Shown here: positions 1 to 64,000 of the stretch, piece by piece
Position numbering within the stretch: position 1 is the first letter of the stretch
Layout of the letters: the number at the start of each line of letters is the position of its first letter
Assembly (NCBI GenBank): GCA_905250025.1
Contig: CAJNOJ010000325.1
Location: 43,512-107,511 of the forward strand
Direction of reading: 5' to 3'
DNA: 64,000 bases
Origin: Adineta ricciae
Taxonomy: Eukaryota; Rotifera; Eurotatoria; Adinetida; Adinetidae
Translations under genes and position numbers: made by a program
Notes under the pieces: generated by a model
The model's database searches: none
Told to the model about the DNA's origin: nothing
The model's input: the letters and a program-made list of their open reading frames with translations, nothing else

Positions 1-457
1 GATCGAGATTGTGCTCACCTAATAATGGTGTCGTTTTCTGAGACTGCTTTGCAATGAAGCTTATGGGTATCATGGCATAATCACATTGACGTGCCGATGC
101 TCGAAGCGAGTCGCATAGGAGCTTGATTTCAGTAAAGGATCCGACAACTTTCGCCCATTCGTTGCATGATGTTTCAATTTCATCAAAGATATAAATACGA
201 TACAGATGAGGAACATCATGAATAAGAGGTACTAATTGTTTGCTCAACATTTCCGACACTATAAGGAACACTATTCGATCGTCGATATCCGTAAGAAAGT
301 CAACACATTCATCCGACTGCGTAAACACATTGATTTCATTAACAACATTGCGCAGTTGTGCGAGTACGTCCTTCGAATTTTGATGGAATCGATCATCCAA
401 CCAGAGAAGTAAATAGTTTTGGATGCTAGATCCTTGAAATCGGGTAGTGGATGACAT
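1..457 (-). CDS. ART-TPR protein, N-terminal part (cut by window edge)
   Basis: This is the duplicate of the first 152 codons of the ART-TPR gene at 39017-41626. The frame is open from the ATG at 455-457 to base 1 and holds the N-terminal module (hydrophobic beta strands around the motif VFL-VS and the segment RIYIFDE). The catalytic ADP-ribosyltransferase and TPR parts would lie to the left of the window. Start choice follows the right copy, where the frame upstream contains no ATG. Whether this copy is complete cannot be judged here. Confidence 0.75.
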   Translation of the reverse strand, partial: MSSTTRFQGSSIQNYLLLWLDDRFHQNSKDVLAQLRNVVNEINVFTQSDECVDFLTDIDDRIVFLIVSEMLSKQLVPLIHDVPHLYRIYIFDEIETSCNEWAKVVGSFTEIKLLCDSLRASARQCDYAMIPISFIAKQSQKTTPLLGEHNLD

Positions 458-685
458 GTTGTCGACACTGCACAGCCAATTCTGTTTAAAATGAAGTGAA
501 AACGTGCTTCTCGAAGAAAATGTCAATAGAAGCACCACCGAATATAACTTTAATGACTGTGATGTTTTTCATTCTACATTTCTCTTAGAGTAAATTTTCA
601 TTGTAAATAATCGAAAGAAGTTCAAGCAGCAAATCTACATGAGTGGCAAAAAGAAAGAAGATTAGTTATGCAAGGCACGTCTGTG

Positions 686-2784
686 CTAAACGCTAGTGTC
701 ATTGATGCTGTTGGACTGTTCTTTCGATTGCGAAACTCGAATCGAAGGAGCATTCACATACACAAAGCGTTGAACCACTGGTTTGCGTTTCTTTGCTCGT
801 TTTTCTCGCCGAATATGTTCTAGTTCTTCGCGTGTCGGATCAATACCAAAGCAATATTTCAATATATCCATAATAATAACAAATGCAGCCACAGTTATCA
901 TCGCAATAATCGCTATATATGATACAGACTTCGATACAGTCTTATAGATGACTATTTTCGTCGCAGTTATTTCACAATGACGGCCAGAGAAACTACTACT
1001 GAGACATTCGCATGAATAATTCAGTAACAACGGTCGACAAACACCTTTGTTCTGACAGGTTACATTAATACAATAGTTTATTTTCGTCTCACATCGCCTG
1101 CCCTGCCATCCTGGCGCGCATATACAAGTGGATGCACCGGTACAGGTGCCTAAAGTAAAAGAATAATTCATTTTTGACATTCAAAAGGAAATTGAAGTCG
1201 TCTAATACCATTATTGAAGCAAGTGCCATTTTTACATAGTCAATGATCGAATTGACATTGTGTTCCATTAAAACCACGTGGGCATAAACAGCTATACCAG
1301 GGGACGTCATTTATGTTATCGCAAGTACCATCATTCAGACACGGGTTCAGAATTGCACAGGAAGTGCTTGGCAATTTGCAGTCGACGCCAATGTTCGATG
1401 AATTTGGGCATGTAGGGGTGAAAAATAATGGTGTAACTAAATCACAGAACATACTATATGAAAATACTAGTAATCTTCAGGCTCTTTTTAAACTTATAGC
1501 GAGATATCTCGTTCTCATACTCAAGATATTATATGATACCCTCTCTTTATAGATCTTTCTGATAGAAGGAGACAAACAAACCTTGTTGAACGTCAGTTGC
1601 CAGTGAATAAGTAGTTGTGTAATCTAAGTTGGATGATTTTTCTATTACGTAAGCTATACTTCACCAATGATTTGAAACTTACCGCAAGACTTTGTCATGA
1701 ATACAAATTTCTGAATTCGATGATTATTTTGATCACTAACAAATATATTTCCATGATTATCAAAACTAAAAGTACTTGGACCTGATAGTTGATTAGCCAG
1801 TGAACCTCGTCCATCACATCCAATTATACATCGGTAACCACTTGATCCTGATCTAATTATACGACCATTACCAGATTCCAAGATGAATATATAGTTTTCA
1901 GCATCAAGTAAAATTCCCGTAGGAAAATAAAGTCTGATATTATTCTCTGTTGATCCTTGTCCGGCAATTGTCGTGGCATTAGACTGTTCTAATTGAAACC
2001 ATTGAACACGATGATTATAGCAATCTGCTACATATAAATCAAAATTCACGTCAACAAAGATTCCTTGAGGATAATCTAGCTGATTCGATGCAGTGCCATT
2101 AACACCTGTACCAGCTGCAATACTGATCGTCATTTTATTGTCATTCAACCATCTTTTAACTACCGTATGATTTTTCATCTGTGAACAATATAAAGTATCG
2201 TTGGTGTCGACAAAAAGGCCAAAACAAAGTGCGGTAGTGTTCAGCACAACAACAGAAGAATTTGTCCCTGATATCCATTTGTTGACTGCACGATATAAGT
2301 GGTTGTATGCAATATAAATGTCACCAGTATCGGTCACAAAGATAGACCATGAATTATAAACACTATTGGGAATGACTTGTGTGGGATCGATGCTATCGTT
2401 ATGCCAAATTAGAATTTGTTTGGTGTTTTGATTAACGGCATAGACCCGGTTGTTGACATCGACAAAAACGGCGAGAGGATTTTGCCCAGATATTGTCTGA
2501 TTAGCAAAGGTGATGCCCAATGTATTCCACAATGCTGTTGAACAAAAAATTGGTCGATTACACGAAAATGCTATAATACAAGTAATAGTAGAACATGTTC
2601 GATGCTGTTTAAAATATGAATATTTGAGAAACAGTTAGATGAGGCTTTAATCTGAAGCCTTTATCTATATTTCATCGCATTGAGCGAACAAAATAAATTT
2701 TTACATAGACTTACTTGGTTTTTGTCCGTCGACAACCGATGAAATAAACATTCCTATAATAACTGCATTAACCTTCCACCACAT
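686..2784 (-). pseudogene. NHL-repeat/EGF membrane protein, left copy, with premature stop
   Basis: Five exons parallel the intact right copy: 2715-2784 (signal peptide), 1683-2570 (NHL beta-propeller), 1578-1623 (short Thr-rich linker), 1209-1453 (EGF-like) and 686-1149 (EGF-like, one TM segment, basic cytoplasmic tail). Splice signals and phases are kept. In the fourth exon the CGA codon of the right copy reads TGA (1240-1242), a C-to-T change at a CpG. This removes the last EGF part, the TM helix and the tail, so the product would be a truncated, probably secreted propeller. It could be a recent pseudogene, an allele, or a sequencing error. Confidence 0.7.
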
Positions 2785-3294
2785 CTTACCGATAAAGTGA
2801 ATCTAAATAAACGATCAAGTCTATAGAATAGTTAGATATTCTTACTGCTGTAGTTGGTGCACGAGAAGTATAAAGAAAAGGATCGTGTTTGGCCTACTTC
2901 AATCATGGAAAAGAGAAATATGAGAAGTGAGTAAAAACGGCTAGATTATAAAAATAACCAACTGAACGTGATTTCAAGCACAGTAAGATGATATCAGCCG
3001 AAAAAGAACAGGATATCAATTTATAAATTCAATAAGAATTGACGTCAATAGTTATTCTATCTCCAGTCATGCTTATTTTATAAAAGCAAAACTTGACAGC
3101 TTTTGCTAGAATATGAAACATATTTTAATAGTTTGTTTATTTCCATCTGCAACCGGAACTCTGTGAATATTTATCGGGTAGACAGTGGTAAAGCTGTGCT
3201 CGTATAAAATGCTATACAAATGTAGTTAATTATTAGAAATCAAACTTTATTCCCTCTACTGAAAGGAGGGTATACAAAGAATTTGAGCTAAAGT

Positions 3295-3628
3295 TCGTTC
3301 GTTTGTCCGTACGTTTGTCCGTACGTTCGTCCGTTCACGTACTTTACACTAACGAAAAAGCAATCTACATCTCTGACTAAGAAGGGTTGACCGAAGGGTA
3401 ATCGGGGTCGAGGAACTCGAATCCGAGGTTAGTTTCTCGAAATTCTAATTAGCTAATTAGCTAATTAGCTAATTAAGCAATGAAAATTTTCTTTGTTGTC
3501 GAGTAAGGGTTGACCGAAGGGTAATCGAGGTCGAGGAACTCAAATCCGGGGTTAGTTTCTCGAAATTCTAATTAGCTCATTAGCTAATTAGCTAATTAAG
3601 CAATGAAAATTTTCTTTGTTGNAAAGTG
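3295..3628. repeat. 123-bp tandem repeat and TCCGTACGT-rich simple sequence at duplication edge
   Basis: A stretch of TTCGTTTGTCCGTACG-like motifs (about 3295-3345) is followed by two tandem copies of a 123-bp unit starting at 3383 and 3506. Each unit begins AGGGTTGACCGAAGGGTAAT and contains a run of the 8-mer TTAGCTAA before ending in TTTTCTTTGTTG. The only ambiguous base in the window (n, 3622) is at the end of the second unit. The zone lies between the end of the left segmental copy and a truncated gene, so it probably marks a rearrangement breakpoint. Confidence 0.85.
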
Positions 3629-3629
3629 A

Positions 3630-4310
3630 TCATTCCAAATCCTGCCAAAGAGACAAAATCTTTTGAACATGACTAGTGCATGTCTGCAGATACGTGCGTA
3701 AGAAACCACTAATGAGTACTGCCAATCGACCTTTGTCTTCTGTAGCGGAGTGCAATACACAGAGTATGCGTTGATCAGAACGAATGTGCAACAATCCACT
3801 GTCAAGCAGCTCTAGAAAAGGACTCGACGATTTAGCCATTGCTGATTCTAGTCCTTTACAATTAGGTAGAAAGTTCGAGGTCCACGCCGTCCCTTGTCTT
3901 GATGGACTAGGATGTGACCAGGTAAGACTGAGTACTCCATCCTTCTGCATTTCTGAATGCCATCGCACGGGCCAGTATGAATTTGTATCAGAGATAAATG
4001 TTGTATGCTTATTTTCAGTGTTTATTAAGGCTAATACACCGCTGTCCAAAATTTGAAAGCGATATTTGTCTAAGGGAGACGCTAATGTGACATTCTCTAA
4101 CGCTTCTCCCACTTGTAACATTGAAGTTTTCTTCTTGTTTTTCTCCTGCACAGTCATTTTTGAGGTATTTCTATTAAAAGATTGTAAATGTTTGAAGACG
4201 GTTTCCAAGAACACATATGAGCGAGTCAGCCGCGACCAGTATAAGAGGAACACTGCTAGAAATGATACGAAGACGAAAAGCGTGATGCCAAATGCTATTG
4301 GTTTTTTCAT
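3630..4310 (-). pseudogene. Truncated type II membrane protein, glycosyltransferase-like start
   Basis: The frame encodes 226 residues with an N-terminal signal anchor (residues about 7-25, strongly hydrophobic), a basic linker, then a region rich in W, L and S that loosely resembles bulb-type lectin sequence. The end contains LAVLISGFLRTYLQT, which resembles the opening strand of a glycosyltransferase catalytic domain. The frame stops at 3630, only a few bases from the 123-bp tandem repeat, so the catalytic domain is missing. I infer truncation of a Golgi-type glycosyltransferase by rearrangement; a short complete protein is the alternative. No splice donor that would rescue it was evident. 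Confidence 0.45.
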
Positions 4311-4329
4311 TATCGATCGGCAAAAATAA

Positions 4330-4962
4330 ATCTAGCTGAAATTTGAAGTTGGGAAATCTAATGCCAATGTTTGTTAGTGAACTGTTAGGAAAATAATAGT
4401 TGAAACACGGCTATATTGATTAATTAAGGAAAAACCGCCTGTTGAGAATAACGACAATTTACTATAAAGAAAAACTCAAATTGGAAACATTTGTAATTTA
4501 AAAAAGTACATTGATTCATTTTACTTCAATTACTTTAAGTATATGCATTCGCTCGTTCTCTCTCACTCTCTCTCTCTATGACATGAGAAAACGGCGAAGA
4601 CAGATTGCTACAAAGAATGATCAAAAATACATGGATCTCCTTTTTTGACTATATAGTTTAGTTGACGAGAGGTGTTGAAAATAAAGGAAATAATTTCAGA
4701 AAAATCTCTTTGTTCTTTATTTACCCTACGCAATACAAACAAAGCAATGTGCTTTTCTTGACGTGTTAGTCTTTTTATGAAAGAATAATTTCAACATGCA
4801 CATGCGGGCGTGAATACAATAGCGGAGCACAGCAGAACAAAGAATTTTTAAAATAGATTTGAAGGTTCATAATAGACTGATCGAATTAATTGTTATTTAA
4901 AAGAAAAAAACGTTCGTGTTCAATTGAATATATGAATTGACTATCGAGAAATGTTCCGAATT
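4330..4962. other. Intergenic stretch with CT microsatellite
   Basis: AT-rich DNA between the truncated gene and the calpain 3' end. A short CT-rich microsatellite is visible at about 4550-4582. No coding frame or RNA gene was recognised. Confidence 0.6.
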
Positions 4963-7353
4963 TCAGTAAATAGGCTTCGGTACGTGAAGACCTATAGATG
5001 ACAAATGTTTTCAAATTAAATCATTAAAAAAATGAATCAAAACTTACCAAACGCTTGGACAGATATAGGCGGGGTGTTTCTTGCGCAAGTGTGATCAACA
5101 CCAGGTGTCGCTGTGTTCAACGAGCTATACTCTACTTGGTAGACTGAAAATCAAAAATAAAGAACAATACGATAACATTTACAAATCTATTTACCGATAT
5201 TAACATCGTCAGACATCACCTTTCGTGTGTATATTGCGAAAAGTTGCCTGGTTCGAGCTGGAATAATATCATTCGTCCGAAGCGTTTTTCTTGAAGGTAG
5301 AACATTGATAGAACCATGAAAATCGCTAGCAAAACGAATGGCTCGATTTGATCGATTTTCACAAATGAAGCCAAAGCATCTATATAGAACGAAGACCATA
5401 CTAAACAAGAACCAGAATATATGTGTCTTTACCCATTGTCGTCGAATGTCAGAATCGATACGCCATCTCCAAATACTTTTCGATTATTAGATTGAAGGGC
5501 AACTGCATGGAATGCATTTGCAACCAATTCATAGGATGCTGGTTGTTCTTTAAGAACAAACGGTTGATCGGCATGTACAACCAAATTAAATTTTGAATAT
5601 ATCGAGTAGTTAACTACGGACATTGATCCAGCGAGTATTACGTATTGACCAGAAGGTACTGTTATCGATAGGGTCACATAGTAATCAAGACTGTGCTTAT
5701 ATTGTTTGCAAGTACCATCGGAACAAAGTACAATCAAGAACAGATCGATAGCCGGATCATTTGACTGATTATCGGTTATGGTGTTAACGGGGTTGAACAA
5801 TTCAATATTAAGTTCAGTTTCGTACGAACAATGCAGGTTGTACGCTGATGTTACTTTCGAAGAAAAGTCACTGAATTGCCCTCTCTTACGAATCTTATAT
5901 CCACTTGCATTGATTTTACAAATGGTAATCTCACTGAAGAGTAAAGACATAGCTTCCCAGGCTATTGGTAACAGAAAAGCACGATATATCGGAGATCTCA
6001 ATTGCTAGAGAGATACATACGCATCCAGAACACACCATCATTGTCTGTCGATCTAAAACGTCGTTCTTTCATTCCCCACGGGTTACGCAATCGAACAAAT
6101 CTTCGAGAAGCAACTTGTCGTACATCAAGGATACTGTACGCATGATCTGGCTCTAGACCTAATAGAACTGAATCCAAGCTAGACAGCTTATGATCATTCA
6201 TACGCACCGATTTGATTAAACATTTCTTCGTTAGACAGTCTGCTCGAAGATATACATGTCATAATATAACCTACATGAGTCGTTGTTTTTTTGAAAAAAT
6301 CCGATCCTTTCAGATTAGTTTACCTTTCGCCTGTGATTGAACGATATTTGTCCATAAAATATCAAGATTTGCCTTCTTTTTCGACTCAACAGAGTGCAAT
6401 GAAAATACCTGAAGAGAAAAATCAAACAGCTAAATATGCGATACTAATTTGAATTCCATTTACTTCACACGGTTCACCGGTTAATATCTGCAAACCTTCT
6501 ACACATCGTCCTATAGGGAACAAAAGTCTTTTCTTCCGATGAAACTATTAGCTTCCCTACCAGATTCAAGCGCTTTGTAACTTCCATACATTTTCGCCAA
6601 TGCTTTCTCGATCAATGAAGCGAACAACTGTTTTTTCAGACTTCGTGTAAACGCAAGTGTATCAAATTCTGAGACAGGTAACAGATCATCGATCGTAACA
6701 GTTCGCCAAATTCCTCGGTTGCACAAACGAATTTTGTAAAGTCCTAGAAAAAGACATCGACAGTCACATTTTCTTGCAAGTCAACCGCATTACCGGCTGG
6801 ATTATATTGTTTTGTAATCATAATTTTATATAATATTTCTGGTATATCAGCGATTAGTGCCAATGCAGATATCAACCAACAGTCACCAAGACGACCCTGA
6901 ATAATGTCTTTCGAATGCGGGTCATTGAATATAGATAATGGATACTGTTGACTTTCCTTAGACCATCGAATTTGCTCAGGACGTAGCCTTAAAGGGAAAA
7001 ATCTATTATGAAAAAGTTTCGAGCAACATTAATCTACCATCGTGTTACATTGGATCCATATTCAAAATCATTGAACGATGTTTCTTCTTTTCTTTGTGTA
7101 ATACTCGAAAGTGCAGGAAGAAATTCAGGATCAAAATACTTCCTGTCGGCTATGAAAAGATTGGCAACGCTTGAAAATGAGTCTTTCGCATATTTATTCG
7201 ACAGATGAAGATCACCTAGTTTCATATAACATCATCAAATTGTCTCCAACATCAATTTCGAATGCTTATCTTACGAGGAAATACATTGTGATCTACATGC
7301 AACAAAAATGGTGTGCCAGGAGTGATATGATGTGTTTTTGTTAGACGCTTCAT
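4963..7353 (-). CDS. Calpain-like cysteine protease
   Basis: Eleven exons join in phase to 607 residues: 7275-7353, 7038-7215, 6794-6987, 6561-6743, 6464-6510, 6324-6408, 6021-6239, 5433-5961, 5195-5379, 5048-5143, 4963-4991. The catalytic Cys lies in GRLGDCWLISAL (C122), the His in DHAYSI (H288) and the Asn in LRNPWG (N308), so the papain-like triad is complete. The motif FWMPWEAM after the protease core is typical of calpains, and C2-like (domain III type) sequence follows. There is no penta-EF-hand domain, so this is an atypical calpain, expected to be cytosolic and possibly calcium-responsive. Introns are about 50-120 bp, all GT-AG. Confidence 0.88.
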
Positions 7354-8269
7354 ACTTATATTCGAATATAGGCAACTGAAGATGCCCGTAGATTTCTATT
7401 TTATCACCACAAAAACGCAGATTAGAAGAAAGAAAAGGATAAAAGCGCGTGTACAGGTGTAAGGAAAGAGATGATTATGCATGATGAATCGAATACCTTT
7501 GCACTAATACTATTGTTATTTTTTGCAATGTCATTATTCATACGGACATCAACTTTACTCTGTTCTGCCTATTGAATTGAGAGATAAAGAAAAAACGAGT
7601 TGTGTGTAATACTATTTCAAGTTAAGATTCTCTTTCTTCTTCACAAAGGCTATTGCAGTATGTTAATTTGTTGTTTACGGATAGAAATAATAGCGTTAAT
7701 TCACAGAAAAGAAAGAGAAATTGACGGAACATCATTTGCATTGTTTTGCTGTTTTAGTTTGATAATTTGGTAGGAAGACGTAACAGCAACGATACAATCT
7801 GGCATCCGTTTGAAAAAAAGATTTGCTGAATCTATAGTATTAGCAAAGCATGATATCACACTGAATCATCGAATTTCAGCTTGAATTTAAACGAACAAAG
7901 ATGTTCGATATGCATTTGCGATTATTCATACATCCTGCTCATTTGCTTTACCAGATAAAGAATTCAATACGTTCCTATAGCAATCCTCATCTGCTGTTAT
8001 TTTTCAGCCATACTTAGTTTTCGGAGTAATATACTCAAGTATGTATCCAATTAATCCGAAAATGTCGAAATATCTCCTTATTTGTGGCATTGTCAATATT
8101 ACTAATGTTATATCGATCATCGTCGCGTGGTACGTTTTCAGGTTTATCTGAATGTTCGACGTCTGGAAAGAAGTGCAATATGCATCTTTGATGCATTTGC
8201 TTACATTACCGTGAACTTCAAAGTCTTCTCTCAGCCCAGAAATGAAGATTCAATGGAAAGATATTTTAT
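7354..8269. other. Intergenic stretch, no gene recognised
   Basis: AT-rich sequence between the calpain start and the 3' end of the TIR gene. It should contain the calpain promoter. No open frame with family resemblance, repeat or RNA gene was found. Confidence 0.5.
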
Positions 8270-10337
8270 TCAAAAAGATTCTGTTAGTGAATAGTATTTC
8301 TGACCTTGATTTAGAAATCGGAGATACACCGAAACTGGAAATGTTTGATGAAAACGTTTTTCCATCTCTTTATTCAAGCGATCGAACATCGACCAATAAT
8401 TTCCATGAGATAAGCATTGACTAATCAAGACTTGCAATTCTTCTCCGTTCATATACTCCGTTAGTTCGAGCATTGGATCTAATTTATTCTTCTTAAGAAA
8501 CTCCTGAACATCTCGATCAGACCATGACTCCATCGGCAGACTCTTATATGTATTTAAACCAGGACTGCTGCTATCTAATGGAACTGCTGTTGCTACACTT
8601 ATTCTAAAACATAGAAAAAGAATTCGTGTTGGATATGGAATGTGATTGCACACTCTTAAGCTCTATGGTTACTACTCACAACGTTTCCGGGTCAGTTTGG
8701 TGATTTCGTTGTATTTCATCAATTAACATATCCATTGCTCGAGAAAAAGAATCCGACTGAACAAAATCAATGCACATTTTTTCTGTTGATATGAACTTCA
8801 GCCAATTATCAAGTTCTACTTCGCCTACGATTAATAGAATCATTTCTTTTCTCCTGTCTTGTGCATATTCAGCTTGAATTCGACAGTTGCCACTTGTTTT
8901 GTACGCTTCAGATATACATATAAGCACGCATTTTGTCTGATCTATTGCTTGTGCCATCATTTCGCATGACACCCGAATCGTTGGATTTTCATCAAACCAA
9001 ACTTTCAACTGATAATCTTCAGTCAATTGTCGATAAATTTCATAAACTAAATCATAATCGTTTTGATTATAACTGATGATCACGTCATAGTCATTCGTTT
9101 CGGTATTCGTTTGTCTGAACTCCTCTTCCTTCTCTAATTTCCATAATAAACCGTCGGTTGTCTTTGTGATTGAATTTCGAATCTGAGTCATGAAGTTTTC
9201 GTTCGCTTTTAGCAAGTTCGCTGCATCTTTGTTGAATGACATGGTCAAAAGACATTCAAACCCTAATATTTCGAGTTGTTCAAGTTGAAAAGGTTTGTGA
9301 ATTAGTTTATCCAACAAATTCAATCCATCACTTGCAAGAAATTCATTTTTGAATTGATCTTGTTGTAAATATGCTGAAGAGAAACAAACAAAGTCTTTGA
9401 AGCATACATAAATTGCTCAAATTGTACCTTTTAACGCCACGATCAGATCGACAATATGTATTCCATAACGAGAATAATTCGCTTCGTCGACACTGCTAGC
9501 AAGAATTGTTTGAATAGTCTTCATCAATGTTGTGATCATCTCGATCGGTTTATGTGTGTCACTGTTCAGATCATGTTCGTTCACTATTAAGCCTACTGCG
9601 ACACACAGAGCGAGTTTAATTGCATCGTTCGCGTGAATATGTTGCAGAGATGTAAAGAGAATATGTTTGATATTTGGATCCTTTTTAATCATGAACAGAC
9701 AATCGTTGTCTGTTCGAATGAACATGATCAGTAGTTTGAGAATAATCCAAATAGCGAATGTTGGAGTGATGTCCACTGTGTTTTCTAATGTGTTTGATTG
9801 ATATTCCAAGATGATCGTGGCGAAATTATCTTGTTCTAGACGTCCGATAAGATCTGAATTGCTTACCAAAGGCAAAATTAACTTTAAAATCGTAAAATAT
9901 TCGTTTTTGTGTCGAAAGTTTTTGAATTGTAGTTCGCACTGTTGAATTTCCGAGGTTTTCTGCATTTCGATCATGTTCGTAACTAAGTACTTAATCACAA
10001 CTAACCGCTCACGTTCAATCAGATCTTCTCCATCACTTTGGTTGGGTAATAACTGTTCAAAGAGGAATTCGTATGTCGGTAACCAAAATTGACAAAATTT
10101 ATCTTGTTGTTCTTCGTGATAATAAGTTCGATCAGTTGCCATATGAAAAAGTCGAAATAATAAACTATTGTTCGTATCATCCATAGAAGTTTTATCCAAT
10201 TGTCTTAGAGCTTTGTCATAATGTTCCATAACCTCATCGGAAGTATAGTAATCGAAGATTTCGTTGTAGAGTTCAACATTGTCAGTTGGACCATCAGCTT
10301 CAGGTAGTTTTTCAATCAATGAAATTAATGCTGACAT
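8270..10337 (-). CDS. HEAT-like/TIR/SAM-like domain protein
   Basis: Three exons (9428-10337, 8680-9373, 8270-8603) join in phase to 645 residues. Residues 1 to about 390 are all-helical, HEAT/ARM-like. A TIR domain starts at YDVIISYNQ (residue 399) and runs to about 520, followed by a SAM-like helical region with WSDRDVQEFL. The order recalls SARM1-type NADases, but here the TIR precedes the SAM-like part. In many TIR domains the segment after the conserved Cys reads C-x-x-E, with the catalytic Glu; this protein has CRIQAEYA, so that position is Gln (Q470). NAD cleavage may be lost or altered, leaving a scaffold role. Probably cytosolic innate immune or stress signalling. Confidence 0.82.
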
Positions 10338-10848
10338 GGAAAGAAGTATTTAAAATGACAAATTTTTGTACGAGAGAAGCATTCAAAGTTTGAGAGCTGA
10401 AGGAAAGGATAAGGTATTTATCGCACGATGTTTACTGGTGCATTACGACCTTCTGTATAATAGAAAACGAGTGTATTATTTACAAATGTACTACGAGCAG
10501 ATTCGGATATACTTTAGAGCATAAATTACGGGTGTCTTCGTTTTAAAATTTAGTAGAAATTCTGTCTCTGAACTCGAACGAGATGTTCACGTAGTTGTAC
10601 CTTACTCAATGATAACCTACGGCCGTACACTAGCGGCCTCTGTCAAATAGCCATTCGTTACGAAGTTATTACTCGAGAATAGTTTATCCCAAATAAGATA
10701 TATTACAAATGTTCAATGTATTAGAGAATTCATTTCACGACATTTCCAACGAGCCTTTCGATTTGTCGATATCAAACACGTATATCGAGCACGTATCCTA
10801 TCATTCGTAGGTCAAACAAGCAAGTCTTTTTGTTTCAACAGGTACATT

Positions 10849-11147
10849 ATGTCAGCCGACAATACTTCTCAACAAATAAACAAAACCATTCGTAAGGACG
10901 TGGAGAAAATAGTCGATAAATGCGATATCGAAGATATTTGCGCTCAATGCGATGCAGCATCGAATAAGACTGTTAGCTACTGCCGATGTTGGAAATCGAA
11001 AAAAGTAACACGCGTTTGATATAGAAGAAAATATTCGCAATATAAATTTTCTTTTAGTTTCCATTTTGCGACGGGTCGCATAATGCTTGGAATAAAGAAA
11101 CAGGCGACAATGTCGGCCCGTTGGTGATTACGAAAAAACAAGCGTAG
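10849..11147 (+). CDS. CDGSH iron-sulfur domain protein (CISD/mitoNEET family)
   Basis: Two exons, 10849-11004 and 11058-11147, join at phase 0 to 81 residues. The 2Fe-2S ligand set is complete: C-x-C in YCRCWKSKK, and C with H in FPFCDGSH, followed by the family signature NKETGDNVGPLVI. The 53-bp intron splits the cluster-binding motif. Family members bind a redox-active 2Fe-2S cluster at the outer mitochondrial or ER membrane. The N-terminal TM helix of CISD1/2 is absent from this model. The frame stays open upstream of the ATG to about 10650 but without a Met, so an upstream exon could add a targeting segment. Confidence 0.88.
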
Positions 11148-11298
11148 AAGTGCAACTGATGCAGAGTGTTGTGATACAAGAACTTTGAGATTTCTTTTTG
11201 TAGCTTTTAGTTTCATCCAATCACGGGTGCTCGTGAAAATCTGAATCTTTATTCAGCGTAATTTCTAGATGTAATCACATAAAATTTCAAGTGAATTG

Positions 11299-11652
11299 TT
11301 AGATATTAAGGAAAGTGGCGAAAACTAAAATGCATTTTTGAGGACTTGTTTTGGAAAATAAATAAGTGAAAGCCATATGCGAATTGTCGGTTCGTTTCAA
11401 ATGAACCCGAATTTGATCGTCACCGTGTACTGGTAAATATTCAACAAGTTCATAGGAATATTCGGCGTCGGATATTGTATCAACAAACATCGATTGTATC
11501 TCATCGATCCCTACGGCTACTGTATCATAATCGAAGACGATTTGACAATCTTTATCGTGAAATTCCAATATTTCTTCAAGTCTATGGTTATTAAGGGCGG
11601 AGAGATATTTTTCGTATTGATATTTTCTCGCCGATGAAGCCATATTGTGCAT
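11299..11652 (-). CDS. SnoaL/NTF2-like small protein
   Basis: A single exon encodes 117 residues from the ATG at 11650-11652; a second in-frame ATG lies three codons later. The pattern, an N-terminal helix (YEKYLSALNNHRLEEILEF), then a strand with HDKDCQIVFD and later antiparallel strands ending in FTYLFSK, fits the cone-shaped NTF2/SnoaL fold used by small cyclases, isomerases and many proteins of unknown role. No substrate can be inferred. An upstream non-coding exon is possible. Confidence 0.6.
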   Translation of the reverse strand: MHNMASSARKYQYEKYLSALNNHRLEEILEFHDKDCQIVFDYDTVAVGIDEIQSMFVDTISDAEYSYELVEYLPVHGDDQIRVHLKRTDNSHMAFTYLFSKTSPQKCILVFATFLNI

Positions 11653-12787
11653 TTGCACGTGTGACACGATTGACTAACATGGATTGCAAATTAGTCAGCC
11701 GTAATATCGAATAGCTATTCAAACAATCATTCGATGTTAACAATAGCAAAGTGTATTGTTGAAATAATATCCTCACCGTTAATCTCATCCCGGTAAACTT
11801 CTATTGAGAGTAGAGTTGTAGACTATGAAAGAGGAAAGAGCTTATATTTGACAAATAAAGGTTTGGAGTAGTTGAGTCACGATGATTACAGTATTCTCTC
11901 AAAAAGGTCACTGCGTCATTCAACATCAATGTGGAAGTGAGCAATATAACGTAGGCGTTTCTTGATATGTGTGCAAGATAGTCAGGGTGAATTCTTTCAG
12001 TCATGTCCGATGTCACATTTTTCTCGTTATAGTCTGATCAGTTCCATGACAGACTAAACGAATTTTTCCGTGCATATTCTTGTGTGATAGAATAGCGAGA
12101 AAATCGAAAGACGACTGCTTGTTCTTTTTTTTCGATAAGTGGTCGATTAGAGGTCACATGTTTATTATTTTCTCACCAAAAATGAGTGATCTTTGGGAAA
12201 AGTAAACGGAAGTCGTTTGCTTTATCATACGTTTCGCACATGACAAATGATTCACTGAATACTGGGGAGATAACTAATTGAATGAGCGTCTTGGTGTATA
12301 TATATTCATAGGCAAAATAAAATCTGAAATCGTTTCGACGATAGATGAGGTACGTGTACGTTTAGTATTCGCTTTTGTACTATGCAAATAGAGATGTTGG
12401 ATTGGTACAGACGACAACGAATGAGCTTATATTTTAATGACAAAATCTACGGGTAATTTTGTTATTTGTTGCAATGGAACTATACATCATGGTTCTTGAG
12501 TTTCAATATAGATTGTAGTGCAAAAAATTCTCAGTTTACATAGAAAGTAGTGACTCATAGAAACGAGTTCCCTTAAAGGGTACTGTCAGATTGCAAAAGG
12601 CAATTTGGAAAAAATTCCTTCCAATAGAACAGTTAAATTTAATGTTTAGTCTAGAATGTTCCATAACTACTGTACTGTAAAAAAAACTATTCGAGAATAT
12701 TGTAGCTTTTGGAATTTTTCGATTTCTTTCTTTCGTAGATTATATGCCACATTGATTTCAAGTATATGATTCATATTTGTTATTTGG

Positions 12788-14321
12788 ATGTCAGATTACG
12801 TTGGAAACAGAAAGATCGATCTTTTTGGAGGACTACAAGCCAGCAATTTGATCGATATTAATCCTAAGTTTACTTGTAACATATGCAAACATTTATTGTT
12901 ATATCCACACCAACTGCTATGTTGCGGAACTGTATTATGCAGGTGGTGCTTGAAAAAAGGTTTATCTAATAGGTAAAAATCGACTTCTGACTTACTGTTT
13001 CTCACATTGAAATAACCTTTTGTGTAGCGAGCCGTTTGTTTGTCATTTCTGTACGACGAAAGAACAGAAGAAAAGAGTAAGTAGAAAATTTGTTTATTTG
13101 GGAGATGACTATATTCGATCACTAGGGACTACCGGATCGTGGCGTGGAAAGAGAATTGAAGACAACCATAGTCGCATGCCATTCATGTTCATGGAGTGGA
13201 TGTTATCAAAATTATTTGGTAACTTAGTTGTCATAGTCTGAAAATTCGTATCAGAAGAATTTTCTTCTAGGATCATTTACAACAACAGCATGCTAATTTT
13301 GAATGCATCGATTGTCATGAACGATTCATCGCTGAAAATTCTTTGCAAGAACATCGACACGAAATTTGCGTACATCGATATCTGACATGTGCATTACCTA
13401 ATTGCCGAGAATTGGTAAGAATTTGCCAAATTAACATATGTTATGTAAGTAGTGATGTTGTAGGTCAAATGGAATGAGATGAAAGCGCACCATCTCAGTA
13501 ACAAGCACCAAAAATTGTTACTTATGTTCGCTAGAGAGCACATTAATCAAGAATTCAAAAGTGCAGATAATTTAGGAATGATACAGAATGAATTTAATGA
13601 AGTTTTCAGATCTGTTGAAACTATGTTATCTGTTGTGGACATTTTATCCACCGATTACAAGCGTTTGGTGTCCGACCGAGATGAAATGCGAACTGCTACC
13701 GAAGCACGAGATACGAAATTGAATGAAGTAAGACAGCAAAGCAATGCAAATGATGAACGTATTAAAAGTTTAATCACACTCCAAACTGAGTCAGAGATTG
13801 AATTAGCAAATATCAAACGCATGTGTCAAGATAAACAAATGCTTATGATAGACAACGATTCGATTATAATACTTGAGTTCATTTATCCAGGTGCAGTATC
13901 TTTCTCGCTTGAATCAAAAAAATTCGGAACTTCTCAATATGGTTATGTTTTCACGCTTCGTGTGTGTACAACAAGACAATCTCGTGGCGAGTACCTCTCC
14001 ATGTTTGTTACTCTGCACCGTGGAGACTTTGACAACGTGATATCGTTCCCATTTTCCTGTGACATTCATCTTCGTCTGGTAGATCAATCAAATCGAAATA
14101 AGCATATTGAACATATTTTGAGACCTGATCTTAACTCACCTGTAGTTAGTCGACCACGAGATGAAAAGAATGACGAATATGGGATCGTCGAGTTTTGTTC
14201 AATGGACTATTTAAGAGATCCGCAGAGTGTTTACGTTAAAGATGGTCGATTTTTTACTCAAGTGTTTTTCGATTTTCTGAAAAATGACGAGCAATCATCA
14301 ACTAAGATGATAATAAACTAG
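12788..14321 (+). CDS. TRAF-family protein (RING, zinc fingers, coiled coil, MATH)
   Basis: Four exons (12788-12972, 13028-13076, 13271-13414, 13464-14321) give 411 residues in phase. A RING-like finger begins FTCNICKHLLLYP and ends with FVCHFC across the first intron. TRAF-type fingers follow (FECIDCHERF, then a Cys/His-rich stretch to ALPNC), then a coiled coil of about 100 residues and a C-terminal MATH/TRAF-C domain with YGYVFTLRV, LSMFVTLHRGDFDN and FPFSCDIHLRLVDQ. TRAF proteins are trimeric adaptors and E3 ligases downstream of TNF and Toll/IL-1 type receptors. Introns are 49-194 bp. Confidence 0.88.
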
Positions 14322-15244
14322 AATTTCGTTTTTATTGAAATAAATATCTGAAAAATATCCTTCTCAATAACTTATGTAAAGTATGGATGTGCAGACTGCA
14401 AACGCGCAAATCATCATTTTATACCCATACATCTAAACTTGTTATTTCATCAGCTATTCATATCGTACTGAGTGATATACTGCTCTATCGGCAATTGTCA
14501 ACGGATAGAAGCCTGCTGGGAACTTTGAGTTTATTACACTGCATGCTTTTATTTTAAGAGCTTAGACCAATGGTATCTTCATCAGTATAATATGTGAAAC
14601 TTGCTCGTCTTTTATGAGTCCGCGTAAAACATTCGATCGATTGGTTATTTGTAAAAAATGAAGAAATAAAATGATTTGTAAACGAGTACTGGTTTCGATC
14701 AGATTACTATTGACGTCAATTTATAATTGAACTTCATTTTCCGGTAGAAGTGCAACAGAGCTTATTTCCTCTCTGCACTGCCATTTATTTTCAACCTTGG
14801 ATACCTATTATGAACGATGTTGATGATCACCTAAATGCATTGATTTAAAAAAATATCTAAAACGTAATTCAACTATGTGGCCTCTCTCCGTCATTAGAAT
14901 CGTCATGTGATGAAGAATGCAAACAATTACTCAGATTGCTTTACTTTTCGAAAATAGCGTAATAAAAAATAATAAAACTCGCGTCTTATCTTATCTTGTT
15001 AAAAATCAATTTCGAAAGTAATAAATCTTGTTGCATAATACACATGTGATCAACAAAATGTTTCCGACTAAGAAGCTCGATCTGTATTGAATATGTTCGA
15101 CGTCATATACTCTGCATGCATCTTAGTACTCAAGGAAGTTGTAAAAAAGCATCATAAAATTGTATTAATCATCCCAAAAGATTCGCCGTATATATACGCG
15201 AGATACATAGCCTTCTATAATCACTTATCTTCCAAGCGTAAGCA
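14322..15244. other. Intergenic stretch, no gene recognised
   Basis: AT-rich DNA between the TRAF gene and the small secreted-protein gene. Short frames occur but none shows a domain, signal peptide or plausible splicing. Confidence 0.5.
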
Positions 15245-15592
15245 ATGCTTTCATTGTTTCAAATTCTATTGTTAGGCCTGATTGTCAATTTGGCTTTCTG
15301 TGCAGTAGGTTGATTTTCTACTATTCTCTTCTAGTCCATTGTCTCTCTGTATTAATAGACTGCAACCATCCATTGTAGCCGAAAAACGCCCGCTTTCACG
15401 TGTCCATCGTGGACTTGTCCAGCAAGAGCTTATCTCGACAGAGAAAAGAAGTATGAAACACATTGCTATAAATATGAACCGGGCCCAAATGGAAGAGTAA
15501 AATGGTATTACATTACATTGCCCAAAGGAGACAAAGCTTATGTGAGCAATAAGTACTGTTATGGTGTGGTCACTGACAAATGCAAACAATAA
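15245..15592 (+). CDS. Small secreted cysteine-rich protein
   Basis: Two exons, 15245-15304 and 15359-15592, join at phase 0 to 97 residues. Exon 1 encodes exactly a signal peptide (MLSLFQILLLGLIVNLAFCA). The mature part has six Cys, in HC, FTCPSWTC, HCYKYEPGPNG, KYCYG and the terminal KCKQ, compatible with three disulfides. It is basic and aromatic-rich (VKWYYITLPKG). I do not recognise the family. The signal peptide, even Cys count and size suggest an extracellular defence, matrix or signalling peptide, but no role can be assigned. Confidence 0.68.
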
Positions 15593-15796
15593 TACAACTG
15601 CATTTTTTTACGAACTACTCTTTTGACGTTTATTCTTGAAAATCAATAAAAATATTCATTATAAGATCATATTTCTTGCTGGAAGGAAAACAGAGTTTGC
15701 TTGTCACGATGAACACGATTGATGTCAATATTTATCATTGGAGTTGTGTCAAATCTCTTCCTATTCATTCTTTTTTCAATAATTCAGATTAGGGCG

Positions 15797-18700
15797 ATGT
15801 TGTCAGTTTTCTATGTCATGTTATTCTCATCTATATTGCATGGTTTTCAATCGATTCTCTATGATAAAGATCCTTATGGATACGATTGTATACACTATTT
15901 CTCAATGGACTTGAGTTTTACTGATATTGTCAAGTATTGCATTCGTCCAGAGAATGAAAATGATTTGCTTGATATTGAGTACAAAGATATATCTGAGCCA
16001 ACAATGACATTTGATGAATTGAGTCGATTAAATGTCACCTCGTCTGATCTTCTTCGTTGGTCGTCAGCCATTGATCTAGTCGAACGATACCAAGTTTATC
16101 TGGACCATTCAAGTGTATCCAATCGTTCGAATGAAATGTTTATGAATTGCACAAGACCATGGTTTGGATCTCAATGTCAATATTCATACGATATGACGAT
16201 GAGTTTTGATGATATCATATTTCTTTCACCAACATGTTATATCCTTCTACAGTGCAACCGCGGTGATTCGACAATCTGTCTCGACTGGCGTGAGATTTGC
16301 AACGGACAAGTCGATTGTCTTAATGATGGAATTGATGAAATTCGATGTATTGAATTAGAAATGAATGAATGTGACGAAAATGAATATCGTTGTTATAATG
16401 GTTTGTGCATTCCAAAAATATTTCTTGGAGATGAATCAATCGAAGCTGAATGTCTTGATAGTTCTGATTATTTCACTGATTCAACATATCGATTGAATTT
16501 ATTCCACTTTGAAGAATCGCAATGTCGACCAGATCAAGGACAGTTTTCTTGTGGCAATGGGCAATGTGTCGAAGAGCTTCATGAATGTGCAAATCAACGA
16601 CATTTAGCATTAATTCAATCAATTAGTGATAAAGGAAATCTTTCCACGAACTGTTGGCAAATAATGGCTTGCCTTAGTAAGATTCTGGATGTAGTTGACA
16701 ATATTCCATGTGATGAAATCTTAGAAACAACTGAAGAATTCGAACGTTGTCATTTTCCAATGGAGTTTCCAACGAAACCCGTTCTCTACGGTCATATAAG
16801 ATTTCTTTATCATCCGAAAAATATTCAGGACATCAACATAAGTTTCGCTCTTCAACCTGACTATATCTGTTTTGATCACAAATTATGTGATTTTCTTCAG
16901 CCGGACTATCCGATTAGAAACCTCACATGTTTATCAAGTGAACAGATGGGTTTGGGTTCGCATCTTCAATTTACGACGTGGAAATCAATGATTGACGCCG
17001 TCAAACCATACTTTACCGGTTGTACGACACGACATTACGAAAACGCTCTAGTTGGATTTCCATCAACGTTCTATCGATGCAAGAATTCATCGAAATCAAT
17101 TTCCAAATATCGACTTATGGATGGAATAACTGACTGTCATTTGAATGATGACGAGCAAATCAATGGATCGTGCTGTTTAGACAATCAGACTTTACGATTT
17201 CAATGTCCGCAAGACAGACAATGTCGCCCATCGTTATATCCACGTGCGAAGTGTCTATGCGATCAAGAAATTCATTTGAATACGATCGGTTTTTATCAGA
17301 TCTGTGATCGTATCGATGATTTGCCTTTATTACTAATTGATGGACGGAATCATTCGGATGAAACTGATTGTGAACATTGGGTATGTGAAAACATGTATAC
17401 ACAATGTGATGACTTTCCAAATTGTGCCAATGGTGAAGATGAAATAAATTGTTTATCCATATATCGAAGCACAACTTTAGATAATGAAAACGATACAGAA
17501 TTATTAGCAATCAATTCCACTGAAGTAGGAATATGTGCTCGTGGTCTATATGTTCCTCATCGATTAGGAATGAATAACTACAGTTACGTATGTTTTTGCC
17601 CACCAAATTATTATGGTGATCGATGTCAGTATCAAAATCAGCGTGTTAGTCTAACTCTTTCTATAGCTACCGTTGATCGTCCCTTAATCTATGCAATTGT
17701 TATCACGTTAATCGATGATGATCATGATCAAGAAGAAATCCATTCATACCATCAATTAACTTACACAGCCAAAAGTCATTGTGGAAAACCATTGAATATC
17801 TATCTGTTATATTCGACTAGAGGAAAGAATAGTTCGAAAAACTTTACTATTCGTATTGATGCATTTGATAAAAAGTCAATGACATATCTATTGACATGGT
17901 ATGTAAAGATTCCGTTTGTATTCCTTCCGGTAAATCGCATTGCCGCCTTTTTAACACTACCAACTACTCGACCTTTGCAGCCGGTTCTTTGCCCACTTCA
18001 ATGTTCCTACGGAATATGTATGAAATATCATAACGAAGAGCGGTTCTACTGTCGATGTCAGCCGGGTTGGTCTGGTGCACGCTGTGATATTCCAATAGAT
18101 TGTAGCATGTGCGCAGCAGGTTCAATTTGTGTTGGCTCTGTTCAAAATCGACCGATATGTATTTGTCCACATGGAAAATTCGGCTCATTTTGTCGATTAA
18201 AATTAATGTGTCCACATGACCATTGCCAAAATCAAGGTCGTTGTGTCGTCATCGATGAACGCATGATTAATGAGAGTTATGTATGTTTTTGTTCAGAATC
18301 CTATTATGGAGATCGATGTGAATTCGAGAAATCTCGAATTGAAATATCATTTCAAAATATTCAGTTCTCTTCATATTTTCATATTTATTTGTATTCAGAA
18401 CCAGATTTTCCTGAACTAAGATCAATTCTGCTGAGAAAACCAACAATGTTTCAAAGCAGTGTTACATTATATTCCGAAGATGAGATTGGATTGATTTTTA
18501 CTAAAATGAATAGTCAATATTATCTAGCTATTCCTCAGAATTCTTCTCCAATTACGATTACTCCAACGCACCAATGTTTCAGTTGGTATGAAGTTTTGAA
18601 TCCAAAATATCGTTCTTTGCCACGAATTCATCGAATGAAGTATTACCATCTTCCATGTCAAGAGAACCGTAATCTTCGATGCTTTATCGATGAATATTAC

Positions 18701-19885
18701 ATGTGCTTATGTACTGACGAGCATTACAGTAACTGTTTTCCTTTAAATCATCAATCGATTTTTGAATGCGAAGATAATGTGTATTGCGAAAATGGTGGTC
18801 AATGTTTGCAAGATCAAGCGATATGTTTTGCGAGTATTTTATGTGTATGTAGAGATTGTTTCTTTGGTGATCGCTGTCAATTCTATGCGAAAGGTATGGG
18901 ATTGATGTTGGACGATCTATTACGTTATGAAGTTCAACCGAATACGAGTTTTACCCAGCAATTATTGACTGTTCAATTAAGTGCAGTTGTGATGTTGATT
19001 GTGTTTGTTATAGGTTTATTCAATAGTATTTGTGGTTATGTGGTTTTCCATCAACAAATATCGCGCCGTGTTGGCTCAGGTATTTATCTTCAATCATCAT
19101 CGATTATTTCAGGTTTAGTTGTTACTTTCTTAATGGTGAAATTTTGCTTTATCGTTTACACTTATATCGATCTATCAATTCATCGCAATGTTCTTCGCAT
19201 AGGATGTCTATTAATTGAACCTTGCCTTCGTTTGCTTCTCTATACGAACCATTGGTTAAATACGTGTGTGGCGATTGAACGAGCTGTTTTAGTTCTGCAA
19301 GGAGTGAATTTCGATAAGAGACGAAGTCGCACTATTGCACGACGAGTTTGTCAGTTGTTGCCGTTGATTATTTTAGCTTCGATGTCTCATGAACTTATAT
19401 ATCGAGATTTATTTGAAGATTACGAAGAACGACGTTTTTGGTGTGTACTTCGTTATTCGTTGACTGTAGAAAAATACACGAAAGTTATCCAATTCATACA
19501 TTTCGCAGCGCCTTTTACCATCAATTTGATTTCTGCTCTTCTTATCATCATGAATATTACTCGTCAGCGATCAATAATTCGACATCATCGACGCTATGAA
19601 CAACAATTACTCGAGCAATTCAATGAACATAAACAACTAGTAATCAGTCCTATTGCGATGGTCGTTCTATTGTTTCCGCGTTTCATTATTTCGTTATTAT
19701 CAGAGTGCGTGAAGGTATCTCGAAAGCCTTGGTTGTATCTTTTTGGATATTTTTTCTCTTTCATTCCGTCATCGTTTGTTTTCTTTATATTTGTACTGCC
19801 ATCGAGCTTGTACCGAACTCAATTTCAAGAATCGATTCATACTTGGCAACAGCGACTTTTCGGAACCACTGAAGCATCAGATTGA
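15797..19885 (+). CDS. LDLa/EGF ectodomain 7TM receptor, single exon
   Basis: An uninterrupted frame of 1362 codons starts at the ATG that opens a signal peptide (MLSVFYVMLFSSILHGFQS); an in-frame ATG at 15722 would add 25 hydrophobic residues. The ectodomain has several LDL-receptor class A-like modules (for example CNGQVDCLNDGIDEIRC and CANGEDEINC) and about five EGF-like modules ending in signatures such as YYGDRCQ. The last roughly 330 residues form seven TM helices with a rhodopsin-like pattern (NHWLNTCVAIERA at TM3). It should be a surface receptor; the ligand is unknown. A 4.1-kb intronless frame is unusual next to intron-rich neighbours. Confidence 0.85.
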   Translation: MLSVFYVMLFSSILHGFQSILYDKDPYGYDCIHYFSMDLSFTDIVKYCIRPENENDLLDIEYKDISEPTMTFDELSRLNVTSSDLLRWSSAIDLVERYQVYLDHSSVSNRSNEMFMNCTRPWFGSQCQYSYDMTMSFDDIIFLSPTCYILLQCNRGDSTICLDWREICNGQVDCLNDGIDEIRCIELEMNECDENEYRCYNGLCIPKIFLGDESIEAECLDSSDYFTDSTYRLNLFHFEESQCRPDQGQFSCGNGQCVEELHECANQRHLALIQSISDKGNLSTNCWQIMACLSKILDVVDNIPCDEILETTEEFERCHFPMEFPTKPVLYGHIRFLYHPKNIQDINISFALQPDYICFDHKLCDFLQPDYPIRNLTCLSSEQMGLGSHLQFTTWKSMIDAVKPYFTGCTTRHYENALVGFPSTFYRCKNSSKSISKYRLMDGITDCHLNDDEQINGSCCLDNQTLRFQCPQDRQCRPSLYPRAKCLCDQEIHLNTIGFYQICDRIDDLPLLLIDGRNHSDETDCEHWVCENMYTQCDDFPNCANGEDEINCLSIYRSTTLDNENDTELLAINSTEVGICARGLYVPHRLGMNNYSYVCFCPPNYYGDRCQYQNQRVSLTLSIATVDRPLIYAIVITLIDDDHDQEEIHSYHQLTYTAKSHCGKPLNIYLLYSTRGKNSSKNFTIRIDAFDKKSMTYLLTWYVKIPFVFLPVNRIAAFLTLPTTRPLQPVLCPLQCSYGICMKYHNEERFYCRCQPGWSGARCDIPIDCSMCAAGSICVGSVQNRPICICPHGKFGSFCRLKLMCPHDHCQNQGRCVVIDERMINESYVCFCSESYYGDRCEFEKSRIEISFQNIQFSSYFHIYLYSEPDFPELRSILLRKPTMFQSSVTLYSEDEIGLIFTKMNSQYYLAIPQNSSPITITPTHQCFSWYEVLNPKYRSLPRIHRMKYYHLPCQENRNLRCFIDEYYMCLCTDEHYSNCFPLNHQSIFECEDNVYCENGGQCLQDQAICFASILCVCRDCFFGDRCQFYAKGMGLMLDDLLRYEVQPNTSFTQQLLTVQLSAVVMLIVFVIGLFNSICGYVVFHQQISRRVGSGIYLQSSSIISGLVVTFLMVKFCFIVYTYIDLSIHRNVLRIGCLLIEPCLRLLLYTNHWLNTCVAIERAVLVLQGVNFDKRRSRTIARRVCQLLPLIILASMSHELIYRDLFEDYEERRFWCVLRYSLTVEKYTKVIQFIHFAAPFTINLISALLIIMNITRQRSIIRHHRRYEQQLLEQFNEHKQLVISPIAMVVLLFPRFIISLLSECVKVSRKPWLYLFGYFFSFIPSSFVFFIFVLPSSLYRTQFQESIHTWQQRLFGTTEASD

Positions 19886-20227
19886 AGAATCTTTGTATAG
19901 AGACTCGAAATAGGGTGAAATATCACCTGTACTTATCGCGAAGAGCAGCGCACACGTGGAACAAGGGACTGTCGTTTTTTCTTTCTTCTGATAATGGTCA
20001 CCCGATTAAAGTATTTAAATTTATTTTTCGTTTTTCTCTTCTGTATGTAGAATATACACGCTGCGAGAAATATCACCAAACTTTTTGCATTGTCCTCATA
20101 GTGTAAGATTCTTTTGCATATACTTTTCAAGTCTATAGAAATATCAGCTGCGGATTTTAACACAATATTCTATCATTTTATCAAAACGATTCTAGTGCAC
20201 GCTTGTCTTAAAAGTATTGTATTCAGG

Positions 20228-20479
20228 ATGTCGACGTCACGAAAATCATCAGAATCAAATCAGCAAGTTGATGTTGATGCCATGAGCCAGAAACAACAGC
20301 AACAAGCTGATCAATATGCTAATGATGAGATTGAGCAACAACAAACTGGTGAAATCCCTGCGAATACCAAACCGCAGCAACACCAACAACCTCAACACAG
20401 TCATGAAGTCAATCTGAATGCTATGAGTCAAAAGCAGCAACAACAAGCTGATCAATATGCTGTCGATGAAAGTCAATAG
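20228..20479 (+). CDS. Small Gln-rich hydrophilic protein with duplicated module
   Basis: The frame gives 83 residues from the ATG at 20228. It contains two near-identical copies of AMSQKQQQQADQYA (one followed by NDE, the other by VDE), separated by a Q/H/P-rich linker. There are no Cys, no hydrophobic core and no signal peptide, so the protein should be disordered and very soluble. Such composition is shared by hydrophilins and other desiccation-linked proteins, but that link is only an inference. Codon repetition at the DNA level is evident (CAA/CAG runs). Confidence 0.55.
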   Translation: MSTSRKSSESNQQVDVDAMSQKQQQQADQYANDEIEQQQTGEIPANTKPQQHQQPQHSHEVNLNAMSQKQQQQADQYAVDESQ

Positions 20480-20499
20480 TAATATATTCATCAACATCA

Positions 20500-22329
20500 A
20501 GCTGGCGGGAGACGAATGTATACATTCGAACGTTTCTGTAGGGCTTAGACATATAATTGAATAAAATCATTATCTAAAATATGGTTCTTTTTGAAAGAAT
20601 AAATATCAAACAAAGTGAATTAAAATGAACAGAAGAGAATAATCTTTCACAAAAAATCTCCCGTTTTACGATCTAACGAATCGCTATATAATGATATCGA
20701 AACCAGAATTCATTCGTATTTGATACGAAACGTTGATTATTTAAATATTGGCATAAAAGCAACGATGACATCGAAACTGTTCTACTTCTTTTGCTTGGAG
20801 CACTTTTACATGGAAATTCCGTACACGACTGATACATTACATATACATCCTCCATGAACTTTATATCGTCTCATCTGGCTCTTGTTTATTCTATGTATTC
20901 TTAATTACAATGATTTTTTCACGAGCAGAAAAAAGTGATATGCTACAGAACGGCTTTGTTCGTATGTTCATGTATTATTATTTTGCTTTTCGACCATTGA
21001 TAACTGCATTGCAAATTATACAACTGATTACATTTACTTACATTTGACACATTGTACCGCATTCATGTCTACCGTAAGAACAGTTTCCTAAGAAAAATTT
21101 GATGGAATACCTTATTCCATAGTTGAGGGTGTTGGTGGAGATCATTTTCACCAGACATGACAGCAAATTCGTTATGTGCTTACACCCGTTCACTCTCAAT
21201 AGCCTGTTGGTGATGATTTTCGATTTACTTCATCTTTCAATAAAACCGATCCAAAGCTGTTTCTCCCTTTTTTAACCGTGAAGACCATTTCTATTCTATA
21301 CTTCAGAACATCTTCGCGTGCAGATAGTTCTCCGTCACTTTGTAGCTCTAAAGTCAAATCTACCAAGTTGTTTTCTTCGCTTGTACTTAAAATGGCGGAG
21401 CAACTAGTGGAATCTCTTAGGGTGCTAGGAATAATGTTGAAGTCTCGTAGTCATCGTTTAACAAACGTATAGGACATCGACCACTGGAACTAAAATGCGC
21501 ATGATGAGAATCTTGTGAAAAGGAAGACATCGTATTTGTTGTGCGTTTAAAGTGACGGACATATCAATATTCATGTTATAGCTGCTGCTGTTATGTTTGC
21601 CAGAATCATGTCTGAACTTAGTTTACCATTGTTAATAGAAGAACGTTTTCACTGAAGTATTGAATTTAAATAGAACTTACGAGTATAACGCACCATTTGC
21701 TTAGCATCTTAGTTTGTAAAGTGCCTTGTTAAAACAGGATATTACTCTTAAAACGTTTTATTGAGAAAATCACGGAGAAAGAGGATTTTTAACCATTAAT
21801 TTTCAGACTCTTTCAAGATAGAGCGTCAACACAGTTTCAAAGAGAAAATGTCAAGGGTAAAACTGTTTATAGCTGTAAACTCATAGAAAACGCCCTGAAA
21901 AAAAGATAAAACGAAATTTAGATCGTTTATTGGCTGTTTGGGAATGACGTGTTCTGTCACTGTAGTTTATTACTGTTTAATCATCACGCAGCAATGTTAT
22001 TTTGAAAAACAAGCACCTTCTTCTGATTAATAATGATGTTTATACTTTGGCGCATTGCAAACGACATGCATTCTTTTATCTCATATTGATCATTAGCGAA
22101 CGTGCAGATTTACGCAGTTTATCTTTTTATTGTGGCCAACCAATACATAATTGTGAGTATTTTCTACACATATTTTGTTTCAAAGAATGACATCCGGAGT
22201 TTTCTTGCCATATGCATTCTTTTTCAATGACGATTTGTCTCATAAATAGCAAATCAGAAGCCATTCGTTGAAATATGAATTTCAAGCATCCAGGCCGCAT
22301 GGAGAAAATTGACTGTAGAAATTTGCTTA
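20500..22329. other. Gene-poor stretch
   Basis: No confident gene was found. One notable open frame without a start codon lies on the minus strand at 21196-21450 and is listed separately. The rest is AT-rich DNA. Confidence 0.45.
21196..21450 (-). other. Open frame without ATG, possible orphan exon
   Basis: An 84-codon frame on the minus strand, bounded by a TGA upstream and a TGA at 21196-21198, has balanced composition, with an acidic start (SEENNLVDLTLELQSDGEL) and a basic strand-like part (YRIEMVFTVKKGRNS). It could be an exon or a gene relic. No family is recognised and no upstream exon was found. Confidence 0.25.
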
Positions 22330-22500
22330 TGGTAATCCAAAAGTAGTAAGGTAGGTACATCGTTCCATTAAGCAGAGACCAACAGAATTTTCTTTTCCCA
22401 CCATTAGATAGTTATATTTATATGGAAGCACGAGGCAAGGAATGGTAAGAAATCTTCGTAACGGAATGATATACCTCCCTCACTACTTTTAGTTTGCTCT
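22330..22500. mobile_element. MITE-like element with imperfect terminal inverted repeats
   Basis: The left end (about 22334) reads AAAAGTAGTAAGGTAGGTAC; the reverse complement of the right end (about 22495 downward) reads AAAAGTAGTGAGGGAGGTAT. The match continues to about 32 bp with a handful of mismatches. The interior of about 100 bp has no coding capacity. A related left-end sequence recurs at 24422. The family is not identified. Confidence 0.65.
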
Positions 22501-22644
22501 AAGTGTATCCGCTTCTCCTCCCATGAATTCATTAGTTTTCGGTTTTTCAGTCTCAAATGATATTAGTGCTATAAATTGAGTGTGAACGAAATACTTTTAA
22601 CTATTTTTCAGTAAGGATTTTTTAGAAGATTCTTGTTTTTAAAA

Positions 22645-23880
22645 ATGGCTGCCGCTGAAATTTCGAATGGAAACTTTTCTGAATCATGTTCTATCACCAA
22701 AACTTTGAAACCACTCGGTACTGCACCACTTGACGAGGATACAATCGCACATTATGTATTGCCATTATTTTCTTGCATTTTAAAACGTGATGTCAAAGAA
22801 ACATACCTTGCAAATCATTCGTTAGGCCGTCCACTAGACGCAACCATTAACGATCTAGCTGAAGGAATGAATGCTTGGTATACCCATTTGGACGAAGCAT
22901 GGGATCCATGGTGGAAAGAAATGGACGCCTGGCGCGCCGCAACAGCGAATCTTCTGAATGCATCCCGTGCTGATTGTATCGTACCGAAGACGAGTGCTGG
23001 TCAAGGCTTACGTTCTGTACTAAATAGTTTCGGCACGCCACCACGCGTGCTAACCACTACAGGAGAATTCGACTCACTCGACCATATTCTAAAACAGTAT
23101 GCAACTACTAATCATGCCACAGTCACATGGGTAGCAGCGCGTGAAGATGGCTGTTTCTACGTAAACGATCTCATTGATAAGCTCAATGATGTTGACCTTG
23201 TGGTTGTCTCTCATGTGTTCTTTGCTACGGGTCAAATATTGGCCGACTTGCCACAGCTTATATCCGCTACACATCAAGTAAATGCCTATATTCTACTTGA
23301 TGTTTATCATAGTTATGGTGTACTACCACTCGATGTGACTGCACTTGATATTGATTTTGCTGTGGCTGGTAGCTATAAGTATCTACGCGGTGGACCAGGC
23401 GCATGTTGGCTATATGTTTCACCTAAAATATTGATGACTGAACGTACTACACGTGATACTGGATGGTTTGCGAAGAAAGATCCATTTAGTTATCATCGTG
23501 CTATACCACCAATCCTCGCAGATGGTGGAAATCGTTGGTTGGAATCAACATTCAATCCTCTGAGTTTCTATCAGGCGCGTGCAGGGTTAACCTTTGTGAC
23601 CACAATTGGAGTATCTCGTCTTCGAGCTTGGTCCTTAAAGCAAAAGCGTTTTATCGCTGAAGCTTTGCGTCGAAATGGTGTATTCTGTCGTGGAGAAGGA
23701 GAAGAGTACGGTGCTTTTTTGATAGTTTCTCATAAAAATTCATCGGACTTTGTCACACGACTTAAGACTGCTGGCGTGAATGTTGACGCACGCAATGAAG
23801 GAGTAAGACTTACTCCAGACATACTCAACACTGAAACACAACTTACACGTGCGGTTGAAATTATAGCAGAACTGTTTTGA
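22645..23880 (+). CDS. Kynureninase-like PLP-dependent enzyme (class V aminotransferase fold)
   Basis: A single-exon frame gives 411 residues from an ATG in a good context (AAAATGG). It has a fold-type I PLP layout: N-terminal YLANHSLGRPLDATINDL, the PLP-binding Asp in LLDVYHSYGVLPLDV, and the Schiff-base Lys in GSYKYLRGGPGACWLYV, which is close to the kynureninase signature. Kynureninases hydrolyse kynurenine or 3-hydroxykynurenine in tryptophan breakdown; this may be a divergent member with another substrate. It has no introns, looks richer in G and C than its surroundings, and is flanked by MITE-like sequences, all compatible with horizontal acquisition. Confidence 0.78.
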   Translation: MAAAEISNGNFSESCSITKTLKPLGTAPLDEDTIAHYVLPLFSCILKRDVKETYLANHSLGRPLDATINDLAEGMNAWYTHLDEAWDPWWKEMDAWRAATANLLNASRADCIVPKTSAGQGLRSVLNSFGTPPRVLTTTGEFDSLDHILKQYATTNHATVTWVAAREDGCFYVNDLIDKLNDVDLVVVSHVFFATGQILADLPQLISATHQVNAYILLDVYHSYGVLPLDVTALDIDFAVAGSYKYLRGGPGACWLYVSPKILMTERTTRDTGWFAKKDPFSYHRAIPPILADGGNRWLESTFNPLSFYQARAGLTFVTTIGVSRLRAWSLKQKRFIAEALRRNGVFCRGEGEEYGAFLIVSHKNSSDFVTRLKTAGVNVDARNEGVRLTPDILNTETQLTRAVEIIAELF

Positions 23881-24421
23881 TAAATTCGAACACTTCTCAC
23901 ACATTTTTGTGTGTAATTAGCCAGACAATGTAATATTCTTTTATATATACAGCAGAAATAAAAACGAAAGGAAGAAAACCGGTTTATATATTTTCAGTTA
24001 TTTTCACCGAAAATAAATTTCTTCCGACTGAATTATAAAAATAAATTCAATTAGTCAAGATATTTTTGCGCTAATTTCTGACCTAAGCGGACAAGATTTT
24101 GCAAAACGCGTTTGAATGCATAAAAAAATGAACAAATTTCATCTTGTATAGATGATAATCGAGATTCCTGGTTATACAAAAGAACGCAAACTGAGGCTTA
24201 TGCTTTTTACAAAAATATGCTTTCATTATGAATATGTAATGTTCGTTAGTAGTAGATTGTTGTCTACGCTAAGATAGAGTAATGAACATTTTTATCTTTA
24301 TTTTATGAAAAAAGATGAAAACCATACTCTTTATTCTCAAAACTAGAAATTATGTGATGGAACGCTTTTGGTAATTCTATATAAAATACGCAAACGACTG
24401 GTAAAGTCGCAAAATACTTAG

Positions 24422-24475
24422 GACAATCCAAAAGTAGTAAGGCGGGCATATCATTCAATTCAGCAGAGATATACA
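24422..24475 (+). mobile_element. Partial MITE, left end only
   Basis: The sequence AATCCAAAAGTAGTAAGGCG and the following TTCAGCAGAGATATACAAAA match the left end and adjoining interior of the element at 22330. No matching right terminus was found downstream, so this is probably a solo end or decayed copy. Confidence 0.55.
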
Positions 24476-24490
24476 AAACTTTTTTTTCGC

Positions 24491-24521
24491 CGCAAAATAG
24501 AGCGTGTTTTGCTCTATTTTG
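24491..24521. other. Perfect 12-bp inverted repeat, 7-nt loop
   Basis: GCAAAATAGAGC at 24491-24502 is followed by GTGTTTT and then its exact reverse complement at 24510-24521. It could be a hairpin or terminator-like structure for transcripts in either direction, or part of a decayed transposon. Confidence 0.6.
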
Positions 24522-24654
24522 CTATGATCTTTAATAGGTTGGTAGAACTTGGAAATTCTCGATGCATTTACCTCTTGAATTGATAAAGACGATAATTTTC
24601 ACATTATTATCTCTTGATTACCGTAGAAGTACTATAACCTGCTCCAGATTTATA

Positions 24655-24850
24655 TCACGAACAGCACCCCCTTTTTGCTTTCTACTTTTCTTTTCCACGT
24701 ACAGCACCCCCGATTTTCATTATGATGGCGGATTCATCGTATACTATATGAAATTCGGACTCACCTTGCTATTTGATAAATAGCTCCCCCTTTTAACGTT
24801 CTACTCTTGTTCCTCGTGTGCAGAACCCCCGTTTTTTTATTCTCATAGTA
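24655..24850. repeat. Diverged tandem duplication, period about 119 bp
   Basis: Two units can be aligned: one with AGCACCCCCTTTTTGCTTTC then CAGCACCCCCGATTTT, the other with AGCTCCCCCTTTTAACGTTC then CAGAACCCCCGTTTTT. Equivalent positions are 119 bp apart (24663 and 24782). The C-run/T-run pattern stands out from the AT-rich background. No coding frame is convincing. Confidence 0.5.
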
Positions 24851-25323
24851 CACCCATCACATACTTGGTAAGTGGCTGACCCTTGTTTCCCATTCTCACT
24901 TATATTTTGAACAAACCTACATACCGCAATGAGTCTTTTAGTTTTAAGTCTACTGTGAATATTCGATACTGCTCGTATCCATGCTCGATCGCAGAAATGT
25001 CATTGGAGAACGACGGTAGTTCTTCATCGGAGAATTTCGACTATTTCTTATTAAAAGGAATGGATAGATCAGTTGATATTTCGCTTCAACTTGCGACACT
25101 TCTTCATTCTGCATATACCGTGTTGTTTCAAATAAAAATGAAACCATAGTCATAGAACTTCGAAATACTTGTTTCGTATTTCCTTTCTATCGCCATTGAT
25201 CATCATTAAAATAACGACGATAGATATAGAGAATATTCATTTATTATATTTCATAGTACCACACCATCAATTAGCCATCTGCAAAATTGTTTCAGTATAT
25301 TTTCTACCGATCTTATTCCAAAT

Positions 25324-26980
25324 ATGAGTAAGTAGAGTCGAACATCTCTTTATTGAATAAAACGACGTCACTCTTAGACATTGCTAGGCCAGAAGATCTG
25401 TTTATTTGTGGTAAATGCCATACGAACTTTACTGATTTAAACATTTTTCTCACGCATCGATCGACTTGTGTCGATGAACAACCAACGATTTTATGTCCTA
25501 TAAGTAGTTGTCCATTGACAGCATTCCTGTCTGCCGACTTAGAAACGCTTGTTGATGATATTACATCGGATTTGCCTTTGACATCTGTGGAACAAATGAT
25601 TGTAATCAATGAAACAATGGATACGAATGTTTCGGCTTCATTGAGTCGTTCATCAAATGAAGATTCAGTATCGGAAGCGACCTTCGACTGTCCAGTGTGT
25701 GATAGACAATTTGAGTTACAAAATGCTTTAGAAAATCATATTTTCGAACATTCGATTTGGATTCGTAACGATGAGAATACCAACGCGTCATTTATGTACA
25801 ACATCATTATCAACGCACCACTTGAATGTAAACAATGTGCACTTACATTTGCTTCAAATACTTCATTACATATTCATGAAAAAATGTGTAAGACTTTATT
25901 CAAATCTAATTTAAAATACTCGTACACATTCATCCTCGTTCAGAAAGTAGCTCAGTTTTGAACATGCCATAGTAGAGAGTCACACACGTTCTTGTCTTGA
26001 ACATATAAGCTGAAAATTATATTTTAGTTCATGGTCTCAATTTGGTATTTCGTTGTTTGAATGAAACTTGTTCCCAACTGTTTGATAAACCTATGGATTA
26101 CATTCGTCATGCACGAATTCATAGTCAAAGATGGCTTGTTAATGTTGATCATTTATCTCAGAAGGACGGCGCTCGTCGTCGTCTCAGACGTATACATCGA
26201 TGTAAAATATGCAAGAAATTATTTCCAACATCGGATCAATTAAAATACCATCTGTATTATGAAAAGCACCAGTTCTTCTGTCAGTTATGTCCAGCTGAAT
26301 TCGAAACAAGTAACTCTTATCATAATCATTTAGCTGAACATTCCGATTTAGCTCTTCATCGTTGTACACGATGCAGCAAGTCGTTTTTTAAGCGAACTGA
26401 GTTATCCAGACATATGGTTGTCGAACATAACAACGAGATATCTCAGCAAAAAATTTGTTCAATTTGCAACTTAACTTTTTCAACGCGTTTTCATTTGAAT
26501 CGACACAATGCAACGAAACATTCGGTTATCAAACCATTCAAATGTAAAGAAAATGGTTGTGAGCAAGCATTTGCTCGGTAAAAGCGAAGTCGAGAGTTTT
26601 CGTTCCTTATAATTTATCATTTTAGCAAAGATAAATTAAAACAACATGAAGCCAAACATAGTGCAAAAGGTGGAATGTATACATGTGAAGATTGTAATAA
26701 AGTATTTGTTCGATATGAACATTTACGAGATCATTCTATTGCAAAACATTCACATCAGTATCCATTTAGGTATTGAGGATCTTTTAAGCAAAAGAAAAAA
26801 CCTTTTCCGCTTTTTGTTTTTAGTTGTGAACACTGTGGGAAGAGTTTTATTCATCAAAGTCAATTGTATGAACATTATAAACAGAATCATTCGCATGGAA
26901 AGCAAACGACAAATGAACAGTTGACACTGAATCGATGTCAGTCTAGTAACGAACAATCATATGCATCTTTGCAACCCTAA
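25324..26980 (+). CDS. C2H2 zinc-finger protein, about 11 fingers
   Basis: Five coding exons (25324-25327, 25378-25887, 26028-26577, 26626-26769, 26824-26980) close in phase to 454 residues. Exon 1 contributes only ATG plus one base before a 50-bp intron. Fingers run from FICGKCHTNF to the last at FSCEHCGKSFIHQ; the third (CKQCALTF) is completed across an intron, where splicing yields an H-x4-H pair. The final four fingers have standard spacing and would bind DNA. Likely a nuclear transcription factor. The layout resembles multi-finger animal regulators such as ZNF341, but orthology is not established. Confidence 0.8.
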
Positions 26981-27248
26981 TAAATGTAAATATGTTAGAG
27001 TCTATCGCTCTGAAGCGTTTTTCGGTCATATCAATTTAAAGAAAGTTCTCTGCTGGTCAGCAAATGATCTATTCTAATAGAATAAATATTAAAGAACATG
27101 GAGCAGAATAGATATGTAAGACATAAGAATGCTTTGTGATCTATGATTTTCATTGCTCATATCGTCTAGTGAGTATCCGATTGTATGACTTTATTTGTGT
27201 TTCTTGGTCCTAATAAATCGTGTATCCTGTATATAAAAAAGCAATATT

Positions 27249-27860
27249 TTATGCTAAAGGGATTCCAGCGTCACCTTTATTGGCTTGATAGATAGCAGAT
27301 AGATTGGCATATTGTGTGCTGATTCTGTTGATTTGAGCAAGAAGTAGTTGACGATGGGCATCTGTTTCTTCTAGTTGCTCGACCACATCTTTTATGCTAT
27401 AACTTCGCCAAAACGCGTTGTTCCGATTGTAGAGTGAGTTATCGTTGTGTCCATTGCCGAAAACTTCTTTCAAAATACGAATATCATGTGGAATATTAAA
27501 ATTATCGCGACTATTCTCGTGACTGAATAGATAATAGAAATTGTCGTAACCGCTCCATGTAATTGCCGATAGACATAGAGAGCAAGGTTCGTGTGTTGCA
27601 AGGAAAATACAATTTTTAGGTGGTGGATGACTGGAGCGATCAGTAGTTTCGTAAAGTTTCTTGATAGCATGCATTTCCCCGTGCCAAAGTGGATTTTCAA
27701 TTTCGTTATTTGTTTCGGCAATAACAACTGACAGATCAGACTTTTTTAGAATAGCAGCACCAAAAATTTTGTTCCCTTGAACAACGCCAGCTTGAGTTTT
27801 AGGTAAAATATCTTGTTCAATAACTGTTAGTAAACGGCCTAATAATTGAGAATCATCCAT
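27249..27860 (-). CDS. Zinc-dependent cytidine/deoxycytidylate deaminase-like protein
   Basis: One exon encodes 203 residues. The deaminase zinc site is complete: the H-x-E motif in WHGEMHAIKKLYE supplies the zinc His and the proton-shuttle Glu, and PCSLCLSAI supplies the two Cys. The spacing fits the CMP/dCMP, guanine and tRNA-adenosine deaminase superfamily. The sequence FLATHEPCSLC is closer to nucleobase or tRNA-type members, but the substrate cannot be fixed. A C-terminal helical extension (EETDAHRQLLLAQINRI) follows. It is divergently transcribed from the amine oxidase, with 242 bp between starts. Confidence 0.82.
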   Translation of the reverse strand: MDDSQLLGRLLTVIEQDILPKTQAGVVQGNKIFGAAILKKSDLSVVIAETNNEIENPLWHGEMHAIKKLYETTDRSSHPPPKNCIFLATHEPCSLCLSAITWSGYDNFYYLFSHENSRDNFNIPHDIRILKEVFGNGHNDNSLYNRNNAFWRSYSIKDVVEQLEETDAHRQLLLAQINRISTQYANLSAIYQANKGDAGIPLA

Positions 27861-28102
27861 TCGAACTCGCTGCAGATAAGAACCGATTGAGTTTTGTCAA
27901 GAGAATCAACACTAGAGATATAACTCAATATACTACTGAGAGTATTGACAGATGTGATATATATATATTGCACTTTCTTCGTACTAATGGTTATCTCGAT
28001 ATATAGAATCGTGCTTCTCGCTTTCCTTACATACCTGGCTTGTATGTATTCAGCACGTGTTATGGTAAATGCTCTGTATTTACAAAATATTAGGACGAAA
28101 AT
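27861..28102. promoter_or_regulatory. Shared divergent promoter region
   Basis: Only 242 bp separate the deaminase start (minus) from the amine oxidase start (plus), so both promoters and 5' UTRs must fall here or overlap the genes. The sequence is AT-rich with a TATATATATATA-like run near 27955-27968. No specific factor site is claimed. Confidence 0.5.
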
Positions 28103-29955
28103 ATGGAGTATGCGCAAGTGATTATTGTTGGCGGGGGTGTTTCAGGTCTCGCAGCAGCAAAGACTTTAGGACATGCAGTGAAGTATGTTCTAATCGAAGC
28201 ACAAGATTATCTAGGTGGCCGCGTACTTACCGTCGATGCAGGTACAGTCGAAAGAAAACTAACACGATGATCTTTTTACTCATTGTTTTTATGTTTCATA
28301 TAGCAACGAACTTGGCTGTTGACATGGTATTTAGGATGTTATTCGAATGTTTTCATGCAGTTAAATGTGTCACTGATTTTTTAGGGTGCTCAATATGTAA
28401 TTGGAGATAAGTCAGCACTGTACAAAATCTGTGATGAATTAAAGATGCTTCTTGATGATGATGATGCTGATGATGATGGTATGTGGCATATTTTGATCAC
28501 AGTAGGTTTATTGTTTTATTACATGTAGAGGCAGTAGTTGTGACTACCGACGGAAAAGTCATCAGCTCTGAGTTGATGGAAAAAGCAGCTGACTTCTGGG
28601 AACGTTCAATCGACGATGCCGACGATAAACCTGATGGGCAACACTCAGCGCTTGCTGTTTCTTTTGCAGACTTTGTTCCGAAAGTATTTCAAAGGCGATT
28701 ATTATCATGTTCATTATTTCCTCGTGAGTTATGCGGGCCGATTACAGATTATTTCATGAAATCAGAAATGACTGAAGCCAATTGCATTTCATTATCCGAT
28801 TTGAACTTGATCGGTTAGTAAACGACATACGACATTTTTGTTCGCTTTTGATCGTTGTCTTTGTTTCTATAGAATATAGTAATTATGAAGATCCACCAGG
28901 TGAATATGAAAACGATTTAAAACATACCGGTTATCGTCCGTTGATCAATTATCTCAAATCATCTATACCAAATGATCAACGAATACGTTTAAATTGTGAA
29001 GTCGTGCGAGTTAAGTTTCTTTCCACAGAACGTAAACTATCCGTCGAAATTCATGATTCACAGAAACAACAAAAGAAAACCATGATCTGTGATCATATCA
29101 TTTGGACGACTTCATTAGGTTATTTGAAAGAACATTTTCATCAAATCTTTGCTGATGAACACGATCTACTTCGACAGAAACAAAATGCGATTACTAACAT
29201 TGGCTTCGGAGTATTGAATAAGGTACATTCAACTTTCAATCATCCGTATTCTACAGAACAATTCCAATTTTCAGGTAATACTCATTTACAAGAAAACGTT
29301 CTGGCGACAAAGTGCGAATAGCATTATATTGCTACACACTCACGAGAATCACCTCTTTGAAATGTCGAATACCTTACAACAATTGTTATTTGATGGGTCA
29401 ATCGATCCGAGTGTCGTTCAAGAGGTTGCTCGTGGATTGTCCTATTGCGATGTTCTGCCGTGCACTGACATTCCAGTGTTGGTTTGCTGGTTCGGTGGTC
29501 CAGCAGCCATAACGATTGAAAATTTCACCGAGCAATTCATTGGGCAAATCTGTCATGAAACTATATGTAGCTATTTAAAAATCGATCAGGACAGATATCC
29601 GCCGGTTCGAGTACTGAAGTATGACAATCGCTTATGAAATTTTCTCATTAACTTTTCTTCCCGCAGGAGTGGATGGCATAATAATAAATATACTCGAGGA
29701 GCGTACTCGTATCATTCGGTTCGTTCGAATAAACAAGATGGGAAACAACTACGAATTCCATATGCACCGGACGGAGTAAGTTTATTGATTGATTCATATA
29801 ACTAGCTGAGTAATAAAATGTTCAACGGTTTTTATTAGATTCAAAGAATTCTGTTTGCTGGCGAAGCAACGCATGAGCAATACTATGCATCAGTAAATGC
29901 AGCATTTGAAACTGGCACTCAAGCAGCGAAGAAAATCTTATCAATTATCAATTGA
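28103..29955 (+). CDS. FAD-dependent polyamine oxidase-like amine oxidase
   Basis: Eight exons (28103-28241, 28304-28326, 28385-28478, 28529-28813, 28873-29223, 29276-29618, 29667-29775, 29839-29955) join in phase to 486 residues. The FAD dinucleotide-binding motif is IIVGGGVSGLAAAKTL, then LIEAQDYLGGRV and DMGAQYVIGD as in spermine and N1-acetylpolyamine oxidases. The C-terminal LFAGEATHEQYYASVNAAFE closes the FAD site. The enzyme would oxidise polyamines or related amines, releasing hydrogen peroxide. There is no signal peptide or clear peroxisomal C-terminus (ends SIIN). Exon 2 is only 23 bp. Confidence 0.88.
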
Positions 29956-30271
29956 ATTTCACCAACCATCTATTTCTCAATAATCTCGAACAATTCCCTT
30001 TTTTTAAATCTTTTTAACATTGATTCAGACGTAAAATAAACCATCAAACAAAGCTTTTCCTTGTAACATATATAAATATTATTTCCCTCAGTGCAACTTC
30101 TTCTTATTAAAACTAAATACGCCTGTAGGCTTACTTTCTTACGTATGCAGTGCGTTTGTGGGATAGAGCATCGAGCAACCTATTTATTTTCTCACAGTTA
30201 CTTCTATAGAGGATAATGACAAAAATAGTTATTAAATAATTCTCCACTTTTCTATTCTTAGACGCAGATCA

Positions 30272-30523
30272 CTATCTGCAATTGATCGACTGAGAACCCA
30301 ATTTGAAGGGTGGCTGGGTGGGGTGAGTGTGCAAATAATACAGATATATTGAAAACATTATAATCATACACACACGTGGGATCAGTAGATTATTTATCGT
30401 TTGTGATATAATAGGTTCGAAGAAGATAGCTTGTGGAATGTAACTGAGTATTGAAAATACCAGTAACAATATTGATACTCGATAAGCCATTCTAATGTGG
30501 GAGCGTGGTTCAGGTTGTCTCAT
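30272..30523 (-). pseudogene. Possible fragment of a 7TM receptor
   Basis: An 83-codon frame contains a hydrophobic helix (YRVSILLLVFSILSYIPQAI), a short polar loop, and a second hydrophobic stretch. The style resembles TM segments of rhodopsin-like receptors abundant in bdelloids. No neighbouring exons extend it, so it is either a relic or a chance frame. Confidence 0.3.
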
Positions 30524-31054
30524 AGTTTTATGTCCGCCATACCATCTCTGGAACCTTACTTAGACTCACCCTCTATCAATATGTAGGTAAGTAATCCCTA
30601 AGATCTAGGGGTTATTTTCGTGAATTGGCAGATATCTTTATGACGCACTAACGATTGGTAAAAAGTTATTTAAATTACTAAGATAATAAGCATATACAAC
30701 AGTTTTTCAACACAATATAATATATTGATCAACAAATCAATCTGATCAGACTGCTTTCAAGTAGAACTCAATGCGCTCTATCGATTCCAATCATAAATAT
30801 CTTTCACTAATACCCACATCCTCACACCCTGGTCTCTTTCTTCTACTAACAAGTTATATGAATAGACGGACGACACAATATATAAGAGTGAATTTTTTCT
30901 TTCTGAACAATTGTGTTCGGTAACGATCAATTATAACGGCGCATGAACATATGTGCGTTTTTCTTTCAGTCATGGCTCACTAATCATTCGTAAGTGCACA
31001 TACTCGCCAATACACGTATTTACTTTTGTCTTTGTATGTTCTTCGAGCGACCAG

Positions 31055-32463
31055 ATGACTTTAACATATACCCGTTTATTTCTCTCGATTGCTATTTTAA
31101 TACACGAAATCGATGCTCGACATCGCTCCTACTATGGGACTAAAGCTCCGTATAAAGTGCCGGTATCATCATCACATGTACCTAAGGAATTTGAATTGGT
31201 ATGTAGCCAAATGATTGTTCGACATGGTTGTCGAACTTTGAAAACTGTCGATTTCGATCGTTTAACAATGATGTTGTGGAACCAAGCGAAAAACGAAAAT
31301 GCACTGACAGACTATGGCCGACAATTTGGTGAAGATATTCAAGATTTTATGACCGTTACTGATAGAATAGGGTTTGTAAACAAGTTTGAAATTTCCCTTC
31401 TCTCATATGAATCAAAATAGGCGGGAGCAACTCTCGAAACTCGGTAAACGCGAACAGAAAAATCTTGCTCATCGTTTGAGCAAACGTTTTAAACACATTC
31501 TACGCAATTCTTCGAGAAAGATTCAACTTGTTAGTAGTGGTTTGCCTCGAACGCAAACAAGTCTACACGCATTTGTTACAGGAATGCCATTGGATGCTGC
31601 ACCTCGATTCATTTACGAAAATCCAAATCCCAATTTACTTCTTTTTAATCCGAGTTCTACAAAACGCCATCAACGATTCCATAGCACATTGGAATCGATT
31701 CGAATTCAACCATTGTCTAAGCGAATGGCGTATAAATTTCTCAGACGTCTATATAAACCGTCATTTATTCGTCGGCTCGCTCATGGTCATTATAACATTG
31801 TCGATCACGACCTGAAACAATCGATCGAGAACGAAATCGATGCTGCAAGTGTTCATCATGCTGTTCTATTAAATACTGCGAGTTTACGTGAAGACGGTGT
31901 TCGACCTTTGCTCGAAAAGTATTTCTCTCCCGATGAACAACAGTGGTTTACTTATCTTTACGATGCAAAGGTTAGCAATCATTCAAAATATTCTCGAAAC
32001 TTATATTTTCTTTTTTCTATAGAAGTATTATCAATCGGGTCCGAGCTTTTACAATCAAACCATATCGTTCGGTGACGCTCAAGTGTTACTTGATGACTTT
32101 CTACTCCATGCTGAAGAATGTTCACGAACAAGTGCGAAACATTTTCTTCGTGCTCGGTTTGGACACGCCGAAACCATCATTCCATTTGCAGCTCTTCTCC
32201 AAATTCCAATCTTAAGCGACAAGCAAACATTCATCAACGATACGTTCACCTATGAAAATAATGCATGGCGTGGAGAAATTCTCTCTCCACTGTCAGCTAA
32301 CATTCAATGGGAAATCTATCGACATAAAAATATTCTCGTTCGAATGTTGTTAAATGAATATCCAGTTCCGTTTAAACGGCAATGTCGACCGTACAGTGAA
32401 AGACATAATTTATTCTATTCATTCGATGAACTCAAACGATGCTATCGTAGACAAAACTCTTGA
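31055..32463 (+). CDS. Histidine acid phosphatase, multiple inositol polyphosphate phosphatase-like
   Basis: Three exons (31055-31371, 31421-31970, 32023-32463) close in phase to 435 residues. A signal peptide (MTLTYTRLFLSIAILIHEIDA) fixes the start; upstream in-frame sequence is ignored. The phosphohistidine motif is VRHGCRTLK (RHGxR) and the proton-donor motif is HAE in RFGHAETIIP, the HAE form used by MINPP enzymes rather than the HD of ordinary acid phosphatases. MINPPs remove phosphates from phytate and other inositol polyphosphates in the secretory pathway or outside the cell. No ER-retention signal is seen at the C-terminus, so secretion or lysosomal residence is likely. Confidence 0.83.
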
Positions 32464-33367
32464 ATCTTCATTAACTTCGTGTTTCCTTTTAAAATACATA
32501 TCTCCTCTTATATAGAAATCTCTGACCTTGCATGTCTGATTGTGAATGCATATAAGGACTGTTGCGATGTTAAGAAAAACAGTTGCGACACAAGACGTTA
32601 AATAGCAACTGGTAAACATCTACCAAGTATTATATTCTTATTTGTGTCATGAATCTTTGTCGAAATTCTTTCCTGCAGCTGATAAAAGAGGCAACAGAGT
32701 ACAATTCAACTGTGCCAAAAATAGGGAAGTGAAATCTTCCGGTGACGAAAACTTCTATCGTTGATAATGAAAAGATATTCTATGAGAAAACATGTTTTAT
32801 TTTATTCTTTCAATTACTTTTTGGCTTGTAAACAATTACGTCAAAAAACTAATTTAACTATTCTGCGAAGCAAAACTAATAGCACTGAGTTTTGTTTGTA
32901 TGGCGCTATAAAAAATTAATTTGACCGATATCTCTATACATTCGTTTTCATCAGAAAAGATCAATTGCAATGGCAACAATGGTTATTGTTGTTGTGGTCG
33001 CAACATACCAGTGGCAACTCTGATGAAGGTAAAATACACCGTTTCTATTCGGCTGGAAATTAAACGAATCTACGTGCGCTTTAGTGTATAGTTATGTATA
33101 TTATAAGTAAACGTATTGACATTAGCCGAAGCAAAATATAAAAGTACATACAATCAGTAAAAACTTATTCTACTAGAAATAATATGTTTAATAGAAACTA
33201 CAGCTCCTCCACAAAATTGTGATTGAAATTTCGTAAAACGTTATTACTTTTAGCGGAAATTGCGACTTCTTCAGTTTTTTTTGTATATAAAATGTTGATA
33301 TCTTGCTTCGTATACACACATATTTTTAACAACTGTCACCATCACTACGATCGTAAATAACGTGTAT

Positions 33368-34898
33368 ATGCAGATCAATCAAGTTTCGAGCGAATTTCCC
33401 AAGTTACCAATAGATTCTTCTACACTCTCAGTGTCCACGGCGGTACTCAAGTATATGTTCTCTATTTTGTGTGTACTCTTATTTCGAATATTGTTTTCAC
33501 AGGCCGAAACCGTCATGGAATAAAATTCGACTCGCCATTTTTACTGTTCTGCTCTTTGCAGGCGTCGTTATTTCAACTGTGACGTATTGTCTTATTACCC
33601 GTCAGAATAATTCTTCATCAGAAGATGTTGAAACTGAAATTAGTACGAGTAGTACTTCAAAAAGAGTATCAACCACTGCCAAAGGTAGTACCACAGAGAC
33701 TTCTGTAGTAACAGCAACATGTAAGTACCGATCGATTGAATATAATACTCGAACAAATGCTTTCTTCGTTGAAAATTCAACTTGCACTAACCTGACTTTA
33801 ACCACTCAGTATGTTCAGATTTTCATTCATCCACTTGATATTTATAATTTAGCTGCACAATGTCAAGCGTTACCATTCAGCAACTACCAGTCTTACAGGA
33901 CTGGTAATATGCCTTGGTCGATTATCATCGCTGATTTGAACAATGATGACAACCAAGATATTGCTGTAGTTAACGCAAATGATCCAAGCGTCGCAATCTA
34001 TCTGAACTATGGGGATGGAACAGTCAGAAGTACTTCGTATATCCTTGTCGGAACATATTCTGTATTCGTTACTGCTGCTGATCTAAATAAAGACAATGCA
34101 ACAGATTTGATCGTGGCTCAAGCTTCAGCTAATAGCTTGGGGATGTTGCTCGGTTTTGGTAATGGAACTTTTAATGCACGTGTCAATTTTCCTGTCGGTG
34201 CTTATCCATATGGCGTAAGTGCTGCTGATTTCAACAATGATAGTCATCTTGATCTTGTTGCTGTTAACGATCACGACGACACTGCCAGCATCTTATTGGG
34301 ATTCAGTAATGGGACTTTTCAAAGCTACGATCTTTTGCCTACGGGTCTTGATGTAACAGCAGTCGTTACTGCTGACTTCAATAACGATCAATTTTTAGAT
34401 TTTGCAGTTACAGATTATTCAAGTAATACTGTAAGTGTATATCTTGGCTATGGCAATGGAAGCTTTCAACAACGTCAACCATATTCAACAGGAAGAAGTC
34501 CGTGGGGAATGGCCATAGCAGATTTTAACAATGACAACTGCATGGATATTGTTACTGCTAATTATGACGATAGCACGATGAGTGTACTGCTTGGCAACGG
34601 TAATGGTACATTTCGATCACAAATAGTATATTTAACTGGACCATATCCAATGTCAGTGGCGGTTGGAGATTTAAATAAAGATACAAAAATTGATATTGTC
34701 ACTGGTAGTAGTACTGGCAATTTCCTAAGCGTCTTCTTAAACAATGGAGACGGCACATTTGCAAAAGCAAAGAACTTAGCAACTGATGCACAACTATCAG
34801 CAGTGGCGATTGCAGATTTGAACGGTGATAATCGCCCGGATATCGTCACTACTAGTGTATCGACAAAAACTCTAAATATATTTTTAAACTCATGCTAA
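33368..34898 (+). CDS. Type II membrane protein with FG-GAP/VCBS repeats
   Basis: Two exons (33368-33450, 33503-34898) give 492 residues. After a 28-residue cytoplasmic start comes a TM anchor (LAIFTVLLFAGVVISTVTYC), a Ser/Thr-rich stalk, then about seven FG-GAP repeats with calcium-binding loops such as ADLNNDDNQDIAV and ADFNNDNCMDIV, alternating with F-x-x-G-x-x-P segments. These form an integrin-alpha-like beta-propeller facing outside. Binding partners are unknown. The repeats resemble bacterial VCBS proteins as well as animal ones. The long second exon is intronless. Confidence 0.83.
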
Positions 34899-36736
34899 AT
34901 CTTTGTTTTACTTTGATTAAGTTTCAAATAAAAGGTTTCGACAAATAAGTCATCAAATCAGTCTTTTGTTACAGTTACACCTTCACATACGCACTTCTCT
35001 TTGATAAAATGCCACAATGTTTGAAAAAATGCTGTACACATTCTAATCTTGAGAGCGTGACTGTGTTACAGTTATATATCTGTTTGTATTTTCTAAAACA
35101 GAACGCAGCAAGAGAAACGGAACTAAGCGTCAATCGAACCACGAGCCAGTCCAATGATGGCCGTCGTTACACAAATTGCACTATTCTTCGATTTCACCAC
35201 TTAACTACACTAGGATAGTCTGCACTCATTTTAGTAATTGTCATACATCGTCGATGGAATCCATTTCTCAACCATCAATGACAAAATGTACGCACTGTGC
35301 CAAATATCATCTTGAGAGTGAGGGCATTTCTTTTTGACGGAGATTAATGATCAACTGCCTTCAAGCTCTAGTATGTATTTCATGCATTAAATGACTGGCT
35401 CATGTAGAAATTGTTAGGCCATGGCCTATGCAACTATAATGTAATATCTACGTTATTTTTATACAGCTGCGGTATGAGAAAAGCGTGTGCAAATTAAACT
35501 TTTTGCCGGGCGATTTCTTCTTCTTGAGAGAGTTGTTTTGAAACTTGATCTCCTAACATCGTTCGCTGTAGAAGGCGTCGATCATGCTTTGATCGTAAAA
35601 CAAAACAACGCTTCCATTCAGGGCCATCCTTTGTAACATTAATACATCAAACTACGCGGATTCATTATAAGCGCAGGCGAGAGCATAGAAAAGAAACTAT
35701 TGATTACAACTATTTGTCCGTAATGATGATACTTCTCTTCTTTATCTAATCGATTTATATATCTATTCCCCAAACAATCTATTGGCTAACATTTCTGTAG
35801 GAAGAGAACGGTCTCAACACATCAAGCAAGATTTTTATACTAATTTCATTTGAATTACCTTGACAGAAATCTCCAACATATAGATGTTGAATCAAGACTT
35901 TCTGTAACTGAAAGATTAAAGAGTATGAATATTATGTGTTCTATAGATTATCACTTGAAATTCACGTACAAATACGATCTGTTGACAAAACGATATACTT
36001 TGACTAAAATTGATGAATGTCATCTCCCTAGAGCCATTATGTTTGAACATATTCTTCAAATGCCAAAACAACTTTTCGGCATAGGCATCTATTGATTATA
36101 CAAGCGCAGTAGAGTAGACTGACCAGAGACTATAAAGCCGAGCTCATTCAGCAATCTTCGCTCACATCTGATAATAGGTTCACTGAATCCATTTCCATCA
36201 ATTTATCTCTTGGAAGCACAACCAACGCTATGGTAATGCTACTTACGAAAGAAATTGACATAAATGCAAATAAAACGCAACCACAACTGTCGAAAAACAC
36301 TTCTATTCGAAGCTTATCAGCATGAAACCAAAGTGTTACTCATTTATCACTTAGAACACTGACGAACTAGAAGGATTGTATATTAAATAAAATCCGCCGG
36401 CAATCTCACGCCGTCTATTAAAACTATATGGATTTTTTCAGTAGGTTAGTTGGCTTGTTGTAGTGATATATTAGGTTTGATTTCATGTTGCTGCGCAGTA
36501 TGCTGAAGTGCTTCACCTTAGTTTTTCTGTTCTTCTGTACTTTAAAATTAAAGTAAGTACACTGGCTTGTCTTTCGCGGAAAGATTATACTGTCGATACT
36601 CACAGAATGAAAGAAGAAAAAAGTCAACGGAACACGCAGCGAACAATAATAGAAGAATGTTGCCGTCTCGCATTACATTTCTCCTTTTCTCGTTGCGCAG
36701 ACGTTTTATTACGGAATAGGATATTTTTTAAAGTAT
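34899..36736. other. Gene-poor stretch with small frames
   Basis: No confident gene. A 50-codon minus-strand frame at 35494-35646 has coding-like composition and is listed separately. Other frames are short and featureless. Confidence 0.4.
35494..35646 (-). other. Short orphan frame, possible last exon
   Basis: The frame between stops reads a charged, helix-prone peptide (WKRCFVLRSKHDRRLLQRTM, then KQLSQEEEIARQKV and a stop). The amphipathic, Arg/Gln-rich content looks like a real C-terminal exon, but no upstream exon or family was recognised. Confidence 0.25.
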
Positions 36737-38062
36737 ATGGCTCACAATACAGAACTAGTTCTTGGTTTGATTGATAAACATACCGATCAAGGCTGTCGTT
36801 ATCCAATGTTGCATGGAGCTTTGCTAGAAATACCCGCCTTATGCAAAAGTGACAGCATCGAAACAAGCGCCTTCAACGATGAAAATGAATGTACGCAATA
36901 TTTACAAAGAAATAGCAAGAAACGAATAGTTTTAATCGCAGTCGACCAGTCGTATGAAGGTTTTTTCCAGGAAATCATTCGAAATTATCCAGATGTGTTT
37001 GTTAGACCACCGTCAGAATGTGCACGAATCTCCCTCTATATGCTGTGCTGTGCCAATAGTGGTAAAAGAAAAAGCCGAGTTGAAGATGATCAACTGCATA
37101 CAAAAATCTTTGAAACGGAGGCTGCTCTTTTGGTTCAACTAATGATCGATATTGGAGATCATTTCAGCTGCCTTGGCCAAAACCAGTTCAATAAGAGAAC
37201 GTGTAAATCGGTCACTGAAGCAGTAAAATATTTTTCCCAAGCAAATACATTCTTCGTACGATCAACCGATTATCAAAGATCAATGGCAGCCGATGGTCGC
37301 AAGGCAATCATTGACAAGCAGATAACAAAAGCGAGTCAACTACTCGAAAAGGTAAGAAACGACTCCATTAATCGATCTATTGCTTATGCCGACACACCTA
37401 TTGCAAATGACACGCCAGTAATTGGCTGTACTCCTGATGATGTCTGCGACTATTACACACTTCTGAGTCAGAATAATATTCCGGCGAGCAGGCATGAAAT
37501 CTTTCCACCGACGTACATCCACTCAACTGGATCAGTTCGCGCAGAAGGAACAAACGACAATTCCAATGATAATATTTACATTGTTGGAGATTCATTTCCT
37601 GAAGAAATTTCTGAACACCTTCTCACAGTCTTGAGATCAATTTTAATCACAGGCCAAATAGTTGTCCAGAACAGACAACACTATCTGCAGTTGCCAGATG
37701 TGCCCGATACGCCGACGGTTGTTCTCTCCCTTACAACTGATGATGACAAGTCGCTGTTGGAAAAACTATGTTTACGTAGTCGACCTCCGGCAATTTATGT
37801 GCTAGGATCACAGCCAAGTACTCAAAATGAAAAGGAAATCTTTTTCAGAAAATACTTTGCCATTTGCTACATGTCTACTAATCCAGAAGAGTTGGCTGTT
37901 CGAATAGCAATTGATATGGCACTGCAAAATCGAATCTTGGGCGATCGACATGCTCGAAATAAGGATAAGAGAAATGCAGGAAGAAACTACAATCAATGCA
38001 TTGGAATCTTAAACGAACTGAATAGTTTTGCTGAAAGCCGAGCTGCTGGCCGCAGTGGCTAA
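36737..38062 (+). CDS. Uncharacterised protein with two tandem ART-TPR-type N-terminal-like modules
   Basis: The single exon gives 441 residues with no named domain. Two halves look related: each has a beta-rich core with a hydrophobic strand (KKRIVLIAVDQS; TPTVVLSLTTDD), a second strand before a Pro (DVFVRPPS; AIYVLGSQPS), then a helical part (LLVQLMIDIGDHFSCLGQ; LAVRIAIDMALQNRILGD). The first half, including NECTQYLQ, resembles the N-terminal module of the nearby ART-TPR protein (DECVDFLTD then TVFLMVSEM). I infer a shared Rossmann- or receiver-like module whose function is unknown. There is no signal peptide. Confidence 0.62.
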   Translation: MAHNTELVLGLIDKHTDQGCRYPMLHGALLEIPALCKSDSIETSAFNDENECTQYLQRNSKKRIVLIAVDQSYEGFFQEIIRNYPDVFVRPPSECARISLYMLCCANSGKRKSRVEDDQLHTKIFETEAALLVQLMIDIGDHFSCLGQNQFNKRTCKSVTEAVKYFSQANTFFVRSTDYQRSMAADGRKAIIDKQITKASQLLEKVRNDSINRSIAYADTPIANDTPVIGCTPDDVCDYYTLLSQNNIPASRHEIFPPTYIHSTGSVRAEGTNDNSNDNIYIVGDSFPEEISEHLLTVLRSILITGQIVVQNRQHYLQLPDVPDTPTVVLSLTTDDDKSLLEKLCLRSRPPAIYVLGSQPSTQNEKEIFFRKYFAICYMSTNPEELAVRIAIDMALQNRILGDRHARNKDKRNAGRNYNQCIGILNELNSFAESRAAGRSG

Positions 38063-38273
38063 GAGGGAAGGTGTACAGTGATATCGTTTATGCTACTATA
38101 TTTTACTATATATACCCTCAGTTTTTTTTAAATAATGAAAAGAATTTAACTATGCTTTTTTGTTCATGTATATATATATATAAACTTTATATACTCGAAC
38201 GCGAGACGTTGAGAATCATGTCGAAATGTTCACTTCATGCTACGTATTTTAGATTTTTTTCTCTGCTCCATAT

Positions 38274-38735
38274 ATGAATAACCGACTTGTTGTTCTTCTT
38301 GATCCACCTAGTCGACAACTACCTGCTCAAAGTAATCTTGGACATCGCGTTCAACATTTTCTTAATAGAGATATATGCATTCAACACATACTAACTCAAA
38401 TGCCAAACTATCAGCGAATTGATTTTTTTCTATCTTCTCACGAACGAACACTGGTTGGAGCTGAAATAGCTTTACTCCAAAACGTTTATTTTCACATCTA
38501 CTACCCGACCAACGATGACATTCCAAATGACTACAATAATCCATGCATGTGGATCAAAACCTTCGAAGAACGCGAACTGTGGATGAGAATTAGTTTTACA
38601 ATCTATCATCATGATTGGATGTCGCATGTCGAAAATAATTTCGGTGATGCAACTCTTAACGTTTTAAGAAATACATATAATATACTTTTGCAAGAAGTAC
38701 AAGCAGCACAACTGAGCGTGGAAACTTCGGAATAG
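38274..38735 (+). CDS. Small uncharacterised protein, possibly same module as neighbours
   Basis: A single frame of 153 residues starts MNNRLVVLLDPPSRQ and has a central hydrophobic segment (NVYFHIYYPTNDD) similar in position and pattern to RIYIFDEN of the ART-TPR N-terminal module, then a helical end. It may be a stand-alone copy of that module. It lies between the two-module protein and the convergent ART-TPR gene, whose stop is 281 bp away. Function unknown. Confidence 0.5.
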   Translation: MNNRLVVLLDPPSRQLPAQSNLGHRVQHFLNRDICIQHILTQMPNYQRIDFFLSSHERTLVGAEIALLQNVYFHIYYPTNDDIPNDYNNPCMWIKTFEERELWMRISFTIYHHDWMSHVENNFGDATLNVLRNTYNILLQEVQAAQLSVETSE

Positions 38736-39016
38736 ATGTCATATATCTGATTGATAAGCTGGTGAACAACGTTTGCGGTGATGGAAACTTCGGGAGCACT
38801 ATGATTCGCGGCTGATGACTGTCCTCGTTTACTCAACATCTCAAGAACAACTTACTTCTGTCTGTGATAAAGAATTTTTCCTGATCAACTAATCTCTGTT
38901 AGCTAAATTGATTTATTCATTTTATCGATAGTTTAGCAAATTAGATTATTATTTTTTTGTTCCGTTATAACGAATTTGAATAAATTTATGAAGAAAATAT
39001 TCTCCAAGTCTTACGA

Positions 39017-41626
39017 TCAGATGATTTCTTTCACCTCGTTAATGGAAAGTTTCAATAGTTCGAGATATTTATGATTTGACGGGAGAACTTTTTCGAAAAT
39101 TTGAAGCGCTCTCTCTAGACATTGAAGTGCTTTGGAATACTGAGCCACTATTTTGCACATTACGCCCATGTTCCAGTAACTGGCAGCTAAATCAGGATGT
39201 TCGAAAGGAAGACAATTTTTGAAAATATCGTTCGATTTTTCCAAGAACGCCAGTGCCTTGAAATATTCACCCATGTTGCAATGTAGCTGGCCAATGTTAT
39301 TGTACAAAGTGGCTAATGAAGGATGACTAGGAGGGAGGTATTGATCATATATTTTCTGTGCTTTTCCAAACGATTCAAGTGCTTTCAGGTGATCACCGGC
39401 AATGCTATGCAATTGCCCAATGTTGTTGCATACTGTAGCCAATAGTAGGTAGTCTGGTAAGACAGTTATTTCCAAAACCTGATATGCTTTTTGATAAAAT
39501 TCGAATGCTTTTGGATGATTCATCATTGCGAAATGTACCTGAGCAAGATTGTTGTAGCATGACGCAAATTCAGGATCATTCAAAGGAAGACTATCTTCCA
39601 GAATGTCACAAGCTTTTGCGCAAAATTCGAGTGCTTTCAAAAAGTCAAACATGCTGACATACACTGTACCAACGTTACTATATGAAGTGGCTAATGAACG
39701 ATAATTTAGTGGAATGGCTTTTTCTTTAATTTCGATCGATTTTGTATAAAATTCGATTGCTTTTAAATAGTTACCCATCTTACTATGAATTGCAGCAATA
39801 TTATTGTAAGAGAGAGCAAATTCAGGATGATTCGGCGGAAGAGATAATTTCCAAATTTTAAGCGCCTTCTCATAAAAGTCAAGTGCCTTCGTGTAGATAC
39901 CTGCTTTGCTAGCTATCTGACCGATGTTGTGGTAACATGAAGCCAACATGGGGTGGTTTGACGGCAAAGCCATTTCCCAGATTCGACGTGCCTCTTCAGA
40001 AAATTCAAACGCTTTTGAATACTGACCAATATTGTCATATACACAACTGATGTTATTGTATGATACAGCCAAATCAGGGTCACTCGCCGACAGGATTTTT
40101 CTTTTTAAGCTGATTGCTTTTTGATAGAATTCGAGTGCGTTCGTGTGATCAGACATTCTGTTGTAGGCTAGTCCGATACTATTGTAAATGTTAGCCAAAG
40201 CACGATCGTCTTTTTTCAAAGCGTTCAGCAGGATCTCTAAAGTTTTCTCATTGAATGAGATAGCTTCTTTGTACTGTCCTTGATGGATTCGTATCTCTCC
40301 GAGTTGGTAGTAGCAAGATGCTTTGCCATTCTCAGTCTTGGTCTTCTTGAGTAACTCGGTGAAAAGTATTTCAGCTTGAGTGAAATGGCCTACTCTAATC
40401 ATCAGTTTACCCATGCGGTGCCATCCTTTGCCGTCGATTTCTTTTTGCATTCGACCCATGAGTCCGGCAAGTTGCGGATCGTTGTCATCGGTCAATGTCA
40501 CTTGTACTTCCCACACAAGATTGTTTTTCATTGAGGGTTTTATTTCAATCACGCGAAAGACACTATGCATTGAGAAGAGAATTTCTTCTTCTGTTCTCAT
40601 AGCACTGTATGCGTCGATCGATGCAAATGGAGTAGTCGACTCCGAATTAACTGTCATAATAAAAAGCACGCTCACTATCCCATTGTCTTGGTCCAATATA
40701 CTTTCAGCAAATGCCCAAGCAACATCGTGATCTTTACTAGTGGATAAGAAACTGTTAAATGCGAGAAGGCCACCCTTAATATCGAGCAGATGTTGAAAAT
40801 CTTGTTGACTAAGTCCTTGGCCACGATAAACTGTCAGCCGATTCTCAAGTGCACTCGACTGTTCTTTATGAAGCGTTTCCAGTTGTTGATGAAGTTTTCG
40901 TATAAAAAAGCCCATTTTGATCATTGCTTCCGTATTGAATGTTCGCAGAGCACAATTGAGCATACCGTAGATAAAAGTACCGCTAGTATACCACCAAATC
41001 GACGATTGGTTATGATACTCATGTTGAAAACGATTCAACTGAGATTCAGAAACACCCTGTTGCCGACAATAGTTGATAAGATCTTTCAAAGAGTCTGTAA
41101 CATTGTCATCATTGAATTCTAATAGAATTTCTTTGAATATCATTGAGTACATGTAGGTTGGTTCCAATTGATCGAGATTGTGCTCACCTGATAATGGTGT
41201 TGTTTTCAGAGACTGCTTTGCAATGAAACTTATGGGTATCATGGCATAATCACATTGACGTGCCGATGCTCGAAGCGAGTCGCATAGGAGCTTGATTTCA
41301 GTAAAGGATCCGACAACTTTCGCCCATTCATTGCATGATGTTTTATTTTCATCAAAGATATAAATACGATACAGATGAGGAACATCGTGAATAAGTGGTA
41401 CTAGTTGTTTGCTCAACATTTCCGACACCATAAGGAACACTGTTCGATCGTCGATATCCGTAAGAAAGTCAACACATTCATCCGACTGCGTAAATATAGT
41501 GATTTCATTAACAACATTGCGCAGTTGTGCAAGTACGTCCTTCGAATTTTGATGAAATCGATCATCCAGCCAGAGAAGTAAGTAGTTTTGGATGCAAGAT
41601 CCTTGAAATCGGGTAGTGGATGACAT
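39017..41626 (-). CDS. ADP-ribosyltransferase with N-terminal sensor-like module and C-terminal TPRs
   Basis: A single exon encodes 869 residues from the ATG at 41624-41626; the frame stays open upstream but has no ATG. Residues about 40-120 form the N-terminal module. The ART domain has the R-S-E triad of arginine-specific transferases: R268 in TVYRGQG, STS at 295-297 (FNSFLSTS) and EEE at 346-348 (RTEEEILFS). From about residue 400 there are ten or so TPRs of kinesin-light-chain type (ALEFYQKAISLKRKIL, YNNIGQLH). The enzyme would transfer ADP-ribose from NAD to proteins selected by the TPRs; substrates are unknown. The 5' part is duplicated at the left end of the window. Confidence 0.87.
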   Translation of the reverse strand: MSSTTRFQGSCIQNYLLLWLDDRFHQNSKDVLAQLRNVVNEITIFTQSDECVDFLTDIDDRTVFLMVSEMLSKQLVPLIHDVPHLYRIYIFDENKTSCNEWAKVVGSFTEIKLLCDSLRASARQCDYAMIPISFIAKQSLKTTPLSGEHNLDQLEPTYMYSMIFKEILLEFNDDNVTDSLKDLINYCRQQGVSESQLNRFQHEYHNQSSIWWYTSGTFIYGMLNCALRTFNTEAMIKMGFFIRKLHQQLETLHKEQSSALENRLTVYRGQGLSQQDFQHLLDIKGGLLAFNSFLSTSKDHDVAWAFAESILDQDNGIVSVLFIMTVNSESTTPFASIDAYSAMRTEEEILFSMHSVFRVIEIKPSMKNNLVWEVQVTLTDDNDPQLAGLMGRMQKEIDGKGWHRMGKLMIRVGHFTQAEILFTELLKKTKTENGKASCYYQLGEIRIHQGQYKEAISFNEKTLEILLNALKKDDRALANIYNSIGLAYNRMSDHTNALEFYQKAISLKRKILSASDPDLAVSYNNISCVYDNIGQYSKAFEFSEEARRIWEMALPSNHPMLASCYHNIGQIASKAGIYTKALDFYEKALKIWKLSLPPNHPEFALSYNNIAAIHSKMGNYLKAIEFYTKSIEIKEKAIPLNYRSLATSYSNVGTVYVSMFDFLKALEFCAKACDILEDSLPLNDPEFASCYNNLAQVHFAMMNHPKAFEFYQKAYQVLEITVLPDYLLLATVCNNIGQLHSIAGDHLKALESFGKAQKIYDQYLPPSHPSLATLYNNIGQLHCNMGEYFKALAFLEKSNDIFKNCLPFEHPDLAASYWNMGVMCKIVAQYSKALQCLERALQIFEKVLPSNHKYLELLKLSINEVKEII

Positions 41627-44326
41627 GTTGTCGACGCTGCACAGCCAATTTTGTTTAAGATGAAGTGAAAACGTGCTTCTCGAAGAAAATGTCAATAGAA
41701 GCACCACCAAACATATCTTTAATGACTGTGATATTTTTCATTCTACGTTTCTCATAGAGCAAATTTTCATTGTAAATAATCGAAAGAAATTCAAGCAGCA
41801 AATCTACATGAGTGGCAAAAAGAAAGAAGGTTAGTTATGCAAGGCACGTCTGTGCTAAACGCGAGTGTCATTGATCCTGTTTGACTGTTCTTTCGGTTGT
41901 GAAACTCGAATCGAAGGAGCATTCACATACACAAAGCGTTGAACCACTGGTTTGCGTTTCTTTGCTCGTTTTTCTCGCCGAATACGTTCTAGTTCTTCGC
42001 GTGTCGGATCAATACCAAAGCAATATTTCAATATATCCATAATAATAACAAATGCAGCTACAGTTATCATCGCAAGAATCGCTATATATGATACAGACTT
42101 CGATACAGTCTTATAGATGACTATTTTCGTCGCAGTTATCTCACAATGACGACCAGAGAAACTACTACTGAGACATTCGCATGAATAATTCAGTAACAAC
42201 GGTCGACAAATACCATTGTTCTGACAGGTTACATTAATACAATAGTTTATTTTCGTCTCACATCGCCTGCCCTGCCATCCTGGCGCGCATATACAAGTGG
42301 ATGCACCGGCACAGGTGCCTAAAGTAAAAGAATAATTCATTTTTGACATTCAAAAGGAAATAGAAGTCGTCTAATACCATTATTGAAGCAAGTGCCATTT
42401 TTACATAGTCGATGATCGAATTGACATCGTGTTCCATTAAAACCAGGTGGGCATAAACAGCTATACCAGGGAACGTCATTTATGTTATCGCAAGTGCCGT
42501 CATTTAGACACGGGTTCAGAATTGCACAGGAAGTGCCTGGTAATTTGCAGTCGATGCCAATGTTCGATGAATTTGGACATGTAGGGGTGAAAAATAGTGG
42601 TGTAACTAAATCACAGAACATTCTATATGGAAATATTAGTAATCTTCAGGTTCCTTTTAAACTTATAGCGAGATATCGTATGATACCCTCTCTCTCTTTT
42701 TTTATAGATCTTTCCGATAGAAGGAGACAAACAAACCTTGTTGAACGTCAGTTGTCAGTGGATAAGTAGTTGTGTAATCTAAATTGGATGATTTTTCTAT
42801 TACGTAAGCTATACTCCACCAATGATTTGAAACTTACCGCAAGACTTTGTCATGAATACAAATTTCTGAATTCGATGATTATTTTGATCACTTACAAAAA
42901 TATTTCCATAATTATCAAAACTAAAAGTACTTGGACGTGATAGTTGATTAGCCAGGGAACCTGGCCCATCACATCCTATTATACATCGGTAACCATTTGG
43001 TCCTGTTCTAATTATACGACCATTACCAGGTTCCAAGATGAATATATAGTTTTCAGCATCAAGTAAAATTCCTGTAGGAAAATAAAGTGTGATATTATTC
43101 TCCGTTGATCCTTGTCCGGCAATTGTCGTGGCAGTAGACTGTCCTAGTGGAAACCATTGAATACGATGATTATAGCAATCTGCTACGTATAAATCAAAAT
43201 TCACGTCAACAAAGATTCCTTGAGGATAGTCTAGCTGATTCGGTGCACTGCCATTAACACCTGTACCAGCAACAATATTGATCGTCATCTTATCGTCATT
43301 CAACCATCTTTTAACTACCGTATGATTTTTCGTTTGTGAACAATATAAAGTATCGTTGGTGTCGACAAAAAGGCCAAAACAAAAAGCGGTAGTGTTCAGC
43401 ACAACAACAGAAGCATTTGTCCCTGATATCCATTTGTCGACTGCACGATATAAGTGGTTGTATGCAATGTAAATGTCACCAGTACCGGTCACAAAGATAG
43501 ACCATGAATTATAAACACTATTGGGAATGACTTGTGTGGGATCGATACTATCGTTATGCCAAATTAAAACTTGTTTGGTGTTTTGATTAACGACATAGAC
43601 CCAATTGTTGGCATCGACAAAAACGGCGAGAGGATTTTGCCCGGATATTGTCTGATTAGCAAAGGTGATGCCCAATGTATTCCACGATGCTGTTGAACAA
43701 AAAATTGGTCGATTACACGAAAATGCTATAATATAAGTAATAGTAGAACATGTTCAATGCTGTTTAAAATATGAGTATTTGAGAAACAGTTAGATAAGAC
43801 TTTAATCTGAAGTCTTTATCTAGATTTTATCGCATCGAGAGAACAAAATTAATTTTTACATAGACTTACTTGGTTTGTGTCCGTCGATAACCGATGAAAT
43901 AAACATCCCTATAATAACTGCATTAACTGTGCACCACATCTTACAGATAAAGTGAATCTAAATAAACGATCAGTCTACAGAATAGCTAGATATTCTTACT
44001 ACTGTAGTTGTTGCACGAGAAAGTATAAAGAAAAGGATCGTGTTTGGCCTACTTCAATCATGGAAAAGAGAAATATGAGAAGTGAGTGAAAACTGCTAGA
44101 TTATCAAAATAACCAACTGAACGTGATTTCAAACACAGTAAGATGATATCAGCAGAAAAAGAACAGGATATCAATTTATAAATTCAATAAGAATTGGCGT
44201 CAATAGTTATTCTATCTCCAGTCATGCTTATTTTATAAAAACAAAACTTGATAGCTTTTGCTAGAATGTGAAACATATTTTAATAGTTTGTTTATTTCCA
44301 TCGGCAACCGGGACTCTGTGAATATT
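41170..44326. repeat. Segmental duplication, right copy (direct repeat of 1-3172)
   Basis: This is the intact copy of the block described at the left edge. It covers the 5' part of the ART-TPR gene, the intergenic DNA and the whole NHL/EGF gene with upstream sequence. The match ends near 44326, where ATTTTCTTTTCGAAGAAAAT replaces the left copy's downstream sequence. The extent beyond 41170 into the ART-TPR gene cannot be tested. Confidence 0.95.
41855..43939 (-). CDS. NHL beta-propeller / EGF type I membrane protein, intact copy
   Basis: Five exons (43870-43939, 42838-43725, 42733-42778, 42378-42622, 41855-42318) close in phase to 570 residues. Exon 1 is a signal peptide (MWCTVNAVIIGMFISSVIDG). 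Exon 2 encodes NHL repeats (YPQGIFVDVNFDLYVADCYN, LYFPTGILLDAENYIF). Exon 3 is a Thr-rich linker; its donor was chosen because it alone keeps both gene copies in frame. EGF-like modules follow (NPCLNDGTCD; CQNNGIC; GWQGRRCE), then one TM helix (YIAILAMITVAAFVIIMDIL) and a basic tail. Likely an extracellular binding protein of the bdelloid-expanded NHL family; the ligand is unknown. Confidence 0.82.
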
Positions 44327-44825
44327 TTCTTTTCGAAGAAAATTCAATGTGAAAATCGAATGTAATAATGACGGCCTTCATAGGAACGTTTACGATCAAA
44401 CGCGAGTTAATGTATACCAGATATTGAAATCTTCCAATTCATCGATATAGTTCATGCATTTGTGCGATCGACGGAAACTGATTTAAATATGTATAACATT
44501 TGAAGCGGAACAAATTCAATTGAGGGTAAGTCAATAATATTCTTTGAATTAGACGTTCGCTCTCAACACAAATCCGAAGTTGGCGAAGACTTTCCACGAA
44601 AGCTTTCGTTGATCTTGAATAATTAAATTCTTGCTAATTTTCGATCGAGCATGTTTCTAAATAACGATATGCGTCCGTAAAGATCGATTCGTTGAGTTTT
44701 GTAGTGCAGCCTAGTAAACGCAAATGTTCCACTAGCAGATATTACCTAGGATTATCAAATGCATTCAGTTCATCGAATGATATCATTGCCCACCACTGGA
44801 TGCAAAATCTACAAAGGTGCAAAGA

Positions 44826-45169
44826 ATGGATAGTGTGAATTTAAGTACTGAAATTGATAAAGACGGGATTTTGCTTTATAGTCATGAATTAAAGAAGCTT
44901 AAAGCAGGTTTCAGATGTATTTTGTGAGTATTTTTCGCTTAGGTTGACTGTTGAGTGTCATATTCATACGAAGATTAGAATGTGCCATTGATGAACAAAG
45001 TTCGTCAGAAGAATGAACTATATTTCATTATGACGATATCTATGATAGCACAAAACGATTGATTTGTGTTTATTGTGAAAAGAGGCACAACTACCATGCA
45101 AAGTGTTCCACTCATAAACACATTAGCAAACAATTAGCTGAACAAGAAATAAATCTGAGGTGTTGTTGA
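44826..45169 (+). pseudogene. B-box/zinc-binding protein relic
   Basis: A short exon-like frame starts at 44826 and is followed, after a possible intron, by sequence encoding RLICVYCEKRHNYHAKCSTH and KHISKQLAEQEI, a Cys/His-rich motif like the zinc finger of bdelloid B-box proteins. In that frame a TGA at 45014-45016 interrupts the sequence just before the finger. The frame ends at 45169 with no coiled coil. I read it as a decayed copy of a gene like the one at 48976-49698. Confidence 0.4.
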
Positions 45170-45498
45170 CTATCCTTCGAATTCTTAAACCTATCATCGA
45201 GTTAGATATTCATTTTAATAGTCAAAAAATCTTATCGACGATCCCATTCCGAGAATTGTCAGTCATCTACAGCACTATACTATGCGAGCAAAGTATGAAA
45301 TCAACTAAAACTGGTGGATGTTTTCTTTTCTTTGTACTGTCAACGATTGACTTAGGAGGTATAATTGATATTTTTACATATGGTACCATTTTCTTTCGGT
45401 TGAATCAATAAAAAACAAAGATTGTCGTGTACTTTTCTGTTAACTTTCGATTTTCAAAGGATTAGATCAAAGGATCCAGTTGAATATAAGGTCGAGAA

Positions 45499-47043
45499 AT
45501 GCTTTTCAGAAACATAAAATCGTGTTTCACAATGATTCGAGTAGAATCGATCTTTGTATGGCTGTGTTTGCTGGTTAGTGTACCCGTTTGGGGACAGAAT
45601 GCAATCGGTTTACGAGCTTCTGCAGCACTTCGCGGCATTCAAGTTGGAACTGCAGTCGTAGTTGATTACATACGAGAAAAAGCTGATTTCAACGAGTACG
45701 CTAACAAAATTCAGAGAGATGCTACAATAATCGTCACAGAGAATGATTTCAAACCGAAGCGTATCTGGTTAGGTGACGGCAAATACAATTGGAATAATAC
45801 TGATTTTCTTGTGGGTTCAACAGCTAATTCTACAGGCTGGGCTCAACAGAATCTGATGGCTGTACGAGGACATACTTTAATATGGCCCGATGATAGTTTC
45901 ACCCCTAAATGGTTATTAGATCAGGAGTCCTCAATAACATCGGAGAAAGCCAGATTACTGTTGACTGATTACATTCACGCTGTAGTTAGCCGTTATCGCG
46001 GCAAAATACTTGTATGGGATGTTGTCAATGAAGCACTCAACTCTACGAATACTTCCAATCCGTTGAACTTACGCGACAGCTTTTGGCTAAGAAAACTGGG
46101 CCCAGATTACCTTAAAATAGCTTTTTCAACCGCTCGCGCAGCTGATCCGAATGCAAAACTTTACTATAATGACTTTGGCATCGAAAGCACAGGATTGAAA
46201 ACGACGAGAACTATCGATCTCATCAAGTGGGTAAGATCACAAGGAGCAACCGTTCATGGTGTTGGTATGCAATGGCATATCGATTCGTCGAGATCAGTTA
46301 CACCTGGCGATGGACATTATCAAAGTGCTCAACAGTTTATCAACAATCAACTATACATATCAGTAACAGAATTGGATATATCGATTCCAACTGATGGTGG
46401 ATATTTGATAGATCGGTCAGATCTTTACAAACAAGCTGCTCTCTATCGAGCTGTTTTGAACTACGCCATTCATTTCTATCCCAAATGCGAAGCATTTCTC
46501 ACATGGGGTTTCACAGATCGCTACAGTTGGCTTCCCGATTATCATAAATATAAGAAAGGCGCTGGTTTACCATTGGATTGGATGTATCGGCCCAAACCCG
46601 CCTATTTAGAAATGCAAGAACTGATGACTCGTGTTGTTATTGATGGAGTCTACCGGCTTTCGCCTCAATTACAACCAGATAAATGTCTCGGTGCTGGTAT
46701 GAGTAATAATGTTCAACTTTATGGTGGCAGCTGTGATGATAACAATAAAAGATGGAATATAACTTGGCTCGGCGATGGAAGTTATCGGTTTTCACTACTG
46801 AGCAATCCAAATCTTGTTCTTGCTGGTCATAATGTATCAGCATCTCGTGGATATCTTCAAACAAATTATTGGACAAATTATATCAGTCAACGATGGGCGT
46901 TTTCTGCTAAAGGTAACAGTACATTTCGTATCGTACCTTATACTGCATGGTGGAAAGTCATGACTTTGGACGATACATCGGACGTCAGTGTTGTGAGTTA
47001 TGCGAGCGGTAAATCTCAACATTGGATCTTAACTAAAGTTTAA
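45499..47043 (+). CDS. GH10 endo-beta-1,4-xylanase with ricin-type lectin domain, secreted
   Basis: A single exon gives 514 residues; a second in-frame ATG at 45532 places the signal peptide (MIRVESIFVWLCLLVSVPVW) at the very start and may be the true start. GH10 hallmarks are complete: the acid/base Glu in VWDVVNEAL (E178), the nucleophile Glu in ISVTELDI (E291), plus RGHTLIWP and LTWGFTDRYSW. From about residue 385 a beta-trefoil (CBM13/ricin B-like) has QxW-type repeats such as SQRWAF and SQHWIL. It would cut xylan outside the cell, probably for feeding on plant or algal material. GH10 with CBM13 is commonest in bacteria and fungi; the lack of introns suggests horizontal origin. Confidence 0.88.
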   Translation: MLFRNIKSCFTMIRVESIFVWLCLLVSVPVWGQNAIGLRASAALRGIQVGTAVVVDYIREKADFNEYANKIQRDATIIVTENDFKPKRIWLGDGKYNWNNTDFLVGSTANSTGWAQQNLMAVRGHTLIWPDDSFTPKWLLDQESSITSEKARLLLTDYIHAVVSRYRGKILVWDVVNEALNSTNTSNPLNLRDSFWLRKLGPDYLKIAFSTARAADPNAKLYYNDFGIESTGLKTTRTIDLIKWVRSQGATVHGVGMQWHIDSSRSVTPGDGHYQSAQQFINNQLYISVTELDISIPTDGGYLIDRSDLYKQAALYRAVLNYAIHFYPKCEAFLTWGFTDRYSWLPDYHKYKKGAGLPLDWMYRPKPAYLEMQELMTRVVIDGVYRLSPQLQPDKCLGAGMSNNVQLYGGSCDDNNKRWNITWLGDGSYRFSLLSNPNLVLAGHNVSASRGYLQTNYWTNYISQRWAFSAKGNSTFRIVPYTAWWKVMTLDDTSDVSVVSYASGKSQHWILTKV

Positions 47044-47394
47044 GTACTTCATTCTCATCAATGATCATCATGTCTATTTACTCCAATGAAAATAAATAAG
47101 AAAGCAGACGAGTATCGGTGATCAATCCTAATACTGATAATTATAAGTGACGTGTTTAGTAACATCATTGTTTTATCATTCAGATGAACGCAATAACGCG
47201 TGCATCATCTCCTAGGCTAGAACGTGATTAATCTGACCATAGTCTCCGTTCGATATTCATCTATGTAAATTCTTTTCTAAATTAAATAGGTATGTTACAT
47301 TTATTGTTTCTATGTAGCTAATATATATACAAAAAATGATAGCAAGTGTATCGGAAAATTTCGCGTCTAAATCTGTCAATTGAAGATAGATTCA

Positions 47395-48307
47395 TTATTT
47401 AACTGGAGTTTCAGCAGGTGCGTCAGCATTAGCAATAATTATATCCCCATGTTCTAGAATAAACAGAAAATCGCTTTTTATCGTATTATTTACAGAAGTG
47501 TGAAGTACTACTATCAACAATAGATCGATTCTTACCGATTTTTTCGCTTCTATGCGCTTGATCTTTGTCATGTTCATGAGCGTTCGATTTGCGACGAACA
47601 GTATGCGTATCATGAGTGATCGACTTCCGACGTGTTGGACTATGATTCGCCGGTTTTGCATGTGTATCCTGAGTGATAGACTTTCGACGCGTTGGACTGT
47701 GATTCGCCGTTGCACCATGTGTATCATGTGTAATTGATTTTCGCCGTGTTGGATTATTATCAGCTGGAGCATCTTTATGTATCTGATTCGTAACAGAATT
47801 ACGGCGTGTGGGACTATGATTCGCCGGTTTTGCATGCGTATCTTGAGTGATAGATTTTCGACGTGTTGGACTGTGGTTCGCAGTTGTACCATGTGTATCA
47901 TGCGTAATGGATTTTCGACGGGTCGGACTATGGTGAACAGGTTTTGCTTGTGTATTAGAATGATCGGGAACATTGTGATGAGTTTGATTGGTGAATGAGG
48001 ATTTACGGCGCGTCGGGCTGTGATGAACGGTCTTCCCATGTTTATGATCAGTATGTTCTTGAGATTTTGGGTGAGGATGATGGTCAGATACATTTGTAGT
48101 TTCGAGAGATTTTGTTATTTCCTGCACAGTCGTATTCGTATCTGCAGAGGACATATCTACAACATTATCTTGATCAGTATTGGGAAACATTGTAGGGTCT
48201 CTCTGGCTTTCCGTTGCTTCATGTGTTCGATCGTATTCATCGGAGTAATTCGATTCTTGATGTACTGCATCACTAGCTTCGTTTAACTGTGTTTCTTCAG
48301 AAGACAT
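47395..48307 (-). CDS. Disordered protein with seven SPTRRKS phospho-motif repeats
   Basis: Two exons (47536-48307, 47395-47453) join at phase 1 to 276 residues ending APAETPVK. The N-terminal 95 residues are acidic and Ser/Thr/His-rich. Then come seven repeats of about 19 residues with core HSPTRRKSITHDTH, alternating GTTAN and AKPAN spacers so that a two-repeat unit is itself duplicated. Each core has a proline-directed Ser-Pro and a basophilic R-R-x-S site. The protein has no Cys, Trp or hydrophobic core and no signal peptide. It is probably a disordered, heavily phosphorylated scaffold or stress protein; no family is recognised. Confidence 0.72.
47590..48030. repeat. In-gene tandem repeat, about 57-bp period with 114-bp higher-order unit
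   Basis: The plus strand shows recurring blocks such as TTCGACGTGTTGGACTGTGG and GATTTTCGACGGGTCGGACT, about 57-60 bp apart, corresponding to the SPTRRKS repeats. Adjacent pairs form a longer unit repeated with few changes, pointing to recent unequal exchange or slippage. Confidence 0.75.
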
Positions 48308-48975
48308 TGTTCAGATTTCAAATCAGTTTAGATCAAATGCTACACGCAGTTACGTATATATAGGGTATATAAGAGAGAAAGAACGCAATTATGACATGAC
48401 AAGGACGCATAAGAATTTTTCTTATTGTTGTTTTACGTCGCAACGATGAATTGCGCGAGTTGATTTTGTTTTAAAGCTCGCACAAAGGAGAGGAAAAGAA
48501 ACTTGAAGCACAATTTTTCTCTATTCCAGTTCGTTTGTGAATACAAAGTATCACGGCCTCTCACGTTCATGCAGAAAGAAACAGCATTTAGTTTATTTGA
48601 AAGCTTGCTTTTTCTACGTTGAATTTCAACATCGGGAACGAGTATTTTCTATAGTTGTTGACTGTTTTCATTGCCGATTGAAACAATTTCTTTAACAGCA
48701 TTTTACGCAGAGAAAAAATATTATACGATTGTTAATCAGTTTTGTTTTGTCAAAGTAGAAAATAGGGTGTGAATGTGTGTTCTTTCTCCTTTTTTCTCGA
48801 AACGACAACTAATCGTTCTGCATACGTTCGCAATCAAGAGAAAAGAATTCACCTTGAAGTTCGATATACTTTGTTTTTGACGACAAAATACAATTATAGT
48901 ACATTATTGTTCAAATATAAGTCAAATTCTGAGCTCTTGTGAATCATAAGTATTCATCTTCGTGAAAGTTACTAT

Positions 48976-49698
48976 CTAATGTTGCTTACAGTTCGCAGCT
49001 TCGACATTTTGGGGATGACGAGTGGGAGTGTTTGATGATACGGTAGCATTAGCAATGGTGTTTGCTTCTTCTTTTTGATTGGATACTACTTGACGAGATA
49101 CTGGGTTCACATTTGGGACGCGTGCTCTCGATGCCGCTCGTAGATAAGATCGAACACTGGTATTTGCAAAAGGCGTAGCATGATCCATTTTAATAAGATT
49201 GATTGGCATGTGTCGATCTTCGGCAATAGTAACTTTTGTTATCGACTGTAACTTTGTTTTCAGATCATTCAACGTTTTCTTCCATTTGTCGAGATCTGAT
49301 TCGGAAAAATCATCTCGATTGTGAGCAGAAGCAAGAACTGTACCCAGTTCCGTGCACTCGTTTTTTATGCGGTCGTGACTATCGCGACACCATCGATGAA
49401 AATCACCACGAACCTTTTCGGCTGCTTGTTTAACTTTGTCTACCGATCTTTTTTCCCATGCATCAATTTTTTCCAATATGGATCGATCAAATGTTAATTG
49501 ACTGGATTGCTCTTGAATGCAATTGTATTCCTGCATAGCATTTTCCAGCTCAGTACTAAGCTCTTGTCGATGTTCGCCGACGTGTCGTGCACAAAACATC
49601 TGCTGACATCCATCGCAAGTGAACAATCCTCCACTACTTTTCACGTCGTTGCATTTGGCACACTGTTTTTTGCTTGTCTCAACACTCGCGCTAGCCAT
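48976..49698 (-). CDS. B-box-type zinc finger / coiled-coil protein
   Basis: A single exon encodes 240 residues. A B-box-like zinc site near the N-terminus reads QCAKCNDVKSSGGLFTCDGC then QQMFCARHVGEHRQEL, with the ordered Cys and His set. A coiled coil of about 120 residues follows (ELENAMQEYNCIQEQ and on), then a disordered Ser/Asn-rich tail. There is no RING, so ubiquitin ligase activity is not predicted. Similar proteins are numerous in bdelloids and resemble the B-box/coiled-coil part of TRIM proteins. Role unknown; probably cytoplasmic oligomer. Confidence 0.75.
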   Translation of the reverse strand: MASASVETSKKQCAKCNDVKSSGGLFTCDGCQQMFCARHVGEHRQELSTELENAMQEYNCIQEQSSQLTFDRSILEKIDAWEKRSVDKVKQAAEKVRGDFHRWCRDSHDRIKNECTELGTVLASAHNRDDFSESDLDKWKKTLNDLKTKLQSITKVTIAEDRHMPINLIKMDHATPFANTSVRSYLRAASRARVPNVNPVSRQVVSNQKEEANTIANATVSSNTPTRHPQNVEAANCKQH

Positions 49699-51284
49699 AG
49701 ATCGGTAAATCGTCTAAGAAAAGAAAATAGAAGATAGCAATCGCGTTGTTTTACACCACAATTTGAGACAAAACAACTAAACATTTGCGTACGATAAATA
49801 GTCGTCCATGTGGCGTTGAAAGTGAATCATCGAAAAAGTCTTTCTTTCTACCAGCAGGCGTCTGTTGAGAAAATTGCGTATATCTGCTCTTATGATGGAA
49901 AATAAACGATGGAAGAAGTATTTTTGTAGATTTCATATCGGATAGAAAAATCTCAAAGAAAGAATGAATCAACCCAAAGTCTGATTAATCCGGCAGTTGT
50001 TAACGGTAGATAAATTCTCAAGAAAAGAATGGAACTTGAAGAAAGTTGAATGATTAGTTTTCGGGCTATACGCCAACTATGATTATATTTTTGATAAATT
50101 AATTGTGAATCAAGAAGAATATCGAACGAACTCAATATATGCTCACTGTTTCTTCATTTATATAAAACGCTCCCGAACATCATAATTTGGTTCGATCGAT
50201 CTGTTGCCGGCATGGATATATAATATTCAGTACGGTGTACCAAATGAGAAGAGAGATGGGTAGTAAAACGATGGGCACACAATACATATAATGATTATTG
50301 ATTCAAAGGTTTTTTGTAAATCAAAGGATCGTCGCTATGGACACGATCCGTGTTCTTGATGCGAAAAGGAAATAATTGTTGAAAGTCTAGAAGAAGCAGA
50401 GAGACTTCCACGAGGGAATTAGATTGTCGTTATGAGAAAACTGCAGAGAAGGAAACTTAAACGATTATTCAATCAGGGAATTTCTTTACACAAGATTATG
50501 CCGTTTTCCATGTAATTTATGTAATTGAGTGAAATAATAAAATAAGATCAGACTGCGCGTAGTCGATGGAATTGCACAAGTAGTGAAAAAGACGAATTTG
50601 AACATTCGAGTAAGTGAATTATGAGTTGGTGTGAGAACGATATTTTCAGAGCAAAATGCCGTGTTGATGTCGACTGTCATTCTCTTCCTTATCATAGTAT
50701 AATAAAAAGAATTTAGAATGATGTTTTTGTCATATTTTATTTTCTTTGACGAATGAATGAAAGCAAAATTTTATATTAAGGTCGACCTCCGAAGAAGAAA
50801 ACAATAGGAATAGCTGGTCTTGAGATTATGAATGTTGAATAATAGAAATGCTAAATAAAAATGGATGAATATGGGAATTTGAATAGTGCGGTATTCAACA
50901 TCGATTCTTGTCACATAAATTGCGAGAATTCTCTGTAACAAACCGGCAACAGTGACCTCTTATGAATCCTGAGGTCAGTTCATACACGATTTAGCTGACT
51001 TTGCAAACGAGTTCTCGTAGGAATAACTCGAAGTGCTATATACTATTCATCTATGTCATTCAATACTTTTGCTATTCGTTTCTTTTTGTCTGCAAATCTC
51101 AGTGAACTTCGCAGAAAGTCGATTAAATGGAATTGATGCATTAAGAGAACATACAGCGATAAAGCAATGACGAATATGTGACGTCATTGAGAAAACATTT
51201 CATCATACTCGAAGAGTATTGCACAACGATATAATATTTAACTTACTGTTGATAAAGTATCAGTCAACACCCTTACAACTACCT
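49699..51284. other. Intergenic stretch, no gene recognised
   Basis: AT-rich DNA separating the minus-strand B-box gene from the plus-strand F-box gene. It should include both promoters. Several short frames were inspected; none has a domain or credible splicing. Confidence 0.45.
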
Positions 51285-52124
51285 ATGAGCGCTCCGGATT
51301 TACCGCCTGAAGTTTGGTCAAAAATTCTTCTACTTGCGAAACCGACTTACAAACAGCTGATGCAATTATCGACTGTTTCACAGAAGTTTCGTCGTTTGAT
51401 CGTGAACAAATGGTTTCTCAAGAAGTGTTTCGCTAAATATCCGATGCTCACTAAAGATCTTCTGTTACACATCGATTTTACTAACGTTATTGAAACTGAT
51501 CAGAATCCCTTAATAAATTCCATTGGTGACGTGTGTGGTTATCATGACTCTGTTGTGGAACATAAAAACGGCATAACGATTGAAACAGATGAACTATTTA
51601 ATCGTATTTTAACGTTTCAAACCACCAAGCCAATTTGGTTAATAAATGCGTTCAACTTTCAGAAATTCTCACTCAAAACATTCTCTATATCATTATGGTT
51701 TTTTTATTCTACAGATGGGATAATTGTTTTTCATTTTCAAAAAGCATACTGTTGGTGGTGCATTCAAATAACCATGAACATTGAAAGGCAAATGAAAATT
51801 AGAGTAATCTTGCCTAGTAAGATATGGGATATCGATGGTGGCCAACGAGATGAACACGTTTGGCATCACGTGGCCATTACTCATGGCGAAACTTCACTTC
51901 ACATTTATATAGACGGTCAGTTAATCAAAAAAATCGAACTACAATATTGGGAACCCATACGTGTTCATAATCTTCGAATAGGGAGTCATTTTTCCAGTGG
52001 CAGTGGCTTAGCAGATATCGCTGTGTGGGGAAGAAGATTGTTGCCAGAAATCAAGTCGATTTATCAACAGAAAACATCGATTAAGCAGGCGGACCTAATA
52101 CAAGGATTGTTAAATGGATTGTGA
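51285..52124 (+). CDS. F-box protein with LamG-like jelly-roll domain
   Basis: The start is taken at MSAPDLPPEVW, which opens the F-box (LPPEVWSKILLLAKPTYKQL and following helices); the upstream in-frame ATG at 51219 adds 22 hydrophobic residues of no clear use. The 279-residue product then has a concanavalin/LamG-like beta-sandwich with FSISLWFF, EHVWHHVAITHG, LHIYIDGQLI and NLRIGSHF. F-box proteins recruit substrates to SCF ubiquitin ligases; here the jelly-roll would be the substrate-binding part, possibly recognising glycans or protein surfaces. Single exon. Confidence 0.78.
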   Translation: MSAPDLPPEVWSKILLLAKPTYKQLMQLSTVSQKFRRLIVNKWFLKKCFAKYPMLTKDLLLHIDFTNVIETDQNPLINSIGDVCGYHDSVVEHKNGITIETDELFNRILTFQTTKPIWLINAFNFQKFSLKTFSISLWFFYSTDGIIVFHFQKAYCWWCIQITMNIERQMKIRVILPSKIWDIDGGQRDEHVWHHVAITHGETSLHIYIDGQLIKKIELQYWEPIRVHNLRIGSHFSSGSGLADIAVWGRRLLPEIKSIYQQKTSIKQADLIQGLLNGL

Positions 52125-52416
52125 GAGTTGCTGTATAAGTCATTAGTTTCACTCGAGCATTGAACTACCATCTTCACCCGCAAGATAGCTTCTCGTTCGT
52201 CTACTTTAGTTTCATTAGGCCCTTTTATGAGACCATATATTCTTTGCTTGCTTCTCATTTCTAATGTCAATGGGAGTGGGGAAATCGTTCCCACATGGCA
52301 CTGCGTATCGGACGGCAATAGTGGGAAAGTTCGTTCTTCTCACGGGTAGTTATATAAATTAAAAAAATGTATCAAGATAAACAAGATAATAGAGAAATAA
52401 TTGTTTCGACGTGTGA

Positions 52417-53328
52417 ATGATGAGCAGCACTAACGTCTATCCAATTTTGATCATTGTTTTGTTTACAAGGTCTATAGCAGCTATTCATTGGAATGGAAAT
52501 TGGGCATTCGCTTGTGATTTTTATAAAAACGATTTAACCGATGCACGAATTCCTGGTGAGCAGTGCGGTGGAAGATGTGCTGCAACATCTGGTTGTACTC
52601 ATTTTACATGGACAACTTATAATGGTGGAACTTGTTGGATGAAACATGGTCATGCTAGAAAAGAAAATGCATTTTCAACTGGTGATCGAAGCATGGTTTG
52701 TGGTGTTGTGGAACAAAGATCAACAGATAGAGCAATGTATGGTGTTCATACAACACGGCATGGTGCGACTGAACATGGAGCGTGTGCACTTCCAGCATCA
52801 GATTATGCCGTTGTCAACCCAGTTGCACTTGGAAATATTGAATCATTGAAAAATCTCAAATTTCGACCGGAATTATGTGGTCATGTGCTGAATGTTGACT
52901 GTGGCCATGGATCATTAGATATTATCGTCACGAATTCAAATTTAGGAGGTGGCCTTGATTTGTATGGTTCAACTTGGGATAAACTGACAAATCATAAACC
53001 GCCTGGGATAACTTCATGCAAAGTGAGATTAACTGATCGAAATGCATTTAACTTTCACGGTCCGCGTTGTTACTTTAATCCTGGTAGTTCTTTTGACAAT
53101 GTTTATTAGAGAAATATTGGCCTTCTAAATACAAACGGTCGAATTGTTGTTAAAGCAACAATCGACGGTCGATCTGGAGTGCATCATGGAGACAATTCTT
53201 ATTATGCATTTACTCATGGTCCAATTTATGACTATAAGAAAGTTATATTTGCCTTCGAAGATGGAGGTACTCATTCAGTTTTTTTGAGAGATTGTGTAAA
53301 ACAACGCAATCAACAAACCTGGCGTTAA
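52417..53328 (+). pseudogene. Expansin-like secreted protein interrupted by in-frame TAG
   Basis: The first frame gives 230 residues: a signal peptide (MMSSTNVYPILIIVLFTRSI), a PAN/apple-like Cys-rich region (EQCGGRCAATSGCTHFTW), then an expansin-type double-psi beta-barrel starting HGATEHGACALP. It stops at a TAG (53107-53109). The same frame then stays open for 72 codons to a TAA at 53326-53328 and encodes sequence that continues the fold (RNIGLLNTNGRIVVKATIDG, YYAFTHGPIYDY, FAFEDGGTHSVFLRDC). One TAT-to-TAG change would explain this. Options are a recent pseudogene, stop readthrough, or sequencing error. Expansins loosen polysaccharide networks; an origin by transfer is plausible. Confidence 0.72.
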
Positions 53329-54804
53329 AACAGAAACTGTGCTGGAAAATTTAATCGCTTTCTTTTGTACCAATTGTCTTCGATTTGTGTTTTTCTTCGG
53401 TAGATTATCAATAAATCTTCGAAATAAAACATTTACATATACAACTTTAGATTTCTTATGCAGGTTCTCACCGTCGGATGACTAAATTTGTAATTAAGAC
53501 TGAAATTAATTGCAGTTGCATTATCTATACTATGTAGGACTTCGCGATCGATGGGATGAGGGTTTTTTTTCGTTTATCCCATGGATTGTAATATTAGTAT
53601 TTCAAAGCAGCCGGATGGGATGGCATGACATCATCTATCTCTTTCCATCTGACTATGAGAAACACGAGCGTTTTCTCGTGTAAACAATACTGTTGTCAGC
53701 TAGTTATTGTTTCTCCCATCTTATCGCTGGATTGTTTTATCATCTCCCAGACACATATGATGTCATACATTCTTTAATAATATTTCTGAGTAGGTTTGAG
53801 TGAGGAGAGGGCTATAGTGCTCAACTAGTTTCCAATTATATAATGTCTGTCGTTCAACGTCGGAAGTTTTTATTTTCGAAATAAGAGAATCAGAAAGAAT
53901 ATGAAACGTACTCTACTCCGATTGAGTATATCAACCGAAAAATCTGCTACTCGTTGAATTCACAGGTCATCCTTATCTTATTTGGTTTTCAATTCAACAT
54001 GGCCACAGCGATGTATTTTGCCTTTCCATTCAGATTGAATTCTTTTAACTGTTGAATAACTATAACCAAATGATTTTTCGATTGAACATGTAGCAAACTG
54101 TAACATTCACACAAGCATACTTTCAGGATTAGGGCGTGACCTTCACCGCAATGTGCCCGTATAAGAATGGAAACAGTAGGCTTCAAATAGATAGCAATCA
54201 CACAGATGAGATTTATTTGTACGAAGCCAACAACGCCCACTTTCGATAATGGCTAGTTCTTTCTGGAAATAATTTCTTTTGGCTTAAAAACAAGGTCACA
54301 GGACGTCGGCTAGATTTTCATAGAGGCAAAGTATACACATAGGCAGTGGATGGCGATGTATCGCAAGAATGCATACAACGTCCGTGAGGCACTCTTTTGT
54401 TTGAAAAACATTATTTTCATAAGTGTGAATTGTTTTTTTTGTGTGATTATAATAGATAAACAGTTGTGCTTTGTTGCTATGGCGTAAATGCGAATGAGAA
54501 AAACCTATTCCAATAAGTTCGATACAACTCAATGGGAAAATGTCAACGCACTCTCCGGACAGTATTCGAAGTCATCGCTTGGCACAAAGCTTACATTTAT
54601 CATTTTATATATTGCATAACGCACCCTCAGCCAGGAAAATAGAATATAACTATATTCAAAATTAAAGTTATAGTACGACACAATGTACGAAAACAAAATG
54701 AGTGAAAATACTTAGATTATTACTTCTAAAAAAAGGAAAACTTAATCAGTCGATATGCTTGTTTAAAATGCAACATGTACCAAAAAAATAATTTTCTTGT
54801 TATT
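53329..54804. other. Intergenic stretch, no gene recognised
   Basis: Sequence between the expansin-like gene and the 3' end of the Rel-GH16 gene. Short minus-strand frames near 53989-54240 and 54296-54532 have biased composition and no family signals. Confidence 0.45.
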
Positions 54805-57187
54805 TCATGTATAGTTGTATTCCTGGAAAGATACATATTCGATTTCAAATCGTTGAGGAAATTGATCTTCATCAATGTCGTCCCCAGCTCTACAATTAAA
54901 AACGTAGAGTGAAAGCAATTATTGTTTCAGACGATAACACGCGTTGGGATTGTATCCTTAGTCATTGTACTTACACATCTCCACCAACACCTAGATATAT
55001 TTCCAGATGGAATTCCTGGTCAAATGGCCTGGAAACAGAATCAGAGGAAAAAACGATTTTCAAGAAACTAGTAATAATGATCGATATCTGACGACTTACC
55101 AAAACTTCCAATCTCTATTATGTTTCTCAAATGCTAAGATTAATTTATCATTCCTATCTGTATCGTTTAATCGAACGAACATTTCGATTCGATCGGGTGT
55201 CCATTCCACTAAACACAAATACAATGCAGAATATTACTTGATGAGCTGGGAAAACTGATGGCGATGCTCTCTTACGTGAATAGGTTTTGAAATGATCCAT
55301 TCCGTCGGGAACTTTAGCTTCATCAATAAGAATGCTATTGCACAGCGGATTGTTCTTTTTGGTGCAAAGTGACGATCTAACGATCCCTGGAGTGCGTCCC
55401 AAGTGTGACATTACGTTTATTTCGCCGTTCTCTGGCCACATCGCATTGCCATAAGTACGCTTGACGGGAAGCTAAAACGAAACAGATCAGGCGATCGCAT
55501 TTGACTACTTATTTTGTGTGTCGAATACAAACCAAAAGAAATGAAGACCATGTTCCCTTCGCAGGAGGTAATCTGGCACGGATCTGAAGTTATGCAGAAG
55601 AACAAGAAAATCTTTGTTGAACAGCTATAACGGTTCATACCTCAAGTCGGCCATACCGGAATGCTTTTCTACTCCTTAATCGAGCGGATGTAAATTTATA
55701 GCCTTTATATTGTTGTTGTTCTTTTCGTGCTTCGATGACCAAACGGCCATTCTCACATCTGGCGTTTTCGTCAACAATTCCTGTATGGTACTGCTTTTGA
55801 TGAGTACCCCATCCATTTTCTCCAGTGCCTTCAAGAAACTCCCATTTGGTTAGATCGATTTTACTACTTTGAAAGTTATCGTAGAATATAAGCGCGCCAT
55901 AACCTATTCGAGTGCTTTGCACTACTTCTGATTCTCCTACAGAATCGAAGAGAAGATCGAAACCACGAAGATCAACATGTTGACAATTGCCTACCCACTT
56001 CCATTTCCCGCATAACGTCCGAGAATATTTTCTCAATCGGTTGAAAACGTTGTTGGTTTAGAAGCTCACCCACGCTGAAGGCTAATTGTAAGTATTTCAG
56101 CTGATCGTTTGAATCAGTTTTCTTTGGGCGCTTCGTTGTAGTTTGATGTTCATTACCTGTGGAAAGAAAAAGAGAACAGAGCAAATATGATAAAACTGTA
56201 TTACGAAAGATGAAAGAACTCACTTAACTCAAACGGAACCAGACTTTGAAGATCTTTCTGCGTAGCTTTTATGATGATCAACTTGTCGAACCTTTAAAAA
56301 GTAGCACACCATAGAACTCGAGTAATATAGAAGTCTACTGATCATGTTCGATCATACTTCATGATTCCATTACGATCGACTGTATTCGAGTTTATCGGGT
56401 AAAGTATACTTCGGTCGAAGTGACCAATCCCTTTTTGATATTCCGTTTCATGTATTCCCAAGGGACAAGGGTGGATATAGTGATTTCCATTTACTTCAAT
56501 CGTTGTTAATGTAACACAGATGAAGTAGGGTCTATTGGCATTGAAATACTCTTCTGACATCTAGACACGAACGAACGGTGTATAACTAAATGCTAATAGG
56601 AAGCATGAGCAATCGTATTTACTTTGATAGCTGGGCAATCGTATATTTCTCCATTTAGTTCTTTGTGTACTCCACGAATGAAACGCACAGTTCTGCCTTT
56701 GGACTCAGATTCGGTATATGATTGTTGCGTCGGTGACGGTTGAGCAAAAATTTCAAGGCCTGGCGTTGTCGCAAAGTCTTGAGAGAAAGACAAAAGCTGA
56801 GTTAGATGAGACAGATCGATTTTAATATAGGAAAAAAGAGAAGAAAAACAACTAGACATACTGAAATCATTGATCGGATATGAACGCTTTTGAGATGATT
56901 CCATCTGATGTAGGTCGTTCATCAATTGTTCTGGATCCAGTTCTGGGACATGATCAAAGGTAACTGTCAACAAGACAAGGTTAATTCAGCTAAGTTTAGT
57001 ACAATTTATAAATGGAAAGCAATCTTACTCAGTTCATTTAAGTTGCCTCCGCTTACGTCCATCGAAGCAGCTGAAGGCTCAGCTTCGAAGCGTTCTTTCT
57101 CGTAATCTATGAAGCAGAGAGAATCACTTTTTTTGACTGAAAATCATTTCAACAGCTTAGTAATATCGTACCGAAATCAAAATTCAT
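54805..57187 (-). CDS. Rel/NF-kB-like DNA-binding region fused to degenerate GH16 glucanase domain
   Basis: Thirteen exons close in phase to 524 residues: 57172-57187, 57029-57106, 56862-56963, 56623-56777, 56358-56560, 56224-56291, 55995-56156, 55641-55936, 55533-55583, 55276-55471, 55100-55208, 54975-55028, 54805-54889. Residues about 70-275 follow the Rel homology order: PGLEIFAQP, a basic loop, YIHPCPLGIHE (HPHxLVG-like), FDKLIIIKATQKDLQ (NLGIQCVKKKD-like) and LKYLQLAFSV. From 275 (GALIFYDNFQSSKIDLTKW) a GH16 fold runs to the end (RLEIRARLPPAKGTW, YSLEWTPDRIEMFV). The GH16 ExDxxE motif reads EINVMS (394-399), so two key residues are lost, as in glucan-recognition proteins. There is no signal peptide and no separate ATG for the GH16 part. 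I infer a possible intracellular glucan-sensing transcription factor. Confidence 0.68.
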
Positions 57188-58871
57188 CAGTGCTCGGATA
57201 AATTCGTTTGTAATACTATGCGATGAAAAAAACCTTTTACTGTGACTTTATATGTGCGATGTAGGAAGAAAAAAACCCCATTGACGATTCATTTCGATGG
57301 AGAAATAAAATATTTCGAATTTAATGGCCAATACCGGCAAGCAAACAAAAGTAAATAAATCAGCACATGTGTCTCTTACTCGTTGCGATAACTTGAAGGT
57401 GTGAATACAAACGCATACTCAAAAGATTTTTATCCTTGTTCTGTCTGGCCTTAAATATGTACACTGCAAGCGTTGCATTAAGATAAATTTAACATTTTAT
57501 AATGAAATGAGTCATCTTCTTTTGTAACTGCTCCAGCGAGGTGTTGGATTGGTTGTTGAAGTAAGGAATCAAACGATGTACTTCCATAGAAATTTTATTT
57601 TCGTTGGGTACTATGTAGATTATGGAAAAGCAATACTTTTATCGCACATACGTTTTTGAAAATTTGTTTTTTGATCATTTATTTTGAACTTGATTACATA
57701 ATGATCTTAGTATAACGTCTATTTTGTCTTTGCATGTTGAAATATTCGACTATGAAAAATACAGTAAGGAAATATAATTGAACGAATAAAACAATTTACT
57801 CCAATAATTAAAATTTTTCTCGTACGGTTTCTTCATTGTGATCGAGTTATATCTTAATAAAGAAGATATTGCCAACGGAATGTTTAAATAACATTTTAAT
57901 ACTATCGATATGATGTTATTGAAATATCTTTGAGTAGCGGATTGAGGATGTGGACGAAGAGCAAGAAAAGCTTTGACTCAGAGAATAGCACGATTTCTTC
58001 CTTTACTATCGCCATTCATCGATTAACATCATATTTCAATGAAAACAAGACAAGTGGAAAGCAAAGGTTCATGAAAAGAGCAATCTGAATCGGTCAGTTT
58101 GATGAATCATTTAGTGTATCTTCAGTATTAATATATCTATTTTTTTGCGCAAGTAATTCAGCCAACATATCTGCGTCACATACGAGAATTTTCATCGGCA
58201 ATTAAAAACAACGATAGGCATCACTAAGAGGATGAAAGTAAATGTAGCACAGGGAGTAAGGAATCGGATGTGGTTGAGCTGTGTCTCGCCATTTTGAAAA
58301 GTTTATTTACAGTAGTGGAATATTTAGTCGAGCTACTCGAAGGGAAACAAAGATGCACTTGTAGAATCGGAAAAAAACAACAGCAACCAGCGAATTACTG
58401 CTCAACTGTTCTTTTCGTTGGACAATCAACACAAAAATTACTCGTATCACATTCTGCTATCGAACAAACTGTTTCATTTAGGTTTCGAGAGTTCGAATTA
58501 ATCCACCGGCACTTGATGCCTTAAATTCTCATCTGCATCCTATAGTTACGACCAAAGTCGCGCAAACACGCATATACTTATTTTCTACCAAGATGAAATG
58601 TTTTATGTTATAATTCTCTTTTCTTTCTCCTTGTCTAAATGTTTATTGATTGTAGTAACTGTTTAACAAAATTTTTTCTTTTTCATCGGAAATCTTTGTT
58701 ATTATGACTTCTGAAAATTTTCTGTACACTTTTTTCTTCTCGGTTGTTTGGCTTTTACCAAGTGAGATTTTTCAGAATGAATTACAGAACAGAATCATTG
58801 TTATTTTGCAAATACAACTATGTCGTCGAACTCCTCACTACCCACGAAAAAATTTTAAAAGAGATACCACT

Positions 58872-59045
58872 GGTCTCCGCGGTTTTTCATAACGGTTGCG
58901 GTTATATCGTTAAAGGTCGCGGTGTCGAAAAGAAACCGCGGTTAACAGCGGTGTGCTGCACCGCAACACAAATATATCGCGGTATGTTCAAAACAAACCG
59001 CAACGTGATCACCGTTCAATATCGCGGTTTTGAAAATGCGCGATG
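58872..59045. repeat. Cluster of GCGGTT/AACCGC motifs
   Basis: Within about 175 bp the hexamer-like motif GCGGTT or its complement occurs many times in both orientations (for example TCCGCGGTTTTTC, GGTTGCGGTTATAT, GAAACCGCGGTTAACAGCGG, TATCGCGGTTTTG). The block is far richer in GC than its surroundings. Such clustered short motifs occur in subterminal regions of DNA transposons or as binding-site arrays; no transposase frame was found. Confidence 0.6.
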
Positions 59046-59639
59046 AAAAGTAGGTTAGCAGTGATACTTGAGAGGCGCCATCTTCCACAAGTTTGTATTC
59101 TGCGAGCTTCTCATTGTGAACCACGATCTTAAAATTTTTCCTAAGGATATCAGTGCCCAGAATACTTTAGTTCCCGTTTTTTATTTAGACTTTTCATCTA
59201 TTTTTTCGTTATGGGAATGTATCGCAACAACTTCGGTACGTGAAATCACGGTACGATAAAAAAGAATCCAAACTCAAATCGATTCATCTTTTAGTTGATA
59301 AACGGCATGGTTTATCAGAAAAAGCTATCGAGAGAATATGAACGCATTTGTTTTTCTTTATCAAACTATAATAAGTTCAACATCCCTTCTATTATTATCT
59401 GTCTTGCATTTTCACATGAAGAGGTTCAAGCAAGAACTACTTTTGTACAAATAAGTTCGCCTATTTAGACGCTATTCATCGTTAGGGGTATATAAAAACT
59501 TGATAAACGTCAATTTGATCCCATACATGTATTCCGTTACAAATCGAGTTCTAAAATAGTTAAAAATATTGATCAGATTTCAGTAAAAGACAACTACGTA
59601 TCATAATCTAATGATATAGTTGAAACTCAGACGTAGACC

Positions 59640-59925
59640 TTCACTGCAAAAAATCTGCGATGAGAATAAGCCCTTCAAAAGGATTTATTAAACTGATCAA
59701 TTCTTTGAGATACGTTTTTTCCGTTTATTAGCATCATAAATCTTTTGATATACCGTTAAACGTTTATCAGATTCCAACGTATAAAATACTTTTTTGAGTA
59801 GATCACGAGAGCAGGTATATCCAAAGGTTTATGATGCTAATAAAGGGAAGACATATCTTAAAGAATTGGCCAGTTCGATAAATCGTTGCGGAGGGTTTAT
59901 TATTCACCACCGATTTTTTTCAGTG
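59640..59925. mobile_element. Foldback / MITE-like element with arms of about 115 bp
   Basis: The left arm contains TTTATTAGCATCATAAATCT and the right arm TTTATGATGCTAATAAAGGG, its near reverse complement. Extending outward, CAATTCTTTGAGATACG pairs with the reverse complement of CATATCTTAAAGAATTG, and the similarity reaches CACTGCAAAAAATC against GATTTTTTTCAGTG. The unpaired centre is about 55 bp. The transcript or single strand could form a long imperfect hairpin. No coding capacity. Confidence 0.65.
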
Positions 59926-60918
59926 TTTAACAAATCTTTTGTGATGAATACATATGAGATACGTGTAATAAATACTATATGGGTTGTTTTCTCAAAATAT
60001 AGATTTACAGACATAATAAATTATGATCTTTCAACTCGTTAGGCCATTTAATAACTCGCAGTACCACGGTCAGTCAACTAAGCGATTCTAATAAATGAAT
60101 GTTTTTCTTCTAAGTGTAATATTCATAAAGGTAGATTATTTATTTAAACGTCGCTGACCATAAGTATAGGCGATAAGTAGAAGTCTTCCAGTTAGATAGT
60201 GCATAGTTTATCGTCGATGTCAGTATCTCGAGAAGTTTGAAAAATTGTGAAGTTATTAGACGCCTCTAGTATTCGTGAGACTCATATAAATCCATCAGTA
60301 AATGAAACATATCGATCGAAATCAGAAAGTTTCTTGATACAGATAAGATAGACGATCTCATTCAATCTTAGTATGAATATCATCAGACGGTTCAATGGAA
60401 TTAGTGGACTACAATCATAAGGTAAGCCATTCGAATCTAACTAAAGGAATCAGAACAAAAAATAGGAAGTGGTATCTAATCAGCTGACCATGGTGTGATA
60501 TGATCGTATAGAGATAATAGATGATAATGAGATAGGTAGCAGATATGATATACCACCATGATGGCGAATTACGTTTTTTTTCGAAAAACCATTAATAAAC
60601 GCGGTTTCGGCCGGTGCGAGAAAACCTAATAAAAGGTCTGACTTTTGTAGCTCAATTAAACCGCTGACACCAACGCCCTGGCGCACCGTGATATACCGTG
60701 GTTTCAATCGACAAATGTTTTCGTGGGTATAGCAGAACATACATGTAGTGAAACTCGCGATACTCTTATTTTCAAATACAGAATCCTTGTCCTAGACAGA
60801 ACACTATTCGAGAATGCAGAGGAGTGTGTGGGTGAAAGAAAAATGATCATACCATCACCCTCACCCTCCAACTTACGATAAGATTTAATGCGTAGTATTA
60901 AACTTATCGTTGTAGATC

Positions 60919-61715
60919 ATGTCCTGCAATACTAAATGCTGGCCAATTTTTACGTCTGTGCTCCTGTTAATTATGAGCCTACTTATTGCTCTAACCGAGG
61001 TAGCTAATATCCTGATTGATTTCTGGTATACAAATGTTTTCGGTGGGTTTTGGACATCAATAATCATTTTCCATTATGTAATAGTAATCCTAGTGCATAG
61101 TAATTAACTTATATATTGATGTAGCCATAATGCTAAATAACGAATTCATTTTCAGAATGTTCAAAGAATGGATGCTGTAATTGCTGTCATAGATACTCGA
61201 CTTTTAGTTGTTTATTATCAGTGTTGAGTTTGGGTACACTGATAGGTTTCGACATTGCATTCATTCTCAATCCATACATCTGCATATTGACACCAACATG
61301 CAGCTCACGTCCTCCAATCACATCCTACAAATTTCTAAATACAATCTCTACCTTTGCAAATTACAGTACCTACGACAGTAAACGTTTGTTCCTTTACATC
61401 CAAGTTGGCTGTGCTGGGTTTGCATTCATTCTATCCTTTATAATGCTGCTAATGCAATGCCGCCCTTGTTGCAAAAAGAATAAACCAAAGTCACAGCTCA
61501 AAACAACAACTGCTACAGAACAGAATAAACCATTTACAGTCGTATCTCTACCACCCAGAAAGCCGGATAAGAATAAACAAGCGTATCCTGCCATTCCGTC
61601 AAATAATAACGTGCCGCATGCAGCTTCGAACGAAGCACAAGGTCTCTCGCAACCGCCACCTTGGTCCATCTCGAACCCGACTATCTTCCAGACGTCTTAT
61701 ACTCCACCATTTTAA
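60919..61715 (+). CDS. Four-TM membrane protein with Pro-rich tail
   Basis: Two exons (60919-61099, 61156-61715) join at phase 1 to 246 residues. Predicted helices are near IFTSVLLLIMSLLIALTEVA, FWTSIIIFHYVIVILV, LLSVLSLGTLIGFDIAFIL and VGCAGFAFILSFIMLLM. A Cys-rich loop (CSKNGCCNCCHRYS) lies between helices 2 and 3, and an extracellular loop has two Cys. The cytoplasmic tail is Lys- then Pro-rich (QPPPWSISNPTIF). The topology recalls MARVEL or claudin-like tetraspan proteins, but no signature fixes the family. Confidence 0.65.
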
Positions 61716-61982
61716 CTCATTGGATTTGAGCTGTTTTTTCTATTTTAATAAAGGCTATAAAAGCATTGTTTTGTCATCAATTTTTACACCATTTACTTTA
61801 TTTAGATCAAATCATTTGTCAGAATTAATACTCCTGTTAACAAGACAAACGTCATATTATTATCGAAAATCTGGAATAGTACTCAGAGAAGAACAAGGGC
61901 ACGAATACAATCGTAGAGCGAAGTAATTAATTAAGTCAAGTCAAATTTATTCCAAACTGAACATATCTATTTAGATCTTACG

Positions 61983-64000
61983 ATGGGACTTGCTAACAGA
62001 AAACAAGTATTTCCTGAACCTAATTGTAAAAAAGATGAAGAGATTATAGCTATTGCTGCCCTAAGAGAACAAAGAGTTGCGACTAATAATGGAGTTGTAT
62101 CACTTTTCTGGATTGGAAGCGTACCGTTATCTTACACTGAGAAAACTTTGGAAAATGAACTTAACGTCACTACTGCTTCAGTGACATTTTCTTCTATCAA
62201 TGATGCACTTCAAACAATTGAAACGTCGACAAACGAAACAGTGTTCATTATTATAAATTCTGTTTTTGACAAAATTACCAATGACTTTATCAAAGAACTG
62301 AATAAACGACACCAAGTGGCGTATATTTACGTAATTGATTCAGATGGCAATCGCGCTAAACAGGAGTGTGATATGCTGAATAGTGCCGGTAAGATTATCC
62401 ATTTTCTCAAATTTGGAAAAGAAATGGTGAACCATATTGGTAAAAATGTTCGCAATGCGATGAAAATGGCCATCGACTTCAATATGTTCGACTCCAAATC
62501 GCAAATGACGACACGTGATCTCACGAGAAATTCGGCTGCGTTCTTATGGTTTCAAATTCTGCTCAGCATCTTGAAAGATTTTGGTCAGGATAGTCATGCT
62601 CGAACAGAAATGATCAATATGTGCCGTGCGTATTGTGAGAAAAATGATCCAAGCGAGTTGGCGAATATTGAAAGATATCGACGAAATGACGAGAAAAAGA
62701 CGGCTATCTATTGGTACACATTTGAATCATTTCTTTACAAACTTTTAAACAAGGCGTTGAGGAACGAGGATGTTCACTCATTATGTCGATTTGGATGCTT
62801 TATTGTCGAGTTGTCCAATGAAATCGACGATCTACATAGAAAGCGGGAAACGAGCGAACCTAAATCACCATTGCAGCTGTTTCGCGGTCAGGTGATTACT
62901 AAGCGTGAGCATGAACAGATATTAAAAAGTAAGGATAAACTGATCTCAACGAATAGTTTCTTCTCTACTTCGCCCGATCAAGACAAAGCTATTGAATTCG
63001 TGGAGGGAAATTCGCACCGAGCCGGTCTTATGCCAATTTTATTCAAAATTACTGCTCCGCCAAACTTGAAGCAAACCAAATTCGCCGATGTTCGGCATAT
63101 AAGTGCACATCCCGAGGAAGAAGAAGTTCTTTTCAATTTAGGTGCCGTTTTCAAGATAACTGGCGTCGAAGAGAAATCAGGATCTAACTCATACGTCTTA
63201 GTGCGCATGTCAGCGACCGATGAAGGTTATGAAAATGTGGAAAAATACATCGGAATATCGAAAGATGACTTAGAAAGCGATGACAAAAGAATCATGTTTG
63301 GTCGACTGCTAATTGACATGGGACAGTACAAAAGATCCAAAGATTATTACGATGAGTATATTGATGTGATGAAGAATATCTGGAGAGATGACGCACTCCA
63401 GTACGCACCATTGTATCATAACCAAGGAAGAGCACATGCTTGTATGGGGGAATTTGATAAAGCCTTTATCCTTATAAAACGCGCGCTCGAAATTCGTCAG
63501 AAACACTTGAAGTTCGATGACCCGTTGATAGCTCATACGTTGAACAGTTTAGGCGTTATGGAAGGACAGATGGGTCGTTACACCGACGCCAAAGCCAAAT
63601 TCAACGAGGCTCTCAGCATTTTTCAACAGAACCAAACGAGCGGCTCCAGTCGTATAGCAAGCCTTCAAATAGCGATCACAAACAGTAATATTGGCTGGGT
63701 CGAATATCTGCAAGGCAATTATAATATTTCAGAGCGCCATCATAAAGAAGCTCTCAAAATTCGAGAGAACCTCTTTCCCGAAGATCATCCTTTGATTGCC
63801 GACAATCTTAATGCACTCGCTGCTGTGTACCATGCTCGAGGTAAATATCTAGATGCAGACAAAAATTATGAAAAAGCACTGAGCATTCGCGACAAAGCAT
63901 TGCCTTCTCATCATCCGTCCATTGCCAACAGTTACCAAGCGCTTGGCAGTGTCAAGTTGGAGAACGGAGACTATGCACAAGCATTGAAATATTATGAGAA
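61983..64000 (+). CDS. ADP-ribosyltransferase-TPR protein, second paralogue (runs off right edge)
   Basis: An open frame of 672 codons starts at the ATG at 61983 and continues past the window end. Residues about 45-170 form the N-terminal module (NETVFIIINSVFDKI, then QVAYIYVIDSDGN), equivalent to that of the minus-strand ART-TPR gene. The ART triad is present: Arg in LFRGQVI, STS in TNSFFSTS, and EEE in HPEEEEVLFNLG. TPRs follow (YHNQGRAHACMGEFDKAF, LGVMEGQMGRYTDA, LNALAAVYHARGKYLDA). It is clearly diverged from the other copy, so it belongs to the same family but not to the recent duplication. Confidence 0.85.
   Translation, partial: MGLANRKQVFPEPNCKKDEEIIAIAALREQRVATNNGVVSLFWIGSVPLSYTEKTLENELNVTTASVTFSSINDALQTIETSTNETVFIIINSVFDKITNDFIKELNKRHQVAYIYVIDSDGNRAKQECDMLNSAGKIIHFLKFGKEMVNHIGKNVRNAMKMAIDFNMFDSKSQMTTRDLTRNSAAFLWFQILLSILKDFGQDSHARTEMINMCRAYCEKNDPSELANIERYRRNDEKKTAIYWYTFESFLYKLLNKALRNEDVHSLCRFGCFIVELSNEIDDLHRKRETSEPKSPLQLFRGQVITKREHEQILKSKDKLISTNSFFSTSPDQDKAIEFVEGNSHRAGLMPILFKITAPPNLKQTKFADVRHISAHPEEEEVLFNLGAVFKITGVEEKSGSNSYVLVRMSATDEGYENVEKYIGISKDDLESDDKRIMFGRLLIDMGQYKRSKDYYDEYIDVMKNIWRDDALQYAPLYHNQGRAHACMGEFDKAFILIKRALEIRQKHLKFDDPLIAHTLNSLGVMEGQMGRYTDAKAKFNEALSIFQQNQTSGSSRIASLQIAITNSNIGWVEYLQGNYNISERHHKEALKIRENLFPEDHPLIADNLNALAAVYHARGKYLDADKNYEKALSIRDKALPSHHPSIANSYQALGSVKLENGDYAQALKYYE

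Follow-up and report, generated by a model that had tools for sequence, protein, structure and literature searches.

A candidate one-gene fusion of a Rel-like domain and a degenerate GH16 fold in a bdelloid rotifer

Gene structure and genomic setting

The window analysed here, a 64-kb stretch of DNA (64,000 nucleotides) from Adineta ricciae, contains on its minus strand, at 57187-54805, a gene of 13 exons with a predicted product of 524 amino acids and 60.8 kDa. The structure was obtained by an independent three-frame translation with GT-AG joining, and it has the same extent, 13 exons, and 524 residues as the phase-keeping gene proposed in the first-pass annotation. All 12 introns are of the GT-AG type and measure 57-85 bp, and the frame is open through 524 codons to a TGA that ends at 54805.

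Exon 1 (57172..57187; aa 1-5), with the ATG at 57187 and donor GTACGATA, contributes 16 coding bases only and is the least certain exon. Exon 2 (57029..57106; aa 6-31) encodes an acidic N-terminal region without a family match, and exon 3 (56862..56963; aa 32-65) continues this region. The part that resembles the Rel homology domain (RHD-N) begins at P71 (PGLEIFAQPSP) in exon 4 (56623..56777; aa 66-117), where the DNA-contact loop is replaced. It extends through exon 5 (56358..56560; aa 118-184), with the segments IHP and GIMKF, and exon 6 (56224..56291; aa 185-207), in which FDKLIIIKATQKDLQ is aligned with FNNLGIQCVKKKDVE, and ends in exon 7 (55995..56156; aa 208-261) with LKYLQLAFSV...FSDVM; exon 7 also carries KRPKK at residues 216-220. 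Intron 7 (55937..55994; 58 bp), with donor GTAGGCAA, joins the two halves. Exon 8 (55641..55936; aa 262-360) is the fusion exon, in which the linker GESEVVQSTRIGYG precedes GH16 from ALIFYDNF onward (residue 276, base 55895). Introns 8-12 fall inside the GH16 half. Exon 9 (55533..55583; aa 361-377) has Leu for a cleft Trp (ULam111 W102), exon 10 (55276..55471; aa 378-442) encodes the catalytic region GEINVMSHLG with the replacements D>N, E>S, and H>C, and exons 11 (55100..55208; aa 443-478; EWTPDRIEMFV), 12 (54975..55028; aa 479-496; WPFDQEFHLEIYLGVGGD), and 13 (54805..54889; aa 497-524 and the stop) complete the domain, the C-terminus being FPQRFEIEYVSF.

The junction had been placed inside a single exon, and exon 8 (55936-55641) carries it in our own parse as well. 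The donor of intron 7 looks weaker by eye than GTAAG and GTATG donors, and retention of the intron would end the frame at codon 269. The unspliced GH16 frame of exon 8 has no in-frame ATG upstream as far as the stop at 56060; Met256 and Met259 in exon 7 may be internal starts. A search as far as 59000 for a first exon with a signal-peptide-like start, such as a missed start of the GH16 part would need, yielded six candidates. None of these has an intron of ≤ 150 bp, the strongest requiring one of 822 bp, and a separate secreted GH16 gene was rejected on these grounds. The N-terminus of the predicted protein is acidic, with 15 D/E against 4 K/R in the first 70 residues, and thus unlike a signal peptide, in line with the earlier remark that none is present. 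No second RHD or GH16 copy is seen in the 64-kb window, tblastn matches outside the gene having E values of 1.8 or worse. A fusion of the Rel-like and GH16 halves in one gene is regarded as credible.

Pfam matches at E ≤ 0.01, some of them below the cut-off, were obtained for 16 of the 20 larger ORFs scanned in the window. The families include TIR, MATH, NHL, FG-GAP, F-box with laminin-G, PAN, ART with TPR, and GH10, a content in keeping with a bdelloid rotifer; no RNA families or tRNAs were found in the window. A TIR_2 domain (E 5e-17) lies in an ORF at 8679-9416 on the minus strand. The segments 1-3172 and 41170-44327, which share their orientation and are 94.6% identical, form a segmental duplication of 3.2 kb that carries an NHL-repeat ORF and an ORF that appears EGF-like by eye. 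Two ORFs, at 39020-41737 (minus strand) and 61935-63998 (plus strand), combine an ADP-ribosyltransferase domain with TPR repeats, and the second of these reaches the window end. An uninterrupted ORF of 517 aa at 45490-47040 (plus strand) matches GH10 (E 5e-73), with a weak, sub-threshold ricin-B lectin tail, and is possibly another acquired enzyme gene. Two overlapping frames on the minus strand, of 239 and 274 aa, remain open through a 57-bp tandem array of 5.7 copies at 47603-47932. At 59642-59925, on the upstream side of the fusion gene and about 2.5 kb from it, ~284 bp match their own reverse complement at 73.7%, possibly as a mobile-element remnant.

The GH16 half

A match to Pfam PF00722 covers residues 276-524 (E 5.9e-12; 45.8 bits against a cut-off of 22). 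With the same half, phmmer against PDB retrieves 34 sequences at E ≤ 0.001, of which the laminarinase 3iln is the best (E 4.4e-52, 41% identity), and the GH16 assignment made before is thereby upheld. Pfam scans of the raw unspliced frames give neither a GH16 nor an RHD match. A scan of prokaryote genomes with the GH16 half gives at least 578 relatives, and the top ones among the matches listed belong to Hymenobacter and Ignavibacteria (loci L001 and L002). In viral contigs 22 loci match, the best-scoring at 35% identity; these were left out of the conservation count and served only as background ORFs. A bacterial origin of the GH16 half appears likely from the comparison; similarity to bacteria alone is no proof of transfer, the comparison set having been prokaryotic.

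Conservation was counted in an alignment with 80 bacterial rows, the best 80 of the at least 578 relatives and from prokaryote genomes only. Of 55 columns conserved at ≥ 90%, the window protein keeps 37 and loses 18. By leave-one-out counting, the median bacterial row retains 53 of 54 columns, and even the lowest one retains 47 of 53 (89%). The lost columns are W4F, N31T, E33Q, Y37H, G93A, P98S, A99S, W101L, M102L, D121N, I122V, E124S, H138C, H164K, D180R, N215Y, A217G, and D239E. The protein thus resembles the bacterial laminarinases (3iln, L001, and L002) over the whole domain at ~40% identity. In contrast to them, it has the Asp, the acid/base Glu, the His, and a cleft Trp replaced, has five introns in the GH16 part, shows no signal peptide, and carries this part behind a Rel-like domain.

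The position of the ExDxxE motif reads EINVMS. The nucleophile Glu is kept, Asp is replaced by Asn and the acid/base Glu by Ser, and His is also replaced by Cys, which confirms the catalytically degenerate motif noted in the first-pass annotation. As the catalytic motif is lacking, the half is classed as a GH16-fold homologue and not as a GH16 enzyme. An active glucanase was ruled out as the main reading by the replaced residues, and the fold is probably no longer active in cutting sugars.

Of 12 cleft residues named for the laminarinase ULam111 (PMC5595797), five (G37, R71, W98, W113, and E118) are kept and seven (N33, N38, W102, D120, E123, H137, and F212) are lost, where N33 aligns to a gap and most GH16 enzymes have Trp at the F212 position. 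A concentration of the losses in the cleft was considered and rejected, because named residues account for 5 of the 18 lost and 5 of the 37 kept columns (one-sided Fisher p 0.18). Random erosion is therefore compatible with this test.

In ZgLamA the contacts of subsites -2/-3 include Arg-213 and Trp-264, and Rv0315, which is without contacts of this type, fails to bind laminarin (both reported in PMC4606783). The kept R72 and W114 may be the equivalents of Arg-213 and Trp-264, so that residual sugar binding by the GH16 half is possible; with 5 of 12 cleft residues kept and 7 lost, weak binding of this kind may or may not persist. Rv0315 resembles the window protein in having a GH16 fold without detectable glucanase activity, according to the same paper, the inactivity of the window protein being a prediction. 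The two differ in that Rv0315 keeps both catalytic Glu and is without the subsite -2/-3 residues, whereas the window protein has lost the acid/base Glu and kept the presumed equivalents of those residues.

The GH16 half contains no stops. When it was changed by neutral simulation to 18 of 55 altered columns, a mean of 5.3 stops accumulated and 0.5% of 1000 runs were stop-free, in a model that takes every change to be neutral, leaves insertions and deletions aside, and draws on no homologous pair. The comparison favours maintained coding of the predicted frame.

The Rel-like half

The fold of RHD-N is Ig-like. The claim of an RHD at residues 60-275 stands in part: targeted comparisons support an RHD-N at residues ~71-256, while plain matches in Pfam and by phmmer are absent. 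The Pfam profile PF00554 (RHD_DNA_bind) gives no match to residues 60-275 at an E limit of 1, nor at E 10 with the filters on, which drop weak matches. Taken plainly, this is one of the outcomes that the first-pass annotation had named as refuting it. The single Pfam family listed for the first half is Zn_ribbon_GRF_2 (E 0.08-0.2, far below its cut-off), no glucan-binding family in Pfam matches this half, and a phmmer search of PDB with it returns no match with an E value of 1 or less. Residues 1-70 are without a family match, and the NF-kB-like N-terminus described before is not borne out.

The targeted comparisons employ a reference profile of five RHDs (Gambif1/Dorsal, c-Rel, p65, p50, and RelB). 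On the full 171-column RHD-N profile the window protein scores 7.0, whereas 40,000 shuffles average -60.2 and attain 0.3 at best, none of them reaching the score; the same is true of 300 column-permuted profiles. Neither 398 real ORF segments from 102 loci nor 75 window segments include one that reaches the score with either profile, the first profile of this test spanning 138 columns and that of the 40,000 shuffles 171. A leave-one-out version of the test gives known RHDs scores of 394-651, and the similarity is therefore very remote. The z value is 5.8 for the five-row profile, while the highest value is 3.3 when 450 of 573 unrelated segments are used as profiles. With single-sequence profiles, z is 6.6 for Gambif1, 4.5 for c-Rel, 2.7 for RelB, and 1.7 for both p65 and p50; a bacterial GH16 profile at three offsets gives 0.3-1.3.

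The alignment with Gambif1 (Dorsal class, PDB 1bvo) by BLASTP runs colinearly along positions 1-171 of 175, with 48 of 198 positions identical (24%; E 0.001 for one comparison). The two sequences share the opening P..EI..QP, LAF close to VRLCF, and an SD shortly before the end. In contrast to Gambif1, the window protein has the RFRYxCE loop replaced, is less basic, shows no dimerisation domain, and has no Pfam match.

Local alignments give weaker results than end-to-end ones. The local score against Gambif1 is reached by 3 of 3000 shuffles, the end-to-end score by none of 3000. Of 3000 shuffles, 16 reach the local five-row profile score and 45 the six-row score; of 398 real segments, 1 and 4 do so, respectively. 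Unfiltered HMMER with the five-RHD profile gives 4-5 bits and sets P71 at RHD position 1. Of 1000 shuffled first halves and 500 shuffled GH16 halves, 1500 in all, 2 score higher than residues 60-275 and 3 higher than the 275-residue half, and the full protein obtains 2.3 bits only. The register of HMMER from P71 recurs in hhalign over 72 columns with a score that none of 150 shuffles reaches, at a probability of only 4%. Taken by itself, the second half of RHD-N gives no significant score. Since the family was chosen by a reader's eye, these significances are to be discounted, and with this discount it still appears quite probable that residues ~71-256 represent an RHD-N.

Of 30 columns invariant in six RHDs, one of them Relish in what we take to be its sequence, the window protein keeps 11. 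In p65 numbering it has R33S, F34Y, R35E, Y36S, E39K, and K123Q, with R41 kept; from the NF-kB literature we take R33, R35, Y36, E39, K123, and R41 to be DNA-contact residues. The DNA-recognition loop RxRYxCE is replaced, and the pI of the domain is 6.7, compared with 8.3-8.9 in the five reference domains. A dimerisation (IPT/TIG) domain in residues 60-285 scores above neither shuffles nor real segments, so that GESEVVQSTRIGYG, previously read as the beginning of such a domain, finds no backing in that role. A scan of 1989 raw window frames for this domain gives a best E of 0.8, at a low power that misses the gene's own exons too. With contacts replaced, no dimerisation domain seen, and a less basic domain, classical kB-type DNA binding by the Rel-like half appears improbable. 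A 'DNA-binding region' in the functional sense is thus hard to maintain, and a classical NF-kB transcription factor was rejected as a main reading. KRPKK at 216-220 may serve as a nuclear signal.

Interpretation and known systems

Judged from the translation, both halves are without the residues that define their usual activities. The explanation that we tentatively prefer, at a probability somewhat short of even, is that the gene encodes an intracellular chimera of Rel-like and pseudo-GH16 domains that acts through binding surfaces. Its order would be an acidic tail, a very divergent Dorsal-like RHD-N, and a bacterial-type GH16 laminarinase fold in the place of the dimerisation domain. The Rel-type module would contact partners of the Rel or another signalling pathway, as a putative decoy or adaptor. 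The pseudo-GH16 jelly roll would serve as a protein-interaction module, or as a weak carbohydrate-binding one through the kept part of the cleft (R72, W97, W114, and E119). We infer that such a chimera neither binds kB-type DNA nor cuts glucan.

The chimera is seen in the genomic sequence of one locus, and this, with the weak-looking donor of intron 7, the stop at codon 269 on readthrough, and the hallmark residues lost in both halves, would also agree with a non-functional fusion, be it two transcripts, a GH16-only protein from Met256 or Met259, an assembly join, or a drifting chimera. As the recount finds no significant concentration of GH16 losses in the cleft, less weight falls on the preferred explanation and more on this one. 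Such a fusion is nevertheless considered rather unlikely, in view of the exon-8 frame that has no ATG back to 56060 when unspliced, the missing signal-peptide exon with a short intron, and the 524 codons without a stop, the GH16 half of which stays stop-free in few simulation runs. That the pseudo-GH16 is preceded by an unrelated or lineage-specific domain, and not by a Rel domain, is improbable. The absent Pfam RHD and PDB matches, the 11 of 30 invariant columns, the weaker local tests, and a family picked by eye, where selection among many families inflates significance, would agree with this. Against it stand the colinear match to Gambif1 along nearly the whole RHD-N, z values of the five-row profile and Gambif1 beyond those of all 450 unrelated profiles, and a full-length score that no shuffle reaches.

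The first-pass annotation had conceived of a direct glucan-sensing transcription factor, in which the GH16 fold would bind beta-glucan and control DNA binding by the Rel part. It could draw on the acidic N-terminus, the nuclear-signal-like KRPKK, and the kept R72, W97, W114, and E119 of the glucan platform. Furthermore, bdelloids faced with a fungal pathogen upregulate acquired putative glucanase genes whose best matches are bacterial (PMC11258130), and PMC6272582 reports that some glucanase-like domains of arthropod beta-GRPs bind soluble laminarin. The idea is weakened on both the DNA side and the glucan side and is held to be highly improbable, given that R33, R35, Y36, and E39 are replaced and K123 is lost in a less basic domain, that no dimerisation domain is seen, that 7 of 12 named cleft residues are lost, and that PMC6272582 ascribes glucan recognition in beta-GRPs to their N-terminal Ig-like domain. 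A broader proposal, that a Rel gene exchanged its dimerisation domain for an acquired bacterial glucanase fold, which lost catalysis while keeping a portion of its sugar platform, and became an intracellular carbohydrate-responsive immune regulator, is considered very unlikely.

The arthropod beta-GRP/GNBP proteins offer the preferred chimera a partial parallel. Their glucanase-like domain follows an Ig-like-fold domain and, according to PMC6272582, shows no hydrolysis of beta-1,3-glucan and no binding to glucan in insoluble form; the loss of hydrolysis in the window protein is predicted. In contrast, GNBP3, as described in that paper, circulates in the haemolymph and binds glucan by its N-terminal domain, whereas the first domain of the window protein is RHD-N-like, and the protein has an acidic N-terminus and shows no sign of secretion.

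No paper was found on a Rel homology domain with glycoside hydrolase family 16, or on PF00554 with PF00722, and nothing relevant on bdelloid or rotifer Rel genes among the matches listed, in the literature searched, which lacks most subscription journals; the fusion is undescribed in that literature. Horizontally acquired genes are numerous in bdelloids, and the fusion, if true, would mean that acquired DNA has entered a host regulatory protein instead of staying a separate enzyme. Under the broader, very unlikely proposal it would also supply a carbohydrate-responsive immune regulator in an animal group whose surveyed members are without Toll-like receptors (PMC8609888).

Elsewhere in the window, an ORF at 51171-52121 (plus strand) combines an F-box with a concanavalin-A-like Laminin_G_3 domain. 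A lectin-like fold in an intracellular adaptor would be a possible parallel to the Rel-like/GH16 fusion.
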